From contig NZ_LT607750.1 in NCBI RefSeq assembly GCF_900090235.1, forward strand, positions 5,199,001 through 5,263,000: a stretch of DNA of 64,000 nt. Reading direction: 5' to 3'. Both the position numbers and the translations under genes were made by a program. This DNA comes from Micromonospora echinaurantiaca. GTDB taxonomy: Bacteria > Actinomycetota > Actinomycetes > Mycobacteriales > Micromonosporaceae. Positions 1 through 64,000 of this stretch are shown here, in pieces (the stretch's first letter is position 1; every line of letters starts with the position of its first letter). Below the pieces are notes generated by a model. That model searched no databases. It was not told where the DNA came from and saw only the letters and a program-made list of their open reading frames with translations.

Positions 1-192
1 GCCTCCGCCTCGACCGCCAGCATTCGCAGATCGAACCTGCTCTCCGGCGCGACGCGCAGCCGCCGCGAGATAGAGCAGGCACTCGCCCTATTCTGGCCGG
101 ATGGCGTACCCCAACTCGACAGCGCCCTCGACGGGGCGACGGCCTGGTCACGCGGGTTGGGCAGCGTTTCGACGGCCAGGCGTTCAGCCTGA
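1..192 (+). CDS. 3' end of an unidentified gene (partial)
   Basis: Frame 1 is open from the first base of the window to a TGA at 190-192 (63 residues). The segment SRREIEQALALFWPDG looks like ordinary helical protein, but I recognise no family and the start lies outside the window. The next 160 bases carry only short protein-like scraps in other frames, for example LTLDQYAETVRIPSIMAGN in frame 2 around 263-320. The whole stretch may therefore be decayed DNA. Low confidence. Confidence 0.25.
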   Translation, partial: ASASTASIRRSNLLSGATRSRREIEQALALFWPDGVPQLDSALDGATAWSRGLGSVSTARRSA

Positions 193-353
193 CGGAGGGG
201 GCGCGCCGCACACGATACGGCGGCGGAGCGCGTCGGCATGACGCCGGCGGCGGCTGCGCGGGCTCACCCTCGACCAGTACGCCGAGACCGTCCGGATCCC
301 GTCGATCATGGCCGGCAACCTCGAGGCGGCGTTGGCAGGCCGCGCACTAAAGT

Positions 354-599
354 TAGCGCCAGATGATTCAGCGGATGGGCCGTGTCATCCGCCCTAAGAA
401 GGACGGGCGACCAGCGGCCTTTCATCGTTCTCTACGTCAGAGGAACCGCGGAGGACCCGACCAGTGGAGCTCACGAGGGACTTCCTCGAGGAGCTCACCG
501 AGGTCGTTCAGCAGGAACCCGTTGACTTCGGCCGAAGAGTGTCTGATATGGATCCTCTTTGCTGGTACATCGAGGGTAGGTTCCGGAGTTAAGCCCTAA
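354..599 (+). pseudogene. C-terminal remnant of an SF2 (XPB/ResIII-type) helicase, frameshifted
   Basis: Three successive frames spell out one helicase tail. Frame 3 from about 357 gives RQMIQRMGRVIRPKKDGRPA, which contains motif VI (QRxGRxxR). Another frame continues with FIVLYVRGTAEDPTSGAHE from about 421. A further shift gives DFLEELTEVVQQEPVDFG, running through to TAA at about 597-599. The pieces are collinear and resemble the end of DEAD/DEAH helicases of the XPB/ResIII group. At least two small indels separate them, and a TAG lies in frame just upstream. The helicase body is missing. It lies directly before the DUF6361-like/PLD pair on the same strand and may be the lost third member of that cluster (inference). 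Confidence 0.6.
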
Positions 600-783
600 C
601 CGCCGTCGGCAGCAGGACGACCGGCGAATGCTAGCGGTGACTCGCTCATCCTCGGACATGCAGCTCGGCGATGCCGCCGGCAGCCGCTCCGTCGCTCATC
701 CATAGTGGTCGGCTGGTCGGCGGATGTGATACGGGGTCCGGGCGGGCGACAATTGCGCGCATGTCAGCGATGGGACACAGACC

Positions 784-2274
784 GTGACCGCACCGCCGAT
801 CACCGTGCAGGGGCCGGCCTGGTGTGAGCCGGGGCTGTCGGCGCACGCCGGTCGCTACCCGTTGGCGGTGGAGGCACCGGTCATGGCCGGCGTCGACATC
901 CTGGTGCCCGGCGTCTCTACGCTGACCCACTACGCTCGCTACTACACCCTCTACTGGGCGCTGGCCGCACGCGCAGAAGCCGTCGGCCTGGACGAGCAGC
1001 GCTGTCGGCGGCTGGTCCGGCGGGCCGAGGTGGCGCTCGCCGTGGTCCACCGCAGCGCCGGCACCGACGGGCCTGATCCGGCTCCGGCGCACGGCGTGGA
1101 GTCCCTGGCCCGGCTCGCTCCTGAGCCGGGCCGCGAGTTCAGCGTCGCCGACCACGAGGGCCAACGGTCCTATTCGCCCCGGGCCTGGGGATTCTGGTCC
1201 CAGTACGGCGGGTCGAGCGTCAGATTGGGCACCGTGACCGTGGAGCGAGGTACCCTGCGCAGCGGCCGGCACCCCTGCCCGTCGTCGGTGGCCGACAGCT
1301 TCGCCCCGCTGCTCGAGATCGCCGAACGCGACGCCGGGGTGAACGACCCAGCGACGCTGGCCGGCCGCCCCGAGGATCTCGCACCGCTGACCGGGCTGAT
1401 GACCGCGACAGTGGCCGGCCGCCACGACCCGGACGCCTGGACCGGCGACGACCAGACCCGCCGGTCAACCCTGCGGATCCTCGCCCGCGCCTGCCAGCTG
1501 CACCCGACCGAGCCGACCTGGCGGGGGGCGTTCCGGAAGGCTGTCGCATACGGGCCGGCGGCGCGCGAGGACCGGGTCCTCGCCGACGACGAGCGGACCC
1601 AGGCGTGGCGGGGTCTGCTGTTGCGCCACCACTCGGTGGGTGCGTGGCGTCACCTGTGGGCCGCCGTGGTCGACGAGGTGCACCGCAACGGTCCGGTCAC
1701 CCGCGAGCACCTGCACAACTGGATCACCGGCCAGCTCCCCACCGGCACGGTCGCCGGACTCGAGGCCGGACTGCCCGACCTGGTGGACAGCCGCGCTGAC
1801 CCGCTCCCCGCCGAGCTGTCCTTCGACCGGGACAAGAGCCTCGCCGCCGACGTGTCGCTGCTGCTGCTGGGCGCGCGGCGGTTGGATTGGCTCACCGGAG
1901 TCGCCCGGCGCTATTTCCTGGGTCGGCGGCGGGCCTACCTGGACCCGTCGTGGATGGCGCAGCGGCGCGCCGAGTACGCCGACCGGTCGCTGCGTGACCT
2001 GGGCCGCCGGCTCGTTGACGACATGCTCGCCCAGTCCCGGCGGGTCGCCCTGCGCAAGGCGAAACTGCATCGCGGCAGCGGCACGCTCTCGATGCCCAGC
2101 CGGCTGCACGAGCGGGGCGGGGCCTACGTGGCGGCCACCCGGGAGAGCGGCGACAACATCGGGCTGCGAATCGACCAGCTCGGAGGTCTCGCCGTACAGC
2201 TCGGACTGCTCACCCCGGAGGTACACGAACCGGTCACCCCGCTCGGGTCGACCCTCTTGGCGGTGCCGGCATGA
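784..2274 (+). CDS. DUF6361-like protein of unknown function, coupled to PLD-fold gene
   Basis: This 496-residue protein starts with GTG. The part I recognise is near the N-terminus (about residues 38-58), VPGVSTLTHYARYYTLYWAL. It resembles the PGxSTxxxxARYxxF signature of DUF6361-type proteins, which often sit beside PLD-fold and helicase genes in defence-like clusters. The rest is mostly alpha-helical with no visible catalytic motif, signal peptide or membrane segment, so it is probably cytosolic. Its TGA (2272-2274) overlaps the ATG of the next gene (2271) as ATGA, so the two are translationally coupled and likely form a complex or pathway. The function is unknown and the family match is by eye. 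Confidence 0.8.
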   Translation: MTAPPITVQGPAWCEPGLSAHAGRYPLAVEAPVMAGVDILVPGVSTLTHYARYYTLYWALAARAEAVGLDEQRCRRLVRRAEVALAVVHRSAGTDGPDPAPAHGVESLARLAPEPGREFSVADHEGQRSYSPRAWGFWSQYGGSSVRLGTVTVERGTLRSGRHPCPSSVADSFAPLLEIAERDAGVNDPATLAGRPEDLAPLTGLMTATVAGRHDPDAWTGDDQTRRSTLRILARACQLHPTEPTWRGAFRKAVAYGPAAREDRVLADDERTQAWRGLLLRHHSVGAWRHLWAAVVDEVHRNGPVTREHLHNWITGQLPTGTVAGLEAGLPDLVDSRADPLPAELSFDRDKSLAADVSLLLLGARRLDWLTGVARRYFLGRRRAYLDPSWMAQRRAEYADRSLRDLGRRLVDDMLAQSRRVALRKAKLHRGSGTLSMPSRLHERGGAYVAATRESGDNIGLRIDQLGGLAVQLGLLTPEVHEPVTPLGSTLLAVPA

Positions 2275-4916
2275 GCGACGACGCGCAGTGGTCGTTCCGG
2301 TCACCACTCAGCCTGCTGGAACGGTGGCGGGACCGGGCCGACGGGGCCCGGCTGCGGGAGCTGCTCGTCACCGGGTTCACCTTGGACCTGGGGTTCCTGG
2401 AGCGGTTCGCAGTGCCCACCGTCCGGGCGCTCGGCGCGCGGATCACCGTGCTGGCCGACGCCGGGCAGGCGGTGCACGACCCGGTGGACGTCCGGCGTGC
2501 GGGCGTGGCGTACCAGCACGGTCACGCGTTCTGCCGGGGCGCCTTCCACCCGAAACTGGCCGTCCTGCTCGGAGACGAAGACGTGTGGCTGGCGGTGGGG
2601 TCCGGCAACCCGACCACGTCCGGGTGGGGCCACAACCGGGAGGTGTGGCTCACCGTCGGCAGCGGCCTCGACCGTGGCCCACGGCTGCTACACGACGTGG
2701 CGAACTGGCTGGTCGACCTGCCGACGGTGGTGGCGGTACCGAGCTGGATCGCGGCGACCATGCGGGAGATCGCCGGACGGATGCGCCCTGCGGAGGTGAA
2801 CGAGGACTGGTCGTCGGTGCGCGTCGTCGGCAACCTGCGCCAGTCGCTGCTGGGTCATCTGCCCACCGACGCGGTGGCGGAGCTGCGTCTGGCCGCACCG
2901 TTCTACGACCCGGAGGCCGCGGCGGTACGCGCGCTGGTCGACCGGATGAAACCCCATGCGGTACGCGTCGCGGTGCAGCCGGCCTTCGGCCGGTTCGAGG
3001 GCCGGTCGCTGCTGCGGGCCACCGAACCGGCGGTGGAGCGCGAGTTCCGGGAGCTGGCCGCGAGCCCGGCGCTGCACGGCAAGGTGGTCGAGTGGACGAC
3101 CCCCGCCGGGGTGACCAGCGGGCTGACCGGGAGCGCCAACATCACGGCGGCAGCGCTGCTGCGCAGCACCGTGCAGGGCGGCAACTGCGAGCTGGCCGTC
3201 CTGGCACCGCACCCGGTGTCGCTCTTTCCCGAGGGCGACGACCGGGGCGAGGGCGCGGTGGCCCAGTTGCGGGCAGGTCGGAGCACGAGCGCGACAGGCA
3301 GTCCGGCGCCGACCCTGCTCGGTTGCGCGGTCGTCGAGGGGGCGCTGCTGGTGGAGCTGGCCGCCCCGGTGACCGGGCGGGTGGTCGTGGAGATCTCGCA
3401 CTCCGGTGAGCCGGACACCTGGCAGGCCGTGGGTGTCGTTCCGGTCGCCCAGGCCACGGCGCGGTTCCTGCTGCCGGAGGTGGCCGGCGGCGCGGTGCGC
3501 GTGGTCGTCGACGTCGACGGCGTTCGCGTCGAGTCGGCCGCCGTCTTCGTCACCGACCCGTACCGGTGCCGACCGGTGCGGGACGCCGTTGATGGGCCAC
3601 GCCTGGGCCGGGGAACGCCGTATGAGGCGATCGAGGTCTTCACCGACCCGATGCTCGCCGCGCGGTTCACCGCCGACCTGGAACGGCTGTCCGGCCTGCT
3701 GCCGCCCCGGCGCCACACCCAACCGTCGACGTCGGATCGGCAGGTCGTGGACGTCCGCACCGGCACCGATCGGTGGCGAGACTACCTCGAGGACTGCGAC
3801 CGCATCCTCGGGCCGGATCTGTCCCGGCTCGTCTTTCCGCACCGGCCGGGGACGGTCGACGACACCGCGTCGGGCTTCGTCGTCGACGACGTACGCGAGA
3901 ACGAGCCGACCGACGAGGAGGACGCCGCCGGGGCCGACACGACGACGGAGAAGGACCCGTCGGCGGACGGCGACCCGTTGGGCGTCGACCGGCTGAGCGA
4001 GAGCGAGCGGGCCCGTTACCGGGACTTCGCCACTCGGTGGGCCGAGGCGGTCAGCACGCCGGCCGTGGAGGGCGACCGGACCTCGCTTCCACCGATGAGC
4101 CTCCGGATGCTCGTCGCCTCGATGTACCTGACGCTGCTCGCGGAAGGCATGTGGCGCGACGACGACTGGCGTACCGATCTGCGGTGGCTGGCGTGGGCGC
4201 TGGTGCCCGACGACAGCGCCCTGGACGAGCTGCCCGCCGAGGCGTTCGCGCACCTGTACGCGTGGCTCGCCCTGGTGGTGGCGACCCTGCGGGAGGGCGC
4301 GCGACTGCACGGCAGCCGGGACGCCGACGCGCTGCTCACCGCCGCTTGGCGGGACGCCGCCGAGTGGGTGGCCGACACCGACCTGGCGCTGGCCGAGGAG
4401 CTGCTGCTGCCGGCCGGGCACCTGTTCGCCGTGGCAGCGAGCGCGTCCGCGCTACGGGAGACCGTCGAGCTCGCGCACGCCGCCAAGCACGACTCGTACG
4501 CCGAGGCCAGATCGGCGTTCGCCGCCGCCGGGCTCGACGTGCGCCTCGACGGGGGCGTCTGGCGGCTCGACGGCGTCACCGGCAGCCCGCAGCGGGCCGC
4601 GGCCGACGTGGTCACCACGGTGCGCCTTGTGAGCCGCCGACCGGTGGTGGCGGTGGCCCGTACCGGGAACCGTGCGGTGCTGGTCGCCTGCGACGACCGG
4701 ACCATGCTGCTGGTCGACTCCCGCGCTGTGATGTGGTCCGTGTACGACCTGTCGCCCTTGCGTACGCCGCTCTCCCTCGTCGCGGATGCGGGCAACGGGC
4801 CGCCGCCCGGCGCCCGCACCCGCCGGCCGCTGCACACCCCACCTCCACAGGTGCGTGAGCTGGGCGAACTGCTCGGCGTCGACCTCGCCGCCACGGCCGC
4901 CGGCCTGCGATCCTGA
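2271..4916 (+). CDS. phospholipase D-fold nuclease/effector-like protein
   Basis: This 881-residue protein carries two PLD half-sites. The first is H93-P-K95 (FHPKLAVLL) followed by VGSGNPTTSG with N113. The second is H269-G-K271 (ALHGKVVEW) followed by TGSANIT with N290. The HxK...N arrangement is typical of PLD-superfamily nucleases and related effectors. The two half-sites together would form one active site in residues 1-310. The remaining 570 residues are unassigned: an acidic low-complexity stretch (about 535-575, ENEPTDEEDAAGAD) and then a helical region. No signal peptide is seen, so it is probably cytosolic. It is much longer than the small DISARM protein DrmC and is not adjacent to the DISARM-like genes, so I do not call it drmC. 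It starts inside the upstream stop codon (ATGA). Confidence 0.88.
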   Translation: MSDDAQWSFRSPLSLLERWRDRADGARLRELLVTGFTLDLGFLERFAVPTVRALGARITVLADAGQAVHDPVDVRRAGVAYQHGHAFCRGAFHPKLAVLLGDEDVWLAVGSGNPTTSGWGHNREVWLTVGSGLDRGPRLLHDVANWLVDLPTVVAVPSWIAATMREIAGRMRPAEVNEDWSSVRVVGNLRQSLLGHLPTDAVAELRLAAPFYDPEAAAVRALVDRMKPHAVRVAVQPAFGRFEGRSLLRATEPAVEREFRELAASPALHGKVVEWTTPAGVTSGLTGSANITAAALLRSTVQGGNCELAVLAPHPVSLFPEGDDRGEGAVAQLRAGRSTSATGSPAPTLLGCAVVEGALLVELAAPVTGRVVVEISHSGEPDTWQAVGVVPVAQATARFLLPEVAGGAVRVVVDVDGVRVESAAVFVTDPYRCRPVRDAVDGPRLGRGTPYEAIEVFTDPMLAARFTADLERLSGLLPPRRHTQPSTSDRQVVDVRTGTDRWRDYLEDCDRILGPDLSRLVFPHRPGTVDDTASGFVVDDVRENEPTDEEDAAGADTTTEKDPSADGDPLGVDRLSESERARYRDFATRWAEAVSTPAVEGDRTSLPPMSLRMLVASMYLTLLAEGMWRDDDWRTDLRWLAWALVPDDSALDELPAEAFAHLYAWLALVVATLREGARLHGSRDADALLTAAWRDAAEWVADTDLALAEELLLPAGHLFAVAASASALRETVELAHAAKHDSYAEARSAFAAAGLDVRLDGGVWRLDGVTGSPQRAAADVVTTVRLVSRRPVVAVARTGNRAVLVACDDRTMLLVDSRAVMWSVYDLSPLRTPLSLVADAGNGPPPGARTRRPLHTPPPQVRELGELLGVDLAATAAGLRS

Positions 4917-4917
4917 C

Positions 4918-4937
4918 GCCACCGGCACGACGGTGGT
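4918..4937. terminator. hairpin between convergent genes
   Basis: The arms CCACCG (4919-4924) and CGGTGG (4931-4936) enclose a 6-nt loop just after the PLD-fold gene's TGA and before the end of the minus-strand DivIVA-like gene. A bidirectional terminator is plausible. There is no clear T-tract, as is common in high-GC actinobacteria. Confidence 0.45.
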
Positions 4938-4960
4938 CCCTGCCGTGCCCAGTCGAGCTG

Positions 4961-5182
4961 TCAGATGTGCAGGGCGTCTTTGATGCGCTGGTTTTCGACC
5001 AGGGCGCGGTCCCGCTCCCGGATGCGTTCGCGCAGCTCGTGGGCGAGCCGGTGGAGCAGGGCGTCGACGCCAGCGGGCCGGTAGCCGCGCCGGCCGACCC
5101 GGGTAAACGGCAGCGCCAGCGCGGCGAGACGGTCGAGGCCGAGCGGCCCGGCGAGGGCGTCGCGGCTGCGGTAGACGGCCAT
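4961..5182 (-). CDS. small DivIVA-domain-like protein
   Basis: This is a 73-residue protein from ATG 5182 (a GTG at 5185 is also in frame). RRGYRPAGVDALLHRLAHEL followed by a charged helix (RERIRERDRALVENQRI) matches the pattern of DivIVA-type N-terminal domains, with a G-Y-x3-x-V-D turn and then a coiled coil. Many actinobacteria, especially Micromonosporaceae, carry such mini-DivIVA proteins in multiple copies; another is at 14746-15006. A possible GGAGGG site lies immediately before the start, which makes the spacing to ATG very short. The protein stops soon after the coiled coil begins, so it may be slightly truncated. Its role is unknown; a scaffold function is the family-based guess. 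Confidence 0.6.
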   Translation of the reverse strand: MAVYRSRDALAGPLGLDRLAALALPFTRVGRRGYRPAGVDALLHRLAHELRERIRERDRALVENQRIKDALHI

Positions 5183-5189
5183 CACCCTC

Positions 5190-6000
5190 CGTGAGGTGCG
5201 GCAGGTGGATGCGGTCGGCCGGCACCCCGGCGGCGAGCAGCCGCAGCCGGGAGCCGGCCAGCATCGCCGGTGGCCCGCGAAGGAGGACGTCCTGTTCGGG
5301 GCGGAGGTGATCGAGGGCGACGGTGAGCGCGCCGCCCCACTGGCCGGGCGCGGCGTGCGGGTCGTGGGAGAAGGCAGGTACGAAGGTCAGCCACCGCCGC
5401 CAGGGGCGGATGGTCGGGGTGGCGACGCCCCCGCAGGGGCGGTCGTGGGCGAGCACCTCGGCGGGCCGCCAGGGCGGGCCGTCGCCCGATCCGGCCGCGG
5501 CGGCCAGGTCACAGCCGGTGAGCCGGTGAGCCGGCGATGACGTGGGCGTGCGGGCGCAGGTCGAAGTGTCGGGCGGCGTGCCCGAGAACCGTCCGCGGGG
5601 CGGCCCGCTCCACCGGGTCGTCGGTGTCGGCGTGCCGGAACAGGGCGGCGACCAGCAGCCGCGCGTCGTCCTCCGCGAGCCGGGGCCGCAGCGCGTCGCA
5701 GAGCTCGTCGATCATCGGCTGACCACCGCCCGCGACGCGCTCTTCCGGCAGGTCCAGCGCCCACAGCACGCCGACCAGGCGGTCCACGATCCGCCGGTGC
5801 TGCGCCTCCGACAGGCCTAGGCCGCACCAGCCGTCGCGCCCGACCGCGCCCGCCGCTGGCCCGTCGCCGAGCGCCGCGGCAAGGCTCCCGGTCAGGTGCG
5901 CGCCGAACCGCCCCAGGTCCACCCCGATGAGATACGGCGACAGCTCCGCATCGGCCACCACCAGGCGTAGCCACTGGGCGGTGATCTGGTCCGGGGTCAC
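5190..6000 (-). pseudogene. globin/flavohemoglobin-like gene, frameshifted at an 8-bp repeat
   Basis: From GTG 6000 the frame encodes a truncated-globin-like domain of about 120 residues (DLGRFGAHLTGSLAAALGD, then GLGLSEAQHRRIVDRLVGVL with a likely haem-ligand His). It ends at TGA 5511-5509. Immediately downstream, a different minus frame resumes with LTGCDLAAAAG. It carries WLTFVPAFSHDP and LRGPPAMLAGSRLRLLAAGV, the end of a ferredoxin-reductase-type NAD-binding domain. The break lies in three near-identical 8-bp units (5513-5536, agccggtg twice and agccggcg). One additional unit would place both segments in a single open frame. The FAD domain is largely missing, so the gene is shortened as well as shifted. 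The reductase frame lacks a normal stop near its homology end. Confidence 0.6.
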
Positions 6001-6408
6001 CGCCGTGCAACCCGTTCCGTGCTGCCGTGCGGATGCTCGGCGCACATTTCTGGTGCTACCGGCCTGGCCTATCCCGGCTGGCCGGCGTGCGCTTGTGGTC
6101 CGACCAGCGCGCCCGCTGGACTGCGCGTACGCGCGCCTTGACCTCCTTGACGGCTTCGTTCTGACCCTTAACCCGCCGTCCCATGACCGGCGCGAGGAAG
6201 GTCGCCGAAGCCTGCCTGAGCCGCTGCACGCGTCCCAGAAGTCCGAGAAGCCGATGAGAAACGTATGGAAGCCTCCGGCCAAGGCGCCCATGGTCAACTG
6301 AAGTGATCCGTAGAACAATCTCGGCAACTGTCGGTCACGATCTTCGCGACTCACGTCCAGGATGTGAAGGCTGAATAAACCATGGCAAGAGCTCAGGAGG
6401 GACAGATA
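6001..6408. other. gene-poor stretch
   Basis: There is no gene I can support here. The minus frame of the globin stays open upstream to 6354, but the composition (runs of R, S and G) looks non-coding except for a short hydrophobic stretch, and the globin itself begins at GTG 6000. The right half (about 6290-6408) is noticeably poorer in G+C than its neighbours. It leads into the strong ribosome-binding site of the next small gene. Confidence 0.4.
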
Positions 6409-6618
6409 ATGGATCTAAGCTCAGCGTCAGATGGCGAGATCGTACGCGCGATCAACAGCGGCTCAATTGATGCGGAAGATCTGGCAAATAGCAGCGGGTG
6501 GCGGAGAATCTGCCAGGCCAGGGGCCGGAATTTCTCGGGGGTGGATGATGAGGCGTGGCAGGAGCTCTGCTCGTACCGAGGATACGTCCTGTCACGACGC
6601 AATCCTCGAGGATTCTAG
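6409..6618 (+). CDS. orphan 69-aa hypothetical protein
   Basis: The start ATG at 6409 was chosen because AGGAGGG lies 7 nt upstream, one of the best Shine-Dalgarno matches in the window. The frame also has an upstream ATG at 6382 with no such site. The product (MDLSSASDGEIVRAINSGSI onward) is acidic in its first half and basic at its end (RRNPRGF), with no membrane segment and no recognised family. It sits alone in a lower-GC pocket at the left edge of a defence module, which suggests recent acquisition. It could be a small toxin or antitoxin-like or regulatory protein, but nothing in the sequence proves this. Confidence 0.5.
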   Translation: MDLSSASDGEIVRAINSGSIDAEDLANSSGWRRICQARGRNFSGVDDEAWQELCSYRGYVLSRRNPRGF

Positions 6619-7020
6619 GCGGCATTTTAAGGGCCTTGGCGTCGGAGAACCTAGCGAGAGCTCGTCGCGATGAGCTGCCGGACGCTGAGTGGAGACGTTG
6701 TCCAGGTACCTGCCGCCGACGTGGCGGGTGCGCGACTGCGGGCGGTACCAGCGGCGCGGCCGCCCGGACCAATCATCGGCGAAAGGGCGACAGCCCCAAG
6801 GCGGTCAGGGTTGAGTTCTGCCGGCGCGGCATCGCGATCGCGCCGGCCAGCAGGCAAGGCCGAAGACGAAGCAGCCGAGGCGTTTGGCTTCGTCAACGCC
6901 GGGACGACATGGGTCGTGCGCAAGATCTGGGGCCGCAACACGGAGCCGACTCTGAACACTCTCCGCGATGCACTCCCAGGGGCAGGAGTGAGCCCAGCGC
7001 GCCAGGTGACGGGCGTCCGG
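6619..7020. other. intergenic stretch, no supported gene
   Basis: Plus-strand frames stay open here and one gives a fairly protein-like segment (EAAEAFGFVNAGTTWVVRKI, around 6870-6930). However, that frame runs on into the 3' end of the minus-strand ATPase gene and has no good start, so I do not call it. A short gene remnant is possible. Confidence 0.35.
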
Positions 7021-10000
7021 CTACGCCCCGGCCGCCGTCGCTTCATCCGCGCGGACCATTTCCTGAAGGTCGAGGAGATGCTTCTCGGTGTAGCTGACGA
7101 CCACCGGCGAGCCACAGAGCTCGATCCGAAGGCCACTACCGCCACCGCCTTCGGCGCTCGTCCTCCACTGCTGGATTTGCGCCAGCAGATCGTCTGACTC
7201 GACCTGGCCGTGTAGCAACTTGCTTGCGCAAGTGGGGCACAGGCAGAGGGTGTTGCCGGGACGGTCAGTCCAGGCAGCAGCCGTATGGGAGACCAGGTGG
7301 ATGACTTCGAAATAGGGGGTCCAATCCCGTTTGGGGAACGTGGCACCGCAGATCTGGCAGTGGCCGGCATACTGCTCCAACAGGAACTGCCGCACCGCCG
7401 GGTCCTTGCCGTCCCACACCCTGCGCCCGATGACTCGGAACCTGTCTCTGGGCGTCGGCTCGTCCGCTAGATCTTCGTTGATGTCGTCCCGGGTCCGTTG
7501 CCGCCTGATCGCCGGGGCCGTGACCCGACCGTCGGATACGAAGGAAATCTCCGCCTCGGCGTGGACGGCAGGTCTATCGAAGGCGTCATGGAGAGCGCCG
7601 GCGTATTCGTCGGGAGTGAGCCTGGCGTCCGCCCCGATCCCGCGCCGGTCCTGCTCCTTCTGTTCGTGGCGCCGGCGCAGCTGGTCGAGCTCAGCGGCGG
7701 CATCCGGGTTCTCCCGCAAGAAGCGCAAGGCCTCCACAGACACGTTGAGCTCGGCACTCGCCTGGACGATGGCGGAGGAGATCATGCCAAGTGCGTCAGC
7801 GAGGGCCTGGCTGGGCTCGAAGTCGTCAGGTAGATCGTCCAGCGCCAGTTCGGCTGGTTTCACGAAGGCGCCGGCTGCTGTCGGAAGCCAGGCGCGCGAG
7901 GTGGCGAGTTGCAGCGTCTTGGACGCCGTATCGACGGACTTACGGTTGGAGTAGTCCTGCCGGCCTGACGACTCTACGGTCCCTCGTAGCCGACTCGCGT
8001 AGGGCAGCAGCAGCCAATTCCACACGTAGACCGATCGCCGATGATCGGGCTGCCTCAAGGCATCCTCGAGGCCGGCAAAGCGCAGATTTGGATCGAATCC
8101 GTGCAGTCCCCGGCTGTGATCTCCCCAGTTCGCCCGGAGGACCACGTGCCCGAGTGCATCCGGTGGCGCCGCAGAGACCCGGACAGCATCTGCCACGCCT
8201 AGCAGGCTGAGTTCCTTGTGATATGGCTGGTAGCGGTCGTGGAGGAAACGGCCATGAGCGCTGGGCAGGAAGTAGTGCTCCAGGTCCTCCTGTGGCCAGT
8301 ACGCGACCGAAGGGGGATGAAACGTGTACGTCGACTCGTTTGCGGGTCGGCATTGCAGGAACGGCGTGGTGCGTAGCACCTCCACCAGGTCGTCCCTGCG
8401 TCGTCTCGTTGCCGTTCGCATCGCCCGCTGGATCATCTCCAGGTCGGCGCCGTGCTGGCCCTCATCGATTTTGCTCGAAGTGTTGCGATACCTCGGCACG
8501 ACGTATTCGAGAACCTCGTCCACGGCATCTGGCTCGGACAGGCCCAGATCGTCGAGGAACGCCCGCGCCTCGGGATTAGCTGCGATCTCGTGACGCACCG
8601 TCGGGAAACTCGACCGCGCGGGACCCGGCAGGTATGCCTGCGGACGACCACCTGCGTCAAAAGGCACGACGTTGCTACCGTCCTCGAGCCGGATCAGCGG
8701 CAGCAGACGTGCGGGCCCAGGACGGTTCCATGGCGGCCGCGGCGCGCGCCACAGCGCCGGGGTCTGGACGAGGAAACGGTAGAGCCGGACCAGCCAGGCA
8801 TCCTCGATCGTCTCGAGGAACTTCCTGTCAAGTTGCTCGACGAGCCACTCGGCATCGAGCTCGTCGATTTGGACGACGTTGTTCAGGTAGTCCCACACAT
8901 CGCGATTTCGGTCCCGCGTGAGACGCGCCGGCTGCCACTGCAGCGGCTCAGTGACTCCCTCCAGTGCAGCCAGCTGCTCCGGTGTCAACAGCTCCCGAAG
9001 CCCTGCGCTGCGGGCAAGACGCATCTGGGTCGCCGACGCATGGCCCAGGGGTCCAGCCACGGGAATGAGTGGCCGGGTCCGTACAGCCTGCAGGAGCGCG
9101 TCGAACAACGGCCGTAACAGTGAGCCCTCGGGGAAGTCGATCTGCCTGATCGGAAGAACCTCGAGCAAGTCCAGACCAAGGCGACCTCTACGGCGCAATT
9201 CCTCCAGCACGTCGATCAGTAGGTGGCTCGCTTCCGCGATGATCCGGGCATTGTCCGCGTCCCGGTCGGGGATGTTGTCGCGTGCAGGGGTGGTGCGCAG
9301 TGGCGCCTGCAGGAGGAAACCCAGACCGCTCGGCTTGTCGGTGGGAAAATATACGACCAGCGGCGCGTGGGGAATCGGTTCCACTGGCGCTTCCGGCGCA
9401 CCGCTCGTGCGCTTGAACGCGATCTCGACTCGCCGGCCGGCATGCCCGACTCTGGCGAGGTCCCGCCGAAAAACCTGCCAGTGCTGGTGGTTGATGACCC
9501 GATCGTTCTGCTTGACGACCAGCTCGACGTCTGCGGACGATTCGCCCCGCTGCCGACGCGAGAAGATGAGCGCGCCACTACCGCCAGCCACGGTGACCTG
9601 CCGGACATGCTGGAGGAACAGCAGTGCCACCGGATCGAATCGCTGCAGGCCAGCGCGAATCTCGCCGTGCGCGGTCTGAGGAGGAACGTCCTCCCGGTCG
9701 AAGGGAAACTCAAACCGAGTGAGGTTGTGGGGCAGGTCAGCTGGAGCATCGGCCGTCTCGGGACGGACGTAGTGCCGGATCCGGAAATGTTCGGCCCCGG
9801 AGTGCACCTCCGGTGCGAGGGTGTACGCGTAGACAGACTTGAAGCCGATACCGAACTTGCCGATGCTGGTCAGCTCGCCGGTCTTGGTGGACGCGTCGAC
9901 TCCGCAGATGCCCCGAACGTCCCGCTCATCAAAGGGGCGGCCGTCGTGCTCTACGACGAGTCGGTCCGGGTGCAGTGCGAACGTGACGTGCGAGGCGCGA

Positions 10001-10140
10001 GCATCCTCGGCGTTCTGCAGCAGCTCGAGGATGAAATGGGTGCGATCGGCGTAGAGCCGTTGCAGGAAGTCGAGGTGCCGGATGCCCTGGCCGTACTCCC
10101 GGATGTTGTCCTGGCGGATGCGCGCGTAGTCGCTAGGCAT
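7021..10140 (-). CDS. sacsin-like GHKL ATPase with C-terminal HNH-like zinc domain
   Basis: This is a 1039-residue cytosolic protein. The N-terminus has a Bergerat ATP-binding fold: the N-box ELLQNAEDA (E39, N43), the G1-like DGRPF (66-70), and the lid GKFGIGFKSVY (94-104). This is the sacsin/HSP90-like arrangement seen in defence and DNA-processing proteins. The C-terminus carries a zinc-knuckle HNH-like domain: CQIC (928-931), EVIHL (945-949), NTLCLCPTC (963-971). In canonical HNH domains the middle motif is usually EVHH; here it is EVIH, and the His that often follows the last CxxC is Ala. The nuclease may therefore be altered or inactive. The ATG (10140) lies inside the end of the upstream SNF2 gene (8-nt overlap), so the two are translationally coupled. 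GHKL ATPases paired with SNF2 helicases are known from restriction-like systems. The function here, an ATP-driven conformational switch plus DNA cleavage, is inferred. Confidence 0.88.
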   Translation of the reverse strand: MPSDYARIRQDNIREYGQGIRHLDFLQRLYADRTHFILELLQNAEDARASHVTFALHPDRLVVEHDGRPFDERDVRGICGVDASTKTGELTSIGKFGIGFKSVYAYTLAPEVHSGAEHFRIRHYVRPETADAPADLPHNLTRFEFPFDREDVPPQTAHGEIRAGLQRFDPVALLFLQHVRQVTVAGGSGALIFSRRQRGESSADVELVVKQNDRVINHQHWQVFRRDLARVGHAGRRVEIAFKRTSGAPEAPVEPIPHAPLVVYFPTDKPSGLGFLLQAPLRTTPARDNIPDRDADNARIIAEASHLLIDVLEELRRRGRLGLDLLEVLPIRQIDFPEGSLLRPLFDALLQAVRTRPLIPVAGPLGHASATQMRLARSAGLRELLTPEQLAALEGVTEPLQWQPARLTRDRNRDVWDYLNNVVQIDELDAEWLVEQLDRKFLETIEDAWLVRLYRFLVQTPALWRAPRPPWNRPGPARLLPLIRLEDGSNVVPFDAGGRPQAYLPGPARSSFPTVRHEIAANPEARAFLDDLGLSEPDAVDEVLEYVVPRYRNTSSKIDEGQHGADLEMIQRAMRTATRRRRDDLVEVLRTTPFLQCRPANESTYTFHPPSVAYWPQEDLEHYFLPSAHGRFLHDRYQPYHKELSLLGVADAVRVSAAPPDALGHVVLRANWGDHSRGLHGFDPNLRFAGLEDALRQPDHRRSVYVWNWLLLPYASRLRGTVESSGRQDYSNRKSVDTASKTLQLATSRAWLPTAAGAFVKPAELALDDLPDDFEPSQALADALGMISSAIVQASAELNVSVEALRFLRENPDAAAELDQLRRRHEQKEQDRRGIGADARLTPDEYAGALHDAFDRPAVHAEAEISFVSDGRVTAPAIRRQRTRDDINEDLADEPTPRDRFRVIGRRVWDGKDPAVRQFLLEQYAGHCQICGATFPKRDWTPYFEVIHLVSHTAAAWTDRPGNTLCLCPTCASKLLHGQVESDDLLAQIQQWRTSAEGGGGSGLRIELCGSPVVVSYTEKHLLDLQEMVRADEATAAGA

Positions 10141-13100
10141 GGCTGATGGTCAGCACTCCCTCCGCGATCCGGCGGCTGACGATGTCGACTCGGCGTCGGT
10201 CCTCCAGCTGCTCGCGGCGCTGCGCGAAGTGACGGATGGCTCGTGCTCGTTGCGCCGTCAGCATGGTGAGGATCCGGGACTCCGTCTCGCCGGTGAGACG
10301 TTCGTCGAGTCGCTGCAAGCTTCGTTGGTGGTGCGCTTCGAGGCTCCCGATCCGGCGGGCCAATAGCACCTCGTTGAGGGCGTGGGCGTCACTCACCGCG
10401 TCTCGGCGCCGCCGTTCCGTGTACCTGGCCAGCCCTGCATCCGCCTCAGCAAGATCGGCGGTGCGCGCTTCGCCCTCGGGGGCGGCGTCTGCGAGGAGGG
10501 CGAAGAGGCGACGCTCGACGGCCGGGCAAGGTTCCAGGTCAGCAGCGTTCACGACGAACGGCACGGTGCGGAACTCCGGCCGGACGGCAATCGTCTCCCA
10601 GGTGTCGCACGCAAAGGCGTAACGGCCCGCAGGCAGGTCCGGATCGACGGCGTGGAGATGGGCGCGGAGTTGGTGGCCCTGGGTCGGCGCAAGCGCCTGT
10701 ACGGCGAGCCGGACCAGCGGGTGGGTCGCGGTCAGGAAGACGAGTGATCGGTCGGCGCTGGCTGCCTCATCGGAGAACGTCAGCCGCAGTCCGCCGTCCT
10801 TCTCGCTCAGCCAGCGGCGTAGTTCTTGGAGGAGCCGGCCTGCGCCGAGCGTCGCCTCATTTCGGTTCAGCTCGACAAGCAGCTCCGCGCGCGCCGACTG
10901 AGACAGTCGCAGCCGCAGCACGTCGCTGGCCAACCGATCAAGGTGGCCTGATACCGGCGGCTTCGTCAGATAGGCGCGAACAAGCTCCTCTAGCTGCTGC
11001 TCGGTAACGGCTCGGCCGTTCTCGACCAGGGCGTTCAGATCCTGGGTGAGGCTGTCGTCGAGGCCGAGAAGGTCCTGGCTCGCATCCTCGACTCCGCGGG
11101 TTTCGGTGATGAGCCGTACAGCGTTGTCGGCGAGCTGGCGGGCTCGTTCCTCCATTTGCTCCGGCGTCAGTTCGGTGCTGCTGACGACGGCTGTCAGGTC
11201 CTGCGTCATCTCGCCGAGCACGCCCTCGAGGTCACCCACGGTGTCTCGGAAGAGGTCCAGCCGCTCCCAGCATCGGAAGAAGACGCGCTCCTCGACGGTC
11301 TCGGGGGTCACAAAGTTGAGAATCAGCACCTTTGGGCTTCGCTGCCCGAACCGGTCGATGCGGCCGATGCGCTGCTCGATGCGCATCGGGTTCCAGGGGA
11401 TGTCGTAGTTGACGAGCCGGTCGCAGAACTCGTAGTCGAGGCCCTCGCAGCCGACTTCGCTGGAGAGCAACACGTCGATTGCCTCCGGGTTCTCACGGTC
11501 GAGGCGGAACCGGTCCCGCAGCCGTTGCCGCTCCAGCTCGTCTACCCGGCCGGTGACCACTCCGACTCGGACACCGGCGGTGGTGAGGTGCTCCGCGAGG
11601 TAGTCGAGAGTGCCGAGAAAGAACGAGAAGACGAGAAGCTTTCCCGGACCGTCGGCGGCGCGGGCTTCCGTGACGACTTGGAGCAGCCGCTCCAGTTTCG
11701 GGTCGTCGGGCGGAAGCTGCCGCGCCATCTCGACAAGGTCCGGGTTCGTCGGAAGCGGGAGCCGCGGCGAGGAGTCGTCCGGCACGACCTCTGGCGCATC
11801 GGTGAGATCCGTGACAGCAGGCTCGCCTGCGGTCAGGATGCGGCGGGCGAGTGCTGGCAGGCAGCTCGACGCCTGCCGCTCGAGGGTGTCGAGAATCAGC
11901 CGGACCACAACCGGGTCGTACCGGGTGAGGAGCTGGTCGCGGCGGGCTTCGAGAAGCCGTTCGTAGAACTTCCGCTGTACGGGCGTGAACGGCACCGATA
12001 CGGTGTGCGGCTCGCGGATCGTGAATCCGCCGATGTCCCGCCGCCGGGTGCGGTTCACCAGCGGAGCAAGAGTGTTCAGCTCTTCGATCTCGCGCACGCA
12101 CCGTACCCGGTCGTCTCTCGTAAGGGCATCCGCGCTCAAGCGTCTACGGACGTCGTCGTACCTGGGATCGATCGCGATGGCCTGCCGCCCCCAGTTTGTA
12201 GACGCAGCGGCCTGCAACGCCTCGAGTGCCTCATGGGCGGCGCCCGGCGCGCCGTTCCGCAGCACCCGCACGGCGGTATTGAGGTGTCTATTGGGCTCGA
12301 CGACCTCGAGGAACGTCTGCCGGTCCGGGAAAAGCTCCGGGCGTAGCAGGTTGAGCAGCGTAAACAGATCTCGGGCGTGCGTCTGCACCGGCGTCGCCGA
12401 GAGCAAAACAAGCGCTGTGCTGATGTGGCCGAGGTACTGCGCGAGCGTATGTGAGTTCGTTCCGGGCGTGCGCAGGTGGTGTGCCTCGTCGGCGATCACA
12501 AGATCGAAGGAAGGGGGCGGGTCAAGCTCACGTAGCCCCTTGTCCCTCTTGCGCATCGGATCGCCGTTCAGGTATGCCTCGCGCGCGAACAGCTCGTAGT
12601 GCACGATCGCGCGCCGGTACTCCTGCGGCCAGGTGCCGTCCAGGTGGGCCTCGTTCAGGCAGTAGCGCAGACTCGCCGAGTCGAGCACTCGGAAGTCCTC
12701 GTCGAAGCGGCGCATCTCCTCGCGCCACTTCACGGTCAGCGCTTTTGGGCAGAGGACGAGCACGTGGTCCAGCGGCTGCCGAGCAGCCAGCTCTTTCATG
12801 ATCAGGCCGGCTTCGATCGTCTTACCGACGCCGACGTCGTCGGCGATGAGCAGCCGCGGCTCATCGGCACGGGCGAGGCGCAAGAGCGGTCTGAACTGAA
12901 ACGGAACGTACTTGATCCGCGCTGCCCGAAGCGAATAGACGTGATCGGTGAGCGGATGACTGAGCCGGGCGGCGATCAGTCGGGCTCGGAACTCATCGGG
13001 AGCCAAGCCGGCCGTCGACGACGCCGGTCGAGTCGCTGCAAGCACCAGCTGGTCCTCTGCGTACTCCCAGATGCTTCCTGCTCCGTGGAACACGCGATAG

Positions 13101-13198
13101 CGGCCGAACCCATCGACCTCTTGCAGAATCTCGATGACGGGCCCGACTCGACTAGGGTCCGCTTGAACGGCAACCACGTCACCGACGTTGAATCCCAC
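10133..13198 (-). CDS. SNF2/RapA-type DNA helicase (DrmD-like)
   Basis: This 1021-residue SF2 translocase has clear motifs: motif I IADDVGVGKTIEAGLI (about residues 117-132), motif II LVIADEAHH (about 233), motif III LLSATPVQT, and in the C-terminal lobe LLSSEVGCEGLDYEFCDRLV and IEQRIGRIDRFGQ (motif VI). The first 60 residues form a small beta-rich domain (VGDVVAVQADPSRVGPVIEI) common in RapA/DrmD-like proteins. The long C-terminal helical region has no enzymatic motif. The gene overlaps the GHKL-HNH gene, which it precedes. It resembles the SNF2 helicase of DISARM, but no DISARM methyltransferase lies next to it. I therefore treat it as part of a separate two- or three-gene module with the ATPase and perhaps the divergent protease. 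Confidence 0.9.
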   Translation of the reverse strand: MGFNVGDVVAVQADPSRVGPVIEILQEVDGFGRYRVFHGAGSIWEYAEDQLVLAATRPASSTAGLAPDEFRARLIAARLSHPLTDHVYSLRAARIKYVPFQFRPLLRLARADEPRLLIADDVGVGKTIEAGLIMKELAARQPLDHVLVLCPKALTVKWREEMRRFDEDFRVLDSASLRYCLNEAHLDGTWPQEYRRAIVHYELFAREAYLNGDPMRKRDKGLRELDPPPSFDLVIADEAHHLRTPGTNSHTLAQYLGHISTALVLLSATPVQTHARDLFTLLNLLRPELFPDRQTFLEVVEPNRHLNTAVRVLRNGAPGAAHEALEALQAAASTNWGRQAIAIDPRYDDVRRRLSADALTRDDRVRCVREIEELNTLAPLVNRTRRRDIGGFTIREPHTVSVPFTPVQRKFYERLLEARRDQLLTRYDPVVVRLILDTLERQASSCLPALARRILTAGEPAVTDLTDAPEVVPDDSSPRLPLPTNPDLVEMARQLPPDDPKLERLLQVVTEARAADGPGKLLVFSFFLGTLDYLAEHLTTAGVRVGVVTGRVDELERQRLRDRFRLDRENPEAIDVLLSSEVGCEGLDYEFCDRLVNYDIPWNPMRIEQRIGRIDRFGQRSPKVLILNFVTPETVEERVFFRCWERLDLFRDTVGDLEGVLGEMTQDLTAVVSSTELTPEQMEERARQLADNAVRLITETRGVEDASQDLLGLDDSLTQDLNALVENGRAVTEQQLEELVRAYLTKPPVSGHLDRLASDVLRLRLSQSARAELLVELNRNEATLGAGRLLQELRRWLSEKDGGLRLTFSDEAASADRSLVFLTATHPLVRLAVQALAPTQGHQLRAHLHAVDPDLPAGRYAFACDTWETIAVRPEFRTVPFVVNAADLEPCPAVERRLFALLADAAPEGEARTADLAEADAGLARYTERRRRDAVSDAHALNEVLLARRIGSLEAHHQRSLQRLDERLTGETESRILTMLTAQRARAIRHFAQRREQLEDRRRVDIVSRRIAEGVLTISHA

Positions 13199-13427
13199 GC
13201 GCGCCCCTTGAATTAGCCCCCACGCGGCTGGTCACAGCCGCTGCATCGCCGGCTCCGAGAGCATAGGCATGCTTCGACGTTCTCTGCGGGGCCGTTCAGC
13301 CGTACGACGGATGATCCGGGCCGAAGGTCGGAGGCACGGGACGCACATGTCCGAAGGACACGGTCCGGATCCACCCGTAGGGTCGGTCTGCGCTGATCTT
13401 TCAGTCCCGCTGGGGAGGGACGGCCAG
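13199..13427. promoter_or_regulatory. divergent promoter region
   Basis: This 229-bp gap separates two divergent starts: the SNF2 helicase (minus) and the caspase-like protein (plus). Both promoters should lie here, and shared control is likely from the layout. I could not pick out convincing -10/-35 boxes. The plus-strand frame is open through part of the gap, but a GGGAGG site at about 13413-13419 supports the start at 13428. Confidence 0.4.
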
Positions 13428-14054
13428 ATGAAACCTAGAAGAGTAAGTCTCCTTGATCTCGGCTTGGACTCGTCTTTCGACGCCGCAATGACGTTCGTGC
13501 AGTCAACCCTGCAGAACATCAACGCCGGATGGGAAGAACCGGTGGTAGACATCGACTTCGTACGATCACGAGACCCCGACACGGTGCTCACCGCGTTCAC
13601 CGCATCCTGCGACGTCCTGCATGTCATGGCGCATGGCGATCACAGCGTCACCCCCATGTTCATCAGCTCGGACGAAAAGACCAGCATCTCTCTTGAGGAG
13701 CTGGGCGCGGCGGCGGCCGACAAGGGCCGGGGCATCTCAACGGGCGCCATCATCGCGGACGGCTGCAAGACTGGCACTGGGGTGTGGCAGAAAGCGGTGC
13801 GGGACTGCCTTCAGGGTGAAGTGACCTACATCGGCACCTCTGCGATCATCGGCTGGCACGAGAGCGGCGTCTTCTGCTCTGCCTTCTACGGGGCGCTCTT
13901 CCGCAACAAGGGCAAAGGCATGTCTCCCACAAAGCAGGCCCGGGATGCAGCCGTACGTGCGATCGAGGCGTACAAACTACTGACCGACAGAACCTGCCCG
14001 TACCGCGTCATGACCTTGAAGCCGAGCAAGCGAGCGCAGCTGCTGCTCGGGTAG
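13428..14054 (+). CDS. caspase/CHAT-like cysteine protease-type protein
   Basis: This is a 208-residue protein from ATG 13428, with GGGGAGGGA about 8 nt upstream. A hydrophobic strand ends in LHVMAHGD (H69, G70), and a second strand ends in AIIADGCKTG (C113). A His-Gly and a Cys placed at the ends of consecutive strands are the hallmark of clan CD proteases (caspases, CHAT, gingipain). The following YIGTSAIIGWHESGVFCSAF fits the loop that closes the active site in such proteins. No signal peptide or repeat domain is present, so the protein is essentially just the protease fold. It is transcribed divergently from the SNF2/GHKL operon. Caspase-like effectors in defence modules usually act by cleaving host or partner proteins; that role here is inferred. 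The family call is by motif only. Confidence 0.68.
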   Translation: MKPRRVSLLDLGLDSSFDAAMTFVQSTLQNINAGWEEPVVDIDFVRSRDPDTVLTAFTASCDVLHVMAHGDHSVTPMFISSDEKTSISLEELGAAAADKGRGISTGAIIADGCKTGTGVWQKAVRDCLQGEVTYIGTSAIIGWHESGVFCSAFYGALFRNKGKGMSPTKQARDAAVRAIEAYKLLTDRTCPYRVMTLKPSKRAQLLLG

Positions 14055-14080
14055 CGGCCCAGTCGCTGTACGTCGCGGTC

Positions 14081-14485
14081 CTAGCGTGCCCCGTCGCCGT
14101 AGCGCGGGTTCGGTACCTGCCGGTTGAAGCGGGGATTGAGGGCCAGGACCAGGGCTTCCTTCGTACCCTTCGGGTTGTCGGTCTCCTGCCAGCGGACCTC
14201 GCGCTCGCCCAGCCAGCCGGCGATGTCCTGCGCTGTCGCCACCAGGCCCTGCTTGTCGAGGAGCTGGCCGACCTGCTCGTGCAGCACTGACGAGTCGCGG
14301 TTGCCGGTCAGGTGCTGCCGAAGGCGGTTGCGCAGGTTCCCGGTCCGGCCGACGTAGATGACCGTGCTGCCGTCGAGGACCACGTGCACGCCGGGCGCGC
14401 GGGGAGCGTCGGCGGCGGCCTCCATCGTGTACTGCACGGGAGGCGTGAAGCCGGCTAGCAGGTCGTCGATCAAGGGGTCGGGCAT
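14081..14485 (-). CDS. GIY-YIG domain protein
   Basis: This 134-residue protein has a compact GIY-YIG fold: GVHVVLDG (GIY strand), VIYVGRTGNL (YIG strand) and RNRLRQHL (helix with the catalytic-type Arg). KEALVLALNPRFNRQ near the end fits the usual C-terminal strand. It is closely related to the first 125 residues of the broken protein at 19623-20849 (shared DDLL.GF, LRQHLTGNR.SS.LH, REVRW/CEVRW and RPRFNRQ/NPRFNRQ segments), but lacks that protein's EVE and HNH domains. The 26-nt gap to the convergent protease gene leaves little room for a terminator. The target DNA is unknown, and the gene could be a minimal paralogue that arose by duplication and truncation. Confidence 0.82.
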   Translation of the reverse strand: MPDPLIDDLLAGFTPPVQYTMEAAADAPRAPGVHVVLDGSTVIYVGRTGNLRNRLRQHLTGNRDSSVLHEQVGQLLDKQGLVATAQDIAGWLGEREVRWQETDNPKGTKEALVLALNPRFNRQVPNPRYGDGAR

Positions 14486-14494
14486 GCCCGGAGG

Positions 14495-14746
14495 CTACTC
14501 CCCCGTTGCCCCGCAGGGGCCGTCGTGGTCGTTGCGGCGTCGGCAGCGGCCGGCGCCGTGGAGCCGGGCGTCACACCAGATTCGGGTACGCAGGAACTGG
14601 CGGTCCTCCTCGCTGAGCGTGGTCTCGCCGAAGTCGATGGCGGTGACGTGGGCGAGGGATTCGCGCAGTGCGGTGGAGAGGATGATGGCGCCGTCGAGGC
14701 TGGTCAGCGTGGTGGGCAGGTGGATGACCCAGCGGGGTGCGCTCAT
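14495..14746 (-). CDS. small hypothetical protein, third gene of DivIVA operon
   Basis: This 83-residue protein starts at ATG 14746, because the stop of the upstream DivIVA-like gene overlaps it as TGATG. The N-terminal half (MSAPRWVIHLPTTLTSLDGA) and DFGETTLSEEDRQFLRTRIW look like a folded alpha/beta protein. The tail is rich in Cys, Arg and His (WCDARLHGAGRCRRRNDHDG), suggesting metal or nucleic-acid binding. No family is recognised. Confidence 0.62.
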   Translation of the reverse strand: MSAPRWVIHLPTTLTSLDGAIILSTALRESLAHVTAIDFGETTLSEEDRQFLRTRIWCDARLHGAGRCRRRNDHDGPCGATGE

Positions 14747-15006
14747 CACGGCCACCTGTTGTTGGGTGAGCCGGGCGTGGTGTGGCGGCAGCCGGCGTGG
14801 CGGGACTGCCACTGCCGCAGCGCCTGGCGGATGCGTTCGGCCTCGGTGTTGGCGGTGGCCAGGTCGCGGTGCAGGCGGTCGAGTTCGTCTGCGAGTTGGT
14901 TCAGGTAGGCGTGGACCTGGGCGGAGTCGAGGCCGCGCCAGCGGGTGTCGAAGGCGGCGGCCCGCACGTGGTGTGGGAGCAGGCGCTCGCCGGTCACGTA
15001 GATCAT
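14746..15006 (-). CDS. small DivIVA-domain-like protein
   Basis: This is an 86-residue protein. FDTRWRGLDSAQVHAYLNQL, followed by a charged helix up to RQALRQWQSRH, is the DivIVA N-terminal pattern (a turn with aromatic or G residues, then a coiled coil), here R-G-L-D in place of R-G-Y. It overlaps the upstream gene by ATGA (15003-15006) and the downstream gene by TGATG (14744-14748), so the three genes are translated as a unit. Proteins of this size cannot form full DivIVA filaments as drawn for the family, but they may act as coiled-coil scaffolds. Confidence 0.68.
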   Translation of the reverse strand: MIYVTGERLLPHHVRAAAFDTRWRGLDSAQVHAYLNQLADELDRLHRDLATANTEAERIRQALRQWQSRHAGCRHTTPGSPNNRWP

Positions 15007-15257
15007 CGCTGTGGTGCCTGCTGCTCAGCGATCAGCACCTGGACCTGCCGGTCGGTGAGGCCACGCTGGTCGAGGACCCGCTGGCCCCAGCGGTGCAGCC
15101 GGCACGGGTGTGGGGCGCGGTCATTGCGGCAACGCGGGCCGTCCGGCCACTGCTCGGCGGCGTGCACGGCCAGCGCCTTGACGGCGAAGCCGACGTCCTC
15201 GGCGGTGACGTACGGCGGCAGCGGCAACTCACCGAGCACCTCGTCGATCGAATCCAT
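15003..15257 (-). CDS. small hypothetical protein, first gene of DivIVA operon
   Basis: This 84-residue protein starts at ATG 15257, directly after GAGGGAGGG (2-nt gap, with a good purine run), and not at the much longer upstream alternatives. It is acidic at the N-terminus (MDSIDEVLGELPLPPY). Toward the C-terminus it has a Cys/His/Arg-rich patch (RCRNDRAPHPCRLHRWGQRV), similar in style to the tail of the third gene. The ATGA overlap with the DivIVA-like gene makes it the operon's leading gene. No family is recognised. Confidence 0.62.
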   Translation of the reverse strand: MDSIDEVLGELPLPPYVTAEDVGFAVKALAVHAAEQWPDGPRCRNDRAPHPCRLHRWGQRVLDQRGLTDRQVQVLIAEQQAPQR

Positions 15258-15432
15258 ATCCCTCCCTCGCGTTGTGGGGCACCGAGGCGGGCGGGGACGG
15301 CAATCGTCGTTCGGGTCGACGCCGCCGGAGCCCAGCACCCGCCCCAGGCCTCCATCGCAGGGTTGTGGATCAGTGCGGCGGCCCGTATGACGTGCGCGTG
15401 GTAGCCGATATGCACGACTCGTATGCGGGGCT

Positions 15433-16236
15433 CTACCGAGCGTTGATCCGTTCTCGGTAGTCCCGCCACTGACTTGCGGCATCAAGCAGTGGCCCGTGGT
15501 GGGGACCGGGCACCGCCTGCTGCTTGCGTTCCCAGAGGCGCACCAGCCCGTCGGCGAAGGCGTTCACCGCCTCATCGGGCGCGTGCGCCCACGCCGGGAC
15601 CTGCCGGGCCCACGCTTCGGCGGCGGCCGGTTCGTGGCCGGCGCGGATGAGGCGTACCAGCATGAAGGCGGTGTCGATCCACGCCGCTCCGCGCGCCGGG
15701 CTGGACCAGTCGACGAGCCGCAGCCGGTCGCCCAACAGAAAGTTCCGCGGCGTCATGTCGGTGTGTAGGAGCGTGTCCCCGTCGACCAGCTCGGATGCGA
15801 TGAGGTCCCGCCAACGGTCGGCGAATCGCTGCACCGGTATGGGCGGAGCAGGGGTCAGCTGACGGTTCAGCGAGCTCAGCAGTTGCACCACCGGGAGCAG
15901 GTCGGGCGATTCCGGGCCCAGATCGGGGTGGCGGCCGGCTACGTACTCGAACCCGAGGAGTAGCCAACCCTGCTCCTCCACCGTCCATCGGAGGCGAGGG
16001 GCGACTTCGGGCAGGTAGGGATTGACGCGAGCCTCGTTCCGGTAGAGCCAGGCGGTCGGGCCGTCGGTCTCCCCGCCCTTGCAGAAGATGCGGCCGATGT
16101 CGGTGTCGAGGACGGCGGCCAGGTCGCAGGAGGCGCCGGTCGGGACCGAGTACGCCGCGCGGACAGTGCCGGTGTGGTGTTCGACGTGGCGGCGTACCGC
16201 GTCGGGAAGCTCCTGCCAGTGGCGGCGACGCGGCAT
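15433..16236 (-). CDS. aminoglycoside phosphotransferase-family kinase
   Basis: This 267-residue protein has the APH/choline-kinase core. The catalytic loop is LLHTDMTPRNFLL (HxDxxxxN, around residues 157-169), and RLVDWSSP supplies the metal-binding Asp. The nucleotide-binding lobe is short, and the length is typical of the family. The substrate is unknown; relatives phosphorylate antibiotics, but also sugars and other small molecules. It has no operon partner: a 175-bp gap precedes the DivIVA operon downstream. Confidence 0.83.
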   Translation of the reverse strand: MPRRRHWQELPDAVRRHVEHHTGTVRAAYSVPTGASCDLAAVLDTDIGRIFCKGGETDGPTAWLYRNEARVNPYLPEVAPRLRWTVEEQGWLLLGFEYVAGRHPDLGPESPDLLPVVQLLSSLNRQLTPAPPIPVQRFADRWRDLIASELVDGDTLLHTDMTPRNFLLGDRLRLVDWSSPARGAAWIDTAFMLVRLIRAGHEPAAAEAWARQVPAWAHAPDEAVNAFADGLVRLWERKQQAVPGPHHGPLLDAASQWRDYRERINAR

Positions 16237-16299
16237 GCGGTGGTCTCCCGACGGCGAGCAGTCCCGGGCAGTGTATGCCCGAGACCGCCGACGAGCCCG

Positions 16300-16647
16300 C
16301 TATCGCGTGGGGCTGTCGGTGCAACCGGCGTGGCACTGGGTGCACTTCGAGGTGCAGTCGGCGGCCGGGCCGCCCCACAGCCCGTGGTCAAGAGCTAAAC
16401 CGGCGGCGACGATGGCGGCAGTCGCCCGGGAGATCGGAGCGCCGATCGGCTCGGATCGAGAGGGCGGGTCATCGGGCGTGGGCTCGGGCTGATGGTGGAT
16501 GAACCGGCCGGCGATGCGCTGACAGGAGTCGGCGTACTCGCGGGTGTGCAGGATGACGGTGTGCCAGCCGATGTCGACCAGGTCGCTCGGGCCGAGCGGA
16601 TCGGTGGCGGTGGCGCAGGCGGCGAGGATGGCGAGCGCTTGATCCAT
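16300..16647 (-). CDS. glycine-rich-domain-protein-like, N-terminally shortened
   Basis: This 115-residue product has the conserved core MDQALAILAACA, then VDIGWHTVILHTREYADSCQ and RIAGRFIHH. The C-terminal DCTSKCTQCHAGC cluster is the pattern of actinobacterial proteins annotated as glycine-rich domain-containing. Family members usually have about 40 more residues before this point. Here the codons before the ATG read VVGDLPARI in frame, but a TGA lies just upstream and no ribosome-binding site is visible. The gene is therefore either truncated or started from an unusual site. Confidence 0.5.
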   Translation of the reverse strand: MDQALAILAACATATDPLGPSDLVDIGWHTVILHTREYADSCQRIAGRFIHHQPEPTPDDPPSRSEPIGAPISRATAAIVAAGLALDHGLWGGPAADCTSKCTQCHAGCTDSPTR

Positions 16648-16807
16648 GATCCGGGCCGGCAGATCGCCGACGACTCACGCGTCGAGGTACGGGCATTGGC
16701 CTGCATGTCCTTGCTCCTGCGGCAGGACCGGCCGAGCGAAGCGGTGCACTGCGCCATACTTCGCGCTCCGCCGCACCATCCGCGCAGCCACCTGCTTCCG
16801 ATCCGTT

Positions 16808-17062
16808 ATGACTGTGCCGGGTGAGGGCTTTCGGCGGAACAAGCTCTACTACACCGTCCAGCTCGCGAGAGCAGCACGACAGCAGGGCAACTTCGTGGGT
16901 GCAGCACAGGCTGGCCTGGAGGCATTGCCGGAGATAGGGCGGGTGCGATCTGGACGAGTGAGCGCGCTGCTGGCTGAGGTGCGGTCCAGCCTTGAGGGCA
17001 CTTCCGCCTCGCTCCCCCGGGTCCGCGAGTTCGTGGACGCTTACGACGAAACGTTGGCGTGA
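16808..17062 (+). pseudogene. C-terminal fragment of a TPR-type transcriptional regulator
   Basis: From ATG 16808 the frame encodes 84 residues: KLYYTVQLARAARQQGNFVG, then VRSGRVSALLAEVRSSLEG and VREFVDAYDETLA. This resembles the last TPR repeats of actinobacterial XRE-family or TPR regulators, which are often coupled to a following enzyme gene. The HTH part is absent upstream. Its TGA overlaps the ATG of the GNAT gene (TGATG), so the downstream coupling survived the loss of the N-terminus. It may still be translated as a small protein. Confidence 0.42.
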
Positions 17063-17604
17063 TGCAGGAAGACTGGCAGCTGCGGCACCACACGGCCGAG
17101 GAATCTCGAGAGCTAGTCGGCCAACTCGTCGACGTCTACCTCGATGCCCACGCCGATGACGGGCCGCTGTACAACGCCGATCGATACCGGCAGCAACTCG
17201 CCGCGCACATGCCACGACCCGGGTGGGAACTGGTGACAGCGATGGCCGACGGCGAATTGGTGGGATACATCTATGGATTCCCATTAGCAGCGGATACTCG
17301 CTGGTGGGACGGCATCCAGGAGCCGGTCGCGGCCGGCTTCACGGAGGAGAACGGCCGGCGCACCTTCGCCATCAGTGAGTTGCTGGTGTGCCGCGCCTGG
17401 CAGCGACGCGGCATAGCCCGGGCCTTGCATGACGAGCTAGTAAAGAGCCGTAGCGAGGAACGGGCTACGCTGCTCGTCCGTCCCGACAACACCGTTGCTC
17501 GGCATGCCTACGCCTCCTGGGGATGGGGAGACGTTGCACGGCTCAGGCCGCGGTGGAAGGACGCGCCGACGTACCTGGTTCTGACAAGACCCATAGGCAG
17601 GTAG
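17062..17604 (+). CDS. GNAT-family N-acetyltransferase
   Basis: This 180-residue protein has the GNAT fold. The acetyl-CoA loop is VCRAWQRRGIARALHDEL (an R/QxxGxA-type motif), preceded by the AISELLV strand and followed by LLVRPDNTVARHAYASWGW, the typical final strand-helix. The start is ATG 17062, overlapping the stop of the regulator fragment (TGATG); GTG 17059 is the alternative. The acceptor substrate is unknown. The N-terminal region (YLDAHADDGPLYNADRY) is common to a subgroup of actinobacterial acetyltransferases. Confidence 0.85.
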   Translation: MQEDWQLRHHTAEESRELVGQLVDVYLDAHADDGPLYNADRYRQQLAAHMPRPGWELVTAMADGELVGYIYGFPLAADTRWWDGIQEPVAAGFTEENGRRTFAISELLVCRAWQRRGIARALHDELVKSRSEERATLLVRPDNTVARHAYASWGWGDVARLRPRWKDAPTYLVLTRPIGR

Positions 17605-17659
17605 TCCGGCCTCGCTACGCACCGAGCTCGCAAACCCGGCTACCTCACGGCGTTGACGA

Positions 17660-19003
17660 TCATCTGGCTTGGTGCACCAAGCTTGTTGTGGCCGAGCCGG
17701 CGAGTAGCGCCAGGATCGTCTGGTTCGCCTCCCAGCCGTCCGGGAACTTCACCGGTACGTCGAGGTGCACGGACTCGGTCGACGGATGTGCGTCGAGCAG
17801 CTCACCGATGCCCGCCCGGGCCACCACGATGCACGCGTGCCGATGCCGCGACGTCAGAACGCAGAGCCGCCCCGACTCCAGGTGGAACGCCGTCGCGTCC
17901 CGCCGCCCGGACAGCGGATGCAGCACGATCGTCACGTCGTACTCCCGCCCCTGGAGCCGGTTTGCGGTGTCCACGGTGATCCCGGCTCCCGCCGCGCCCA
18001 GGTGCACGCGAATGGCCGCGGCCTGGTCGCGATGCGCGGCCCCGATGGCGATCCGGTCTGCCGTGACCGGTGCGCCAGCGGGTGCGTGCTCGGAGACGGC
18101 GACCGCTCCCCGCTGCAACACGCGCAGCGCCAGGTCCGCACAGGCCGCGGCCGCCTCGCCATCGGTACGGATGGTCTGCCGTGCTGGCAGCTCGTAGAGC
18201 GCCCAGCCACTGAAGGCGGCGATGTTCACCACCTGGTCCATCGCGTCCCCGCGTCCCGGATGGCTGAACGACAGCGTCCGGTCAGACGCCGACGTACCGG
18301 CGCGGAACCCGGTGAACGGATAGAACGCCGCCGCCACCACCGGGGCCGCCGACGCCGGCAGCCGCCACGAGACCGGAAGCCGGTGCACCGGCAGCTCCGG
18401 GTTGTGCCGCAGCAGGACCGCCACGGCCGACTGCATCGGGTCCCAGGTCAGCCCCGTCCAGCGCGCGGTCTCGACCGTCGAGAACGGGTCCAGCTGACCA
18501 GGATCACCCACGAACAGCGCCCGCTCGAACCGGCCAGCGACGCGCAGCAGGGCGTCCGAGCGCATCTGGTACGCCTCATCCACGATCGCCCACGGCCAGG
18601 AGCCCTCGCTGACCGTGGCCCACTTGGCGGCCGTACCGATGATGACGCCCGGACCACCGAGGTCGGCGACCTTGGCGGCGACGCGGACCGTCTCGTGGCC
18701 CCGGACCCGCTCGGACGGCTTGTAGTCGGCGGCCGAGAGTCGGCCGATGCGCAGCTCGGGCGCCTTCCGCGCCAGACGGTCGATGAGGTCGTCGACCTGT
18801 TCGTTGGTCTGCGCGATGATGATCAGCGGCTCGCCGGCGGCGGCCAGCTCCACGGCGGCACGCACCACCAGGGTCGATTTGCCGGCCCCGGGCGGCGAGT
18901 CGACCACCACGCCGCGATGGTCACCGGAGCGCAGGTCAGCCAGCACAGCCGTGATGACCCGCTCTGCCGCGACTGCGGGCGGCACCTCCAACCCGGCGCG
19001 CAT
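17660..19003 (-). CDS. superfamily 1 DNA/RNA helicase-like ATPase
   Basis: This 447-residue protein starts at ATG 19003, chosen for GGAAGG 8-9 nt upstream. It has Walker A SPPGAGKST (about residues 37-45), Walker B AIVDEAYQM, the Q/GDxxQL motif FVGDPGQLDP, and C-terminal DTANRLQGREYDVTIVL plus LCVLTSRHRHACIVV. These are SF1 (UPF1/PIF1-like) motifs in the correct order, in a minimal protein without an added nuclease. It is a frequent stand-alone gene in actinobacterial chromosomes. It is oriented against the GNAT gene (convergent, 55-bp gap) and divergent to GYD. The cellular substrate is unknown. Confidence 0.83.
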   Translation of the reverse strand: MRAGLEVPPAVAAERVITAVLADLRSGDHRGVVVDSPPGAGKSTLVVRAAVELAAAGEPLIIIAQTNEQVDDLIDRLARKAPELRIGRLSAADYKPSERVRGHETVRVAAKVADLGGPGVIIGTAAKWATVSEGSWPWAIVDEAYQMRSDALLRVAGRFERALFVGDPGQLDPFSTVETARWTGLTWDPMQSAVAVLLRHNPELPVHRLPVSWRLPASAAPVVAAAFYPFTGFRAGTSASDRTLSFSHPGRGDAMDQVVNIAAFSGWALYELPARQTIRTDGEAAAACADLALRVLQRGAVAVSEHAPAGAPVTADRIAIGAAHRDQAAAIRVHLGAAGAGITVDTANRLQGREYDVTIVLHPLSGRRDATAFHLESGRLCVLTSRHRHACIVVARAGIGELLDAHPSTESVHLDVPVKFPDGWEANQTILALLAGSATTSLVHQAR

Positions 19004-19231
19004 CGATCCCACCTTCCCGACGAGGTCTACGGGACCCTACGCCAGAGGGACGACGGGCGGCAGGCGAGGACCGGGGGCGTTTTGGCGGGAGATGTCCGAG
19101 CGGATGGCCCCCGCGTGGTGGAAGGCGTTCGGTCGCGCACTCGCCCAGGCCCGGCTGCCCGGCAGGCGTGGCGGGGCGGCAAGCGGGTACCCGCGGTGGG
19201 GTGCGCGAGCGTGAGGAAGGCAGGTGCCAAC

Positions 19232-19552
19232 GTGGCGAAGTTCATGATCCGGGCGACCTACACCACCAAGGGGATCGCCGGGCTGGGCAAGGAGGGTGGC
19301 ACCGCTCGCGCCGAGGTGGTCCGGGCGCTGATCGAGAACTCCGGTGGTCGGGTGGAGTCGCTGTACTTCGCGTTCGGCGAGCACGACCTGTACGTGGTGA
19401 GCGAGGTGCCGGACAATGTGACCGCCGCCGCGCTGGGCATCGCCGTGCGGGCGGCGGGCGGGGTGGAAGCCCGCGTCGTCCCGCTACTGACCCCGATGGA
19501 GATCGACGCGGCAGCCAGAATGCCGGTCACCTACCAGGCGCCGGGCCAGTGA
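19232..19552 (+). CDS. GYD-domain protein
   Basis: This 106-residue protein starts with GTG 19232 (VAKFMIRATYTTKGIAGL). The ferredoxin-like fold is visible: strand FMIRATYT, helix TARAEVVRALIENSGG, then VESLYFAFGEHDLYVVSEVP, the family signature around FGxxDxY. The length is normal for the family. GYD proteins are small stress- or metabolism-related dimeric proteins of unclear function. It stands alone, with a hairpin just after its TGA. Confidence 0.85.
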   Translation: MAKFMIRATYTTKGIAGLGKEGGTARAEVVRALIENSGGRVESLYFAFGEHDLYVVSEVPDNVTAAALGIAVRAAGGVEARVVPLLTPMEIDAAARMPVTYQAPGQ

Positions 19553-19553
19553 C

Positions 19554-19569
19554 GCCGGGAGGCCCCGGC
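19554..19569 (+). terminator. hairpin after the GYD gene
   Basis: GCCGGG (19554-19559) and CCCGGC (19564-19569) form a 6-bp GC stem with a 4-nt loop directly after the GYD stop codon. A short outer stem ACGCCG/CGGCGT could extend around it. It is a probable terminator without a T-tract. Confidence 0.35.
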
Positions 19570-19622
19570 TCGGCGTAGCGCGGGTGAGCCGCCCACCCGA
19601 CGGGCAACTGGGACGGGCCAGG

Positions 19623-20849
19623 TCACCGCATTCCGGCCACTTCGCGGCGGTGGGCGCGCAGCGCGGCGGCGTCCGGGCGGTCCGCCGTACGGGCCGGCAG
19701 ATGCAGTTCTTCGCCGTGCCATCGGGCGTAGTGCGCGGCCTCCGCCTTCACTCGGACGCGGAACTGCTCGTCGACCCAGATCAGGCCGCGGTCGAAGAGG
19801 TTGTGCAGGTCGGCTCGGAGCAGCAGGCCGTTGGTCACCCTGTTCGTGGCGGGCCCGTCGTACGGCGAGATGTGGGCGGCCTATAGGGCAGCCTCGGTGT
19901 CGCAGCCGGTGATCGCGCACCGTCCCCCGTACGCCTCAAGGAGTCGGCGGCGGAAGTCGGGCTGGCCCTGGCGGGCGGTGATCTCCGCGAGCCGCCGGCG
20001 ACGCCCCTCTGGCAGCCCTTGCGGCTCCAGTGCGCGGCGGCCGTCCAGCGCGTCGGTGAGGCGCTCGACTTCCTCCTCCCGCATGCCGCGCACCCGGCGG
20101 ACGGACATCGCCGGCACACCGGGCACGGCCTGCTCGTCGGCCAGGAGGAATCGGGTGAGCTCGTGGTCCCAACGGATGGGCACTCGCCACTGCGGCTTGT
20201 CCCCGTCGGCCTGCTGGTAGGGCGCGTCCCAGATCACCCCACCGGCGACGAGCCGGCCGATGGGTTCGGTGGCGTACGCCCAGATCCGGTCGCCGGGTGC
20301 GATCTGGTGGTACCCGGAACCGAGCCGCCAGTCGACCACCCCCTCCGCCGTGGTGAAGTACTCCCAAACACTGCGGTCTTCGCCCCACTGCGGGCCGCGC
20401 TCGTTGACCGGGTAGATCCAGTGGCCCGTGCCGCGGGGCACGGTGCTGTGGGGTCCGGCGTGCCCGGAGAGCTGCCGGTTGAATCGGGGTCGCAGCCGCT
20501 GGAGCAGGGCGTCCTTCAGCCCTTCAGGGTCGTCGGTTTCCCGCCACCGGACCTCGCACGCGCCCAGCCAGTCGGCGATCTCGACAGTCGTCGCCTCCCG
20601 CCCAAGCCGCTCGTCGAGCCACCGACCGACGTGCTTGTGCAGCGCCGACGAGCCCCGATTGCCGGTCAGGTGCTGGCGCAACCGGTCGCGTAGCGGCTGC
20701 TTGGTGGTGTTGCCGACATAGATGGCCTCGTCACCGTCGAACACGACGTGCACGCCGAGCCCTCGGGGTGCGCTGGCGGCAACTTCTCTGGTGTAGGGCT
20801 GGGCGGGGCTGAAACCGACGAGCAGATCATCGTGGGGGATGTCGGCCAT
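19623..20849 (-). pseudogene. GIY-YIG / EVE-like / HNH nuclease with in-frame amber stop
   Basis: One reading frame of 409 codons is interrupted only by TAG at 19883-19881 (codon 323). In order it has a GIY-YIG domain (GVHVVFDG, AIYVGNTT, RDRLRQHL; residues 30-125), a PUA/EVE-like domain (WIYPVNERG ... GDRIWAYATEPIG; about 140-235) and an HNH domain (GGRCAITGCDTEAAL, then stop, then AAHISPYDGPATNRV and NGLLLRADLHNLFDRGLI). The stop falls between the first Cys pair and the catalytic AHISPY motif. In intact relatives that position is usually Glu (GAG), one base away from TAG. Everything after the stop is still in frame and well conserved, so the mutation is recent or is read through. EVE-HNH proteins are thought to sense modified bases, which is notable next to a cytosine methyltransferase. 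Confidence 0.78.
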
Positions 20850-20977
20850 CCCCGGACGCTACCGGCCGCCGCGCTGGCCCGGCGTCCGCCGGACGGCGCC
20901 CCTCATCGGCCGGCGTGCCCTGCCTGTGCTCATCGGCCGGTGTGCCCGGGAGTGCGCTCATCGCTGGTTTGCTGGCC

Positions 20978-22072
20978 CTACACCGGCAGGGCCGTGGCAC
21001 GCGCAACCTTGCGCACTACACCCTTCACCGCTGCGACATGTTCCACGATCGCCGCGCCTACTGCCTTTGCAAGCAGTGGTGGCACCGCATTTCCGATGAG
21101 ACGCCCGAGTGGCGCGAACTGTGCCGGCTCGCCCGGTGGGACGAATTCGTAGTCCTCGGGAAAGCTCTGCAAGATGGCAGCCTCCCTGAGGGTCATCGCC
21201 CGGTCCTGTTCGGGGTGCCCGAACCGTCCAGCGCCGAAGCTGTACGACAAGGTGGTGATGGTGGGCGATGGCTCGTCCCACGTCATGCGGGCATACACGT
21301 TCCGGAACGTTGCACCTGACGCCTTGCGGTGACACGGAGCGCGTAGTTCTTCCGGCCACTCGTCCCAACTTCCGCCAGGGCTGGACCGCTTGATTCGCTC
21401 GAGGTTCAGCGGTGTCAGCGTGCGGCTCTTGTGAAGGGGGTCCGCGGAGTGGGTCTCGCCGTGGCCGATCGGCGGCAGGCTGCCGATCGCCTGACGGACG
21501 GTGGTGTACTCGCCGGGGGCTACGGGGCCCTTGGGCACGGCGATGTCACCGAGCAACGAGGCGACCAGGACCAGACGTCGGCGGTGTTGCGGCACCCCGT
21601 AGGCCGGGCAGTAGCAGGACCCGAAGTCCACGTGGTACCCGTACTCGCGCAGTTGCTCGACGAAGTCTCTGAAGATCCGCGTGCCGCCGATCCGAGGGAC
21701 GTTCTCCATGGTCACGATCTCCGGCATCGTGCCTTCGACCAGCCTGCGAACCTCGTCTACGAGGGGCCACTGGGCCTCGTTCGACGTGTCGACGCCGCGC
21801 CGATACGACGAGAACGGCTGACACGGCGCGCATCCAGCGAGGACGCGGACGGCGCCGGCGGGCCACATGGCCGAGAGTTCCTCGACGGTGAGGTCACGGA
21901 CGTCTCGTCGATGGAACGGCGCCCGAACGTTCCGCCGGTACGGATAGTCACACGTCCGGTCGAGGTCTACGCCGGCAGCAACGTGGATGCCTGCATCCTG
22001 TAACCCGTGCGAGAGCCCACCAACGCCACAGAAGAGGTCGACGGCGGAGATCCTGACAGCTCGGGCGGGCAT
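20978..22072 (-). CDS. DNA (cytosine-5) methyltransferase
   Basis: This 364-residue enzyme transfers a methyl group from SAM to C5 of cytosine. The start ATG 22072 gives MPARAVRISAVDLFCG, placing motif I (DLFCGVGGLSHGL) at residues 12-24. Catalytic motif IV is GCAPCQPFS with nucleophile C84, motif VI is TMENV (ENV 123-125), motif VIII is QHRRRLVLVAS and motif X is GRLIGNAVPP. The variable target-recognition region lies between about 195 and 310; the recognition site cannot be read from the sequence. All motifs are intact. It lies 208 bp downstream of the HNH nuclease gene on the same strand, forming a likely type II restriction-modification pair. Confidence 0.93.
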   Translation of the reverse strand: MPARAVRISAVDLFCGVGGLSHGLQDAGIHVAAGVDLDRTCDYPYRRNVRAPFHRRDVRDLTVEELSAMWPAGAVRVLAGCAPCQPFSSYRRGVDTSNEAQWPLVDEVRRLVEGTMPEIVTMENVPRIGGTRIFRDFVEQLREYGYHVDFGSCYCPAYGVPQHRRRLVLVASLLGDIAVPKGPVAPGEYTTVRQAIGSLPPIGHGETHSADPLHKSRTLTPLNLERIKRSSPGGSWDEWPEELRAPCHRKASGATFRNVYARMTWDEPSPTITTLSYSFGAGRFGHPEQDRAMTLREAAILQSFPEDYEFVPPGEPAQFAPLGRLIGNAVPPLLAKAVGAAIVEHVAAVKGVVRKVARATALPV

Positions 22073-22280
22073 GCTGGGACTGTAGTAGATCACGCGGTGA
22101 CGGCGACGTCGTGCGGGTGCGCTACGTGGGCTCCATCGCATGGACAGATGTCTGCCGACACTACGGCCCGGACCATGGTCGAAGCGTGGACGTCGACCGC
22201 AGCTGGCAGAGGATAGGCAGGGACCCCTCGCGAGCCCAACGCACACATGTGACTACACCCCAGTTCGAATGCGCTGTTGA

Positions 22281-23267
22281 TCACGGCCGCCGGTAGACGT
22301 TGGCGTAGTGCCAGTCCAGGTACCTCGCTCCAGGTGCCGTGGCTCCCTGCGGTAACAGCAATCGGCGTGACAGCGGTGGGCTCCCGAACGACGATCGCGC
22401 CGCGGGATCTGCTTGGACCGCCTCCTGTACGTCTGGACGAACATGTACCCGCAGCTCGTGGTCGACCGCCAGGAGCCCGGTGTCGAAGGCGACGTCGTGT
22501 GTGGGACAGGCAGCAACCCCATTCTGCGGGTCGAGCCTCTCAGCGGAGGTACTCACTCGCCACGGCTTGATGTGGCTGGCCACGAGCATGCGCTGCGCCA
22601 CACGGCCCCTCGTCTTGACACCCAGACCACAGAAGGCGCAACGGTGTCCATGGTTGTCGAGGACGTCACGCGCAAACCGATGCTGCCCGACCCGCACCGA
22701 AGCCATGAGAAGTCGTTCGGTCAATCGCTCAGGTAGGTCCGGTGCCTTGCGCGACCAGGCGGCGACCTTCTCTTGAACCGCCATCTCCAGGTCCGAGTGG
22801 GTCAGCTCTTCCTGCCCGAGGAGGTGCAGCTCGTCACCGCCCTCCAAGCCGAGGAAGTCGGGCAGCTCGTCCGGCCCGATCCCTGCCTCGCGGCCCGCTT
22901 GCAGGATGAGTCGGTAGATCGCTTCCAACCGGCCCGGGTCGGAGAGGAGGGCCGATGCGACGTAGACCTCGTACCGAGCCCCGTGGGCCAGACCACCGTC
23001 GAGGTTCCCCATCTTGGCTATCAAGCTTCCGTTCGGGCGCCTGAACAGCCGGGCGAGTGTAGGAATGGGTTCTTCGGCGAGGTGGGCGGTCGATCCGCGG
23101 TACCGACGATGGTTGAAGACGAGACTGGCCGCGAGGCACAGGAGGGTCTCGACGGGGGTGAAGTCCTCTTGCCTTGCACCAGGCCTGGGAGTTCGTTGGA
23201 GGATGGCTCTCCACTGGCTCACGGCTTGCCCGGCACTCAATTCGAGGTAGTCACCGATGGTTGGCAT
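22281..23267 (-). CDS. HNH restriction endonuclease (putative)
   Basis: This 328-residue protein starts at ATG 23267 with AAGGAG 7 nt upstream. The C-terminal HNH domain is complete: HRCAFCGLGV, then MLVASHIKPWR (catalytic His) and NGVAACPTHDVAFDTGLL (N and CxxH). This is the form seen in many putative type II restriction enzymes. The N-terminal 190 residues are a helical DNA-recognition candidate (IPTLARLFRRPNGSLIAKMG) without a known name. It lies between the UvrD-like gene (62-bp gap) and the m5C methyltransferase, whose cognate nuclease it probably is. A modification-dependent (type IV) activity is the alternative and cannot be excluded by eye. Confidence 0.78.
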   Translation of the reverse strand: MPTIGDYLELSAGQAVSQWRAILQRTPRPGARQEDFTPVETLLCLAASLVFNHRRYRGSTAHLAEEPIPTLARLFRRPNGSLIAKMGNLDGGLAHGARYEVYVASALLSDPGRLEAIYRLILQAGREAGIGPDELPDFLGLEGGDELHLLGQEELTHSDLEMAVQEKVAAWSRKAPDLPERLTERLLMASVRVGQHRFARDVLDNHGHRCAFCGLGVKTRGRVAQRMLVASHIKPWRVSTSAERLDPQNGVAACPTHDVAFDTGLLAVDHELRVHVRPDVQEAVQADPAARSSFGSPPLSRRLLLPQGATAPGARYLDWHYANVYRRP

Positions 23268-23329
23268 CGATGGGCTCCTTCAAACTTGGTCGCCTGCTGG
23301 TGGAGACACCCTGCTGCCGGACCCAGCGT

Positions 23330-25468
23330 TCACCTTCGGCTCACCACCACAAGTTGGTCTCGGGCGCGGGTGGCTGCCACGTACCTCAGGGATCGGGCCC
23401 GCAGTTGTGCATCCGCCCGTTCGGACGGATCCAACGACTCGATACGCGCCAATTCAGCGGGCGACGGATTGCCAATCACGAGGACGACCTTGGAGAACTC
23501 CGTACCCTTCGCGCGGTGCATGGTCATGACCGGCACCCTCTTGGCTTGGGGTCGGTCGCGATCGACGGCGCGGGCAGGGAGGCCCTCCTCGGTGAGGGCG
23601 GTGACCACGCGGTCCCGGTGGAACCGGTCCGGTACCAGGACCGCCACGGTCTCGGGGGCGTCTCCGTCGTCGAGCCAGGCACGGACGTGGCGGACGATGG
23701 CCCGCAGCTCGCCGGTGAGCGAGTCGACCGACTCGATGGCAGGGGCGGGCCCCGAGCGAGCGGAACGGTAGCCCGTCGTCTCGCCTTCGTCCTCGAGGTC
23801 GACGTACTGCCCGCCGTCGAGGATGCTCATCGCGTAGTGCAGGTTCTGGGCGGTGGTGCGGTAGTTGAGGGTGAGCCGCTGGGAACGACCCACGATGGCG
23901 ACGCCGTACCGGCCGAGAATGACCCGTGTGCCGTAGATGCGCTGGTGGGAGTCCTCGGCGATGAACAGGTCGTCGGGGTGTTCGCCGGCGAGGGCGCGCA
24001 GCAGCAGCCAGTGAGTGGGGGAGAGGTCTTGGCCCTCGTCGACGAGCACGTGGTCGGCGGGCCGGTCAGTCTGCTTCGCCAGGTATGCGGCGGCGACGGC
24101 GGCCGCCTCGGTGAAGTCGAGGCTGCCGTCGATGCGGCTCTGGGCACGGTACGCGGCGATCAGCGCCCAGACGGCCGAGCGCTTGGCGCGGTCGAGGGCG
24201 ACGCTGCGTCCGGGGCGGCGGACCCGCAGGTAGCCGGCCTCGTCGTGGATCTTGTTGGGCAGCACGATGTGGGCGTACTCGGTGGATAGGAACGTCTCGT
24301 TGGCGAGCTCGTGCGACAAGGTGGTGCCGGTCGACTCGACGATCTCGCGCCACCGGGTTCCCACCGTGCGAGCCAGGGGCGCGGAGCGCTCCTCGCCGAG
24401 GACCTCGCGCATCGCTCCGGTGAGGCTGCTGCCGGCACCGCGCAGCACCGCCGCGGCAAGGGCGTCCACGCCGGCCACGTGGACACCGGACTGGCCGAGC
24501 GCCTTGGCTTGGCGCACGCGCGGGTCGAGCTGGATGAGACCTTCGCCGAGAGCTTCGGCGAGGTTCGTGGTGAAGGTCGTCAGGACGATGCGCGCATCTG
24601 GGTTACGGCGCGCGAGAGCGCGGGCGCGATGGATGAGCACCACCGTCTTACCGGTGCCGGCCCCGCCGGAGAGGCGGAAGGGGCCGTTGTAGCTGCGGTC
24701 GACGTAGCGACGCTGCTCAGGGTGCAGAAAGATCCGCCACGCGCCGAAGTCGCCCTCCTCGATGACCCTGCGAAGCTCGTCCTGGTCGTCGATGAACGCG
24801 TACTGCAGCTTAGCGGCGGGCCGTTTGAGAGACTGCAGGACGTCGGCGTCGGCGTCGCCCGACGGGGAGGTCTTCTCGAGCTGCATGCGCGCGACGATCG
24901 CTTCGACGGTGTCACCGGCGGCGAGGTCGACGAGGATCGTGCCGATCCACCCTTCGTGACGTTGGGCGAGATCGAGCACGGCATCCTCGTCGGCGGCGGC
25001 CATCGCCTGTTCGACGATGCCTTCGGGCAGGCCGAGGGTGTCGACGAGGTCGACGGGACTGTGCCCGAGGCGGACGAACAGCGGTTTCGCGGGCTGCTCC
25101 ATCGCCGGCGTGGCGACGGGCACGATCACGGTCGACGGAGTGATCTCGTCGATCTGCGGTAGGCCGTTGATCGGGTTGACCTTCAGCCGTACGCGTCGGG
25201 CGACGGCGATCGCGTCGTCGTGTGGCCAGATGCCGTGGATGACGTAGTGGGTCTCGCCGTCGCCGTCGAGGCGGAACATGACCGCTCGCCAGAAGTCGTC
25301 GACGCGACCGGTTCGCACGCGGGGGTCGGCGCAGTCGTTGATCGGTTCGACGTGCAGACCCGCCGTCGTGTCGTCGACACCGAGCTTCTGCAGGAACGCC
25401 ATCGCCTTGCCACGGATCGAGCCGTCGATCTTGCTGGCGAGCTTGCCCATGATGATCGTCGGCATCAT
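23330..25468 (-). CDS. UvrD-like helicase with RelE/ParE-like N-terminal domain
   Basis: This is a 712-residue protein. Residues about 8-95 look like a RelE/ParE toxin fold (KAMAFLQKLGVDD, DPRVRTGRVDDFWRAVMF, THYVIHGIWPHDDAIAVARR). The SF1A helicase follows: Walker A LSGGAGTGKTVVL (268-275 core), VLVDEGQDLSP, LTLNYRTT, MTMHRAKGTEFSKVVLV and SLRYVAATRARDQLVVVS. There is no exonuclease domain. ATGA overlap with the large DEAH helicase upstream ties it to the island. The fusion suggests the toxin-like fold is used for RNA, ribosome or protein binding, or is simply a domain scaffold. Whether the RelE-type catalytic residues are kept cannot be judged from sequence alone. Confidence 0.88.
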   Translation of the reverse strand: MMPTIIMGKLASKIDGSIRGKAMAFLQKLGVDDTTAGLHVEPINDCADPRVRTGRVDDFWRAVMFRLDGDGETHYVIHGIWPHDDAIAVARRVRLKVNPINGLPQIDEITPSTVIVPVATPAMEQPAKPLFVRLGHSPVDLVDTLGLPEGIVEQAMAAADEDAVLDLAQRHEGWIGTILVDLAAGDTVEAIVARMQLEKTSPSGDADADVLQSLKRPAAKLQYAFIDDQDELRRVIEEGDFGAWRIFLHPEQRRYVDRSYNGPFRLSGGAGTGKTVVLIHRARALARRNPDARIVLTTFTTNLAEALGEGLIQLDPRVRQAKALGQSGVHVAGVDALAAAVLRGAGSSLTGAMREVLGEERSAPLARTVGTRWREIVESTGTTLSHELANETFLSTEYAHIVLPNKIHDEAGYLRVRRPGRSVALDRAKRSAVWALIAAYRAQSRIDGSLDFTEAAAVAAAYLAKQTDRPADHVLVDEGQDLSPTHWLLLRALAGEHPDDLFIAEDSHQRIYGTRVILGRYGVAIVGRSQRLTLNYRTTAQNLHYAMSILDGGQYVDLEDEGETTGYRSARSGPAPAIESVDSLTGELRAIVRHVRAWLDDGDAPETVAVLVPDRFHRDRVVTALTEEGLPARAVDRDRPQAKRVPVMTMHRAKGTEFSKVVLVIGNPSPAELARIESLDPSERADAQLRARSLRYVAATRARDQLVVVSRR

Positions 25469-28400
25469 CCGTCTCCGTGCTTCTCAGGGGCGACGTCGGC
25501 CAAGGTAGCGGCGACGAGTTCGGGCGACGGGTCGAGGACGCGCCAACCCGCGGCGGCAAGATCGACTCGATCCTGGCGCGGCATGTGTGGGAACGCAACC
25601 ACGATCTGCAGGTCTGGCCAAGACAGGTCCAGCGGGATGCCGTCGGGGCCTTCGGCACCGACCACGGGTGTAGCGAGGCCGTCCTGGGCGGCGAGAGCGG
25701 CAACGAGATTGCGTTCGTCGCCAGGCGCGGCTGCGTCGTAGACGTCTGCCCAGGCACCCATCGGACGGCCAGGTCCGGAGGCGTCATCGGCGGAGGGACT
25801 GTCGGACGGCCCGCCGACCAGACTCGTCGTCGTCACGACGGTCGGCCAATCGCGCAGTGCGAGCGCGTTGGAGAAGCGAAGCCACGCCCGCCACGCCTTC
25901 GCGTGGGCATCGTCGAGGACCTCGTCACGGTCGTCGAGGACGGCAGCGACCTGCACGACCATGGTCGTCGAGGACATCTCGACGACGACAGCGAGCGCGC
26001 CCGCGCGATGGACGAACACGCGCCGATCACCGGCCGGCAGGTGCTCGTCGACCAGGACCGCCCGGCCGATCTCCTCCAGAACCACCGTCTCGGAAACCTG
26101 GACGGGTCGGGACTTGCCCGACACGAACATGGGTACGGCTCGGGCGACGGCGCCGACCGCCGACGGGTTCGGATCGACGATCCAGTCGATGAGCCAGTCG
26201 ACAGGGCCCCTGCCGAGAGCCCTGTAGGCCTCGGGCGGCGCCTGGAACTGTGGAATGTTCATCAGGTTGCCGGCCAAAGCCGGGTTGTACCAGTCCGGGG
26301 CCGACCCGCTGCCATCCTCGGCGGCGACGTCTTGGATGGTCACGGCCAGGACGATCAGTCCCGCGTCCCGCAGGTTCGCTCGTTTCCGGGCGTCGTCTGC
26401 GAGCCGGTTGACCGCCGCACTCGCGTGGTAGGCCCGGCCGTCGGTGAAGATCGCGACATCGGGCACGTTCATGTCGTTCGTCTCGAGCAGGAAGTCGGGG
26501 CGGGAGCCGGCGAGGTCGACCTGCGGGGTGAGCGTCCACTGCCGGTGGGCGCCCGGCAAGGTGAAGCGCACGATGTTGCCACTCGGCCCGGGTACCTCCG
26601 TCACCGCCGCGCCGTTCCTCCGCAACCGGCCGACGATCAGCCGGTGGAATGCCCGCTCCAGGTGCGACTCGGGCTCCTCGTGAGGTGCCACCTCAGTCAC
26701 CGTCCAGGTCGTTCCTTCGGCGGTCTCCGTCTCGGGAGCCAGGCCGAGGAGGGTGCGCAGGTGCCGTTCGGCCGACGCCCGCGACACCCGACGGATGGCG
26801 CCCGGAGCAGTGAAGGGTAGCAGGCACCGATGGCAAGCGAGCCGCTCCTCGTGGCGGCATTCGCAGTCACGAACCCGGTTCCACGCGAGGACCAGCAGAT
26901 CGCGCAGGCGTTCCGGGTCGGCGGTCTCGGCGAGGTAGCCGGTGCCGCCGGGAACCGCGTCGTGCAGCAGCAGCGCCTCGTGGTTGTCGGTGCCGTCGGA
27001 GAGCGTCGGATCGACGATGTGCTCGACGCGGATGTGGTCGGGGTGGCCGCCCATCTGTTCCCGCAGGCCGAGCAGCAGTGCAGCGGAGAGGCTGGGCAGG
27101 GCGAAGTCGTCGCCGAGGCTGACCGCGTGGGGCAGCCGGATCAGCAGACCCTGGGTACGCAGCGTCCGAGCCAGGGCGACGGTCTTGGTCGTCTCCTTCG
27201 GGGAGGTGCGGTAGGGACACCAGGGCCGGTGTTCGTGGGGCCGGTTGCGCCCGGACTCGGTGTCTTTCTTGCCGCAGCCGGCGCAGACCCGGAAGAGCGT
27301 GCCTTGACGTTCGCCGCCGGCGATGGTGCGTGTCGCACCATGGCCGGACGGGCCCATGTTGAGCCAGCGCAGGTCGACCGTCCGTAGGTAGGTGCAGCCA
27401 AGGCCGGTGCTCTCGGCGAACCAGCGGCGGGTGATGTGGGCTGGATCGATGTCGGCGGTCGGGACGACATGGAAGGCAACCCGTCCGCGTTCGTCCTTGC
27501 GATCGGAGATCGTCACTTCGTCGCGCCGTACTTCGGCGGAGACCCGCGTCAGCTCGACCACGTCGAGGCGTTGCCCGGTGTCGCCGATTCCCGTGCTGCC
27601 GCAGCGTGGGCAGGACGAGACTGGCACCTCCCGGCCGGACTCCGCGATGTCGACCGCGTATCCGCAGTGGGGGCAGAAGGCCCAGGTGCGGATGGAAGCG
27701 CCGTCCAGGCCGAGGTCGACCGCGTCGATCTCGATCTCCCAGCCGCGGGCATAGAACGTCGCGCCGGGGGCGAACTCGCTGAGGGCTTGCGCGGAGCCCC
27801 GCTCGAACCGGGCACTGCCGTACTCGTGGGTGCCGCTGTCCGGGTCGGTCCAGGACAGCCCGACGTCGAGGGTGACGGTGTCGTCGAGGAGGGTGTAGTT
27901 GGGCAGCAGCCCGTACTCCTCGAGGACGCTGATCCAGTAGGTGCTGCGCAGGTGCGCGAGCTGGCTTGTGGTGAGCTTGCGGGTGGCCTTGGCCGAGCGC
28001 AGCGCCTGCTTGTCGTCGTCGGTCGCAGCCGGGGAGTGAACGCGCGCCTCGAGTTCGGGCAGGAGTGCGTCGATGTCCTTCTGCCGGCGTTGCAGCGTCT
28101 CGACGGTGTCCTGCCAGCGCCGGCTGGCCGCCTGCACGTGTGCGGCGAAAGCGCTGGTCCTCGGGCCGTTGGCAGGACGCAGCCAGTCGCGCAGCCCCGA
28201 CACGACCTCCTCTGGCAGCTCGCCAAAGGTCGCGAGGAACCGGGGCAGATACTCGTCTGCGCTCTGCTCGGCGTGCAGCACGAGGTCGCCGAGAAACGTG
28301 CCCGGCGCGCTCGATCCGATGGCTCCGGAGGCCGCCCTCGGGTGCCGTCGCTTGGTGACCCTGCCGAAGCCGTCCACCAGGTACGCCGTGTACTGCCGGC

Positions 28401-31400
28401 GCAGGATCTCCTCCGCCGCCAGATACGTGGCGGGTGGCCGAACTTCGCCGTCGATGACGGAGAGGGGGTCGCCGAGCTTGGGCAGGTGTTCCCCGCGGCC
28501 GGTGACGAAGGCGAGGTTGAGCGCGTTGCCGGTGAGGCGACCGGCGCGACCGACGCGCTGGAGGTACGAGGCGACGGTGCGGGGCAGCGAGGCGAGGAAG
28601 ACCGCCGACAGGTCGCCGATGTCGATGCCCATCTCCAGGGTGGGCGTGGCGACGAGCACGTTTGGTGCCTGCGGACTGGTGGCGGCATCGCGGAAGCCGT
28701 CCTCGTACTGCAGCCGGGTCTCGTCGTCGAGGAGGCTGGTGTGCTCCCGGGCGACGATGCGGCGCATGTCCGGGGAGGCGTAGAGGCGCCGGTAGAAGTT
28801 GTCGGCCAGCTCGCTGGCACGGAGGTGACCGCCGCAGCGTACGTTCAGGCAGGGCGCGGCGGTGAGCTGTTCGACGGTGGCGGCGGTACCGGGCGTGGCG
28901 GCACGGCAGGTGTCGCAGGTCAGTAGGTGACGCCCCTCGGCGAGATCGGTCTCCGTCGTGGGAGCGATGACGATCCCGGACGAGGGGATCGCGTAGACCG
29001 TCGCACCGGATTCGCTGGTCGTGGTCGTAAGCAAGCCTTCGCGGGCAAGCCGGTCGAACAGGCCGCGGGCGAGGCGTCCGCCGTCGAGCGGCGAGACGTC
29101 GAGCACCCGGGAGGTCCAGCGGGCGTACCAGGACTTCGGCGAGGTGACCGGGTCGAGTCCGCCGTCGCGCGCCGGTTCGCTCGAACCGCCGACCTTCGGG
29201 TACGCCGGCGCGGGACGGCCACGGGGGAACGCTGGCATACCCTCGCTGCGAGGCCGCCCGGCCCAGATCGACCAGCGGCGCCCGTCTTCCAGCCGGTACC
29301 GGGCGAACCACGGGTGATCGATTGCGCCCTGGGCGCGCATTCGTTCCAGCACACCACGTACCCACTGCACCAGCGTGACGTCGTCAGGGCCTTCAGAGTC
29401 GAGCTTGTCCTGCCAGGACGTGCCCTGTAGAGCGGCATGGGCGACTCTGGCCATTCGTGCAGGTTTCCCGGCTTCGACCGCGACCGCCACGGAACCGGTG
29501 AGTTCGAGGGTGCGACCGAGATGCGAGTTGAGCCCGAACTCCAGCGCGGCGTCGAGGGCGAGGCGCTTGCGGACCCGCGCCCGCACCGCGGCGGGCACGG
29601 ATCGAAGGGTCTTCGCCTGCCAGAAGGGCGTGAACGACTCCCGGTCGGCGCAGTCGGGGGCGATGACGCGGTACCGGGCGAAGGGTTTGTCGCCCGCCTG
29701 CTGGATCACCTCGTCTACAAGCGCGTCGAGCGTGAGGGCACCCTCCGCGACCGCTTCGCGAAGCACGGAGCGCAGAGTGAGGGTGTGCGAGCGGGCCTGC
29801 ACGAAGCCGGCCCGGTGAGCGGCATCCTGCACGGAATCGGTGAAGACCAGGGCCTTCTTCTCGGCGGCGTCGAGGGCCGGCGAGCCGAAGAGAGTGGAGA
29901 GCGACACCGACAGCAGGGTGGCGACGGCGCTGCCCAGGAACCGGATGCCATCCTCCTGACCGCAGGACGGGCAGGTGTCCTTACGGCTCTGCTCGTCGGC
30001 GTCGTTCCCGACGTTGGTGAGCACCGGCAGCACCCATCCGTCCCGCAGGTCCCGGTCGTCCTCGGCCACGTCGTTGACGAGTTCCCGGTTGCGCACCGAG
30101 AACCAGACCAGCCCCTCGACCTTCTTGTCCTCTTCGATGTGGATGGCGGCTTCGGCGGGGGCGTACAGCAGCGGCCGGAATCGACCTTCCCTGGTCGCAT
30201 GGTTGCGGCGGATGCCCTCGTCCTCAGCGGCGAGGCTGTGGCCGACGGGGGCGAGGCCGATGCCCCAGCCGGAGCGGCCGCAGTGCCGGCAGTAGATCGC
30301 GGGAAACGAGGGCCGCACCTCTTCGCCGTCGGTGCCGGCGACGGGCGGCCCGTCGTCGCTCCATCGGAAGCGGGTGGTCGCGGCGGCGGCGCGGTCGATG
30401 CGGGTGAGTTCGCGTACCCAGAGGTGGACGTCCACCGAGAGGGCGTCGCGCCCAACGACGGCGCGGACGTAGCCAAGCATGGCGAGCAGGTACGACAGCA
30501 GGGTTTCGGCTCGGGAGCTGTTGCCGTCAACGTAGCCGAGCACGCGGCCCATGAGGGTGTCGAGCGCGACGGCGTGCTCCGCTTTGCGGGCGAGGTCCTG
30601 GACGAGGGGATGCGCACGGCAAAGCGCCAAGAGCAGCTCGGGGCTTGCGTCGGCGAACCGATCGGCTTCGACTCCGTAGAGGAGGCCGAGAACGGTGGCA
30701 GTGACCTCTTCCCCGGTCGGGTTGTGGCCGAGCGCTCCGAGGGCGTCGACTGCGGCGGCTACGTCGAGCGTGCCGAGGTCTGCAGGGGCGAAGCCGGCGG
30801 CGGCGACCTCGACGGCGTTGCCGATCCACTCGTCGAGGCTGAGCCGCGTCTCCGTGACGACCGCGTCGGCGTCGAACCGCTCGCCGAAGACCGTGTGGGC
30901 AAAGTCGAGCATCACCGTCGGGTCGCCCTTGTCGCCGAGCGTCGCCGACGTCGCTACCGGGGTGATCAAACCGAGTGGCCGGCTGCGTGTTGCCTCGTCG
31001 ATCTGCGGGTCGTCGTCGCTCCAGTGGCTCTTGAGGGCCAGTCCGAGGCGGCGTAGCAGCATCGCCACGTCGGTGCCTTGCGCCCCGTCGTAGGTGTGGA
31101 ATTCGTCGAGTACGAGGTAGCGCAGACTCGTCGCCGACTGCTGCCACAGTTCCTGGTCGTCGGCGCGCAGCAGCAGCTGATCGAGCATCTTGTAGTTGGT
31201 GAGCAGAATGTCGGGCGCCGCGTCCCGGATGATCGCCCGGTCGGTGATGAGTCCGTCGGGGGTCACCGCGGTGCGGGTCGGCCCGGTCTGCCCGGTGTAG
31301 AGGGCGGCGGTGACGTCGGCCAGCTCCGGGTTGGTGGTGAGCAACTTCGTCAGTCGCGCCGCCTGGTCGTTGGCGAGCGCGTTCATCGGATAGAGGATCA

Positions 31401-31815
31401 GCGCCTTCGTCCCCGTCACGCCGTGGCGGCGGGCGCGCAGCACGTGGTCGAGGATCGGGTACAGGAATGCCTCGGTCTTACCCGAGCCGGTGCCGGTCGT
31501 GACCAGGGTCGGCGCCGGCCGGCGCGGCTGACCGCCGGCCGACGACGCGAGACGCGCGAACGCCGCCGCTTGGTGCCCGTAGGGCGGGAAGCCCTCGTAC
31601 CACTCCAGCGTGTCCCGCCAGCCCTCGTCGGCGGGACGGAACGGCAGCCGGAGCCGCACATACGGGCCCTTGAACATGCCGGACTCGGGATCCGACAGGA
31701 ACCGGTGCAGGCTGTCGCGCGCATCCCCGTCGGTCAACCCGAACGTCGTCGTCAGGTAGTTGACGAGGCTTTGTCGGATGCTGCTCGCTTGGAGCGTGGG
31801 GAGCAGCGCGCTCAC
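25465..31815 (-). CDS. giant DEAH helicase with DUF1998 and PD-(D/E)XK-like domains (DruE/MrfA-like)
   Basis: This 2116-residue protein starts with GTG overlapping the methyltransferase stop (GTGA). The helicase motifs are FPPYGHQAAAF (Q-like), VTTGTGSGKTEAF (about 103-115), LVLDEFHTYDG (about 233), VATSATLGDKG (about 285), TLEMGIDIGDL (about 1058) and QRVGRAGR (about 1086). Cys clusters (CRHCGRSGWG, CPSCGQEDG, CDTCRAATPG) suggest zinc sites. A DUF1998-type region (LLLHDAVPGGTGYL, then CECRHEERLACHRCLLPF; about 1618-1680) is followed by a nuclease-like domain (about 1711-1830: HLERAFHRLI, SRPDFLLETND, VAIFTDGRAYHA). Architecture and length resemble DruE of Druantia and MrfA-type repair helicases. 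Here it sits inside a DISARM-like gene set, which suggests a second motor working with the same methyltransferase. Confidence 0.9.
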   Translation of the reverse strand: MSALLPTLQASSIRQSLVNYLTTTFGLTDGDARDSLHRFLSDPESGMFKGPYVRLRLPFRPADEGWRDTLEWYEGFPPYGHQAAAFARLASSAGGQPRRPAPTLVTTGTGSGKTEAFLYPILDHVLRARRHGVTGTKALILYPMNALANDQAARLTKLLTTNPELADVTAALYTGQTGPTRTAVTPDGLITDRAIIRDAAPDILLTNYKMLDQLLLRADDQELWQQSATSLRYLVLDEFHTYDGAQGTDVAMLLRRLGLALKSHWSDDDPQIDEATRSRPLGLITPVATSATLGDKGDPTVMLDFAHTVFGERFDADAVVTETRLSLDEWIGNAVEVAAAGFAPADLGTLDVAAAVDALGALGHNPTGEEVTATVLGLLYGVEADRFADASPELLLALCRAHPLVQDLARKAEHAVALDTLMGRVLGYVDGNSSRAETLLSYLLAMLGYVRAVVGRDALSVDVHLWVRELTRIDRAAAATTRFRWSDDGPPVAGTDGEEVRPSFPAIYCRHCGRSGWGIGLAPVGHSLAAEDEGIRRNHATREGRFRPLLYAPAEAAIHIEEDKKVEGLVWFSVRNRELVNDVAEDDRDLRDGWVLPVLTNVGNDADEQSRKDTCPSCGQEDGIRFLGSAVATLLSVSLSTLFGSPALDAAEKKALVFTDSVQDAAHRAGFVQARSHTLTLRSVLREAVAEGALTLDALVDEVIQQAGDKPFARYRVIAPDCADRESFTPFWQAKTLRSVPAAVRARVRKRLALDAALEFGLNSHLGRTLELTGSVAVAVEAGKPARMARVAHAALQGTSWQDKLDSEGPDDVTLVQWVRGVLERMRAQGAIDHPWFARYRLEDGRRWSIWAGRPRSEGMPAFPRGRPAPAYPKVGGSSEPARDGGLDPVTSPKSWYARWTSRVLDVSPLDGGRLARGLFDRLAREGLLTTTTSESGATVYAIPSSGIVIAPTTETDLAEGRHLLTCDTCRAATPGTAATVEQLTAAPCLNVRCGGHLRASELADNFYRRLYASPDMRRIVAREHTSLLDDETRLQYEDGFRDAATSPQAPNVLVATPTLEMGIDIGDLSAVFLASLPRTVASYLQRVGRAGRLTGNALNLAFVTGRGEHLPKLGDPLSVIDGEVRPPATYLAAEEILRRQYTAYLVDGFGRVTKRRHPRAASGAIGSSAPGTFLGDLVLHAEQSADEYLPRFLATFGELPEEVVSGLRDWLRPANGPRTSAFAAHVQAASRRWQDTVETLQRRQKDIDALLPELEARVHSPAATDDDKQALRSAKATRKLTTSQLAHLRSTYWISVLEEYGLLPNYTLLDDTVTLDVGLSWTDPDSGTHEYGSARFERGSAQALSEFAPGATFYARGWEIEIDAVDLGLDGASIRTWAFCPHCGYAVDIAESGREVPVSSCPRCGSTGIGDTGQRLDVVELTRVSAEVRRDEVTISDRKDERGRVAFHVVPTADIDPAHITRRWFAESTGLGCTYLRTVDLRWLNMGPSGHGATRTIAGGERQGTLFRVCAGCGKKDTESGRNRPHEHRPWCPYRTSPKETTKTVALARTLRTQGLLIRLPHAVSLGDDFALPSLSAALLLGLREQMGGHPDHIRVEHIVDPTLSDGTDNHEALLLHDAVPGGTGYLAETADPERLRDLLVLAWNRVRDCECRHEERLACHRCLLPFTAPGAIRRVSRASAERHLRTLLGLAPETETAEGTTWTVTEVAPHEEPESHLERAFHRLIVGRLRRNGAAVTEVPGPSGNIVRFTLPGAHRQWTLTPQVDLAGSRPDFLLETNDMNVPDVAIFTDGRAYHASAAVNRLADDARKRANLRDAGLIVLAVTIQDVAAEDGSGSAPDWYNPALAGNLMNIPQFQAPPEAYRALGRGPVDWLIDWIVDPNPSAVGAVARAVPMFVSGKSRPVQVSETVVLEEIGRAVLVDEHLPAGDRRVFVHRAGALAVVVEMSSTTMVVQVAAVLDDRDEVLDDAHAKAWRAWLRFSNALALRDWPTVVTTTSLVGGPSDSPSADDASGPGRPMGAWADVYDAAAPGDERNLVAALAAQDGLATPVVGAEGPDGIPLDLSWPDLQIVVAFPHMPRQDRVDLAAAGWRVLDPSPELVAATLADVAPEKHGDG

Positions 31816-34800
31816 GAACGCTCCTTGAGCAGCCGCTCGAAGTGGGCGTACGCCTGCCGCATGTCGGCCTCCCGGTCCAGGGTCATGAACGGCAACTCGT
31901 AGGTGTAGGTGTTGCCCGCCTGGTTGGTTGCGGTGCGCTCGTCCTCGGTGATCCGGTCACCCTTCTTGCGCCAGACGGTCAGGACCGAGTTGGGTACGAG
32001 GCGCCCGTTGGCGTCGTAGCGGTAGACGTTCCGGTCGTAGCCGTAGAGAACGGCGAACTGCGTGCGGTAGATCGTGCAGAGCTCGTCCGCTGTGACGCCT
32101 AGCATCACGGCGACAACCGCGTCGATCTCGACAAGAGCTTGACGACGGTCGGCGGCGATACGGAGGGGGATGTCGGGATTCCACTCAAGTCCCACCTCGC
32201 CGAGGGCGACCCGTCCGGGACGCGCCGATCCACTCCTCCACGAATCATTTTGAAACGACGACACGTAGCATTCTTGCCAAAGCTCCGCATACTCGTTTGT
32301 GATGCAGTTAAGCCGTAGAGTGCGCAGCGTCAGTTCAGGCATTAGCGGGCCGTCCACGAATGGAAGGCGTTCTACCGTAGCCAGAGAGATCGTGGATTTT
32401 GGGGCAGCTCGAACGAAGAAATCGGACAATAGGGACGATATAAAGCCGGCTACGCCGACAAGGGCGGTGAGTGTGATAGTAGGCGAGCCTGCTGCTGAGA
32501 CGCCGTGAATGTGGGTTGTTCCCGGCGGAATTATGGCAGGAATTAGAGTTCGTTCTCCCGTGTTGTTGGCCATGTTTCGCCAAGCAATACGGTAGAAGTC
32601 GCGCGCAGACCGCCGGTTATCGCTGCCCCAGTGGGTGTAATCGCGTGCATAGAGGCTGCTTTCTCCTTCGGGCTTGTAGGCTGTAATTGGGACGGCGTCT
32701 GAGGGGAGCGCCTCGATGTCAGTTGGGAACCAGTCGCGGTGGTTCAGCATCGTCTTGTTGGGGGACTTATAGAACGGCGTTGCTACAAAGATGTTTGGTC
32801 CTTGCAGAATCACCTCACGCCAAGATTTCGGCGCACCCCATTCCAGTCGGAAATAGCCCTTCTTCCGATCGTTCGTCTCGTTCCAGCCGCTGGATACATA
32901 TAGGCCAACGTCTGCAATGCGATTGGCGGCTGAGAGCTTATCGAGAGCTGACGCAGTCGAACTGTTGACGACGTATACCATGCGAGTTTCGAAAGCGCTA
33001 GTGCGGGCGGATTCGAGAAGGGCTCGCCAACTTGCCAACGTCTTACTGTTGACGAGAGTGATCCGATTGCGGTGTGGCCGCAAGTCCCAATTTCCATCTA
33101 GATTCTTGAGGCCCGGCTCAGGTCCCGACCCGTCGTGCTCTAGTGAGCGGACAACGGTGTCTGGGTGATAGAGGGAGGTAGCCATTAGAAATATCGGCTC
33201 CTCTTGCCGTTGGCCGTACACGTGGACGCCGTAAGTGACGAGGTTGCCGATTTCGAAGAGGCGGAGTTCGTTTGTGAATTGCCAGTGGCGACGCAAGCGA
33301 CCGTAAGTAGCTTTGCGAAGCAAGCCCGCCTTTTCGTCAGTGAAGTGCGTCTCCGGGTGAATGAGGCCGACGACTCCTAGTGCTGAAGCGTTGCGCCAGG
33401 TCTGTTCCATGAAACAGCGGTAGAGATCCGGTCTGAGCCCCTGGAGATGTGGGAACTGCGCCATGCTCGACACGAAGTCGCGGGTGGCCACCAGGCTAGC
33501 CGCCGTGTCGATGAAGAATGCCTTTGCATCCTCGTCGGCAAGCGTCTCCGCCCGCATCTTCACCGCGGCGGCCTGCGGGATCTTGCCACTCAGCGCCCAC
33601 CGCGGGTCGAACTCCGCCAGAGCTGCGTTCTCGTCGAAGTCAGGCCGGACCCACGGCGGGTTACCCACCTGCAGGTCGAATCCGCCCCGCACGAAGACCG
33701 TCGCGAAGTCCAGGTTCCAGTGAAAGAACCCCTGCTGTTCCGCTACCCGCTCGCACACCACGAGCCACGGATGCTCCTGGAGCAGGTCAGCCACGGGACG
33801 TGCGTTTGCGAAGCCGAGTTCGAGTTGCTCGGCGGTGTTGAGCTCGTCCCATGCCGCCCCACCGGTCAGGGTTTCCCTCGGCAGCGATGGCTTGCGCAGC
33901 TCGGGGCTGCGGCCGAGTAGTGCCTGCAACCCAGCAATCCACTGCGCCATCGTGGGCGGCTCTACCCGGACGCCGTCAACCGTGGTCGTCTCGGCGGTAA
34001 GCGGCCAAAACCACAGCGCGGTCCAGGCGTCCATTACTCGGCGTAGGCGCCGATACGCGCCGTTGGGGTCGGCGAGCGCCGCTTCGATGTGCTCGCGCTG
34101 CACGGCCCCGCCGGAGGGAAGTTCGTCCGCTCCCCAGACGGGAATCTGGCGGCGAACCTCATGCTCCGCGATCTGCAGCCGGCGGTGGGCGATCTGCCAA
34201 AGCACCTCGACGCGGTGCGCCAGCTCGACCAACGCGTTCACCTGCTGCTGCGTCGGCTTCGACTTGACGCTGCTGCGCCAGGTCTTCAGGCGCTTGGCCG
34301 TGTCGGGCGCAAGCGCGATGGCCTCCGTGGCATCGGCGGCGGCACCCCATCCGTCGGCGGGCAGCAGGAAGTGGTGGACGCCGTCGGAGGCAACGCGTCC
34401 GGCAGCGATGTCCTCGATCAGCAACGTCAGCGGGACGTCCTGGGGCACTGCGGAAAGCCATGACTTGTCGCTGATCTGGCTGCGCCGGTACACCGCACGT
34501 CTCGCGCCGACCAGCGAGTTGCCTCGCCGTAGATGCAGCCCGAACCACGGCGCCGACAGGTTCTCGACCATCGTGTCGAGCCAGAGTGAGATCTCGGCCA
34601 GCTCGACGGCGGTGGCGTTGAGGTCGACGCCGTATACATTGTGCAGCGCCAGGTATGCCTTGACTTCCTGAAGCCGGCGTTGGTACTCGTCCGGGTCGAT
34701 GCGCTCACCCAGCTCGTCCTGGCGTCGCTTCAGATACTGCTCGGCGAGCTGTCGCACCGCCTCGATGGCGAACGCGCCCGACCCGAGCGCTGGCTCGCAG

Positions 34801-36548
34801 ACCGTCAGCTCCAGGATCTCGGCCGCCGTCGTCGTCCTGCCATTTTGGTCGAGCAGCTCCTCCAGCGCTTGGCCGACCGTGAAGCGGGTGAGCACCTCGG
34901 GCGTGTAGTACGACGCTGACTGCTGCCGCTCCCGCCCCGCCAGACGGAACACGAAACTGCCCTTGTGGTGCACCACCGGCTGAAGCTCACCGGTCACCGG
35001 ATGCTGGGTCTTCACGAAGTCGGCCGCCGAGATCCCCTCCGCCCGCTCGACCGGCACCACCCATGAGCCCTTGGACGCCTCACCATTCTTGGCGACCTCG
35101 TAGAGGTCGGTCTCGGCGAAGAAGCCGGTGTACGACATCAGGCCCTCGTAGACCGCGCCGAGCTGGTTGATGCCCAGCTCTGCATACGAGATGAAACCCC
35201 GGTCCTTGCCCCGTGCCTCCTTGCTGAGCAGCAGGTGGGTGAGGACCTTCTGCATAGCCTGGTTGCCCAGCCCGACGGCGTCGATGTGTGCGGTCGCCTC
35301 CGGCCGGAACAGGTCGGCGCGCAGCGCGTTGAACGTCAAGCCCTGCGCGGTCGCGGGTCCCTCGCTGTCTTCGTCCTCTGCGACAGTCGTGGCCGGGGAA
35401 TGGCCGGCGTCGACCAACCGGAACAGCACGCCGAGCGAGTCGTAGAGGTGAATGCCGTTCTGGGCACGCGGCGTGGCCAGCTCCACCTGTACCAGTTCTC
35501 GCAGCCGGTCCAGGCTGTAGCCCTGGTCGTACTCCGGCGCGCCCACCGGCAGCACACCCAACTCGGGTGATGCCTCGGCGTACAGGAGGAACAGGATGCG
35601 GTAGAGGAACCGCAGTGACTGTTTCGCCAGCGGTTGGGCCTCACTCGCCGGCAGCGGATCGAGCCCTTGGTCGCGACGGCGGTTGACGACCTCGTTGGCG
35701 ATGATCTCGATGGAGAGGCGGACACCGTCGCGCAGGTCTTTGGAGACGCCGACGGTGTGCTTGACAGAGGCCTCGAGGATGCTGTGCCACCACAGCTTGC
35801 CGTCCGCGTCTGGCGCGATCGACTGGGCGCAGAGGCAGGTCAGGGCCCGGTCGATCTCACCGCCCTTCTTCGCGTCGTTGCGCTCGCAGACGAGCTGCAC
35901 GTCAACGGCGAGGTAGCGTCCCTCGGCCCAGCGTTCCCGTTCGGCGAGCAGCGCCCAGCGACCGGCCAGCACGAGGACCAGGTCCGGGGCGTCGTCGGCG
36001 ACGAAGAGCGCCGACACCAGCCGGGCGGCCGACTTCAGCTCGTCGCCGTCCTCGGTGAGCTGCACCGGTTCGCGCAGCGTCACCGCATCGCGGGCCATCA
36101 GCTCCTCGACGGTGGTCACCGGTCGTGCGGCGACGACGACCAGCGGCGCCCGATCGGTGATGCCGGGCGATGAGACCCTCCACAGCGGCCCCTGCTGGTC
36201 GAGGACGAGGCCGTGCCCACGCAGTTCCAGCACATCGAGCAGCTGGTCGTGCACCCCGACGGCAACGTCGTCAGGGTTGCGGCCGTCAACACTGCGCCCC
36301 TCGCGTACCTCCGTGCCCCCGGACGGGTCGAGCAGCTCGGCCAGGGTCGCCAGCTCGGCCTCGAGCTTCTGCCGGGCGTCGATGAACCGTGACCGCGGCG
36401 TCTCCCGGCCCGCCTTCGCCTCGGCATCCCACTCGTCCCGGCGCTTCTTGACCTCTGCGCCGAACGACTCGCCCTTCGCCTCTGTGGTGAAGTAGTGCTC
36501 CGAGATCCAACCCTCACCGACGATGATCGCGTCAGACACGCTCACCAC
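31812..36548 (-). CDS. drmMI: class I N6-adenine DNA methyltransferase (DrmMI-like)
   Basis: This 1578-residue protein starts at GTG 36548, chosen for GGAAGG 6 nt upstream; it overlaps the end of the SNF2 gene. SAM-binding motif I is VCEPALGSGAFAIEAV (about 585-598), and the catalytic motif IV is LQVGNPPWVRPDF (NPPW about 961-964), which marks an adenine methyltransferase of the Eco57I/PglX-like class. The N-terminal 500 residues are helical. The C-terminal third (TRD-like, ending in KSTISLATVERLPFVDGP) reads sequence specificity. No nuclease motif is visible. Bases 32230-33450, which encode the specificity region, are clearly poorer in G+C (about 55% in counted lines against about 68% nearby), pointing to exchange of the recognition domain. 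In DISARM this enzyme marks self DNA. Confidence 0.88.
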   Translation of the reverse strand: MVSVSDAIIVGEGWISEHYFTTEAKGESFGAEVKKRRDEWDAEAKAGRETPRSRFIDARQKLEAELATLAELLDPSGGTEVREGRSVDGRNPDDVAVGVHDQLLDVLELRGHGLVLDQQGPLWRVSSPGITDRAPLVVVAARPVTTVEELMARDAVTLREPVQLTEDGDELKSAARLVSALFVADDAPDLVLVLAGRWALLAERERWAEGRYLAVDVQLVCERNDAKKGGEIDRALTCLCAQSIAPDADGKLWWHSILEASVKHTVGVSKDLRDGVRLSIEIIANEVVNRRRDQGLDPLPASEAQPLAKQSLRFLYRILFLLYAEASPELGVLPVGAPEYDQGYSLDRLRELVQVELATPRAQNGIHLYDSLGVLFRLVDAGHSPATTVAEDEDSEGPATAQGLTFNALRADLFRPEATAHIDAVGLGNQAMQKVLTHLLLSKEARGKDRGFISYAELGINQLGAVYEGLMSYTGFFAETDLYEVAKNGEASKGSWVVPVERAEGISAADFVKTQHPVTGELQPVVHHKGSFVFRLAGRERQQSASYYTPEVLTRFTVGQALEELLDQNGRTTTAAEILELTVCEPALGSGAFAIEAVRQLAEQYLKRRQDELGERIDPDEYQRRLQEVKAYLALHNVYGVDLNATAVELAEISLWLDTMVENLSAPWFGLHLRRGNSLVGARRAVYRRSQISDKSWLSAVPQDVPLTLLIEDIAAGRVASDGVHHFLLPADGWGAAADATEAIALAPDTAKRLKTWRSSVKSKPTQQQVNALVELAHRVEVLWQIAHRRLQIAEHEVRRQIPVWGADELPSGGAVQREHIEAALADPNGAYRRLRRVMDAWTALWFWPLTAETTTVDGVRVEPPTMAQWIAGLQALLGRSPELRKPSLPRETLTGGAAWDELNTAEQLELGFANARPVADLLQEHPWLVVCERVAEQQGFFHWNLDFATVFVRGGFDLQVGNPPWVRPDFDENAALAEFDPRWALSGKIPQAAAVKMRAETLADEDAKAFFIDTAASLVATRDFVSSMAQFPHLQGLRPDLYRCFMEQTWRNASALGVVGLIHPETHFTDEKAGLLRKATYGRLRRHWQFTNELRLFEIGNLVTYGVHVYGQRQEEPIFLMATSLYHPDTVVRSLEHDGSGPEPGLKNLDGNWDLRPHRNRITLVNSKTLASWRALLESARTSAFETRMVYVVNSSTASALDKLSAANRIADVGLYVSSGWNETNDRKKGYFRLEWGAPKSWREVILQGPNIFVATPFYKSPNKTMLNHRDWFPTDIEALPSDAVPITAYKPEGESSLYARDYTHWGSDNRRSARDFYRIAWRNMANNTGERTLIPAIIPPGTTHIHGVSAAGSPTITLTALVGVAGFISSLLSDFFVRAAPKSTISLATVERLPFVDGPLMPELTLRTLRLNCITNEYAELWQECYVSSFQNDSWRSGSARPGRVALGEVGLEWNPDIPLRIAADRRQALVEIDAVVAVMLGVTADELCTIYRTQFAVLYGYDRNVYRYDANGRLVPNSVLTVWRKKGDRITEDERTATNQAGNTYTYELPFMTLDREADMRQAYAHFERLLKERS

Positions 36549-39439
36549 TTGCCACCTTCCGTGTCTGGCACGACCATCAGCAGCGGCCGTACGAGCTGCC
36601 GGTCGGGTGCCATCGCCTGCACCAGCGCCTTCTCCTGTTCCACACTCGTCCTGCGCTGCTTGAGGTCGCTGCGCTGGATGAGCACATCGGCGTCGGCGTC
36701 CCAGAGGTCCAGCCGCCGCGTCCAATCCTCGACCCGCTGCGCCGCGTCTCGCTCCGCCGCCTTGAAGATATTGAGCAGGTGGCTCTCCGCCTCGTGCACG
36801 GCAGGAGCCACCAGCTGGCTCAGGGCCTCCAGGTCGGCGACCGGCGTCGGGTTGTTTCGTGCGGCGTCCCAGCCGAGCGCGCGTAGCGCCGCCCGAGCCG
36901 ACTCGTGTGGGGAGATCAGCCTGAAGGACGGATTCTCGGGTGTCGGAAACTCCGCCGTCAGCCAGGCGGTGGAGACGACCTGGCCGCGCCGGTTGGTCAG
37001 CGTCCCCAGCAGCAGCACCGTCGGAGCGTCGACGGTGCCGCGTACGGCGAAGACCTCGTTGCGGCCCAGCGCCGCCAGTGCCCGGTCTGCCGCCCAATCC
37101 AGCACTGGGTGCAGCGGGCTGAGGTAGTGGGCGTCGGGCCAGGAGATCTTGTCTTCGCGCCGTGCGGCGGCCAGCCGTTCCTTGCCGCGTGCCTGGGTCG
37201 TGGCGAGCACCAGCCGCTCGGTGACCTTGCGCTCGGCGAGGTAGGTCTGCGGCAGCACCTCCAGCCGCTGCACCAGGTCCGGGGGCGGACTCAGCTCGAC
37301 CGTGCCGAATGCTTTATCTCGACGCCAGCCCACACCACCACGGCTCGGCGGCGCCGTTGGGTCGATGAACGCCTCCTGCAACGCGTCCTCGAGGTACGAG
37401 ACGTCGTCGTCGTAGAGGCCCGAGTCGAGGTCGAGCCCACCTTCCGGCTGATCGTCGGCCGGCTCGGCGGCGGGCTGCTCGCTCGGCGCGTCGAAGAGCT
37501 GGGCAAACATCGCCGCCACGTCGTTGCCTGCCGCTACCGCCGCGACTGGGCGTACCACGTCATCGAGTTGCTTCTTGCCGGCGAGGACGTCGCGGATCTC
37601 GTCCTCTTCGCCCTTGACGTCGTAGCGACCCATAAGCGAGGCGACGTCGCCGAGCGCGCTGTGCGCCTCGTCCTCCTTCTCCACCAGCTTCGCCAGGATC
37701 CGGACGTCCCCGGCGAAGCGCTGGCTCGTCGGGTCCAGCAGCAGCGCCGTCACCCGAGGCGGATGCTTCTGCCCGTACCGGTCGATGCGGCCGTTGCGTT
37801 GCTCGATGCGGATGAGGCTCCACGGGATGTCGTAATGGACCAGCTCGTGGCACTGCACGTGCAGGTTGACGCCCTCGGACGCCACGTCACCGGTGACGAG
37901 GACGCGTACGGTTGCCTGTTCCTGCTTGAAGGCCTCCACGATGCGCTGCTGCTCGTCGTCGGCCAGCCCGCCGTGCATGATCTGCACTGCCTCGGCGGGC
38001 AAGCCGAGGTCGTTCGGCAGGTTGCGGTGCAGCCAGCGCAGGGTCTCCAGGCGCTCGGCGAACACGACCACGCGGGCGGGAGAGCCGCGGCCGACGCCGC
38101 ACTGCTTCAGGTGCGCCACGAGCCGGGTGTACTTCGCCGAGGGCTGCTGCAGCGTCCTCTTGTTCAGCGCGGCGAGTCGTTCCAGCGCCTGGCGCTCGCG
38201 CGCCTGCCGCCCCGGATCTCCCTTTTCATCCTTGCCGAGCCGGCTCAGCCGTCCCTCGATCGTCTCCTTCAGCGCGGCGGGGGAGGAGAGGAACGCCTTC
38301 GCGAGGGTCCACGGGAAGAGGGAGGCGTTCTGGCCCGAGTAAGGGCTGCCGCCCTTGCCGGGCCAGAGCCACGTCTGCTCCAACTCCTGCGCGACGGCGT
38401 TCTCCGCCGCCGTCGCCGGCACGAGTACGTTGTGCGGCTCCTGCCGCTCCGCCCAGTCGGCGCCGACGACCTGCGCGACCTCCGGGCTGTGTCGATGCCG
38501 CCGCACCACGAGTCGCCGTACCTCGTCTGGGACGAGTTCGCCGTCCGGTTTGACGGCGGACGGGTCTAGCAGCCGGATCAACTCGGCGAAGGATTCCGCC
38601 CGGCCGTTGTGCGGGGTGGCCGAGGCAAGGATCAGCGCCTCGGTGTTGCGCGCCAGCAGCCGCGCGAGCCGGTTGTTCAGCGTCGTGGCGTTCGCCAGGT
38701 TGTGCGACTCGTCGATGACGACGGCGTCCCAGCGCTGCTTGCGAAGGCTCGCGACGTACCGGTCGGACTTGAGCGTGTCGATCGAGATGATCGCGCGCTT
38801 GTAGTAGGTGAACGGGTTGCGGGTGGCCGGCAGCTTCTGCCGCACCCGCTGGATGCCGGCCGAGTCGAGCCGAACGAACGGCAGCGCGAACCGCGTCCAG
38901 AGCTCGTGCTGCATCTGCTCCAGCACGTGCCGCGGCGTCACGATCAGGATCCGGTCGCCGCGGCCACGGCGGACCAGCTCCGCGAGGATCATGCCGATCT
39001 CGAGCGTCTTGCCGAGACCGACGGCGTCGGCGAGCAGGATCCGCGGCCGCAGGTTCTCGGGGTCGAGCGCCTTGCGTACCGCCGACTGCTGGTAGCTGAG
39101 GGCGTCAGCCAGGCCGCGGGCAGCAACGGAGAGTGAGCGTTCGCCAACGGGAACAGCGGTCTTGCGGATCGTCGATTCCAGCCACAGCCGTGCCGTGCGG
39201 TATCGCGGGCTGCTGTCGGCCACGACCTTGGCCTGCGCCGGGTCCAGCGGCTTCACCTCGTCGAGACGGGTGTAGAACGACGCGCTCGTGTCCCGGACCA
39301 GTTCGCCGAGGCCCTGGACGTGCACCACGGTGCCGTCGGCGGTCTCCTCGGTCGAAAGGACGAGCCACTCCTCGTCGCGGACCACGACGACCGACCCTGG
39401 CGCGAGCGCTTCACGGACGTCAGGCATGGTTGCCGTCAC
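36542..39439 (-). CDS. drmD: SNF2-family helicase of the DISARM type (DrmD-like)
   Basis: This 965-residue protein starts at GTG 39439 with GGAG 9 nt upstream; ATG 39427 is the alternative. Motifs are ILLADAVGLGKTLEIGMI (138-151), VVIDESHNL (241-249), LASATPHNGR (271-280), VLVTGDVASEGVNLHVQCHE and IEQRNGRIDRYGQ. An N-terminal small domain (SVVVVRDEEWLVLSTEE) and a long acidic insert (EQPAAEPADDQPEGGLDLD) flank the motor. DrmD is the class 1 DISARM translocase, and here it precedes the methyltransferase with overlap, the expected class 1 order. It is divergent from vsr. I separate it from the second SNF2 gene at 10133-13198 because only this one is beside drmMI/drmA/drmB. Confidence 0.9.
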   Translation of the reverse strand: MTATMPDVREALAPGSVVVVRDEEWLVLSTEETADGTVVHVQGLGELVRDTSASFYTRLDEVKPLDPAQAKVVADSSPRYRTARLWLESTIRKTAVPVGERSLSVAARGLADALSYQQSAVRKALDPENLRPRILLADAVGLGKTLEIGMILAELVRRGRGDRILIVTPRHVLEQMQHELWTRFALPFVRLDSAGIQRVRQKLPATRNPFTYYKRAIISIDTLKSDRYVASLRKQRWDAVVIDESHNLANATTLNNRLARLLARNTEALILASATPHNGRAESFAELIRLLDPSAVKPDGELVPDEVRRLVVRRHRHSPEVAQVVGADWAERQEPHNVLVPATAAENAVAQELEQTWLWPGKGGSPYSGQNASLFPWTLAKAFLSSPAALKETIEGRLSRLGKDEKGDPGRQARERQALERLAALNKRTLQQPSAKYTRLVAHLKQCGVGRGSPARVVVFAERLETLRWLHRNLPNDLGLPAEAVQIMHGGLADDEQQRIVEAFKQEQATVRVLVTGDVASEGVNLHVQCHELVHYDIPWSLIRIEQRNGRIDRYGQKHPPRVTALLLDPTSQRFAGDVRILAKLVEKEDEAHSALGDVASLMGRYDVKGEEDEIRDVLAGKKQLDDVVRPVAAVAAGNDVAAMFAQLFDAPSEQPAAEPADDQPEGGLDLDSGLYDDDVSYLEDALQEAFIDPTAPPSRGGVGWRRDKAFGTVELSPPPDLVQRLEVLPQTYLAERKVTERLVLATTQARGKERLAAARREDKISWPDAHYLSPLHPVLDWAADRALAALGRNEVFAVRGTVDAPTVLLLGTLTNRRGQVVSTAWLTAEFPTPENPSFRLISPHESARAALRALGWDAARNNPTPVADLEALSQLVAPAVHEAESHLLNIFKAAERDAAQRVEDWTRRLDLWDADADVLIQRSDLKQRRTSVEQEKALVQAMAPDRQLVRPLLMVVPDTEGGKW

Positions 39440-39543
39440 AGGTGCGTTCTCCGTCTTCGAGATGTCACTGCAAGTTAGTTGCGGCCGGGAAGATAGCCTA
39501 GCTGCGCGTATTCGCTCATACCGTCCCCGGATAGGTCGCAGAC
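39440..39543. promoter_or_regulatory. divergent promoter gap drmD / vsr
   Basis: This 104-bp non-coding gap separates the starts of drmD (minus) and vsr (plus). It is richer in A+T (for example agttagttgc, aagatagcctagc) than its surroundings. It is the only internal promoter position obvious in the minus-strand array, so drmD, drmMI and the genes after them may be transcribed separately from the sigma-fusion/drmA/drmB unit. Confidence 0.4.
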
Positions 39544-39978
39544 ATGGACCGAAAGTCCACCCCGCCACCGCCACTCGATGCTGCTACGTCGGCCCGGTTC
39601 CAGCGGATGCCACGATCCTCTACCAAGCCTGAGTTGGCACTGCGGCGTGAGCTGCACGGTCGAGGCCTACGGTTTCGGGTCAACCATCCAGGGCTGCCCG
39701 GTCGCCCTGACCTCGCGTTCACTCGGGCGAAACTCGCGATCTTCGTTGACGGCTGCTTCTGGCACCGCTGCCCCGAACACGGCACCCTGCCTCGCAACAA
39801 TCGGGACTGGTGGCAGCAGAAGCTCGACCGCAACGTGGCCCGCGACCGCGCCAAGGACACTGCCCTAACCGAGTTGGGCTGGATGGTGCTGCACGTCTGG
39901 GAGCACGAGGCCACCAACGCCGCCGCCGACCGAGTGGAGGCCGAATGGCGGCGCCGGGTGTCTCCTGCTACGCCCTGA
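39544..39978 (+). CDS. vsr: very short patch repair (Vsr) endonuclease
   Basis: This 144-residue protein has the Vsr core: FQRMPRSSTKPELALRREL, the catalytic Asp in GLPGRPDLAFTRAK, and FVDGCFWHRCPEH, which carries the zinc- and DNA-binding His/Cys set. NRDWWQQKLDRNVARD follows, as is usual. The length is normal. Vsr nicks 5' of T in T:G mismatches that arise from deaminated 5-methylcytosine, so it normally accompanies an m5C methyltransferase; one is present in this island at 20978-22072, though 17 kb away. The gene is reversed relative to all its neighbours. Its last 11 bases overlap the last bases of drmB tail-to-tail, and it starts divergently from drmD. Confidence 0.93.
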   Translation: MDRKSTPPPPLDAATSARFQRMPRSSTKPELALRRELHGRGLRFRVNHPGLPGRPDLAFTRAKLAIFVDGCFWHRCPEHGTLPRNNRDWWQQKLDRNVARDRAKDTALTELGWMVLHVWEHEATNAAADRVEAEWRRRVSPATP

Positions 39979-41710
39979 CCGACGTACGCAGGTATCCGTT
40001 GGTACCGAAGAGCACCTTCCGATCCAGGAAACGGTTGAAGAACCGGCACGACGGCTCCCCCAGATGGACGCAAGCGCTGCACGCGCCACTGCCGCGGTCA
40101 CATCCGGGATCTAGCGGGCAGCGGTGCTCTGCATCGACGAACGCGTCGAGCAACTCGTCGAGGTTCGACTCGAACACCGCCTGCATGCCGCCGAGGACGA
40201 AGTCACCGCGGGCGGCGGCGTAGACGAAGAAGCCGAGGTGACCGGGTACCAGGTACTCACTCAACGCGTCCCGCTCGATCCCCGAGAAGACGGCGGCCTG
40301 CCGAATGAACCTGTGGGCGTAGGTGTGCACCAGCTTGAGCAGGTCGGTGCCGGCGGACTCGACCGACGGATCGTCACGCTTGGACGGCACTTGCACCTCC
40401 TGCAGGATCACGACTCGCGCCGCGACCGCCCCGTCTCCGGAGGTCCATCCCTGCAGCCGGTGCCCTCTCCCGACCAGCCAGGTGGCGACCCGTACCGGGT
40501 CCAGGCGGACCAGGAAGGCCTCCGTCTCGGCGAGGTTGCCGTAGAGCCGATAGCCGCCCTTCTTCCGGCGGAAGGGCACCAGCCGACACTTCGACGGGTC
40601 GTCCTCGCCCCGCGTGTAGCCGTACATCGCGTTCAGCACCGGGAACCGGTCGACGAGGTCCAGGCCGTCGATCCCGGCCCGCTCGAGCGCCACCGGATAG
40701 CGGTTTTCGTAGCGCACGTCGAGGGCATCGCCCCGCGTGGCGCTGCGCAGTGCCGTCGTCGGCGTGCGGCTCTCCGCGAGCGCCATTGCGATGTCGACCG
40801 CTTCCCGCTCTGCTTCGTCGCGCCGTTCGCCCGACAGCCCGTCGATCGGGTGGTCACCGGCCTTCGCCAGTCCCCCCTGATCGGCGGCGCTCTTTGCGGC
40901 AACCTCAGCGATCTCCCGAGGAAGACCGGTGCGCATGAGCTGCTCGATCAGTTCTTCGAGGGTCGGCGGGGAGACCACGTCAGCGGGCCGCGGCACGGTC
41001 AGCCCATCGACCACCCAGACCAACGCCTTACGAGCACCACCGGCTAGCTTGAGCCCCTCCCTGTGCTCGGGCCGTGGCGGGTTGATCAGCACCATGCCGC
41101 GCGGGGTGTAGACCATGCGGGCCTTGTGCACGTTCCAACGGAAGGACCCCTGACCGCATGCGCAGGGCTTGTTGAAGCCAAGCCCCTGCATCAGTCGTGT
41201 GTCGCAGACGGGACAGACGAAGGAGATGTCCGCGGCCTTGGCGCTCTTGGGAATCACGACCTTGACGTCGTCGTGCGTCGGGCACCGCTTGATGTATGGC
41301 TCAGCGATGGCGCCGCATTCGTGGATGCCAACGAAGTGCAATTGGCCCCATTTGTTGCGCTGACCGCACTTGCACGGCCGATCCATCGACCTCCCAATAC
41401 GCTTGCACTTCGGGCAGAGCCATACCTGCGGATACCGTTCGACGGTCACGCCGCGCCGCTCGTCGAGCTCGACCACTTCCACAGGAGCCCTACGCATCAG
41501 GTCGTCGCCGACTCCACCGTCCTTACCGTGGAAGGCCCAGGCGCCCACCTCGCGAAGCAGGTGGCGTCGTACGAGGTCGGTGTCGACCTGGATGGGACTA
41601 GGCGCGGACCACTCTGCGACCCGGTAGATGTCGCCGCGGAGGTCGACCGTCTGATCGGGGAGGAAGGTACGAAGGATCTGGCTGCCGCTGCGGGATCCGA
41701 GGACTGTCAT
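39968..41710 (-). CDS. drmB: DrmB, DUF1998 protein of DISARM
   Basis: This 580-residue protein has zinc-site motifs in the N-terminal half (WLCPKCKRIG, CKCGQRNKWG, FVCPVCDTRL, CACGQGSF). The C-terminal DUF1998 region has LKLVHTYAHRFIRQAA, GHLGFFVYAAARGDFVLGGM and the Cys set HRCPLDPGC...CSACVHLGEPSCRFFN. It has no motor motifs; DrmB works as the partner of the helicase DrmA. The gap to drmA is 12 bp on the same strand, the conserved DISARM core pair. The 3' end overlaps vsr on the other strand by 11 bp. Confidence 0.87.
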   Translation of the reverse strand: MTVLGSRSGSQILRTFLPDQTVDLRGDIYRVAEWSAPSPIQVDTDLVRRHLLREVGAWAFHGKDGGVGDDLMRRAPVEVVELDERRGVTVERYPQVWLCPKCKRIGRSMDRPCKCGQRNKWGQLHFVGIHECGAIAEPYIKRCPTHDDVKVVIPKSAKAADISFVCPVCDTRLMQGLGFNKPCACGQGSFRWNVHKARMVYTPRGMVLINPPRPEHREGLKLAGGARKALVWVVDGLTVPRPADVVSPPTLEELIEQLMRTGLPREIAEVAAKSAADQGGLAKAGDHPIDGLSGERRDEAEREAVDIAMALAESRTPTTALRSATRGDALDVRYENRYPVALERAGIDGLDLVDRFPVLNAMYGYTRGEDDPSKCRLVPFRRKKGGYRLYGNLAETEAFLVRLDPVRVATWLVGRGHRLQGWTSGDGAVAARVVILQEVQVPSKRDDPSVESAGTDLLKLVHTYAHRFIRQAAVFSGIERDALSEYLVPGHLGFFVYAAARGDFVLGGMQAVFESNLDELLDAFVDAEHRCPLDPGCDRGSGACSACVHLGEPSCRFFNRFLDRKVLFGTNGYLRTSVRA

Positions 41711-41722
41711 GTCGTCCGCCTG

Positions 41723-44700
41723 TCAGTCGTGGATGGGAGCGCTGGCCTCGACGTCGCGGAGGCTCGTCATCGGTGATCGGGGGCCCAGTTCGCTGACGAA
41801 GGTGGCCTTGGTGGCAGGGTCTTCGAGATCGGCGAACCAAGCCTGCAGCCAATCGGCGATCTGTTCGCGATGCAGGGAGTCCTCCGTCCCGTCGAGGCCC
41901 AGGACCTTGGCCACTGCGGCTGCCTCGGCCGCGGGCGTCATCCCGGAGTCGCGCGCGTACTGACGCAGCTTCGCTGGCGTGCTGAGCCGCTGCTTGCTGG
42001 CCGGCTCACGGATCATCAACGTCCGCGCGCCCACGACGCCGGCCACGGTGAGGTCCAGGACCCGGCGACTGCGGCGTGTGATCGGGATGGCGTCGACGAA
42101 GCGGTCGCCCTGCCGCACGTACTGCGTGAACTGCCGGAACGTCTGCGCATCGCGTTCCCGGCCGATCTTGTGCAGAACGTAGACCAGGCCAGGGTGCCTA
42201 CGACCGACCCGCGCCGTGGTCTGGATGAACTCGGCAGTCGTCAGCGGCAGGCCCAGCATCACCATGGTGTTCAGCCGGTCTACGTCGACCCCGTGCGAGA
42301 GCATCGAACTGGCGGCCACGACGTGGATCCGCTCGGCGAAGTCCTCCTCCGGCTTCTCCAACCGGTCCAGGATGGCCCGGACGTCGTCGAACTCGGTCTG
42401 CCCGGTGAGCTGCTCGACGTTGATGCCCTCGACCGTGTTGTTGCTGCCAAGACTTCGCCCGGCGGCTTCCACGTCGTAGAGCGTCGACCCGTAGACGACG
42501 TCGGTGCCGTACAAGCTGACCAGCATGTCCACGTGCTTCCGGTCGATGCCGGCTTCGGCGCACACGGTCGCGGGGTCGTCCTTGAGCTGGCGGACGCAGC
42601 GCTGCAAGGCGTCTAGCGTCCGGTCACTGACGTGCTCCAGCGTGACGCCACGGGGCGCGACGGCCACGAACCGCCGCAACGGCTTCTCCGTCGGGCTCGT
42701 CCAGAACGATTCACCCGCTCGCGGGCCCGGCTGCGGAAAGACCCGTCCCTCCCGCTGGTAGAGGACCCTGGTCTGGTGTTCGTATCCGGTCAGCGTCGCG
42801 CTGCTCGCCACGATCTTCGCCCGAGTGCCACACAGCTCGATCTGGAGATGATCGAGCAGGCTCTCGTAGTGGGAGTCGACGGCGCCGAGGCTGTCCCGTA
42901 GGAGGTGCAGCTCGTCCTGCAGCCGCAGTGATGGGCCGAACCGCTTGGCGTCCATGGGCAGCGGCCTGAGGGCCTTGCCGCCCTGGCAGTCCGGCACCAG
43001 ACAGCCGTTGGGGTTCTTGGACCGCTCCGCGTACGTGAAGCCGTGCCATTCCACCGGGCATAGCTTCTGTGGCGGCCCTACCAGGCCGCGCATCGCCTGC
43101 TGCAGACCGATCGATGCGGCCTTGTCGAGGGTGCCGACCACCACCGTCGGTAGGAACCTGAACACTTCCTGGTCGACGACGTACATCGGCAGGGCCTGCC
43201 CCTTCCAGGGGCATGCCCGGTTCGTGCAGCGATGGTCGAGCTTCCACCGCTGGCGGTCGAAGCGCATCTGGAGGTTCTCGTCCCGACAGAAGGGGCAGTG
43301 CAATAGGACTCGGTACTTGTCCGGCATGCCCGGGCTGTCCGGGGTGATCTCGTCGGTCTCGGTCTTCGGCACGATCTTGTTGGGTGTGCCTGCCCGCCCG
43401 ACGAGGAAGCCGAGACTGAATGGTGCACCCTTGACGCCCTCTTCCTGGCGCACCATCTCCGCGCCGGCGAGAGCATCGGCGAATCGCTGGGTCTGCTGGA
43501 GGCTCAGTAGCCGCAGCGGGAAACGCGACCAGGCCGTCACTCCCAGGGCTTTGCCGGTGAGGCGGTCGAAGAACGCCGCCGTCAGGAGCAGCCCCAAATA
43601 GGTCTCCGTCTTGCCGCCACCGGTCGCGAACCAGACCGTGTCGACGTACCTAGCCTCGTCCTCCGGCTCGGCGAGGAAGCGAATGGTTGAGAGCAGGAAG
43701 CCGACCTGGAAGGGCCGCCAGGAGGCGTACCCGCGCCCCTTGGCGCTACGGGCGATGGCCTTGTTCATGAGTTGGAAGGCACGGAGGATCTCGGGACGGT
43801 CCTGTAGCAGCGCCAGACCGGACCGGAGCCTCCTCAGTTCCTCGAACACCTGCTCGGCAGACCCGTCGGCCTTGGCTCGCATGGTCGGCGTCCAACCTTC
43901 GGCGGCCTGCCGAGCGTCGAGAGCTGTCGAAGACCAGTGGGCGTGGTCGTACGCGTCGAGCGCATCGACCAGGACTTGGAGCTGAGGGAGCGGGTCGGAT
44001 GCGAGCCTCATGAACGACAGGTCCGGCTGCGGAGCTGCGCCACTCCAGTAGTCGGGACGGTAGGTCTGCACGCTCACGGTGTCCGACGTGCGGAACACGC
44101 CCGGCGCCAGGACCTCGACGCCGACGTTCACACCGTAGGCCGGCACCTTCCGGTCGTACCGGAAGCTGTCCGGTAGCGCCTCCAACTCGAACGGCACGGT
44201 CGGAAGGCCAGAGACTTCGAGCTGCGTCTCGTACAGGTGGGAGTCGGTCAGGCCGGGTGCCTTCTCCGGGCTCGTGTTGACCAGCTGCACCACGACTTCG
44301 GTCTGCCGATGCCAGTCCTCCACGTCCACCCGCACCTCGGCGGAGAGACCTGGGGCACCCACCGCGGCGAATGCATCCCGGAGCTGCTTGCCACCGAACG
44401 TTCCGCCCTCGCCGTAGGCGAGGACCGACACGACCTCCTCGACGAGGTCCGTCCGCCACCAGCGCCGGTCCGGGTCCGGCCCGTCCTTCGGGTCCTTCAC
44501 CCACGCCCGTGCCCGGACGGTCACCGTCATCGACCACGGTGGCGCCGTCGCGGGACGGAGCCGGATGGCGATCGCACAGGGGTCCAGACGTTCCGACCGA
44601 TCGTCGGAGGCATCTTTGCGCACCTCGTCCTCGCAGGCGAGACGGCCCAACCAGAACGTGCCGGAGGGTGCCACCTCGAGACGGCTCAAGCCGTCGCCGC

Positions 44701-44785
44701 GGCCCGCCGCTACCACCCGTCGGTCGAGCCAGTCGACGAACGCCTCGCAGGCCTGCTCCAGAGACTGGTCCCCCACGCCGCTCAT
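41723..44785 (-). CDS. drmA: DrmA, DISARM helicase
   Basis: This 1020-residue protein has a long N-terminal beta-rich part (1-330), then Walker A WFATGGGKTETYLGLLL (about 383-399), zinc-like motifs (HCPFCRDEN, CTNRACPWKG), a helicase box LRLQDELHLLRD (about 617-628), KIVASSATLTGYEHQ, and motif VI IQTTARVGRRHPG. The TGGGKTE P-loop and the DExH written as DELH are characteristic of DrmA and related proteins. Its start (ATGA) overlaps the stop of the helicase-nuclease-sigma gene, and drmB follows 12 bp later. DrmA with DrmB forms the DISARM core that senses and occludes unmodified invading DNA; the present variant carries the core intact. Confidence 0.9.
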   Translation of the reverse strand: MSGVGDQSLEQACEAFVDWLDRRVVAAGRGDGLSRLEVAPSGTFWLGRLACEDEVRKDASDDRSERLDPCAIAIRLRPATAPPWSMTVTVRARAWVKDPKDGPDPDRRWWRTDLVEEVVSVLAYGEGGTFGGKQLRDAFAAVGAPGLSAEVRVDVEDWHRQTEVVVQLVNTSPEKAPGLTDSHLYETQLEVSGLPTVPFELEALPDSFRYDRKVPAYGVNVGVEVLAPGVFRTSDTVSVQTYRPDYWSGAAPQPDLSFMRLASDPLPQLQVLVDALDAYDHAHWSSTALDARQAAEGWTPTMRAKADGSAEQVFEELRRLRSGLALLQDRPEILRAFQLMNKAIARSAKGRGYASWRPFQVGFLLSTIRFLAEPEDEARYVDTVWFATGGGKTETYLGLLLTAAFFDRLTGKALGVTAWSRFPLRLLSLQQTQRFADALAGAEMVRQEEGVKGAPFSLGFLVGRAGTPNKIVPKTETDEITPDSPGMPDKYRVLLHCPFCRDENLQMRFDRQRWKLDHRCTNRACPWKGQALPMYVVDQEVFRFLPTVVVGTLDKAASIGLQQAMRGLVGPPQKLCPVEWHGFTYAERSKNPNGCLVPDCQGGKALRPLPMDAKRFGPSLRLQDELHLLRDSLGAVDSHYESLLDHLQIELCGTRAKIVASSATLTGYEHQTRVLYQREGRVFPQPGPRAGESFWTSPTEKPLRRFVAVAPRGVTLEHVSDRTLDALQRCVRQLKDDPATVCAEAGIDRKHVDMLVSLYGTDVVYGSTLYDVEAAGRSLGSNNTVEGINVEQLTGQTEFDDVRAILDRLEKPEEDFAERIHVVAASSMLSHGVDVDRLNTMVMLGLPLTTAEFIQTTARVGRRHPGLVYVLHKIGRERDAQTFRQFTQYVRQGDRFVDAIPITRRSRRVLDLTVAGVVGARTLMIREPASKQRLSTPAKLRQYARDSGMTPAAEAAAVAKVLGLDGTEDSLHREQIADWLQAWFADLEDPATKATFVSELGPRSPMTSLRDVEASAPIHD

Positions 44786-47700
44786 GACGCCTTCCTCCTC
44801 ACGGGAACGCCGAACTCGCCGGCCTTCGAATCGTCGACCAGGTAGGAACGCAACGCAACGACCTCCTCGCTCTCCCGCAACGTCGCCAACGTCTTGACCT
44901 GGATCTGTCGGATGCGTTCACGCGTGACCCCGAAGTCGGCTCCGATGACGTCCAGCGTCTCCTCGTCCCCTGTTCCGAGACCGAACCTGCGTTCGATGAT
45001 CTGGACCGCCCGCTCCGACAGGAGCGCGGTCAAGGTGCGGGCGACGTCCGTACGGAACATCGCGTGGATGACGATCTCGGCGGGATCCGTGCGCCCGTCG
45101 CGGTTCTCGTCGTCGAGCAGCACGTCCGACAGGTGGAGGTCGCCCTCCTCCCCGAGAAGCATGTCGATGCTGACGAAAGGACGTCCGAGATCTAGGACTG
45201 CCTGCACCGATCCCAGCTCCACGCCGGTCTCTTCGGATATCTCGGCCAACGTGGGCTCCCGATCGAGTCTCGACGTCAGCCTCGAGACCGCTCTTCGTAC
45301 CTTCTGCACCTTCTCGTGCATGTGCACCGGGATCCGGATCGTCCTACCTCGGTCTCCGATACCGCGCTCGATGGCCTGTCTGATCCACCATGTGGCATAG
45401 GTCGAGAACTTGAACCCCTTCGAGCCATCGAACTTCTCTGCCGCCCGCATCAGACCGATGTTTCCGTCCTGGATGCGGTCGGCGAACTCCACGCCGCTGG
45501 AGTCGTAGTGCCGGCTCCTGGCGATCGAGACCACCAACCGTAGGTTCGAACACACCAATTCGGCATGCGCGCGTCTTCCATCCGCTACACGGCTTTCGAG
45601 GCTCGATCGGACGCTCGGCGGAAGCCCCTCTTCACCTACTGCTGCGAGTTGTTCCTGGGCAGCAAGCCCCTGCGAGATCAACGACCAGAGCTCGACCTCA
45701 CGTGACGCGCCGATCAACGGATAGCGGGCGATCGCCTGGAGATACTGGCCAACGGAGTCACCCTGGATTTCGTAGCCCTTGGGCGCGGCCTGCTTCGGCC
45801 GCACGTCCGCTGACCGTGGAAGGTCGACGCCCGCGTCCTCCAGCAGGCTCAGCAACTCGCCGTGCTGCGCCGAGGACAAGTTCCGCTTCGTGGCCAGCAG
45901 TGCGACGTCGGCGCGGCTCAGCTGCCCGCTACGCGCCCAGTCTCCTAGGAGATCGTCGAGTGCTCGTCCCACGACGTCGTCGGCGGCTGTCGACGACGGT
46001 GTCTGCGGATCCTCCCCGAACATCCATGCAAGGTCGTCGTCCGGTGTCTCGTTCTCGGCCTCGACGGCCTCGGCATCCAAGCCGCTCTGACCGGCGTCGG
46101 ACGGTTCCGCTGGAACGGAGGTGCCGGTGGGAGCCACGTCCATCATCGATCCAGCGACGGTCAGGTCGGTCGCGCCCAATGCGGCGTTGGGAGTCGTAGT
46201 TGAGGAGGCCCGAGTCAGAGCGACCACCAGCGCATCGACCTGATGGTTGGTCAGACGATGCCTGGAGACGAAATCGGCTACGACCGACTGCGCCGACCGG
46301 GAACCGCGGCGATCGAGGATCGTGCGCAGCTCGTCCACCAGCGCATCCGCAAGGGGTGCGGAGACCTTCGAGGTGGTGGTCCGTGAGGACAGCGGCACGA
46401 CGACCGAAGCCTTCACGACGGGCGCAGGATCTGCGACCGAGTCGTCGGCGACGGTAACCGAAGTAGCGACACAGGGCGACGGTGACACGGCAACCGACGC
46501 CCCGATGGGGGCCGGTTCGGCAGCCGAAAGTCGCTCCCGATCGGGCGCCGGCCGGCCGAGCACGACGTCAGGAGTCTGCGGAGCGAGTTCCTCGACCGCA
46601 CCGGCCGACGCGACTTCCATGGCTGACGGTGCATCGAACAGCGCGGCGGGCGGCGGAGGGGTAGACGGCTCGACGGTCGCCTCGACTGGCGACACGTGAG
46701 GTTCGTCGACCACCGCTGTGAGGGGTTCGACGACCGGCACCGACAAGTCCGGACTCACTACAGCGACACGCTCGACGGGCTCGGCCGACGGCATGGGAGG
46801 TGCCGACGCCCGCGCAGAAGGCGGTGCAGGAACAACCGCAACGAAACGAGCCGCGGGCGTGTCAGACCTCGCTGCGACGACCGTGCCGCCGTTTGGAGCA
46901 GATGGAACCGGAGGGACTGGCGGAACCGGCGGAGTCGGTGGGGCCGGCGGATCTGGCGGGACGGTAACGCCCAGCTCCTCGATGCGCTGCCACAGCGGCT
47001 CCAGTGCCGCCTCCGGATCGCGGCTGAACACACTCCCCCGGATGCGGACGAAGACGCAGTTGCCGACCCGCTCCAGCACGGCCTGCCGGCGCATGTCGCT
47101 CTCCCACTGGTCCGGCCCGTGGTAGGCGTCGCCGTCGCACTCGATGGCGAGCCGCCGCCCGTCCGGCGCCGGCAGCACGAAGTCGATCCGGTACCCGCCG
47201 ATGCGGAACTGCGGCAGCGGCCGGTAGCCCCGGCGCAGGATCCGCCGCAGCACCGCGCGTTCGAAGTCGCTGTCGCAGCGCTTCTCCAGGTCGTCGTACT
47301 CCTCGTCGGCGGCGGCGACGTTCTGGCAGTAGGTGAGCAGCAGCCCTCGGGCATCGTCCTCGCGCAGGTCGGCAGGCTGCACGGAGTGGAAGACCCAGAG
47401 CTGGTCGCGGGCCCGAGAGGCAGCGACGTTGACCCGTCGGTGGTGGTCGCGCTTGGTGAAGGCGGAGACGACGCCGTTGTGCGGTGAAACGACCATCGAC
47501 ACGAGGACGATGTCGCGCTCGTCGCCCTGGAAGGTGTACGAGTCACCGACGCGCAGCCGGCGCCGTTCCATCTCCTCCTCGCCCACCATTTCGCGCAGGC
47601 GGGTGAGCAGATAGAGGGCCTGCCCGCTGGTGCTGAGCAGGCTCACCACCCCGATCGTGCGTCCGGAGTACGCGGGGTCGGCGACGATCGCGGCCACCCG

Positions 47701-50700
47701 CTCGACGAGCGCCTCGGCCTCGGCGACGTTGACGTTGCCGTACGTGGGGAGGTCCTGGCGAATGCCCTCCGGCACGTGCACGGCGATGACGGGGTCGCCG
47801 ATGCCGGCGGGCCGGTCGGTCCGCAGGGGCTCGATCTCCCCGCCGTAGTACGTCTGGCTGGAGAAGCCGATGATCGCCGGTACGGACCGGAAATGCTCGG
47901 TCAGCAGGATGCGCTCGGGTGAGCGGCGTACTGCGTGGTCGTAGAGGCTGCTCTCCGGGTCGAAGTGCTCGGCGGAGGGCACGTCGAACAGGTGGGAATT
48001 GATCAGGCCGGTGACCGTGCCGACGAACGAGAGCTGCGGGCCGATCTGCTGGTCGTCGCCCACGACGACGGCCCGTTCGGCGAGGCTGAGGATCGGCAGG
48101 GAGAACATGTCCGCCTGGGACGCCTCGTCGACGATGACGACGTCGAAGTGGGCGCCGCCGGCGAACTGTTCGATGGCGCGGTCGACGGACATGACCCAGA
48201 CGGGCACGGCGTCGACCGCGGCGTTCATCGCCCGCTGGGCGTGGGCCTGCCACTGGGCAGCGTTCTTGCCCGTACCCTTGCCAATCTTGCGCAGGGCGGT
48301 GGTCCAGTCGGCGAGCGCGGCCCGGCGTCGATCGTCGAGCGCCTTGGAGACCTCCAGCCAGGAGGAGGCGACGACGAGTTCTTGGGTGAGTCGTCGGATC
48401 CGTTCCCGCGTCTGTTCGATCCGGCGGCCGAGAGCGACGGGGTCGACGCTGCCAACGACAGCGTCGAACCAGGTCTGCGCCCGGCGCCACTGCCAGCGGT
48501 GCAGGCAGTCTGCCCCGGTGCCGCCGAGCGCGGTCGCCGTGGCGTCCTCGATCTGGGCGGTCCAGCCCGGCGCGGCCGAGCGCAGCCGTTCCGCGAGCTG
48601 GGTGAAGCGTTGTGCGTCGGGACGCAGCGCGGCGAGCCGGCGTACCTCGGCGACGATGCCGTCCCAGCCGGCGAGGTCGGCCCGCTGGCGGGCCTGGTCG
48701 AGCAGCCGCCACAGCTCACTGGCGTCGGTGGCCGACATGCCCTCCTGGAGGGCCGCGCCGAGGGTCCGCTCGTCGGCGACCAGCCGGTCGTACTCGAACA
48801 CCGTCGCGCACCGGGCGACCAGGTCGGTGAGGGCGGTGAGCCGTCGGGCGTCGACCGCCTGCTCGGCCCGGGGGACCAGCCGGCGGACGGCGGCATGCAG
48901 GGTGGGCCAGCGGCGATGGTCCCAGTCCAGCGCCGTCGCCGCGTCGGTGAGCAGCCGGCCCACCCACAGGTCCGGCTGGTCGGCGAGGTCGGTGGGCAGG
49001 TTGAGTAGCTGCCGCCAGTCGGTCCACCGGGTGTTCAGCTCCTGGCGCAGCCGCAGCCGGGCGACGTACGCGACGACGATGTCGACGTCCTCGGTAGTGC
49101 GCAGGGCCTCGCCGTCGATGTGGCACTCGGCGGCGAGCCGGGCGAGGGTGGCCTGGAAGAGCCGGTTGACGCCCTTGCCGGTCGCGAACCGCTGCCTCAG
49201 CTCGGCGAGCTGAGCTAGGAGGCGACGCGGCTCGGCGAGCTGCGTCTCGGGGACGTTCACCTGGTGGCCGGCCAGGATCCGGGCCGCCGCGGTCAGGTCG
49301 GTGAGCGCCCGCTGGCAGGCCGTCACGTGGTCCTGCCACATCGTCTGCCAGTTCGGGTCGGCCTGGAGCAGGGTGGCCAGCCGGTCGGTCCACGCGCCCT
49401 CGCGCCCGGCGAGCAGCGTCAGCGCCTGACGCAGCTCCCCGACGAGGTCGTCGAGGGCCGGCCGGCCGATCGCCCGTACCTCCGGCAGGACCACCCCGGC
49501 GGCGGCGAGCCGGTCGAGCTCCTCGCGGGCGGCGGCTAGTTTGCGCCGCGCGGCGAGGACGGTCGCCTCGGCGGGCAACTCGGCCGCCGTTGGCAGGTAC
49601 CGGAGCGCCTGCGCGCGGTCCTGTGCGATCGTACGGCGGGCGATCTCGAGCAGTTCGGTGAACTCCTCGACGCTCAGCGGCGCGTCCGCGTCGAGCGGTA
49701 GGGCGTCGGGGATGTCGCCGTAGCGGTCGGCCCGCTCCCGCAACCAGTTCCCGACGTCGCTCGGTGACAGCCGGATGCCGTCGATCTCGTAGTGCGCGGA
49801 CTCGTTCTCAGCCATCGCCCGCAGGCCGCCGAGCGCCTGGCCGAGGTCCCGCTCGGCTTCCTCCAGTTGCCGCCGCAGCCGGTCGACCCGCTGCTGTTCG
49901 GCCCTCTTGTCGAGGGTCGCCCCACGGTCGGAGAGCTCACGGGCGGCGAGTTGAAGCTGCACGAGCTGGTCGGTGGAGCGGCCGAGCACGGCCAGGCACA
50001 GGGACTGGATCTCCTGCGGTAGGCCGTCGCGCAGGACGCGGAGCGGGTCCTCCTTCTGCGCCACCACGAGCACCCGCTTGCCGTGCGCCATGAGGTGGCA
50101 GATGAGGTTGCGGATGGTGTGGGTCTTGCCGGTGCCGGGCGGTCCCTGCACGGCGACGTTGCGGTGCTGCGCCAGCCGGCGCGCGATGGACTCCTGGGCC
50201 TCGTTGGTCGGCAGCGGCATGAGCAGCCGCTCCCCCAGCGGCGCCCACCGCGCCGGCTGGTCGTGCGGCATCTCCAGCCGGCTCGGCTCGTGGGCCAGGA
50301 TGGCGGCCAGCGAGCCGATGGTCGCGGTGTCTCCGGCGAGCAGTCGGGCACGCAGCTCCTCCAGGAAGCGGCGCAGCATCCGCTGGCGGGGACGCAGGAA
50401 GAGCACACCCGTGTCGTGGACGTGCGGGCCGGCCGATGCCGCCGCGCCGGCGTCCGGGACGACGGGGTCGTGGCCCAGCCGGCGCAGGGCTCGCTCGAAG
50501 AACTCGACCCGGTCGAGGTCGTGCCAGACGTCGAGGTCGAGCTGGCCGCCGGAACCGGCAAGCGCGAGCAGTTGACCGAGGTAGCGCTCGTCGAGGCCGG
50601 TCAGCGGGTCGGTCTGCAACCGGGCGGCACCCTGTGGCACCACCGTGACCACGGAACGGTCGGCGTCGAACTCGATGGCGACCGGCGTCACCACCAGCGG

Positions 50701-51234
50701 GTACTGCACCCGGTGCCCGCCGACGTCGGTGCGGAGGACGCCGTGTCCCCACACCAGCTCGTGCGTGGCCGCGTTCATGTCGACGCGGTGCTTCAGGTCG
50801 AACAGGCTCCGGTGCAGCTGCCGTGCCGCCTCCGTACGCCTGGCCTGGTCGGCCCACGGACGCCACTCTCGCTCCCGCCACTGTGCGAACCGTTCCTGGA
50901 GCCGCTCGGTCGTCTCCTCGTCGGCGGCGAGCCGGGGTTCGGCGGCGTACGACGGCGTGCCGGCCACGTACGGCGCGAACTCGCTCGGCGTCCTGATCGG
51001 CTTCGCCGGAGCCGGCAGGCCGACCCGCAACCAACTGGCGCCGTCGGAGGAGACACCCACCTCGCAGGAGGCGTGGTCCGGGAAGTCGTGCTGCCAGAAG
51101 GCGTCGACCGCGGGCACCGTCCGGGCCGGCTTCTCCATCTGGGCCCGCACGGCCATCAGGTACTCGACCAGGGAGGTGGCCCGGTCGAGGATCAGCCGGG
51201 GCGATTCCGTCGAGGATGTGGAGGGGGAGAGCAT
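44782..51234 (-). CDS. SF1 helicase - Vsr/DUF559-like nuclease - sigma70 fusion protein
   Basis: This 2150-residue single frame starts at ATG 51234, chosen for AAAGGTG upstream; longer starts exist up to 51447. Residues about 361-1290 are an SF1B helicase: VQGPPGTGKTHTIRNL, VVIVDEASQADMF (about 1035), VVVGDDQQIGP, LLTEHFRS, DSYTFQGDERDIVLVSMV and NVAASRARDQLWVF. About 1320-1400 is a Vsr/DUF559-like nuclease (FERAVLRRILRRGY, GYRIDFVLPAPDGRRLAIE, CDGDAYHG). A proline-rich stretch (about 1420-1445) and a low-complexity linker follow. About 1753-1805 resembles sigma region 1.1 (SRADVALLATKRNLSSAQHG). The rest (1825-2135) is a complete sigma70: region 2 (NLRLVVSIARSRHYDSSG, KGFKFSTYATWWIRQAIERG, RTIRIPVHMHEKV), region 3 (REPTLAEISEETGVELGSVQ), region 4 (RAVQIIERRFGLGTGDEETL, FGVTRERIRQIQVKTLATLR). 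ATGA overlap with drmA places it first in the array. Its role is unknown; RNA-polymerase recruitment by a defence helicase is inferred. Confidence 0.92.
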   Translation of the reverse strand: MLSPSTSSTESPRLILDRATSLVEYLMAVRAQMEKPARTVPAVDAFWQHDFPDHASCEVGVSSDGASWLRVGLPAPAKPIRTPSEFAPYVAGTPSYAAEPRLAADEETTERLQERFAQWREREWRPWADQARRTEAARQLHRSLFDLKHRVDMNAATHELVWGHGVLRTDVGGHRVQYPLVVTPVAIEFDADRSVVTVVPQGAARLQTDPLTGLDERYLGQLLALAGSGGQLDLDVWHDLDRVEFFERALRRLGHDPVVPDAGAAASAGPHVHDTGVLFLRPRQRMLRRFLEELRARLLAGDTATIGSLAAILAHEPSRLEMPHDQPARWAPLGERLLMPLPTNEAQESIARRLAQHRNVAVQGPPGTGKTHTIRNLICHLMAHGKRVLVVAQKEDPLRVLRDGLPQEIQSLCLAVLGRSTDQLVQLQLAARELSDRGATLDKRAEQQRVDRLRRQLEEAERDLGQALGGLRAMAENESAHYEIDGIRLSPSDVGNWLRERADRYGDIPDALPLDADAPLSVEEFTELLEIARRTIAQDRAQALRYLPTAAELPAEATVLAARRKLAAAREELDRLAAAGVVLPEVRAIGRPALDDLVGELRQALTLLAGREGAWTDRLATLLQADPNWQTMWQDHVTACQRALTDLTAAARILAGHQVNVPETQLAEPRRLLAQLAELRQRFATGKGVNRLFQATLARLAAECHIDGEALRTTEDVDIVVAYVARLRLRQELNTRWTDWRQLLNLPTDLADQPDLWVGRLLTDAATALDWDHRRWPTLHAAVRRLVPRAEQAVDARRLTALTDLVARCATVFEYDRLVADERTLGAALQEGMSATDASELWRLLDQARQRADLAGWDGIVAEVRRLAALRPDAQRFTQLAERLRSAAPGWTAQIEDATATALGGTGADCLHRWQWRRAQTWFDAVVGSVDPVALGRRIEQTRERIRRLTQELVVASSWLEVSKALDDRRRAALADWTTALRKIGKGTGKNAAQWQAHAQRAMNAAVDAVPVWVMSVDRAIEQFAGGAHFDVVIVDEASQADMFSLPILSLAERAVVVGDDQQIGPQLSFVGTVTGLINSHLFDVPSAEHFDPESSLYDHAVRRSPERILLTEHFRSVPAIIGFSSQTYYGGEIEPLRTDRPAGIGDPVIAVHVPEGIRQDLPTYGNVNVAEAEALVERVAAIVADPAYSGRTIGVVSLLSTSGQALYLLTRLREMVGEEEMERRRLRVGDSYTFQGDERDIVLVSMVVSPHNGVVSAFTKRDHHRRVNVAASRARDQLWVFHSVQPADLREDDARGLLLTYCQNVAAADEEYDDLEKRCDSDFERAVLRRILRRGYRPLPQFRIGGYRIDFVLPAPDGRRLAIECDGDAYHGPDQWESDMRRQAVLERVGNCVFVRIRGSVFSRDPEAALEPLWQRIEELGVTVPPDPPAPPTPPVPPVPPVPSAPNGGTVVAARSDTPAARFVAVVPAPPSARASAPPMPSAEPVERVAVVSPDLSVPVVEPLTAVVDEPHVSPVEATVEPSTPPPPAALFDAPSAMEVASAGAVEELAPQTPDVVLGRPAPDRERLSAAEPAPIGASVAVSPSPCVATSVTVADDSVADPAPVVKASVVVPLSSRTTTSKVSAPLADALVDELRTILDRRGSRSAQSVVADFVSRHRLTNHQVDALVVALTRASSTTTPNAALGATDLTVAGSMMDVAPTGTSVPAEPSDAGQSGLDAEAVEAENETPDDDLAWMFGEDPQTPSSTAADDVVGRALDDLLGDWARSGQLSRADVALLATKRNLSSAQHGELLSLLEDAGVDLPRSADVRPKQAAPKGYEIQGDSVGQYLQAIARYPLIGASREVELWSLISQGLAAQEQLAAVGEEGLPPSVRSSLESRVADGRRAHAELVCSNLRLVVSIARSRHYDSSGVEFADRIQDGNIGLMRAAEKFDGSKGFKFSTYATWWIRQAIERGIGDRGRTIRIPVHMHEKVQKVRRAVSRLTSRLDREPTLAEISEETGVELGSVQAVLDLGRPFVSIDMLLGEEGDLHLSDVLLDDENRDGRTDPAEIVIHAMFRTDVARTLTALLSERAVQIIERRFGLGTGDEETLDVIGADFGVTRERIRQIQVKTLATLRESEEVVALRSYLVDDSKAGEFGVPVRRKAS

Positions 51235-51781
51235 GCGGCACCTTTGGTTCTGGGATGGATCTGCCATCGTGAGGTCGGCTCGACCCGTCGTCAGGAAGGC
51301 CGGCCGACCCTGCCTGATCGGAAAGCGCCCCGATGGCGTGAATCGGGCATGGCAGCGCGGGCAACCCACAGGAGCCCGTGACATGGACTCCGTCGCATGA
51401 CCCCACGGCCGGCCCGCCGTCGCACTAGCTGAACACACCCTTCGCACAGGCGCACAGCTCCCACCTCACCACTGGCGGTCCCCGGACCATACCCGGACGA
51501 GTCCTGCCCGCGGGACCCCCTGGCGCTCCGCCGATCGGCCGGCCTCGGGTAACCTCTTCCCGCCGTCAATTGCCTTCAGGGTCAATATTGCCCCGAGGCA
51601 ACTACTTGCCGACGATCTTCTCCTCTCCTGCTCAGCGGGGCCAGCCCTTCGAACCTGGCGTCGCGACGCTTTATCGCAGGGTCGCTTCTCTCGAGGTCCT
51701 ACGCACACCGACGGGGCGCCGCTGTCGGAGATGCGACAGCAGGCGGGGCCACGGCTTTTACGGGACCTGTCCGGAACGCGA
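51235..51781. other. upstream region of the sigma-fusion gene
   Basis: This 547-bp region has no supported gene. The minus frame of the fusion stays open to 51447 and includes a possible CPRCHARF zinc knuckle, so a longer start cannot be fully excluded. Two GTCAAT(AT)TGCC elements lie at 51565-51592. The promoter of the island probably lies in this region. The right part (51600-51780) separates it from the 3' end of the APH-like gene. Confidence 0.45.
51565..51593. promoter_or_regulatory. repeated GTCAAT(AT)TGCC element, partly palindromic
   Basis: GTCAATTGCC (51565-51574) and GTCAATATTGCC (51581-51592) repeat with a 16-bp step. The second has the perfect 8-bp palindrome CAATATTG inside GG.CAATATTG.CC. 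On the minus strand both read as ATTGAC, a -35-like word. They lie about 330-360 bp upstream of the chosen fusion start and 120-150 bp upstream of the longest one. An operator or promoter function is inferred. Confidence 0.35.
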
Positions 51782-52963
51782 TCAGCGGAGCACGGGTGCG
51801 AAGCCGACCGCCTGCTTCAGGCAGGTGGCCACGTCCGTCGCGTGATACACCCGCTCGCTCGCCTCGATCCCGGCCAGGAACATCGCGTACACCGCCGCCA
51901 ACCGCAACGCCGCCACCGGCCGCAACAGCTCCACGGCCCGCTCCGGCTCACACCCCGGCACGCTCTCGCGCCACCGCGCACACCACTCCGCCAGCACCCG
52001 AGCGGCAGCCGCAGGCTCCAACCCTTCACTCAGCCGCAGCACGTCGAACGCCGGATGCCCGACGAACGCGTCCCCCCAGTCGATGACCACCCGCTGGTCG
52101 CCGCACACTCGCACATTCCCCGGGTGCAGGTCCCCGTGCACCAACGTCTCCGGCAGCCCGCACCGCTGCACCTCGTCCAGCCGCGACTCCAGCCCCGCCA
52201 GCAGCGACTCCACCGACGAGGTGTCGTGAGCGGCAAGGTGACCGCGGATCCATGTAGCCAGGCCGGCTGCCCGCAGATCCGGCACCCCCGCCGCCACCAG
52301 TTCTGCCACGTCCGGCACCGACCGCACCTGCACCGGGTGGTAGTCGGCGGCCATGGCCAGCCGCTCCTCGATCGGCGCGCCGTACCGGTCCTCGCCGGGC
52401 ACGTGTTCCAGCAGCATTCGTCCGTCGCCGTCGTCGGCGAGCAGCGTCGAGGTGCGTCCCGGCACGGCCCGGCCGAGCCAGCGCAGCACCGCGGCCTCGT
52501 GCCGGAAGAACACCGGCACCTGCTTCAGCCACGCCGTCCCACCCGCGCCGTCGAGCCGCCAGATCGCCGACAGGTTCCAGGTCCGCTGTTGGGTGACGGT
52601 CTCTACCGGCCGGCCGAGCCACCGCAACTGCGCCGTCGCCCAGGTCAGGCTGCGGGCTGGTCCGCCGGGTTCGGCGTAGGGGGCGCGCAGCGGGTCCGCC
52701 GCCAGTTCCGGGTCCGCCGGCCGCAGCGGCGTGAGCAGCGGGTCGCTCACCTGTCCGAGGTACGTCACCGCGCCGCCGATGGTGCCGGTGTCGTCCCCGG
52801 CGAGCAGGCGGAGCACCTGCACGTCGACCCCGTACCGCTCGCGGGCCGCCTCGACGACCGGGGCGACGTCCTGCCACCAGGGCGTCGACACCTCGAACGG
52901 CGGCAGGGCGCCCAGCGGCGCGCCGGCGGCGTCGAGCAGGACGAGGGTCACGGTGCGGCTCAC
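51782..52963 (-). CDS. aminoglycoside phosphotransferase-family protein with N-terminal extension
   Basis: This is a 393-residue protein. The C-terminal two-thirds is an APH-like kinase: WLKQVPVFFRHEAAVLRWLG (Lys and Glu of the N-lobe), TLVHGDLHPGNVRV (catalytic HxDxxxxN) and RVVIDWGDAFVGHPAFDVLR (metal-binding Asp). The first 125 residues form an extra domain (VTLVLLDAAGAPLGALPPFEV ...) that is not part of the usual kinase and was not recognised. The substrate is unknown. It stands alone, followed downstream by the island and preceded by a plus-strand gene 145 bp away. Confidence 0.82.
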   Translation of the reverse strand: MSRTVTLVLLDAAGAPLGALPPFEVSTPWWQDVAPVVEAARERYGVDVQVLRLLAGDDTGTIGGAVTYLGQVSDPLLTPLRPADPELAADPLRAPYAEPGGPARSLTWATAQLRWLGRPVETVTQQRTWNLSAIWRLDGAGGTAWLKQVPVFFRHEAAVLRWLGRAVPGRTSTLLADDGDGRMLLEHVPGEDRYGAPIEERLAMAADYHPVQVRSVPDVAELVAAGVPDLRAAGLATWIRGHLAAHDTSSVESLLAGLESRLDEVQRCGLPETLVHGDLHPGNVRVCGDQRVVIDWGDAFVGHPAFDVLRLSEGLEPAAAARVLAEWCARWRESVPGCEPERAVELLRPVAALRLAAVYAMFLAGIEASERVYHATDVATCLKQAVGFAPVLR

Positions 52964-53108
52964 GCCGGGACGCTACCGCCGGGCCACAGCGGGCAGCGAG
53001 CGCTTAATCGCGGCCAGCCCGCCAGCGTGTCCCCGCCGCCCGCCACCACCGGCCCGCGCTCGCGGCCGGCCGCTTGCGCGGCCGGTCCACGTGATGAAGG
53101 TTGGCCCC

Positions 53109-53603
53109 ATGTCCTGGTTGCGCCGCCTTCGCTACTCCGTGCCAGGTGTCTCGCCGAGCAGTTCGTACCAGGGCTGGGACGAGTACGACGGCCCCTTGCT
53201 GTCTGGCCGTCCCACGGTCGCGGCGGCGCTTGCCCGGGCACCTCGGCGGTTCGTCGACCTCGTCGTCCAGCCGGGCGACCCGGAGCTGGCGCTCAGCCGC
53301 GCCGATCTCCTGGCGGCCATCACGGTCGGCACCGGGGACGGACGGTCGTGGACCATCAGCCTCGCCGAGGAGATGAAGCCCGTGGTCGACACCGGGCCGG
53401 ACGTGACCGACGACGATATCCTCCTGGCCGCGTTCGCCGCGCACCCCGAGGTGACGCTGGCGCAACACCCGGACCGGGAGTGTTTCGAGCTCGCCCTTGC
53501 CAGACTGCTGCGGGTCGACGAACTGCTCGCCCTGACCGTGGACGCCCTCTCGGCCGCGCACCGGGAGCTCGCCCGTCGTCTGCGCATCGAGCTACCCGAC
53601 TGA
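53109..53603 (+). CDS. hypothetical protein
   Basis: This 164-residue protein starts at ATG 53109 with AAGG 8 nt upstream; an ATG 15 bases earlier (53094) is the other choice. The composition is normal for a soluble protein: an N-terminal basic stretch (MSWLRRLRYSVPG), a strand LVVQPGDPELALSRADLLAA, and a C-terminal helix rich in Leu and Arg. There is no signal peptide and no catalytic motif, and the family is not recognised. It lies between the APH-like gene and the SARP gene, on the same strand as the latter. Confidence 0.68.
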   Translation: MSWLRRLRYSVPGVSPSSSYQGWDEYDGPLLSGRPTVAAALARAPRRFVDLVVQPGDPELALSRADLLAAITVGTGDGRSWTISLAEEMKPVVDTGPDVTDDDILLAAFAAHPEVTLAQHPDRECFELALARLLRVDELLALTVDALSAAHRELARRLRIELPD

Positions 53604-53729
53604 CCGCCGGCCCCACGCCGATTTCCGGTCAGCCTGACCGGCATCCGGGACACCCGTCGCGGGTTCACGCATCGTCACCCGGCGTGCCACTACGGTGGTC
53701 GATACGCCACAAGGGAGGGTGGGTCCTGG

Positions 53730-56700
53730 GTGTTGCGCATCAGCGTGCTCGGCCCGGTACAGGTGACGCACGGCGACCGGCCCGTCCGGCTGGGGCCTAA
53801 GCTGGTGGAGCTGCTGGCGATCCTCCTGGTCGAGGCGGGCTCGGCGGTACCGGCGTCCCGGGTCGTCCAGCTGTTGTGGGACGCGACGCCGCCGGCCGGT
53901 GCCCGGGCCACCCTCCGCAGCCACGTCTCCCACCTCCGCCGCGCCCTGGAGACCAACCCCGCCGAGCACCACCGGGTGAAAGCGGAACGGGATCCGCGCC
54001 CCGCGTTGAAAGCGGAGAGCGGGGAGCACCACCCGCCGGAAGCGGCACCCTCCGTGCGGGAAGCGGCACTCCGCGAGCCCTCCGCGCCGGAAGCGCCGAC
54101 GCTCGGCGAGCGGCCTGCGCGGGAGGCGGAACGCGGCCCGCGCCTGACAGAAGCGGAATGGCGGGCGCGCCGCGCTTCGAGAACCGCATCTGGCGTGGCA
54201 CCTGTGTCGGACCCGACGGCGGCCACGCCGATTATCAGGACCGTCGGCTCCGGGGCAGGCTCCGCCTACTGCCTCGACCTTCCACCCGACACCGTGGACG
54301 CGGACCGCTTCGAGCGCTGGTGCGCCGACGGCCGCCGGCTGGTGGCGGCCGGCGAGACCGCACTGACCGAGCGCGGGGTGGCGCTGCTCCGGGACGCGCT
54401 GGCGCTGTGGCGCGGTTCGGCCTTCGCCGACCTGGCCGACCGCCCGTTCGTCCGGCCGCGGGCCGGGCAGCTGGCGGCGGGACGCCGGGCGGCCCGGCGC
54501 GGCTACGCCGAGGGACTGGCCGCGCTCGGCCGGCACGCCGAGGCGGTCGCTCAACTCTCCGCCGCCCTCGCCGACGACCCCTACGACGAGGCCGTACGCC
54601 GGCTGCTCGCGCTGTCGCTCTACGCCGAGCAGCGGGTGGACGAGGCGGCCGAGGTGTGCCGGGAGGGCGTCGTCCTGCTCGGCGAACGCGGGCTGGACGC
54701 CCCGGAACTCCAGGAACTCCAGCGGGACATCCTCCGCCGGCTCGTACCATCGCCACGCGGGGCCGCCGACCCGGTGAAGCTGGCGCGGCCCTGCCTGCTG
54801 CCGCCCGACCCGCCGCAGTTCGTGGGCCGCGCCGAGGATCTCGCCGCCGCCCGCCGGCTGCTGCTCTCCCCCGCCGACGGCTCCCCGACCGTGCTGGTCA
54901 GCGGGTTGGCCGGGGTCGGCAAGACGCTCTTCGCGGTGCGCCTGGCCCACACGCTGCGCGCCGACTTCCCGGACGGTCAGCTGTACGTGGACATGCGCGG
55001 CTTCGACCCGGACGGCACTCCGCTCGGCGCGGGTGCGGCGGTGCGCGGCTTCCTCGACGCGCTGGCCGTGCCGCCCGACCGGGTGCCGGCGACCCTGGAA
55101 GCGCAGGCCGGGCTCTACCGGAGCCTGCTCGCCGGCCGGCGGGTGCTGGTGGTGGTGGACAACGTCCGCGACGCCGACCAGGTCCGCCCGCTGCTGCCGG
55201 GGGCGGCGGGCTGCGCCACGGTGGTGGTCAGCCGCAACCAGCTGCCCGCCCTGGTGGTCGCCGAGGGCGCCCGGCCACTGCGGCTCGACCTGCTCACCGA
55301 CGGCGAGTCCCGGGAGCTGATCGGCCGCCGGCTGGGGGCCGCCCGGCTGGCCGGGGAACCGGGCGCCGTCCGGCAGATCGTCCACGCGTGCGGGCGGCTG
55401 CCGCTGGCGCTGGCCATCGTGGCAGCCCGCGCGGCCAGCCACCCCGAGTTCACCCTGGACGCCCTCGCCGGGGAGCTGCGCGGCGACGGTGGCGGGCTCG
55501 ACGCGTTCGCGGTCGGCGGCACCGACGTGCGGGCGGTCTTCTCCTGGTCGTACCACGGGCTCACCGCGCCGGCGGCGGGGCTGTTCCGGCTGCTGGCGGC
55601 GCACCCCGGTCCGGAGGTCACGGTCGCGGCGGCGGCGAGCCTCGCCGCCGCACCCCCCGAGGAGGTACGCGCGGCGGTGCGCGAGCTGGCGGCGGCGCAC
55701 CTGCTCGTCGAGCACGTCCCGGGCCGGTACGCGCTGCACGACCTGCTGCGCGCGTACGCCAACGAGTTGGCCGACGACGGCGGGCGACGGGCGGCGCTGC
55801 GCCGGACGCTCGACCACTACCTGCACACCGCGCTCGCCGCCGACCGGCTGCTCTGGCCGCACCGGGATCCGCTGGCGTCCCCCGCGGCCGCGCCCGGCGT
55901 ACGGCCGGAGGTGTTCGCGGACCGCGACGCCGCGCTGGCCTGGTTCACCGCCGAGCACCCGGTGCTGCTCGCCGCGCTGGACCGGGCGGAGCGGGCCGGC
56001 CTGGACGGGCACGTGTGGCGGCTGGCCTGGGCGGCGGCGAACTTCCTCGCCCGGCGTGGGCACTGGCGGGACTGGGTGCGGGTGGGGCAGGCCGCGGTGG
56101 CCGCGGCGCGGCGGCAGGACGACCGGGCGGCTGAGGCCGAGGCGCACCGGATCCTCAGCGGCGCGTACGTGCGGCTGCGCGACTTCGACGCGGCGCGGGA
56201 GCACTACGGACGGGCGCTGGAGTTGTTCGGCGGGCTCGGTGACCTGGTCGGGCAGGGGTTCACCCGGCGCAGCCTGGGCTGGCTGTGCGAGCAGCAAGGT
56301 GACGTCCGCGCGGCGCTGGGGCACGACCTGGCGGCGCTGGAGCTGTTCGAGCGTGCCGGGCACGAGCGCGGGGTGGCCAACACGCACAACTCGGTGGGCT
56401 GGTGTCACGCGCTGCTCGGCGACCACGAGCCGGCGATCTCGCACTGCCGCCGCTCGCTGGCGTTGCTGGAGCGGCTCGGCGACCCGGTCGGCATGGCCGG
56501 CGCCTGGGACAGCCTCGGGTACGCCTACCGGCAGGTCGACCCGCACGAGGCGCTGGCCTGCTACCGGCAGGCCCTGGGGCTCTACCGGCAGCTCGGCGAC
56601 CGGATGAACGAGGCGGTCACCCTGCGCCAGTTGGGCGAGACCCAGCACGCGGGAGGGGACAGCGCCGCCGCCCGGGAGTCCTGGCGGCAGGCGCTGGACA

Positions 56701-56771
56701 TCCTCACCGACCTCGACCATCCGGACGCCGAGCGGGTCCGCACCCTGCTGGCTGGAGCGACCACAGCCTGA
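53730..56771 (+). CDS. AfsR/SARP-family transcriptional regulator
   Basis: This 1013-residue protein starts with GTG 53730, GGGAGGG about 10 nt before. Order: winged-helix OmpR-type DNA-binding domain (5-75: LRISVLGPV, RLGPKLVELLAILL, SHLRRALE), BTAD domain (about 185-335: DADRFERWCADGR, AVAQLSAALADDPYDE), NB-ARC ATPase (Walker A SGLAGVGKT about 391-399, then RVLVVVDNVRDADQV), and C-terminal TPRs (about 800-1000: AREHYGRALELFGGLGD, ALACYRQALGLYRQLGD). This is the AfsR layout used to control secondary metabolism. Oddly, the wing between SHLRRALE and IIRTVGSGAGSAYCLDL holds about 90 extra residues that family members lack. No biosynthetic cluster adjoins it, so the target is unknown. Confidence 0.9.
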   Translation: MLRISVLGPVQVTHGDRPVRLGPKLVELLAILLVEAGSAVPASRVVQLLWDATPPAGARATLRSHVSHLRRALETNPAEHHRVKAERDPRPALKAESGEHHPPEAAPSVREAALREPSAPEAPTLGERPAREAERGPRLTEAEWRARRASRTASGVAPVSDPTAATPIIRTVGSGAGSAYCLDLPPDTVDADRFERWCADGRRLVAAGETALTERGVALLRDALALWRGSAFADLADRPFVRPRAGQLAAGRRAARRGYAEGLAALGRHAEAVAQLSAALADDPYDEAVRRLLALSLYAEQRVDEAAEVCREGVVLLGERGLDAPELQELQRDILRRLVPSPRGAADPVKLARPCLLPPDPPQFVGRAEDLAAARRLLLSPADGSPTVLVSGLAGVGKTLFAVRLAHTLRADFPDGQLYVDMRGFDPDGTPLGAGAAVRGFLDALAVPPDRVPATLEAQAGLYRSLLAGRRVLVVVDNVRDADQVRPLLPGAAGCATVVVSRNQLPALVVAEGARPLRLDLLTDGESRELIGRRLGAARLAGEPGAVRQIVHACGRLPLALAIVAARAASHPEFTLDALAGELRGDGGGLDAFAVGGTDVRAVFSWSYHGLTAPAAGLFRLLAAHPGPEVTVAAAASLAAAPPEEVRAAVRELAAAHLLVEHVPGRYALHDLLRAYANELADDGGRRAALRRTLDHYLHTALAADRLLWPHRDPLASPAAAPGVRPEVFADRDAALAWFTAEHPVLLAALDRAERAGLDGHVWRLAWAAANFLARRGHWRDWVRVGQAAVAAARRQDDRAAEAEAHRILSGAYVRLRDFDAAREHYGRALELFGGLGDLVGQGFTRRSLGWLCEQQGDVRAALGHDLAALELFERAGHERGVANTHNSVGWCHALLGDHEPAISHCRRSLALLERLGDPVGMAGAWDSLGYAYRQVDPHEALACYRQALGLYRQLGDRMNEAVTLRQLGETQHAGGDSAAARESWRQALDILTDLDHPDAERVRTLLAGATTA
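53952..54231 (+). repeat. degenerate GAAGCGGA repeat expanding the SARP wing
   Basis: Within the SARP gene, seven variants of (G)GAAGCGG(A/C)A recur at irregular spacing (for example gaaagcggaacg, gaaagcggagag, ggaagcggcacc, ggaagcggcact, ggaagcgccgac, ggaggcggaacg, agaagcggaatg). They encode an Arg/Glu/Pro-rich, probably unstructured insert (residues about 75-167) inside the winged helix. The frame is kept. The array looks like a local expansion or an inserted repeat family. Confidence 0.6.
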
Positions 56772-56817
56772 AGGGTCGGCCGGCCACTGGCCAGGGCGGC
56801 CACGGCCTGAGCGCCCG

Positions 56818-56846
56818 GAGGGCCGGCCGCAGCCGGGCCGGCCCTC
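56818..56846. terminator. strong hairpin between convergent genes
   Basis: GAGGGCCGGCC (56818-56828) pairs perfectly with GGCCGGCCCTC (56836-56846) across a 7-nt loop. It lies between the convergent ends of the SARP gene (+) and the secreted PLD gene (-). It is probably a bidirectional terminator. Confidence 0.6.
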
Positions 56847-56860
56847 GGGTAGCGGGGTGC

Positions 56861-58225
56861 TCAGCCGGCGTCCTCCGCTGAGGCGGTGCCGGTGGTCCCG
56901 GCCGGCGGCGTCCACCGCAGGCAGGTGCTGTGGTGCTGCTCGAAGCGCTGCTGGAACGGCGCGGCGAGCGGGTGGTTGCGCAGCGCCACGATGTTCTCGT
57001 CGTTCTGCCGCAGCGCCCGGTAGGTGAGGTTGTGGCTGCCGGTGTAGAGGGTCGACTGGCTGCCCCGACGGATGATCATGAACTTCTCGTGCATCGGGAC
57101 GCCCCCGGCGGCGGTGTAGCCGCACAGGTGCACCGGCATCGCGCGGGCCAGGTCGACCAGGGCCTTCATCGGCGCGCCCGCGTCATGTGGCCGGCCGGAT
57201 TTGGCGCCGGTGACGATCCGCACCTGGCAACCGCGGGTGCGCGCCGCTTTCAGCTCCCGCACCACGGCCGCCCGCTGGATGCGGAAGTTGGCCAGGTCGA
57301 TCCGGGTGCCGCCGGAGCAGTCGGTGGAGCGCAGCAGGCTGGCGACCGGGTCGTTGCTGGCGCTGCCCGGCGTACGCCCGGCGGCCTCGCGGCGGGGGAA
57401 GGTGTAGACGCGGTGCGCGCCGACGGTGGTCGTCCGGCCGTAGTTCGGGTTGTTCCGCCCGGAGGCGCCGTAGCTCATCAGGTCGTTGAAGTAGCTCAGG
57501 TAGGCGTTGTACAGGCCGGCGTGGCTGATCGTGATGGCGTTCTCGTACGCCCGGTAGTGGTCGAGGTTTGCCGAGGAGACGTAGAGGACGTTGCCGGCCG
57601 TACCGCCGCCGGCCAACTGCACCCGGGAGATGGTCATGAACTTGTCGTGCAGCAGCGGCGGGTTGTGCAGCGGTGACGCCCCGGTCCGGCGGGTGACGCA
57701 GCCGCGGGTGGACTGGCCGTCGGATCGCCGCTGCCCGCAGGCCACCACCCGGGCGTTGGGGATCGCCTTGAGCGCGGTGTAGTGCGGGGTCCCGACCTGG
57801 CTGCCGTTGATGACGATCCGCACCCGTACGCCCCGGGCGGCCGCCGAGCGCAGCGCGTCGACGATCTCCTGGCGGTTGAAGAAGTAGAGGGTGAGCGAGA
57901 GCGTCGCCCCGGGTGCGGCGGCGTTGATCAGCCGGGTGACGTGCGCGGCGACTCCGGCGTGCATGTCGCTCTCGGTCTTCTGGTTGAACCAGGCGTAGTT
58001 GCGTACCTCCGACGCGGCGATCGGCACCGCCGCCGCGGCGGCGGCCGGCGCCTCCGTGGTGGCGGCCGGCGTCTCCGTGGTGGGTTCGGCCGCGCTGGCC
58101 GGGGTGATCGGCAGGGACAGCGCGGTCGTCGCGACCAGCGCCAGGGCGAGGCCGCGCCGGCCCACCCGTCGGGTCATCCGGCGCACACCTCCCCGGTCGG
58201 GGTTCTCCAGCGGTTCGATCTGCAT
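56861..58225 (-). CDS. secreted phospholipase D-like protein
   Basis: This is a 454-residue pre-protein from ATG 58225 (GGAGAGG 7 nt upstream; ATG 58177 is the alternative). The N-terminus is a Sec-type signal: a basic n-region (MTRRVGRRG), hydrophobic LALALVATTALSLPI and an ASA cleavage site, then an Ala/Thr-rich spacer. Two PLD half-sites follow: LLHDKFMTISR with YVSSANLD, and MHEKFMIIRRG with TGSHNLT. Paired Cys suggest disulphides. The protein is probably exported and cleaves phosphodiesters of lipids or nucleic acids outside the cell. It is not related to the intracellular PLD-fold protein at 2271-4916 beyond the shared fold. A convergent SARP gene lies downstream, with the hairpin between them. 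Confidence 0.86.
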   Translation of the reverse strand: MQIEPLENPDRGGVRRMTRRVGRRGLALALVATTALSLPITPASAAEPTTETPAATTEAPAAAAAAVPIAASEVRNYAWFNQKTESDMHAGVAAHVTRLINAAAPGATLSLTLYFFNRQEIVDALRSAAARGVRVRIVINGSQVGTPHYTALKAIPNARVVACGQRRSDGQSTRGCVTRRTGASPLHNPPLLHDKFMTISRVQLAGGGTAGNVLYVSSANLDHYRAYENAITISHAGLYNAYLSYFNDLMSYGASGRNNPNYGRTTTVGAHRVYTFPRREAAGRTPGSASNDPVASLLRSTDCSGGTRIDLANFRIQRAAVVRELKAARTRGCQVRIVTGAKSGRPHDAGAPMKALVDLARAMPVHLCGYTAAGGVPMHEKFMIIRRGSQSTLYTGSHNLTYRALRQNDENIVALRNHPLAAPFQQRFEQHHSTCLRWTPPAGTTGTASAEDAG

Positions 58226-58735
58226 TCCGATGCCTCTCCGTTGGCCAGCGGCTGGCCCCCGTCGGTGCCGTGGCCGTCCCCGAGGGTCGGCACAGGCCGT
58301 TCGGCCCCACGATCCAGCCGCTGGTCGATGGCCGGAACCGGCGCGTTGCGGTGCACCCGTCCCGGATTGATGTCGACGAGGCGAGGTGGACGCCACTCCC
58401 CTCGTCTACCGGGAGGGTCGCGCCGCTGCTGGGGTTGCGACGCGCCCCTTCCGGATCGACATCCACGATTGCAGTGCCGCGTGGAAGCACCGTGGAAGCA
58501 GCGTGCAGGCAGCGCGGCAACCCGCGGCCGCGGTTCCGGCGCCGCGCGCGATGGTCCGTTTGGTCGCGGCTGAATTGGTTGGCAGCCTCCGGACTGGTAA
58601 CCGCTGCCACGGAGGCGCGGCGGTCGCCGATCACTGCAGGCAGGGCGCCGACATAAGGGTTATCCGCCCGCTTGGGATAACACTTATCAGCCCTTGCGGC
58701 CGCCCCCGTCCGATAGTCCTCCTACATGACGGTCG
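58226..58735. other. long upstream region of the secreted PLD gene
   Basis: This 510-bp region has no supported gene. It holds one clear element, the inverted repeat at 58653-58687. Open plus-strand frames here are low-complexity and lack starts with ribosome-binding sites. Confidence 0.45.
58653..58687. promoter_or_regulatory. inverted repeat ATAAGGGTTATCC / GGATAACACTTAT
   Basis: Two 13-base arms (58653-58665 and 58675-58687) match as an inverted repeat with one mismatch across a 9-nt spacer. They are AT-rich in a GC-rich setting. The repeat lies 48 bp beyond the MFS stop and about 430 bp upstream of the PLD start on the same strand. An operator is more likely than a terminator, given the A+T content and lack of a T-tract. 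Confidence 0.45.
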
Positions 58736-59971
58736 TCAGCGTGGGAAACGCGGGCGGGCCAGGGTGCGGACGGTGGTGAGGGAGGCGACCGCCGCCCCGG
58801 CGATCACCACGGCCATCGGCAGCGCGCTGCCCTCGCCGCCCAGCCCGACCAGCGGCGCCGCCAGCGCCCCGACCACCGACTGGATCGCGCCGAGCAGCGC
58901 GGCGGCCGTGCCGGCGTGCGCGGCGTGCCGGTCCAGGGCCAGCGCGGTGCCGTTCGGCGTGACCATGCCGAGCGACCCGACGAAGGCGAACAGCGCCACC
59001 GCCACCAGCGGCAGGCTGTCCAGCAGCGCACCGGCGAGCACCGCGGCGGCGGCCAGCACGCTCACGCCCAGCGCGCGCATCAGCAGCGGGCGGAGTTCGA
59101 AGCGGTCGAGCAGCCGGGCGTTGAGCTGGCCGACCGCGACCAGGGCGAGCGCGTTGACGCCGAAGAGCACGCTGAACCCGGCGGCGGAGACGCCGAAGAC
59201 GTCCTGGAAGACGAAGGACGACCCGGAGATGTAGGCGAACAGCCCGGCGAAGGCGAGGCCCTGGGTCAGCGCGTACCCGAGGAAGATCCGGTCGGTGAAG
59301 AGCGCGCGGCCGGCGGCGGCCGTGGCGGCGAGGCCGCCGGTGCTGCGCCGCGCGGCGGGCAGCGTCTCGGGCAGCCGCCACGCGACGGCGGCGGCGAGCA
59401 GCGCGCCGATCACCGCGAGCGCGACGAAGACGGTACGCCAGTCGCCGAAGCGCAGCACCAGGCTGCCGAAGGCCGGGGCGGCCATCGGGGCGATGCCGAA
59501 GATCAGGGTGAGCCGGGAGAAGTACTTCGCGGCGTCCCGGCCGGCGTAGAGGTCGCGGACGACGGCGCGGGCCACGACCACGCCCATCCCACCGGCGAAC
59601 CCCTGCGCGAATCGCGCCGCGGCCAGCAGGTCCGCGGTCGGCGCGGCCGCGCAGGCCAGCGACAGCAGGGCGTACGCGCCGACGCCGGCGAGCACCGGGC
59701 GGCGGCGCCCCCAGCGGTCGCTGAGCGGGCCGGTGACCAGTTGGCCGAGGGCCATGCCGACCAGGCAGGTGGTCAGCGAGAGCTGGATCCGCGCCTGGTC
59801 GGCGGCCAGGTCGCGGGTCATCTCGGGGAACGCCGGCAGGTAGGTGTCCAGGGAGAGCGGGCCGAACGCGGTGAGCGTGCCGAGCAGCACCAGCAGCACG
59901 GCGGCGGCCCGGCCGGTCGGCGCGGCGACGCGCTCGCCCGGGCGTACGGGCGGCGCGGTGGTGTGCGACAT
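58736..59971 (-). CDS. Bcr/CflA-type MFS drug efflux transporter
   Basis: This 411-residue inner-membrane protein has about 12 predicted transmembrane segments. The MFS A-motif GPLSDRWGRRRPVL follows TM2, and TM1 contains LSLDTYLPAFPEM, the DTYLPA sequence of Bcr/CflA-type DHA1 antiporters. VVVARAVVRDLYAGRDA continues the family pattern. Proton-driven export of small drugs is the family role. GAGAGGA lies 5 nt before the ATG. It is divergent from a MarR gene, with a palindromic operator in between, so it is almost certainly controlled by that MarR protein. Confidence 0.9.
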   Translation of the reverse strand: MSHTTAPPVRPGERVAAPTGRAAAVLLVLLGTLTAFGPLSLDTYLPAFPEMTRDLAADQARIQLSLTTCLVGMALGQLVTGPLSDRWGRRRPVLAGVGAYALLSLACAAAPTADLLAAARFAQGFAGGMGVVVARAVVRDLYAGRDAAKYFSRLTLIFGIAPMAAPAFGSLVLRFGDWRTVFVALAVIGALLAAAVAWRLPETLPAARRSTGGLAATAAAGRALFTDRIFLGYALTQGLAFAGLFAYISGSSFVFQDVFGVSAAGFSVLFGVNALALVAVGQLNARLLDRFELRPLLMRALGVSVLAAAAVLAGALLDSLPLVAVALFAFVGSLGMVTPNGTALALDRHAAHAGTAAALLGAIQSVVGALAAPLVGLGGEGSALPMAVVIAGAAVASLTTVRTLARPRFPR

Positions 59972-60005
59972 GGTTGTCCTCTCGGGGGCGGCTCGGCCCA
60001 GCTAC

Positions 60006-60029
60006 GATAGCTCTGACTACAGAGGTATC
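60006..60029. promoter_or_regulatory. MarR operator palindrome
   Basis: GATAGCTCTG (60006-60015) and CAGAGGTATC (60020-60029) form an inverted repeat with one mismatch around ACTA. It lies midway between the divergent MFS (start 59971) and MarR (start 60051) genes. Length, symmetry and position fit a MarR dimer site that represses both promoters. Confidence 0.65.
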
Positions 60030-60050
60030 GCGGCGTGGAGAGGGCGGACT

Positions 60051-60494
60051 GTGACCGACGAGATGGTCGATCGCCTCGGCGGGGCCGTCGGCGAGCTGCA
60101 CCGGGCGCTGCGCCGGCGAGCCGTCCAGCGGGCCGGCCGGGTCGCTCTGCCGGACGCCCAGGTGGAGGTGCTCCGGCTGGTGCAGCGGCAGCCGGGGGTC
60201 AGCGTCCGGGAGGCCGCCGAGCGGCTGGGCACCGCGCCGAACACGGTCAGCACGCTGGTCGGCGAGCTGACCGGGGCCGGCCTGCTGCACCGGGAACGGG
60301 ACCCGGCCGACCGGCGCAGCGTCCGGCTGGAGTTGACCGACGCGGCCCGGGAGCGGATCGCCGCGTACGGGCTGCACCGGCGCGAGCTGCTCGCCGCCGC
60401 GCTGTCCGAACTGGACGAATCTGACCGGGCCGCAGTGCTGGCCGCCGGGTCGGCGCTGGGCCGGCTCGCCGACCGGATTGCCAGCCAGCACTGA
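60051..60494 (+). CDS. MarR-family transcriptional repressor
   Basis: This 147-residue protein starts with GTG 60051 (GGAGAGGG upstream). The winged helix is clear: VSVREAAERLGTAPNTVSTL (recognition helix), then GLLHRERDPADRRSVRLELT, the MarR wing with the DxRxxxxxLT signature. Flanking helices form the dimer interface. The ligand is unknown, but the divergent efflux pump suggests a toxic small molecule that the pump exports. It is probably autoregulated through the palindrome at 60006-60029. Confidence 0.9.
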   Translation: MTDEMVDRLGGAVGELHRALRRRAVQRAGRVALPDAQVEVLRLVQRQPGVSVREAAERLGTAPNTVSTLVGELTGAGLLHRERDPADRRSVRLELTDAARERIAAYGLHRRELLAAALSELDESDRAAVLAAGSALGRLADRIASQH

Positions 60495-60521
60495 GCCGCT
60501 ACCCGGCCGGTGGGGCCGGGG

Positions 60522-61346
60522 TCAGCGGGGCGGACCGGCCAGGATGCGGTCCCGGGCGGCGTCGACGCCGCCGCGCCACCAGCCCATCGCCTCGACCCAC
60601 CAGGTCAACCCGGCGTCGACGTACGGCGCGACGATCCGTTCGGCGTTCTGCGGCGTCGTCCAGCCCTCGAGGACGACGTCGAAGCCGTCCAGCGAGCCCC
60701 GCTCGGCGGCGACGAACCGGACCGCGTCGGCGAAGTCCTCGACCGGCACGGGGATCTCCCGGCCGGCGTCGCGGAAGGTCGCCATGAACCCGTCCCACCG
60801 GGCGGAGCGGCGGAAGCCGGGACGGTTGGGCCAGCGGCCGGCGCACCAGACGGGGATGCGGGGGCGCTGCACCGGGGTCGGCAGCATCCGCACCCGCTCG
60901 CCCGACGGCAGGGGCACCTCCTGGCCCGACCAGAGCGCGGCGAGCTGCTCCAGCGACTCGTCCAGGCGCCGGCCGCGCCCCTGCAGGTCGGGATCCTCGC
61001 CGAAGGCCGCGTACTCGCGGTCCATCGACCCGATGCCCGCGCCGAAGACGAGCCGACCGCCGGAGAGGGTGTCCAGGGTGGCGGTCTCCCGCGCCACGAT
61101 CTGCACCCGCCGCCGGGGCAGCGCGGTCACCAGCACCCCGAGCCGGATCCGGGCCGTACGGGCGGCGATCGCGGCCGTCACCACGACCGGGTTCACCACC
61201 GGCCAATCCGGATCGTGGTAGAGCAGGTGGTCCCAAAGGAAGACGCCGTCCCAACCCCGTTCCTCGGCCGCGACGGCCAGCTCGACCAGAGTCGCGGCGT
61301 CGGCGAAGGGCCCGACGTTCGGTAGACCGACAGCGAAGCGGGGCAT
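60522..61346 (-). CDS. LLM-class flavin-dependent oxidoreductase
   Basis: This 274-residue TIM-barrel enzyme is of the luciferase-like class: VGLPNVGPFADAATLVELA, AEERGWDGVFLWDHLLYHD, RIRLGVLVTALPRRR, and the flavin-site region ETATLDTLSGGRLVFGAG, which is nearly invariant in this class. The cofactor is FMN or F420, the latter being common in Micromonosporaceae. The substrate is unknown. It ends convergently with the MarR gene 27 bp away. Confidence 0.9.
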   Translation of the reverse strand: MPRFAVGLPNVGPFADAATLVELAVAAEERGWDGVFLWDHLLYHDPDWPVVNPVVVTAAIAARTARIRLGVLVTALPRRRVQIVARETATLDTLSGGRLVFGAGIGSMDREYAAFGEDPDLQGRGRRLDESLEQLAALWSGQEVPLPSGERVRMLPTPVQRPRIPVWCAGRWPNRPGFRRSARWDGFMATFRDAGREIPVPVEDFADAVRFVAAERGSLDGFDVVLEGWTTPQNAERIVAPYVDAGLTWWVEAMGWWRGGVDAARDRILAGPPR

Positions 61347-61396
61347 CGCCCCACCCTAGTCACGGCTCGTCCCCGGCGGGAGCCACGGGGGACGGG

Positions 61397-62170
61397 TCAA
61401 TCGGCGCGCAGTTCGAAGTGGACGGTACGGCCGGTGCGCCGCCGGCCGAGCCGGTGCGCCAGCGGTACGAGCATCCCGTGCAGCAGCGGGTACTTGCGGC
61501 GCAGCGCGCGGGCGGCCGCGGCGTACTCCGCGCCGGTGAGCCGCCGGGCGGTGGCCGGCAGCGCCGGGCCGGTCGGCCGGCCGCGCCCCGTCGACGCGGC
61601 CACGGTGACGGCCGGGTTGGCCCCGATCCGCCGGGTCTTCCAGGCTCGTTCGAAGCTGCGCACGTAGGCCCGCTCGCCGGCGACGGCGATGCTCACCGGG
61701 GTAGCGACCGGGGTGCCGTCGCGACGGTAGCTGGTCAGCGCGACAGTCTTCTGCCGGGTGAACCCGGCCCACGGCGGTGCCGCGTCCGGCTCGACCCGGC
61801 CGAGCACCGAACCGAGTTCACGCCACCGCAACATCAGGGCCCCGGCGGCCACCAGCGCGAAGACGGCGATCAGCGCGGTCTGCCCGGTGGCTCCGCCGAG
61901 GTCCCGGTCCATGATGTGCGAGGCGGTGTGCGCGACCGCCCCGACCAGGTAGCCGGCGAGCGCGACCGCCAGCCCGTCCGCCCAGATCAGCGCCAGCAGC
62001 AGGGTGGCACCGATGCCGAGTTGGAAGGCGCCGACGTCGTGGACGAAGTGCCGGTGCTCCGGGAAGTTGACCGCCGCGCTGAACGAGCCCGGTGCGACCA
62101 GCGCCCACACCCCGGTCACGACCGCGGACAGACCGAGCAGGGCGGCGATGACGCGAATGATGCCTCTCAT
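61397..62170 (-). CDS. membrane protein fused to a PPOX-class (F420-type) oxidoreductase domain
   Basis: This 257-residue protein starts at ATG 62170. Residues 1-125 form about four transmembrane helices (GIIRVIAALLGLSAVVTGVW, GIGATLLLALIWADGLAVAL, TALIAVFALVAAGALML). The C-terminal 120 residues carry a PPOX split-barrel: KTVALTSYRRDGTPVATPV, ERAYVRSFERAWKTRRIGAN, PAVTVAAST. In this domain class that pattern usually binds F420 or FMN. The fusion puts a soluble redox domain at the inner face of the membrane. The reaction is unknown. Confidence 0.82.
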   Translation of the reverse strand: MRGIIRVIAALLGLSAVVTGVWALVAPGSFSAAVNFPEHRHFVHDVGAFQLGIGATLLLALIWADGLAVALAGYLVGAVAHTASHIMDRDLGGATGQTALIAVFALVAAGALMLRWRELGSVLGRVEPDAAPPWAGFTRQKTVALTSYRRDGTPVATPVSIAVAGERAYVRSFERAWKTRRIGANPAVTVAASTGRGRPTGPALPATARRLTGAEYAAAARALRRKYPLLHGMLVPLAHRLGRRRTGRTVHFELRAD

Positions 62171-62301
62171 GCCCCTTCGACGGAACGGGGCCGGTCGAGG
62201 TGACATCCTGCCCGGCCCAGCCTGCGAGCGGCGAGCCGGACGGCAACGACGTCGAGGCCGGACTGCCACCCGCCGGAATGATCCGGCGCTAGGTTGGCGG
62301 C

Positions 62302-62730
62302 ATGGAGCAGCGGATCAGCCTGGTCACCCTCGGGGTCGCCGACGTGGCCCGGGCGCGGACCTTCTACGAGCGGCTCGGCTGGCGCGGCCAGGAGGTCGAG
62401 GAGACGGTCTTCTTCCAGGCCGGCGGGCTGGCGCTGGTGCTGTGGGGCCGGGCGAAGCTGGCCGACGACGCGGGCGTCGACGACCCCGGCGACGGGTTCG
62501 GCGGGATGACGCTGGCGCAGAACGTCCGCTCCCGCGACGAGGTGGACGACCTGCTCGCCGCGGCGGCGGCCGCCGGCGCCGAGGTGACCCGCCCGGCCCG
62601 GGAGACCTTCTACGGCGGGTACGCCGGGTGTTTCGCCGACCCGGACGGTCACGTCTGGGAGATCGCCTGGAATCCGGGCTTCCCGCTCGGCCCGGACGGC
62701 ACCATCACCGTGCCCGACTTCGGCGGCTGA
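62302..62730 (+). CDS. VOC-family (glyoxalase-like) protein
   Basis: This 142-residue protein has two beta-alpha-beta-beta-beta modules: ISLVTLGVADVARARTFYER and GWRGQEVEETVFFQAGG first, then YAGCFADPDGHVWEIAWNPG at the end, which is the DPDGxxWE signature of this family. Metal ligands are not certain by eye. The role could be antibiotic sequestration or small-molecule metabolism. Confidence 0.9.
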   Translation: MEQRISLVTLGVADVARARTFYERLGWRGQEVEETVFFQAGGLALVLWGRAKLADDAGVDDPGDGFGGMTLAQNVRSRDEVDDLLAAAAAAGAEVTRPARETFYGGYAGCFADPDGHVWEIAWNPGFPLGPDGTITVPDFGG

Positions 62731-62738
62731 CCGGCGGG

Positions 62739-63971
62739 TCAGGGGCTGGGCGTCGGGCAGAGCAGCGGGTCCAGCAGGGGCAGTTCGAGCGGGTCCAGGC
62801 AGAGCGTGAGCAGGTTGCCGGGGTCTGCCGACGGTGGGGCGGTGGTCGGCGGCGCGCTCGGGGCCGCCGGCGGGGCGGTGGTCGGGGCGGGCGCGGTGGT
62901 GGGCGGCGGCGCGATCGTCGGCGGCGCCGGGGTGGGCGCCGCAATCGCCGGCGGTACGGGGATTCGCCGGCTCGCCGGGGGCGTGGGCCGGGTCGACCGG
63001 TGCCGCCCGGCGCCGCCGGTGGCCCGGGGTGCCGGCTCGCCGGTCACCGACGCGGCCGTCCCGCCGCCCGCCGGCTCGCCGGGGATGGGCGGGGCGGTGA
63101 GCTCGAGCGGTCGCGGCGCGGCGTCCACGGCGGGGGAGCTGCCCACCTGCGCCCGGTACGTCGGACCGGTCGGCCCGGCGTCGACGGCACCGGCGGTCAG
63201 CGTGCCGAACGCCAGCGTGGCGAGGGCGGTGACGGTGGCCACCCGGCGGTCGGGGCGCCGCGCGACCAGCGGGGCGTGGGCCGGCACGACCAGCGGCGGC
63301 GGCACCGGCCGCGCCTGCCGGTGCGCGTCGAGCAGGTCGTCGACCTGCGCGGCGACGGCCGCCCGGCACCCGGTGGCGGTGGCGAAGGCGAGGGTGAGGT
63401 AGAAGCGGAAGTTCACCGCCGCGGTGTCCGGCACCAGCAGCCCGGCGAGCCGCCCGCCGTCGGTGCGGTGCAGCAGGGTGAGCGGGGCGTGGGGGTGGTG
63501 CGCGGGCCCCACCAGGTCCGGGTACGTCCACTCGCGCCGCTGCTCCCGCCCGCCGAACGCGACCCGGTGGTTGGTCACCACCGCCATGCCGGTGTCGACC
63601 GACCGCACGCCTCGCGGCAGGGCCCGGTCGGTGCGGTCGGGGCCGGTCGCGGCACCGGCCAGGCCGGGGGTGGGCAGGCCGGTGACGTGCCGGGCCTCGG
63701 CCTCGACCAGTTCGGCGGTGGGCAGCACCCGGTAGACGACCTCGTCGTCGGCGAGGTCCACCGGCAGGCCGGTACGGGGCTGGGTGCAGCCGAGGAAGCT
63801 GGCGGCCTCGATCTGGAGCCGCACCAGTTGGTCGTGCCGCCGGAGCCAGGCCGCGGTCTCGGCGTCGTACGCGCGCCGCCGCCGGTCGTTCTCGCGCTCC
63901 GACCAGGTGGTGCGCCAGCGGGATTCCGCCGGCGCCGAATCTCTGATGGTGGCCGGTGATGTCGCCGTCAC
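62739..63971 (-). CDS. hypothetical protein with proline-rich extracytoplasmic tail
   Basis: This 410-residue protein has a cytoplasmic part (about 1-245) that includes MAVVTNHRVAFGGREQRREW, a PH-like strand pattern seen in actinobacterial proteins, and FRFYLTLAFATATGCRAAVA. One transmembrane helix (VATVTALATLAFGTLTAGAV) follows, and then a long Pro/Ala/Thr-rich tail (PPSADPGNLLTLCLDPLELP at the end) with two Cys. It is probably membrane-anchored with the tail outside. Family not recognised. Confidence 0.68.
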   Translation of the reverse strand: MTATSPATIRDSAPAESRWRTTWSERENDRRRRAYDAETAAWLRRHDQLVRLQIEAASFLGCTQPRTGLPVDLADDEVVYRVLPTAELVEAEARHVTGLPTPGLAGAATGPDRTDRALPRGVRSVDTGMAVVTNHRVAFGGREQRREWTYPDLVGPAHHPHAPLTLLHRTDGGRLAGLLVPDTAAVNFRFYLTLAFATATGCRAAVAAQVDDLLDAHRQARPVPPPLVVPAHAPLVARRPDRRVATVTALATLAFGTLTAGAVDAGPTGPTYRAQVGSSPAVDAAPRPLELTAPPIPGEPAGGGTAASVTGEPAPRATGGAGRHRSTRPTPPASRRIPVPPAIAAPTPAPPTIAPPPTTAPAPTTAPPAAPSAPPTTAPPSADPGNLLTLCLDPLELPLLDPLLCPTPSP

Positions 63972-64000
63972 GTCTGGTACAACCGCTCGTCCCGTCGACA

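Follow-up and report, generated by a model that had tools for sequence, protein, structure and literature searches.

Why should a defence helicase-nuclease carry what looks like a complete sigma factor? In the 64-kb stretch of Micromonospora echinaurantiaca DNA analysed here (the window), a sequence-only reading had described one uninterrupted frame at 44782..51234 that encodes an SF1 helicase, a Vsr-like nuclease, a linker and sigma regions. The single frame of 2150 residues stands, with the addition that it lies on the minus strand, which had not been stated; the plus-strand reading of the same interval contains many stops. The open frame extends further to a GTG at 51447 (51447..44782, 2221 residues, 0 internal stops), and residue numbers throughout refer to this longer frame. 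We place the start at 51234 because relatives share the start context AAAGGTG..ATG, seen in the window as AAAGGTGCCGC just before the ATG, and because the protein P0003 starts at the corresponding ATG. In the database, the copy of the window gene, P0002, has been given a start further in and comprises 1874 residues.

Table 1. Features of the window discussed in the text (residues in the 2221-residue frame; Pfam cut-offs in brackets)
Feature	Position	Strand	Residues	Basis or remark
Upstream region of the fused gene	51235..51730	-		Resembles the upstream region of the G071 solo helicase gene
Whole fused gene	44782..51234	-		2150 aa counted from ATG at 51234
SF1B helicase core, Upf1/Sen1/Dna2 type	47389..50208	-	414-1353	Pfam AAA_11, AAA_12
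Vsr-like PD-(D/E)XK nuclease, MTES_1575	46981..47265	-	1395-1489	Pfam 91.1 bits (38.2)
Proline-rich linker, fast-evolving	46378..46980	-	1490-1690	41% identity to M. lupini
Region-1.1-like three-helix module	45808..46005	-	1815-1880	HHalign to HrdB region 1.1, predicted helices
Sigma-70 regions 1.2 to 4	44785..45777	-	1891-2221	Pfam, PDB sequence and Foldseek matches
Sigma region 2	45343-45555	-		Pfam Sigma70_r2 60.9 bits (24)
Sigma region 3	45100-45315	-		Pfam r3 53.4 bits (25.3)
Sigma region 4	44872-45021	-		Pfam r4 38.5 bits (24.1)
drmA-type DISARM helicase	41723..44785	-		PADLOC DrmA 340 bits; overlaps the fused-gene stop
drmB	39968..41710	-		PADLOC DrmB 105.5 bits; synteny
vsr endonuclease gene	39544..39978	+		Pfam Vsr 70.2 bits; between drmB and the next unit; relatives' gap sequences
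SNF2/BrxHII-like helicase (DrmD / ARMADA ArmA type)	36542..39574	-		PADLOC DrmD 312.6, BrxHII 177.8 bits; Pfam
PglX/type IIG-like methyltransferase frame (DrmMI / ArmB type)	31812..37097	-		PADLOC type IIG 1497.7, DrmMI 182 bits
Second SF2 helicase, DruE-like (ArmC type)	25465..31815	-		PADLOC DruE3 273 bits; DEAD, Helicase_C, MZB
UvrD / GajB-like helicase (ArmD type)	23330..25468	-		PADLOC, Pfam
C5 cytosine methyltransferase DrmMII	20978..22246	-		PADLOC DrmMII 320 bits; synteny

A Pfam scan of the 2221-residue frame, with scores set against the family cut-offs, bears out the domain order given earlier (Table 1). The helicase core matches AAA_11 (62 bits, cut-off 27) and AAA_12 (60.9 bits, cut-off 27), keeps an intact Walker A motif (QGPPGTGKT) and finds Nam7/Upf1, Sen1 and Dna2 among PDB sequences, while the MTES_1575 domain keeps an intact IECDG motif. 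Sigma regions 2, 3 and 4 all score above their cut-offs in a single chain; region 1.2 scores 21.8 bits in the full frame (cut-off 22) and 24.5 bits in a scan limited to the sigma part. The sigma part matches SigA/HrdB in a PDB sequence search with an E-value of 3.8e-69 and is about 44% identical, using Foldseek, to actinobacterial SigA/HrdB chains from solved holoenzymes. The judgement that it is as good as a primary sigma factor was thus nearly right, its region 2 ranking 12th of the 75 region-2 matches in the host genome. Its predicted structure is only moderate (pLDDT 69.5, pTM 0.34). Region 1.1 is at best weakly represented: of two N-terminal three-helix segments, the second aligns to HrdB region 1.1 using HHalign (probability 72, E-value 3.3e-5) and the other does not, which weakens the idea of a tandem region 1.1. 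Pfam gives no region 1.1 match in the fused protein.

The joining of helicase-nuclease and sigma is genuine. Six different in-frame fused versions are present in Micromonospora (P0002-P0006 and that of M. lupini), so that the fusion recurs at homologous loci and an assembly or frameshift artefact is ruled out; these alleles, together with a dN/dS of 0.134 when the window and M. lupini are compared over the sigma half, also argue that the fusion is not a matter of chance. P0004 and P0006 are 99.5% identical in the helicase and 83% in the sigma part; by this comparison, the two halves have recombined while remaining fused in frame. As to whether they are ever split, both also occur as separate genes, lying about 136 kb apart in the genome G012. 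Elsewhere, the helicase-nuclease half forms a solo gene that has either some other tail or no tail at all. Tails were read in 27 relatives (of 30 loci; L059, L063 and L064 gave another frame), and only the two fused ones have sigma there. This sets the window protein apart from the SF1 helicase plus Vsr-like nuclease type known to PADLOC as Hhe / PDC-S37, which it otherwise matches (PDC-S37 171 bits, Hhe 110 bits).

Comparable unions are seen outside these alleles. The metagenomic protein P0091 again has helicase, MTES_1575 and sigma, the sigma being only 38% identical, and in P0094 and P0099 a DpdF-like helicase is joined to a full sigma; fusions of defence helicases with sigma factors thus appear to have arisen repeatedly. 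Among 14 further sigma-bearing loci with a short DrmA, 7 have sigma attached to other parts: a GHKL-type ATPase, assigned by motif (PADLOC PDC-M33A), lies behind it in L141 and L142, and an unknown N-terminal part and an MzaB-like C-terminal part flank it in L145 and L147, as tested directly, and in L148, L167 and L176, as assigned by sequence likeness. The model of the Frankia-type protein P0155 has a mean pLDDT of 52.4, and the 50 Foldseek matches listed for it are sigma chains. Its N-terminal part has no PDB sequence match and reaches Pfam UvrD_C only at an E-value of 0.17 (L147 matches PADLOC GajB at 0.0022); that this part may be a helicase is only our reading of its motifs. The named records examined label such proteins, for example, 'sigma-70 family RNA polymerase sigma factor', and so the theme is easily overlooked.

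PADLOC and Pfam matches in the neighbouring genes agree with the defence context proposed for the gene. As in DISARM, drmA and drmB homologues are adjacent in the window, and the C5 methyltransferase DrmMII is present; the drmA product is 97% identical to its M. lupini counterpart, and the DrmMII gene is divergent from sigma in G012, G082, G159 and G344 and follows the operon at the two fused loci. The window differs from DISARM in its divergent short DrmA, in the absence of drmC from the unit (the nearest PLD nuclease frame, 56861-58396, DrmC 51 bits, lies beyond two other genes) and in the sigma factor, solo or fused, at the head. The downstream genes follow the order published for ARMADA Type II (PMC12458937), viz., BrxHII-like, PglX-like, YprA/DruE-like and GajB-like UvrD, to which the window adds sigma-drmA-drmB. 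The true start of the PglX-like methyltransferase is probably later than the start of its frame. Residues before about 248 of the UvrD / GajB-like helicase, where a RelE-like domain was sought, match no Pfam family at an E-value of 0.001.

What the sequence-only reading overlooked is that elsewhere the DISARM drmA-drmB unit begins with sigma, and that sigma recurs beside drmA in other actinobacteria. A stand-alone sigma lies directly upstream of drmA-drmB in seven other Micromonospora genomes, one genome of another family and Amycolatopsis, which rules out that it is confined to this genome; the sigma half thus seems to predate its fusion. Sigma is directly upstream of drmA in all 11 window-type loci, which were found via sigma; in a separate census starting from DrmA, the three loci whose DrmA is close to the window type (G000, G012, G344) all carry it, and a locus with a 50% identical DrmA (G293, L117) lacks it. 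Within stretches of 6.7 to 20 kb around drmA, sigma is present in 17 of 44 short-DrmA loci (14 census loci plus G000, G012 and G344) versus 0 of 20 classical DISARM loci, the latter examined at 8 kb out of 29 listed, with nine left out. L174, a 6.7-kb contig ending just past drmA, counts among the 44 as lacking sigma; L146 and L156 were dropped as duplicates of L176 and L175, and the 44 do not include L011, which is outside the census, or the two-part locus G394:C9, known only with 1.5-kb flanks (L115). In a DrmA tree built by a quick method, with a long-branch warning for L117, L118, L119 and others, sigma is present in two clades; L149, near the second of these, has no sigma within its 16 kb, and the sigma of L139 has no region 4. 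Distances of sigma and DrmA correlate over 25 pairs (r 0.93; 0.89 and 0.88 within clades; Mantel test with L139 excluded, p 0.0001), for which linkage by itself can be sufficient. These data suggest that many actinobacterial DISARM loci have sigma as a component that diversifies along with them and has so far gone unrecognised.

We compared 15 window-type DISARM sigmas (6 fused, 9 stand-alone; P0134 was excluded from alignment A1) at positions given in what we take to be E. coli sigma70 numbering. Most residues that known sigma factors use for core binding, -10 melting and -35 reading are kept: D403, Q406, N409, F427, T429, Y430, W433, W434, Q437, R451, H455, R554, R584, E585, R588 and Q589 have the HrdB letter in 15 of 15. 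Exceptions are T440, which contacts -12 and is D or E in all 15 (T, G or S in four housekeeping sigmas), and, at the end of region 4, R603 (replaced in 13) and K597 (replaced in 8), changes by which promoter choice may differ. At E407, a core contact, 12 sigmas have D, one has F and two have E; none of the other 15 DISARM sigmas retains E407 or N409.

The upstream regions also distinguish the stand-alone from the fused arrangement. A LexA box stands at the head of the stand-alone sigma operon in all seven Micromonospora loci, and a RecA-NDp-type promoter in six of them, so that the operon is probably transcribed without need of its own sigma; in these seven loci, sigma production is probably switched on by DNA damage. 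Neither element is matched close to sigma in G344 and Amycolatopsis, and RecA-NDp has no match in 15 other sigma-bearing loci checked; outside the seven, an exact LexA box is close to sigma in just two loci, L011 (371 bases upstream of the frame) and L150 (within the early part of the frame), others being kilobases away. The damage-type promoter is missing from the fused loci, the window region upstream of the fused gene having neither an exact LexA box nor a RecA-NDp promoter. Passages of PMC13373217 describe damage-linked control of defence operons, DISARM included, by CapW/BrxR and CapH/CapP; the stand-alone Micromonospora loci differ in using a LexA box and a RecA-NDp-type promoter and in having sigma as the first gene.

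We hypothesize that the sigma half docks RNA polymerase and thereby delivers the helicase-nuclease to melted promoters on invading DNA, a reading that we favour while holding it at somewhat less than an even chance. Among the four roles suggested in the sequence-only reading, polymerase recruitment is thus the one we put first, and the decoy and the island regulator are kept as its rivals. The sigma half would bind core polymerase, and the resulting holoenzyme would open promoters on phage DNA; the bubble would offer the single strand needed by the Sen1/Upf1-like helicase and by DrmAB, which according to PMC9142583 requires unmethylated DNA with a 5' overhang of some 7 nt. Host DNA would be protected by DrmMII methylation, and cleavage of the invading DNA would fall to the Vsr-like domain, amounting to transcription-coupled restriction, while at stand-alone loci sigma would serve DrmAB likewise, in trans. 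Its wider form, in which some DISARM lineages use their own sigma as a targeting subunit, RNA polymerase is enlisted as an immune component and the bubble loads DrmAB and the attached helicase-nuclease, is held a little more tentatively. This mechanism is favoured by the complete sigma matching SigA/HrdB of solved holoenzymes, the 16 invariant HrdB-like positions, the linkage to drmA in two clades with correlated distances, the varied fusion partners, the frame kept across recombination under a low sigma dN/dS, and the LexA and RecA-NDp-type elements heading the stand-alone Micromonospora operon. It is disfavoured by the changes at T440, R603/K597 and E407 and at E407/N409 in the other DISARM sigmas, the fused loci without a damage-type promoter, the exceptions L139 and L149, a possible separate sigma made from an internal GTG and the moderate structure model. 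ATPases of SF1 type (HelD, Sen1) and SF2 type (RapA, Mfd) act on RNA polymerase, as is proposed here; to our knowledge, these bind it without carrying sigma and are not defence nucleases, whereas the window protein itself carries both sigma and nuclease. If the proposal is true, RNA polymerase is recruited as a surveillance platform, there is an explanation of how systems needing single-stranded, unmethylated DNA locate it on an intact phage genome, and sigma-guided nucleases would be a general, undescribed kind of immunity. Even without the mechanism, a natural sigma-nuclease fusion is available whose function is directly testable.

Sigma could instead be a dedicated regulator, an alternative factor transcribing island genes such as the drmD-methyltransferase-DruE-UvrD unit, the fusion being incidental or coupling the levels of the two halves. 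Its place, heading the unit or divergent from drmA (L137, L138, L140-L142, L150), is the classic one for a regulator, the T440, R603 and K597 changes favour this reading, the fixed D/E at T440 could mean a -10 of its own, and a TAGGCT-like -10 precedes the downstream unit in five of seven aligned regions. However, the aligned regions share no private -35 motif, the -35-reading residues are those of HrdB in 15 of 15 and so give no sign of a private promoter, LexA and RecA-NDp-type elements accompany the stand-alone sigma-drmA unit, and repeated sigma-ATPase fusion is unexpected for a plain regulator; we consider this explanation rather unlikely. Improbable, in our estimate, is an integrated decoy, in which sigma would bait phage anti-sigma or polymerase-hijacking proteins whose binding activates the helicase-nuclease or DrmAB. 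A nearly complete primary-like sigma on several different enzyme parts, distant sigmas included, would suit such bait, but a protein bait would not need the DNA-contacting residues, which are conserved like the rest; titles and abstract starts in the literature yielded no described decoy of this kind.

That an operon merely inserted behind a helicase gene, leaving two proteins joined by chance that work separately or a sigma made from an internal start, seems quite improbable. Helicase and sigma do occur as separate genes, the helicase retains its own upstream region, and a separate sigma could start at an internal GTG, residue 1704, as the annotation of the M. lupini sigma has it; yet no clear ribosome-binding site is present at this GTG, the frame is kept in six alleles despite recombination between the halves, and the three-part combination recurs in P0091 with a distant sigma. 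Hardly likely at all is a shut-off of transcription, an abortive defence in which the fused sigma would trap core polymerase in a non-productive holoenzyme and halt phage and host transcription alike: the several conserved core-contacting positions and the region-1.1-like module would fit it, but the melting and -35 residues are conserved as in an active sigma.

Within the library searched, the literature contained no defence protein of this architecture, in keeping with the earlier statement that none was known, and no description of a DISARM sigma. In the main texts of the DISARM structure paper (PMC9142583) and of the ARMADA paper (PMC12458937), 'sigma' occurs only as Sigma-Aldrich, once in the former, which names no sigma factor there. 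MzaA, called a sigma factor of the Mza defence operon in a passage of PMC9523054, is the known defence sigma; the window likewise has a sigma in a defence operon, without mzaBCDE and with drmA, drmB and others as neighbours. An assignment of the window sigma as MzaA (PADLOC 152 bits) was rejected because the model is not specific: a pair of housekeeping sigmas from this genome reach 206 and 224 bits. The 64-kb window contains no tRNA, and a relative of the PLD frame at 56861-58396 is found close to a solo helicase gene as well (L081).

The sequence-only reading had described an uninterrupted frame joining an SF1 helicase, a Vsr-like nuclease and a sigma70 factor; both frame and coordinates hold, with the gene on the minus strand. 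The frame opens at a GTG, and the ATG start of that reading, with AAAGGTG upstream, is common to relatives. Pfam matches to AAA_11, AAA_12 and MTES_1575 bear out the helicase and the nuclease, and sigma regions 2, 3 and 4 each score above the Pfam cut-off, with region 1.2 about at it. The solved-structure sequences nearest the helicase core are Upf1/Nam7, Sen1 and Dna2; for the sigma half the matches are SigA/HrdB chains from solved holoenzymes.

Features of the window, with one sigma frame from another locus
Feature	Position	Strand	Remark
Fused helicase-nuclease-sigma gene	51234..44782	-	From ATG at 51234, 2150 aa
Alternative start of the same frame	51447	-	GTG, 2221 aa
Divergent neighbour gene	51731-53800		
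vsr-type endonuclease	39544-39978	+	Opposite strand, between drmB and BrxHII-like gene
Downstream genes of the island	20978-39574		Keep published ARMADA Type II gene order
Second, shorter SF1 helicase of the island	17660-19012	-	AAA_11/AAA_12, 450 aa
SNF2-type helicase adjoining sacsin-like GHKL ATPase gene	10133-13198 and 7021-10140	-	Possibly another defence pair
Sigma beside drmA, locus L139	6183-7514		Open frame stops before region 4

The fusion recurs: six Micromonospora versions are known, all in frame, which rules out an artefact, and the halves also occur split as separate genes. In M. lupini, too, the frame runs unbroken over 2180 codons, although its sigma is in the database as a 518-aa protein from an internal GTG. 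A search of 5.8 billion proteins for large ones that contain a sigma domain gave 349 at E<=1e-20; among the 120 of these matches listed, helicase, nuclease and sigma occur together in the window's own P0002 and in P0003 to P0006 (M. echinofusca, M. tulbaghiae, Micromonospora sp. CA-244673 and M. aurantiaca). The halves recombine, since their identities differ: P0004 and P0006 are 83% identical in sigma and 99.5% in helicase-nuclease, and M. lupini and P0005 97% in sigma and 91% in helicase. Helicases without sigma in genomes G071 and G152 are 94% and 97% identical to the fused helicases of the window and M. lupini, respectively, which are 86% identical to each other. Comparing the window with M. 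lupini, we obtain dN/dS values of 0.446 in the linker, 0.205 in the helicase, 0.134 in sigma regions 1.2-4 and 0.076 in the nuclease, though part of this divergence may be older than the fusion or due to recombination.

The window's sigma type is found in 9 of 160 genomes of the genus (E<=1e-74), fused in two (G000, G095) and in frames of 515-627 aa in seven, and in 3 of 394 genomes of the class (G000, G012 and, from another family, G344); drmA and drmB lie directly downstream in all these loci and in Amycolatopsis. The helicase-nuclease is present in 124 of 300 family genomes (E<=1e-60). At 30 loci its C-terminal end is sigma in two (window, M. lupini), another tail in 15, little or nothing in 10 and unread in three. 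This other tail is a 'W.RP.EA...GLVQYF'-like module set behind a linker (L038-L041, L043-L050, L058, L060, L061) and followed in 14 of 15 by an 'FTALWER'-type module; such tails are interchangeable with sigma. G012 holds both halves as separate genes ~136 kb apart. The operon appears to have been joined to a resident helicase gene, because in G071, G012 and G008 solo helicases, too, are flanked by a gene related to the window's divergent neighbour.

DrmA was found in 64 of 394 class genomes (E<=1e-40). A sigma gene lies near drmA at 17 of 44 examined loci of the short DrmA type (14 of 41, plus G000, G012 and G344) versus none of 20 classical ones, counts that are not independent because the loci are related. 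It may precede drmA on its strand, diverge from it, follow drmB or be joined to other parts, such as a GHKL-type ATPase (L141, L142, by motifs; PADLOC PDC-M33A) or unassigned and MzaB-like parts (L145, L147; by likeness L148, L167, L176). In a quick tree, which includes rows found through sigma (L009, L010, L011 and the stand-alone Micromonospora loci), DrmAs with sigma form two clades, with three label changes versus 21 in shuffles. Sigma and DrmA distances correlate over 25 pairs (r 0.93; 0.89 and 0.88 within clades). Partners that have long been linked should show this, though linkage by itself could produce such a correlation too. A tree of 39 sigmas has one branch (97/88, in 96% of bootstrap trees) that parts the 26 DISARM sigmas from 13 housekeeping references, which all come from this order. 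The gap between drmB and the BrxHII-like gene, with its vsr-type sequence on the opposite strand, is alike in six loci (window, L009, L025, L067, L070, L078) and missing in Amycolatopsis (L010).

We compared 15 window-type sigmas and 15 other DISARM sigmas with HrdB, numbering positions after E. coli sigma70. We take Q406 and N409 to contact the core, F427, T429, Y430, W433 and W434 to act in melting, R584, E585, R588 and Q589 to read the -35 element, and T440 to contact -12. The window-type sigmas equal HrdB at all these positions except T440 (D or E in 15/15) and also at Q437, R451 and H455; E407 is mostly D, and 13 of 15 carry a different residue at R603. The other DISARM sigmas mostly keep the melting and -35 residues, with E407 and N409 replaced.

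Since residues for polymerase, melting and -35 recognition are mostly kept, helicases are attached or linked, and sigma co-diversifies with DrmA, the sigma is most simply, if tentatively, read as a targeting subunit that would carry the linked enzymes onto RNA polymerase and a melted promoter. DrmAB is autoinhibited and requires unmethylated DNA with a ~7 nt 5' single-strand overhang (PMC9142583); the open promoter complex would be a plausible source of single strand, at which a Sen1/Upf1-like helicase could also load. Apart from these cited DrmAB properties we infer this scheme, and hold it as possible. That the sigma is instead a regulator is rather unlikely, and an integrated decoy more doubtful still. 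A chance fusion of helicase-nuclease and sigma seems improbable, and transcription shut-off by the fused sigma slightly more so.

GAAC-N4-GTTC precedes 7 of 7 stand-alone Micromonospora sigma genes and, with variable outer bases, fits the LexA motif tCGAAC-N4-GNNCGa (PMC9380542); exact LexA boxes number 28 in 1.26 Mb of background. In six of the seven, TTGTC[AG]-N11-TANNNT begins 24 or 25 nt downstream of the start of the box and fits the RecA-NDp motif, tTGTCRgtg-8nt-TannnT (PMC5656591), which closely resembles that of PafBC (PMC8223512). From these elements, DNA damage is predicted to induce the stand-alone unit; for immune operons, DISARM included, regulators that respond to damage have been described (PMC13373217). 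Both motifs are absent upstream of the two fused loci, G344 and Amycolatopsis; among 15 other sigma-bearing loci the RecA-NDp motif has no match, and only L011 and L150 have an exact LexA box close to sigma.

Defence sigma factors have a precedent in MzaA of Mza (PMC9523054), and BrxL has a sigma-like HTH domain (PMC12839542). The main texts of the DISARM structure paper (PMC9142583) and the YprA-family/ARMADA paper (PMC12458937) have 'sigma' only as a supplier's name, and the titles and abstract openings of papers listed by our literature searches describe neither a DISARM sigma nor a helicase-nuclease-sigma fusion. We file the sigma-bearing locus as a new form of DISARM; the proposed mechanism, if shown, would be of a new kind. 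By the order of its downstream genes, the island resembles sigma-DISARM combined with ARMADA Type II, and sigma-drmA-drmB stands without ARMADA genes in the stretches read of G084, G074, G179 and G015.

Similar fusions occur elsewhere. Metagenomic P0091 (2021 aa) combines AAA_11, AAA_12, MTES_1575 and sigma regions 1.1 to 4, its sigma being 38% identical, and P0094 and P0099 join a full sigma to a DpdF-like SF2 helicase. Further fusions are very large sigma proteins (~2400 aa with an AAA_22 domain, and ~1340-1380 aa) in P0034, P0041, P0071 and P0084 (three named as cyanobacteria) and P0024, P0028 and P0031 (Ktedonobacteria). P0017, P0022 and P0023, with DnaG-type domains and RpoD in a single protein, are probably neighbouring genes read as one, and P0067 and P0102 carry sigma together with RNA polymerase beta domains.
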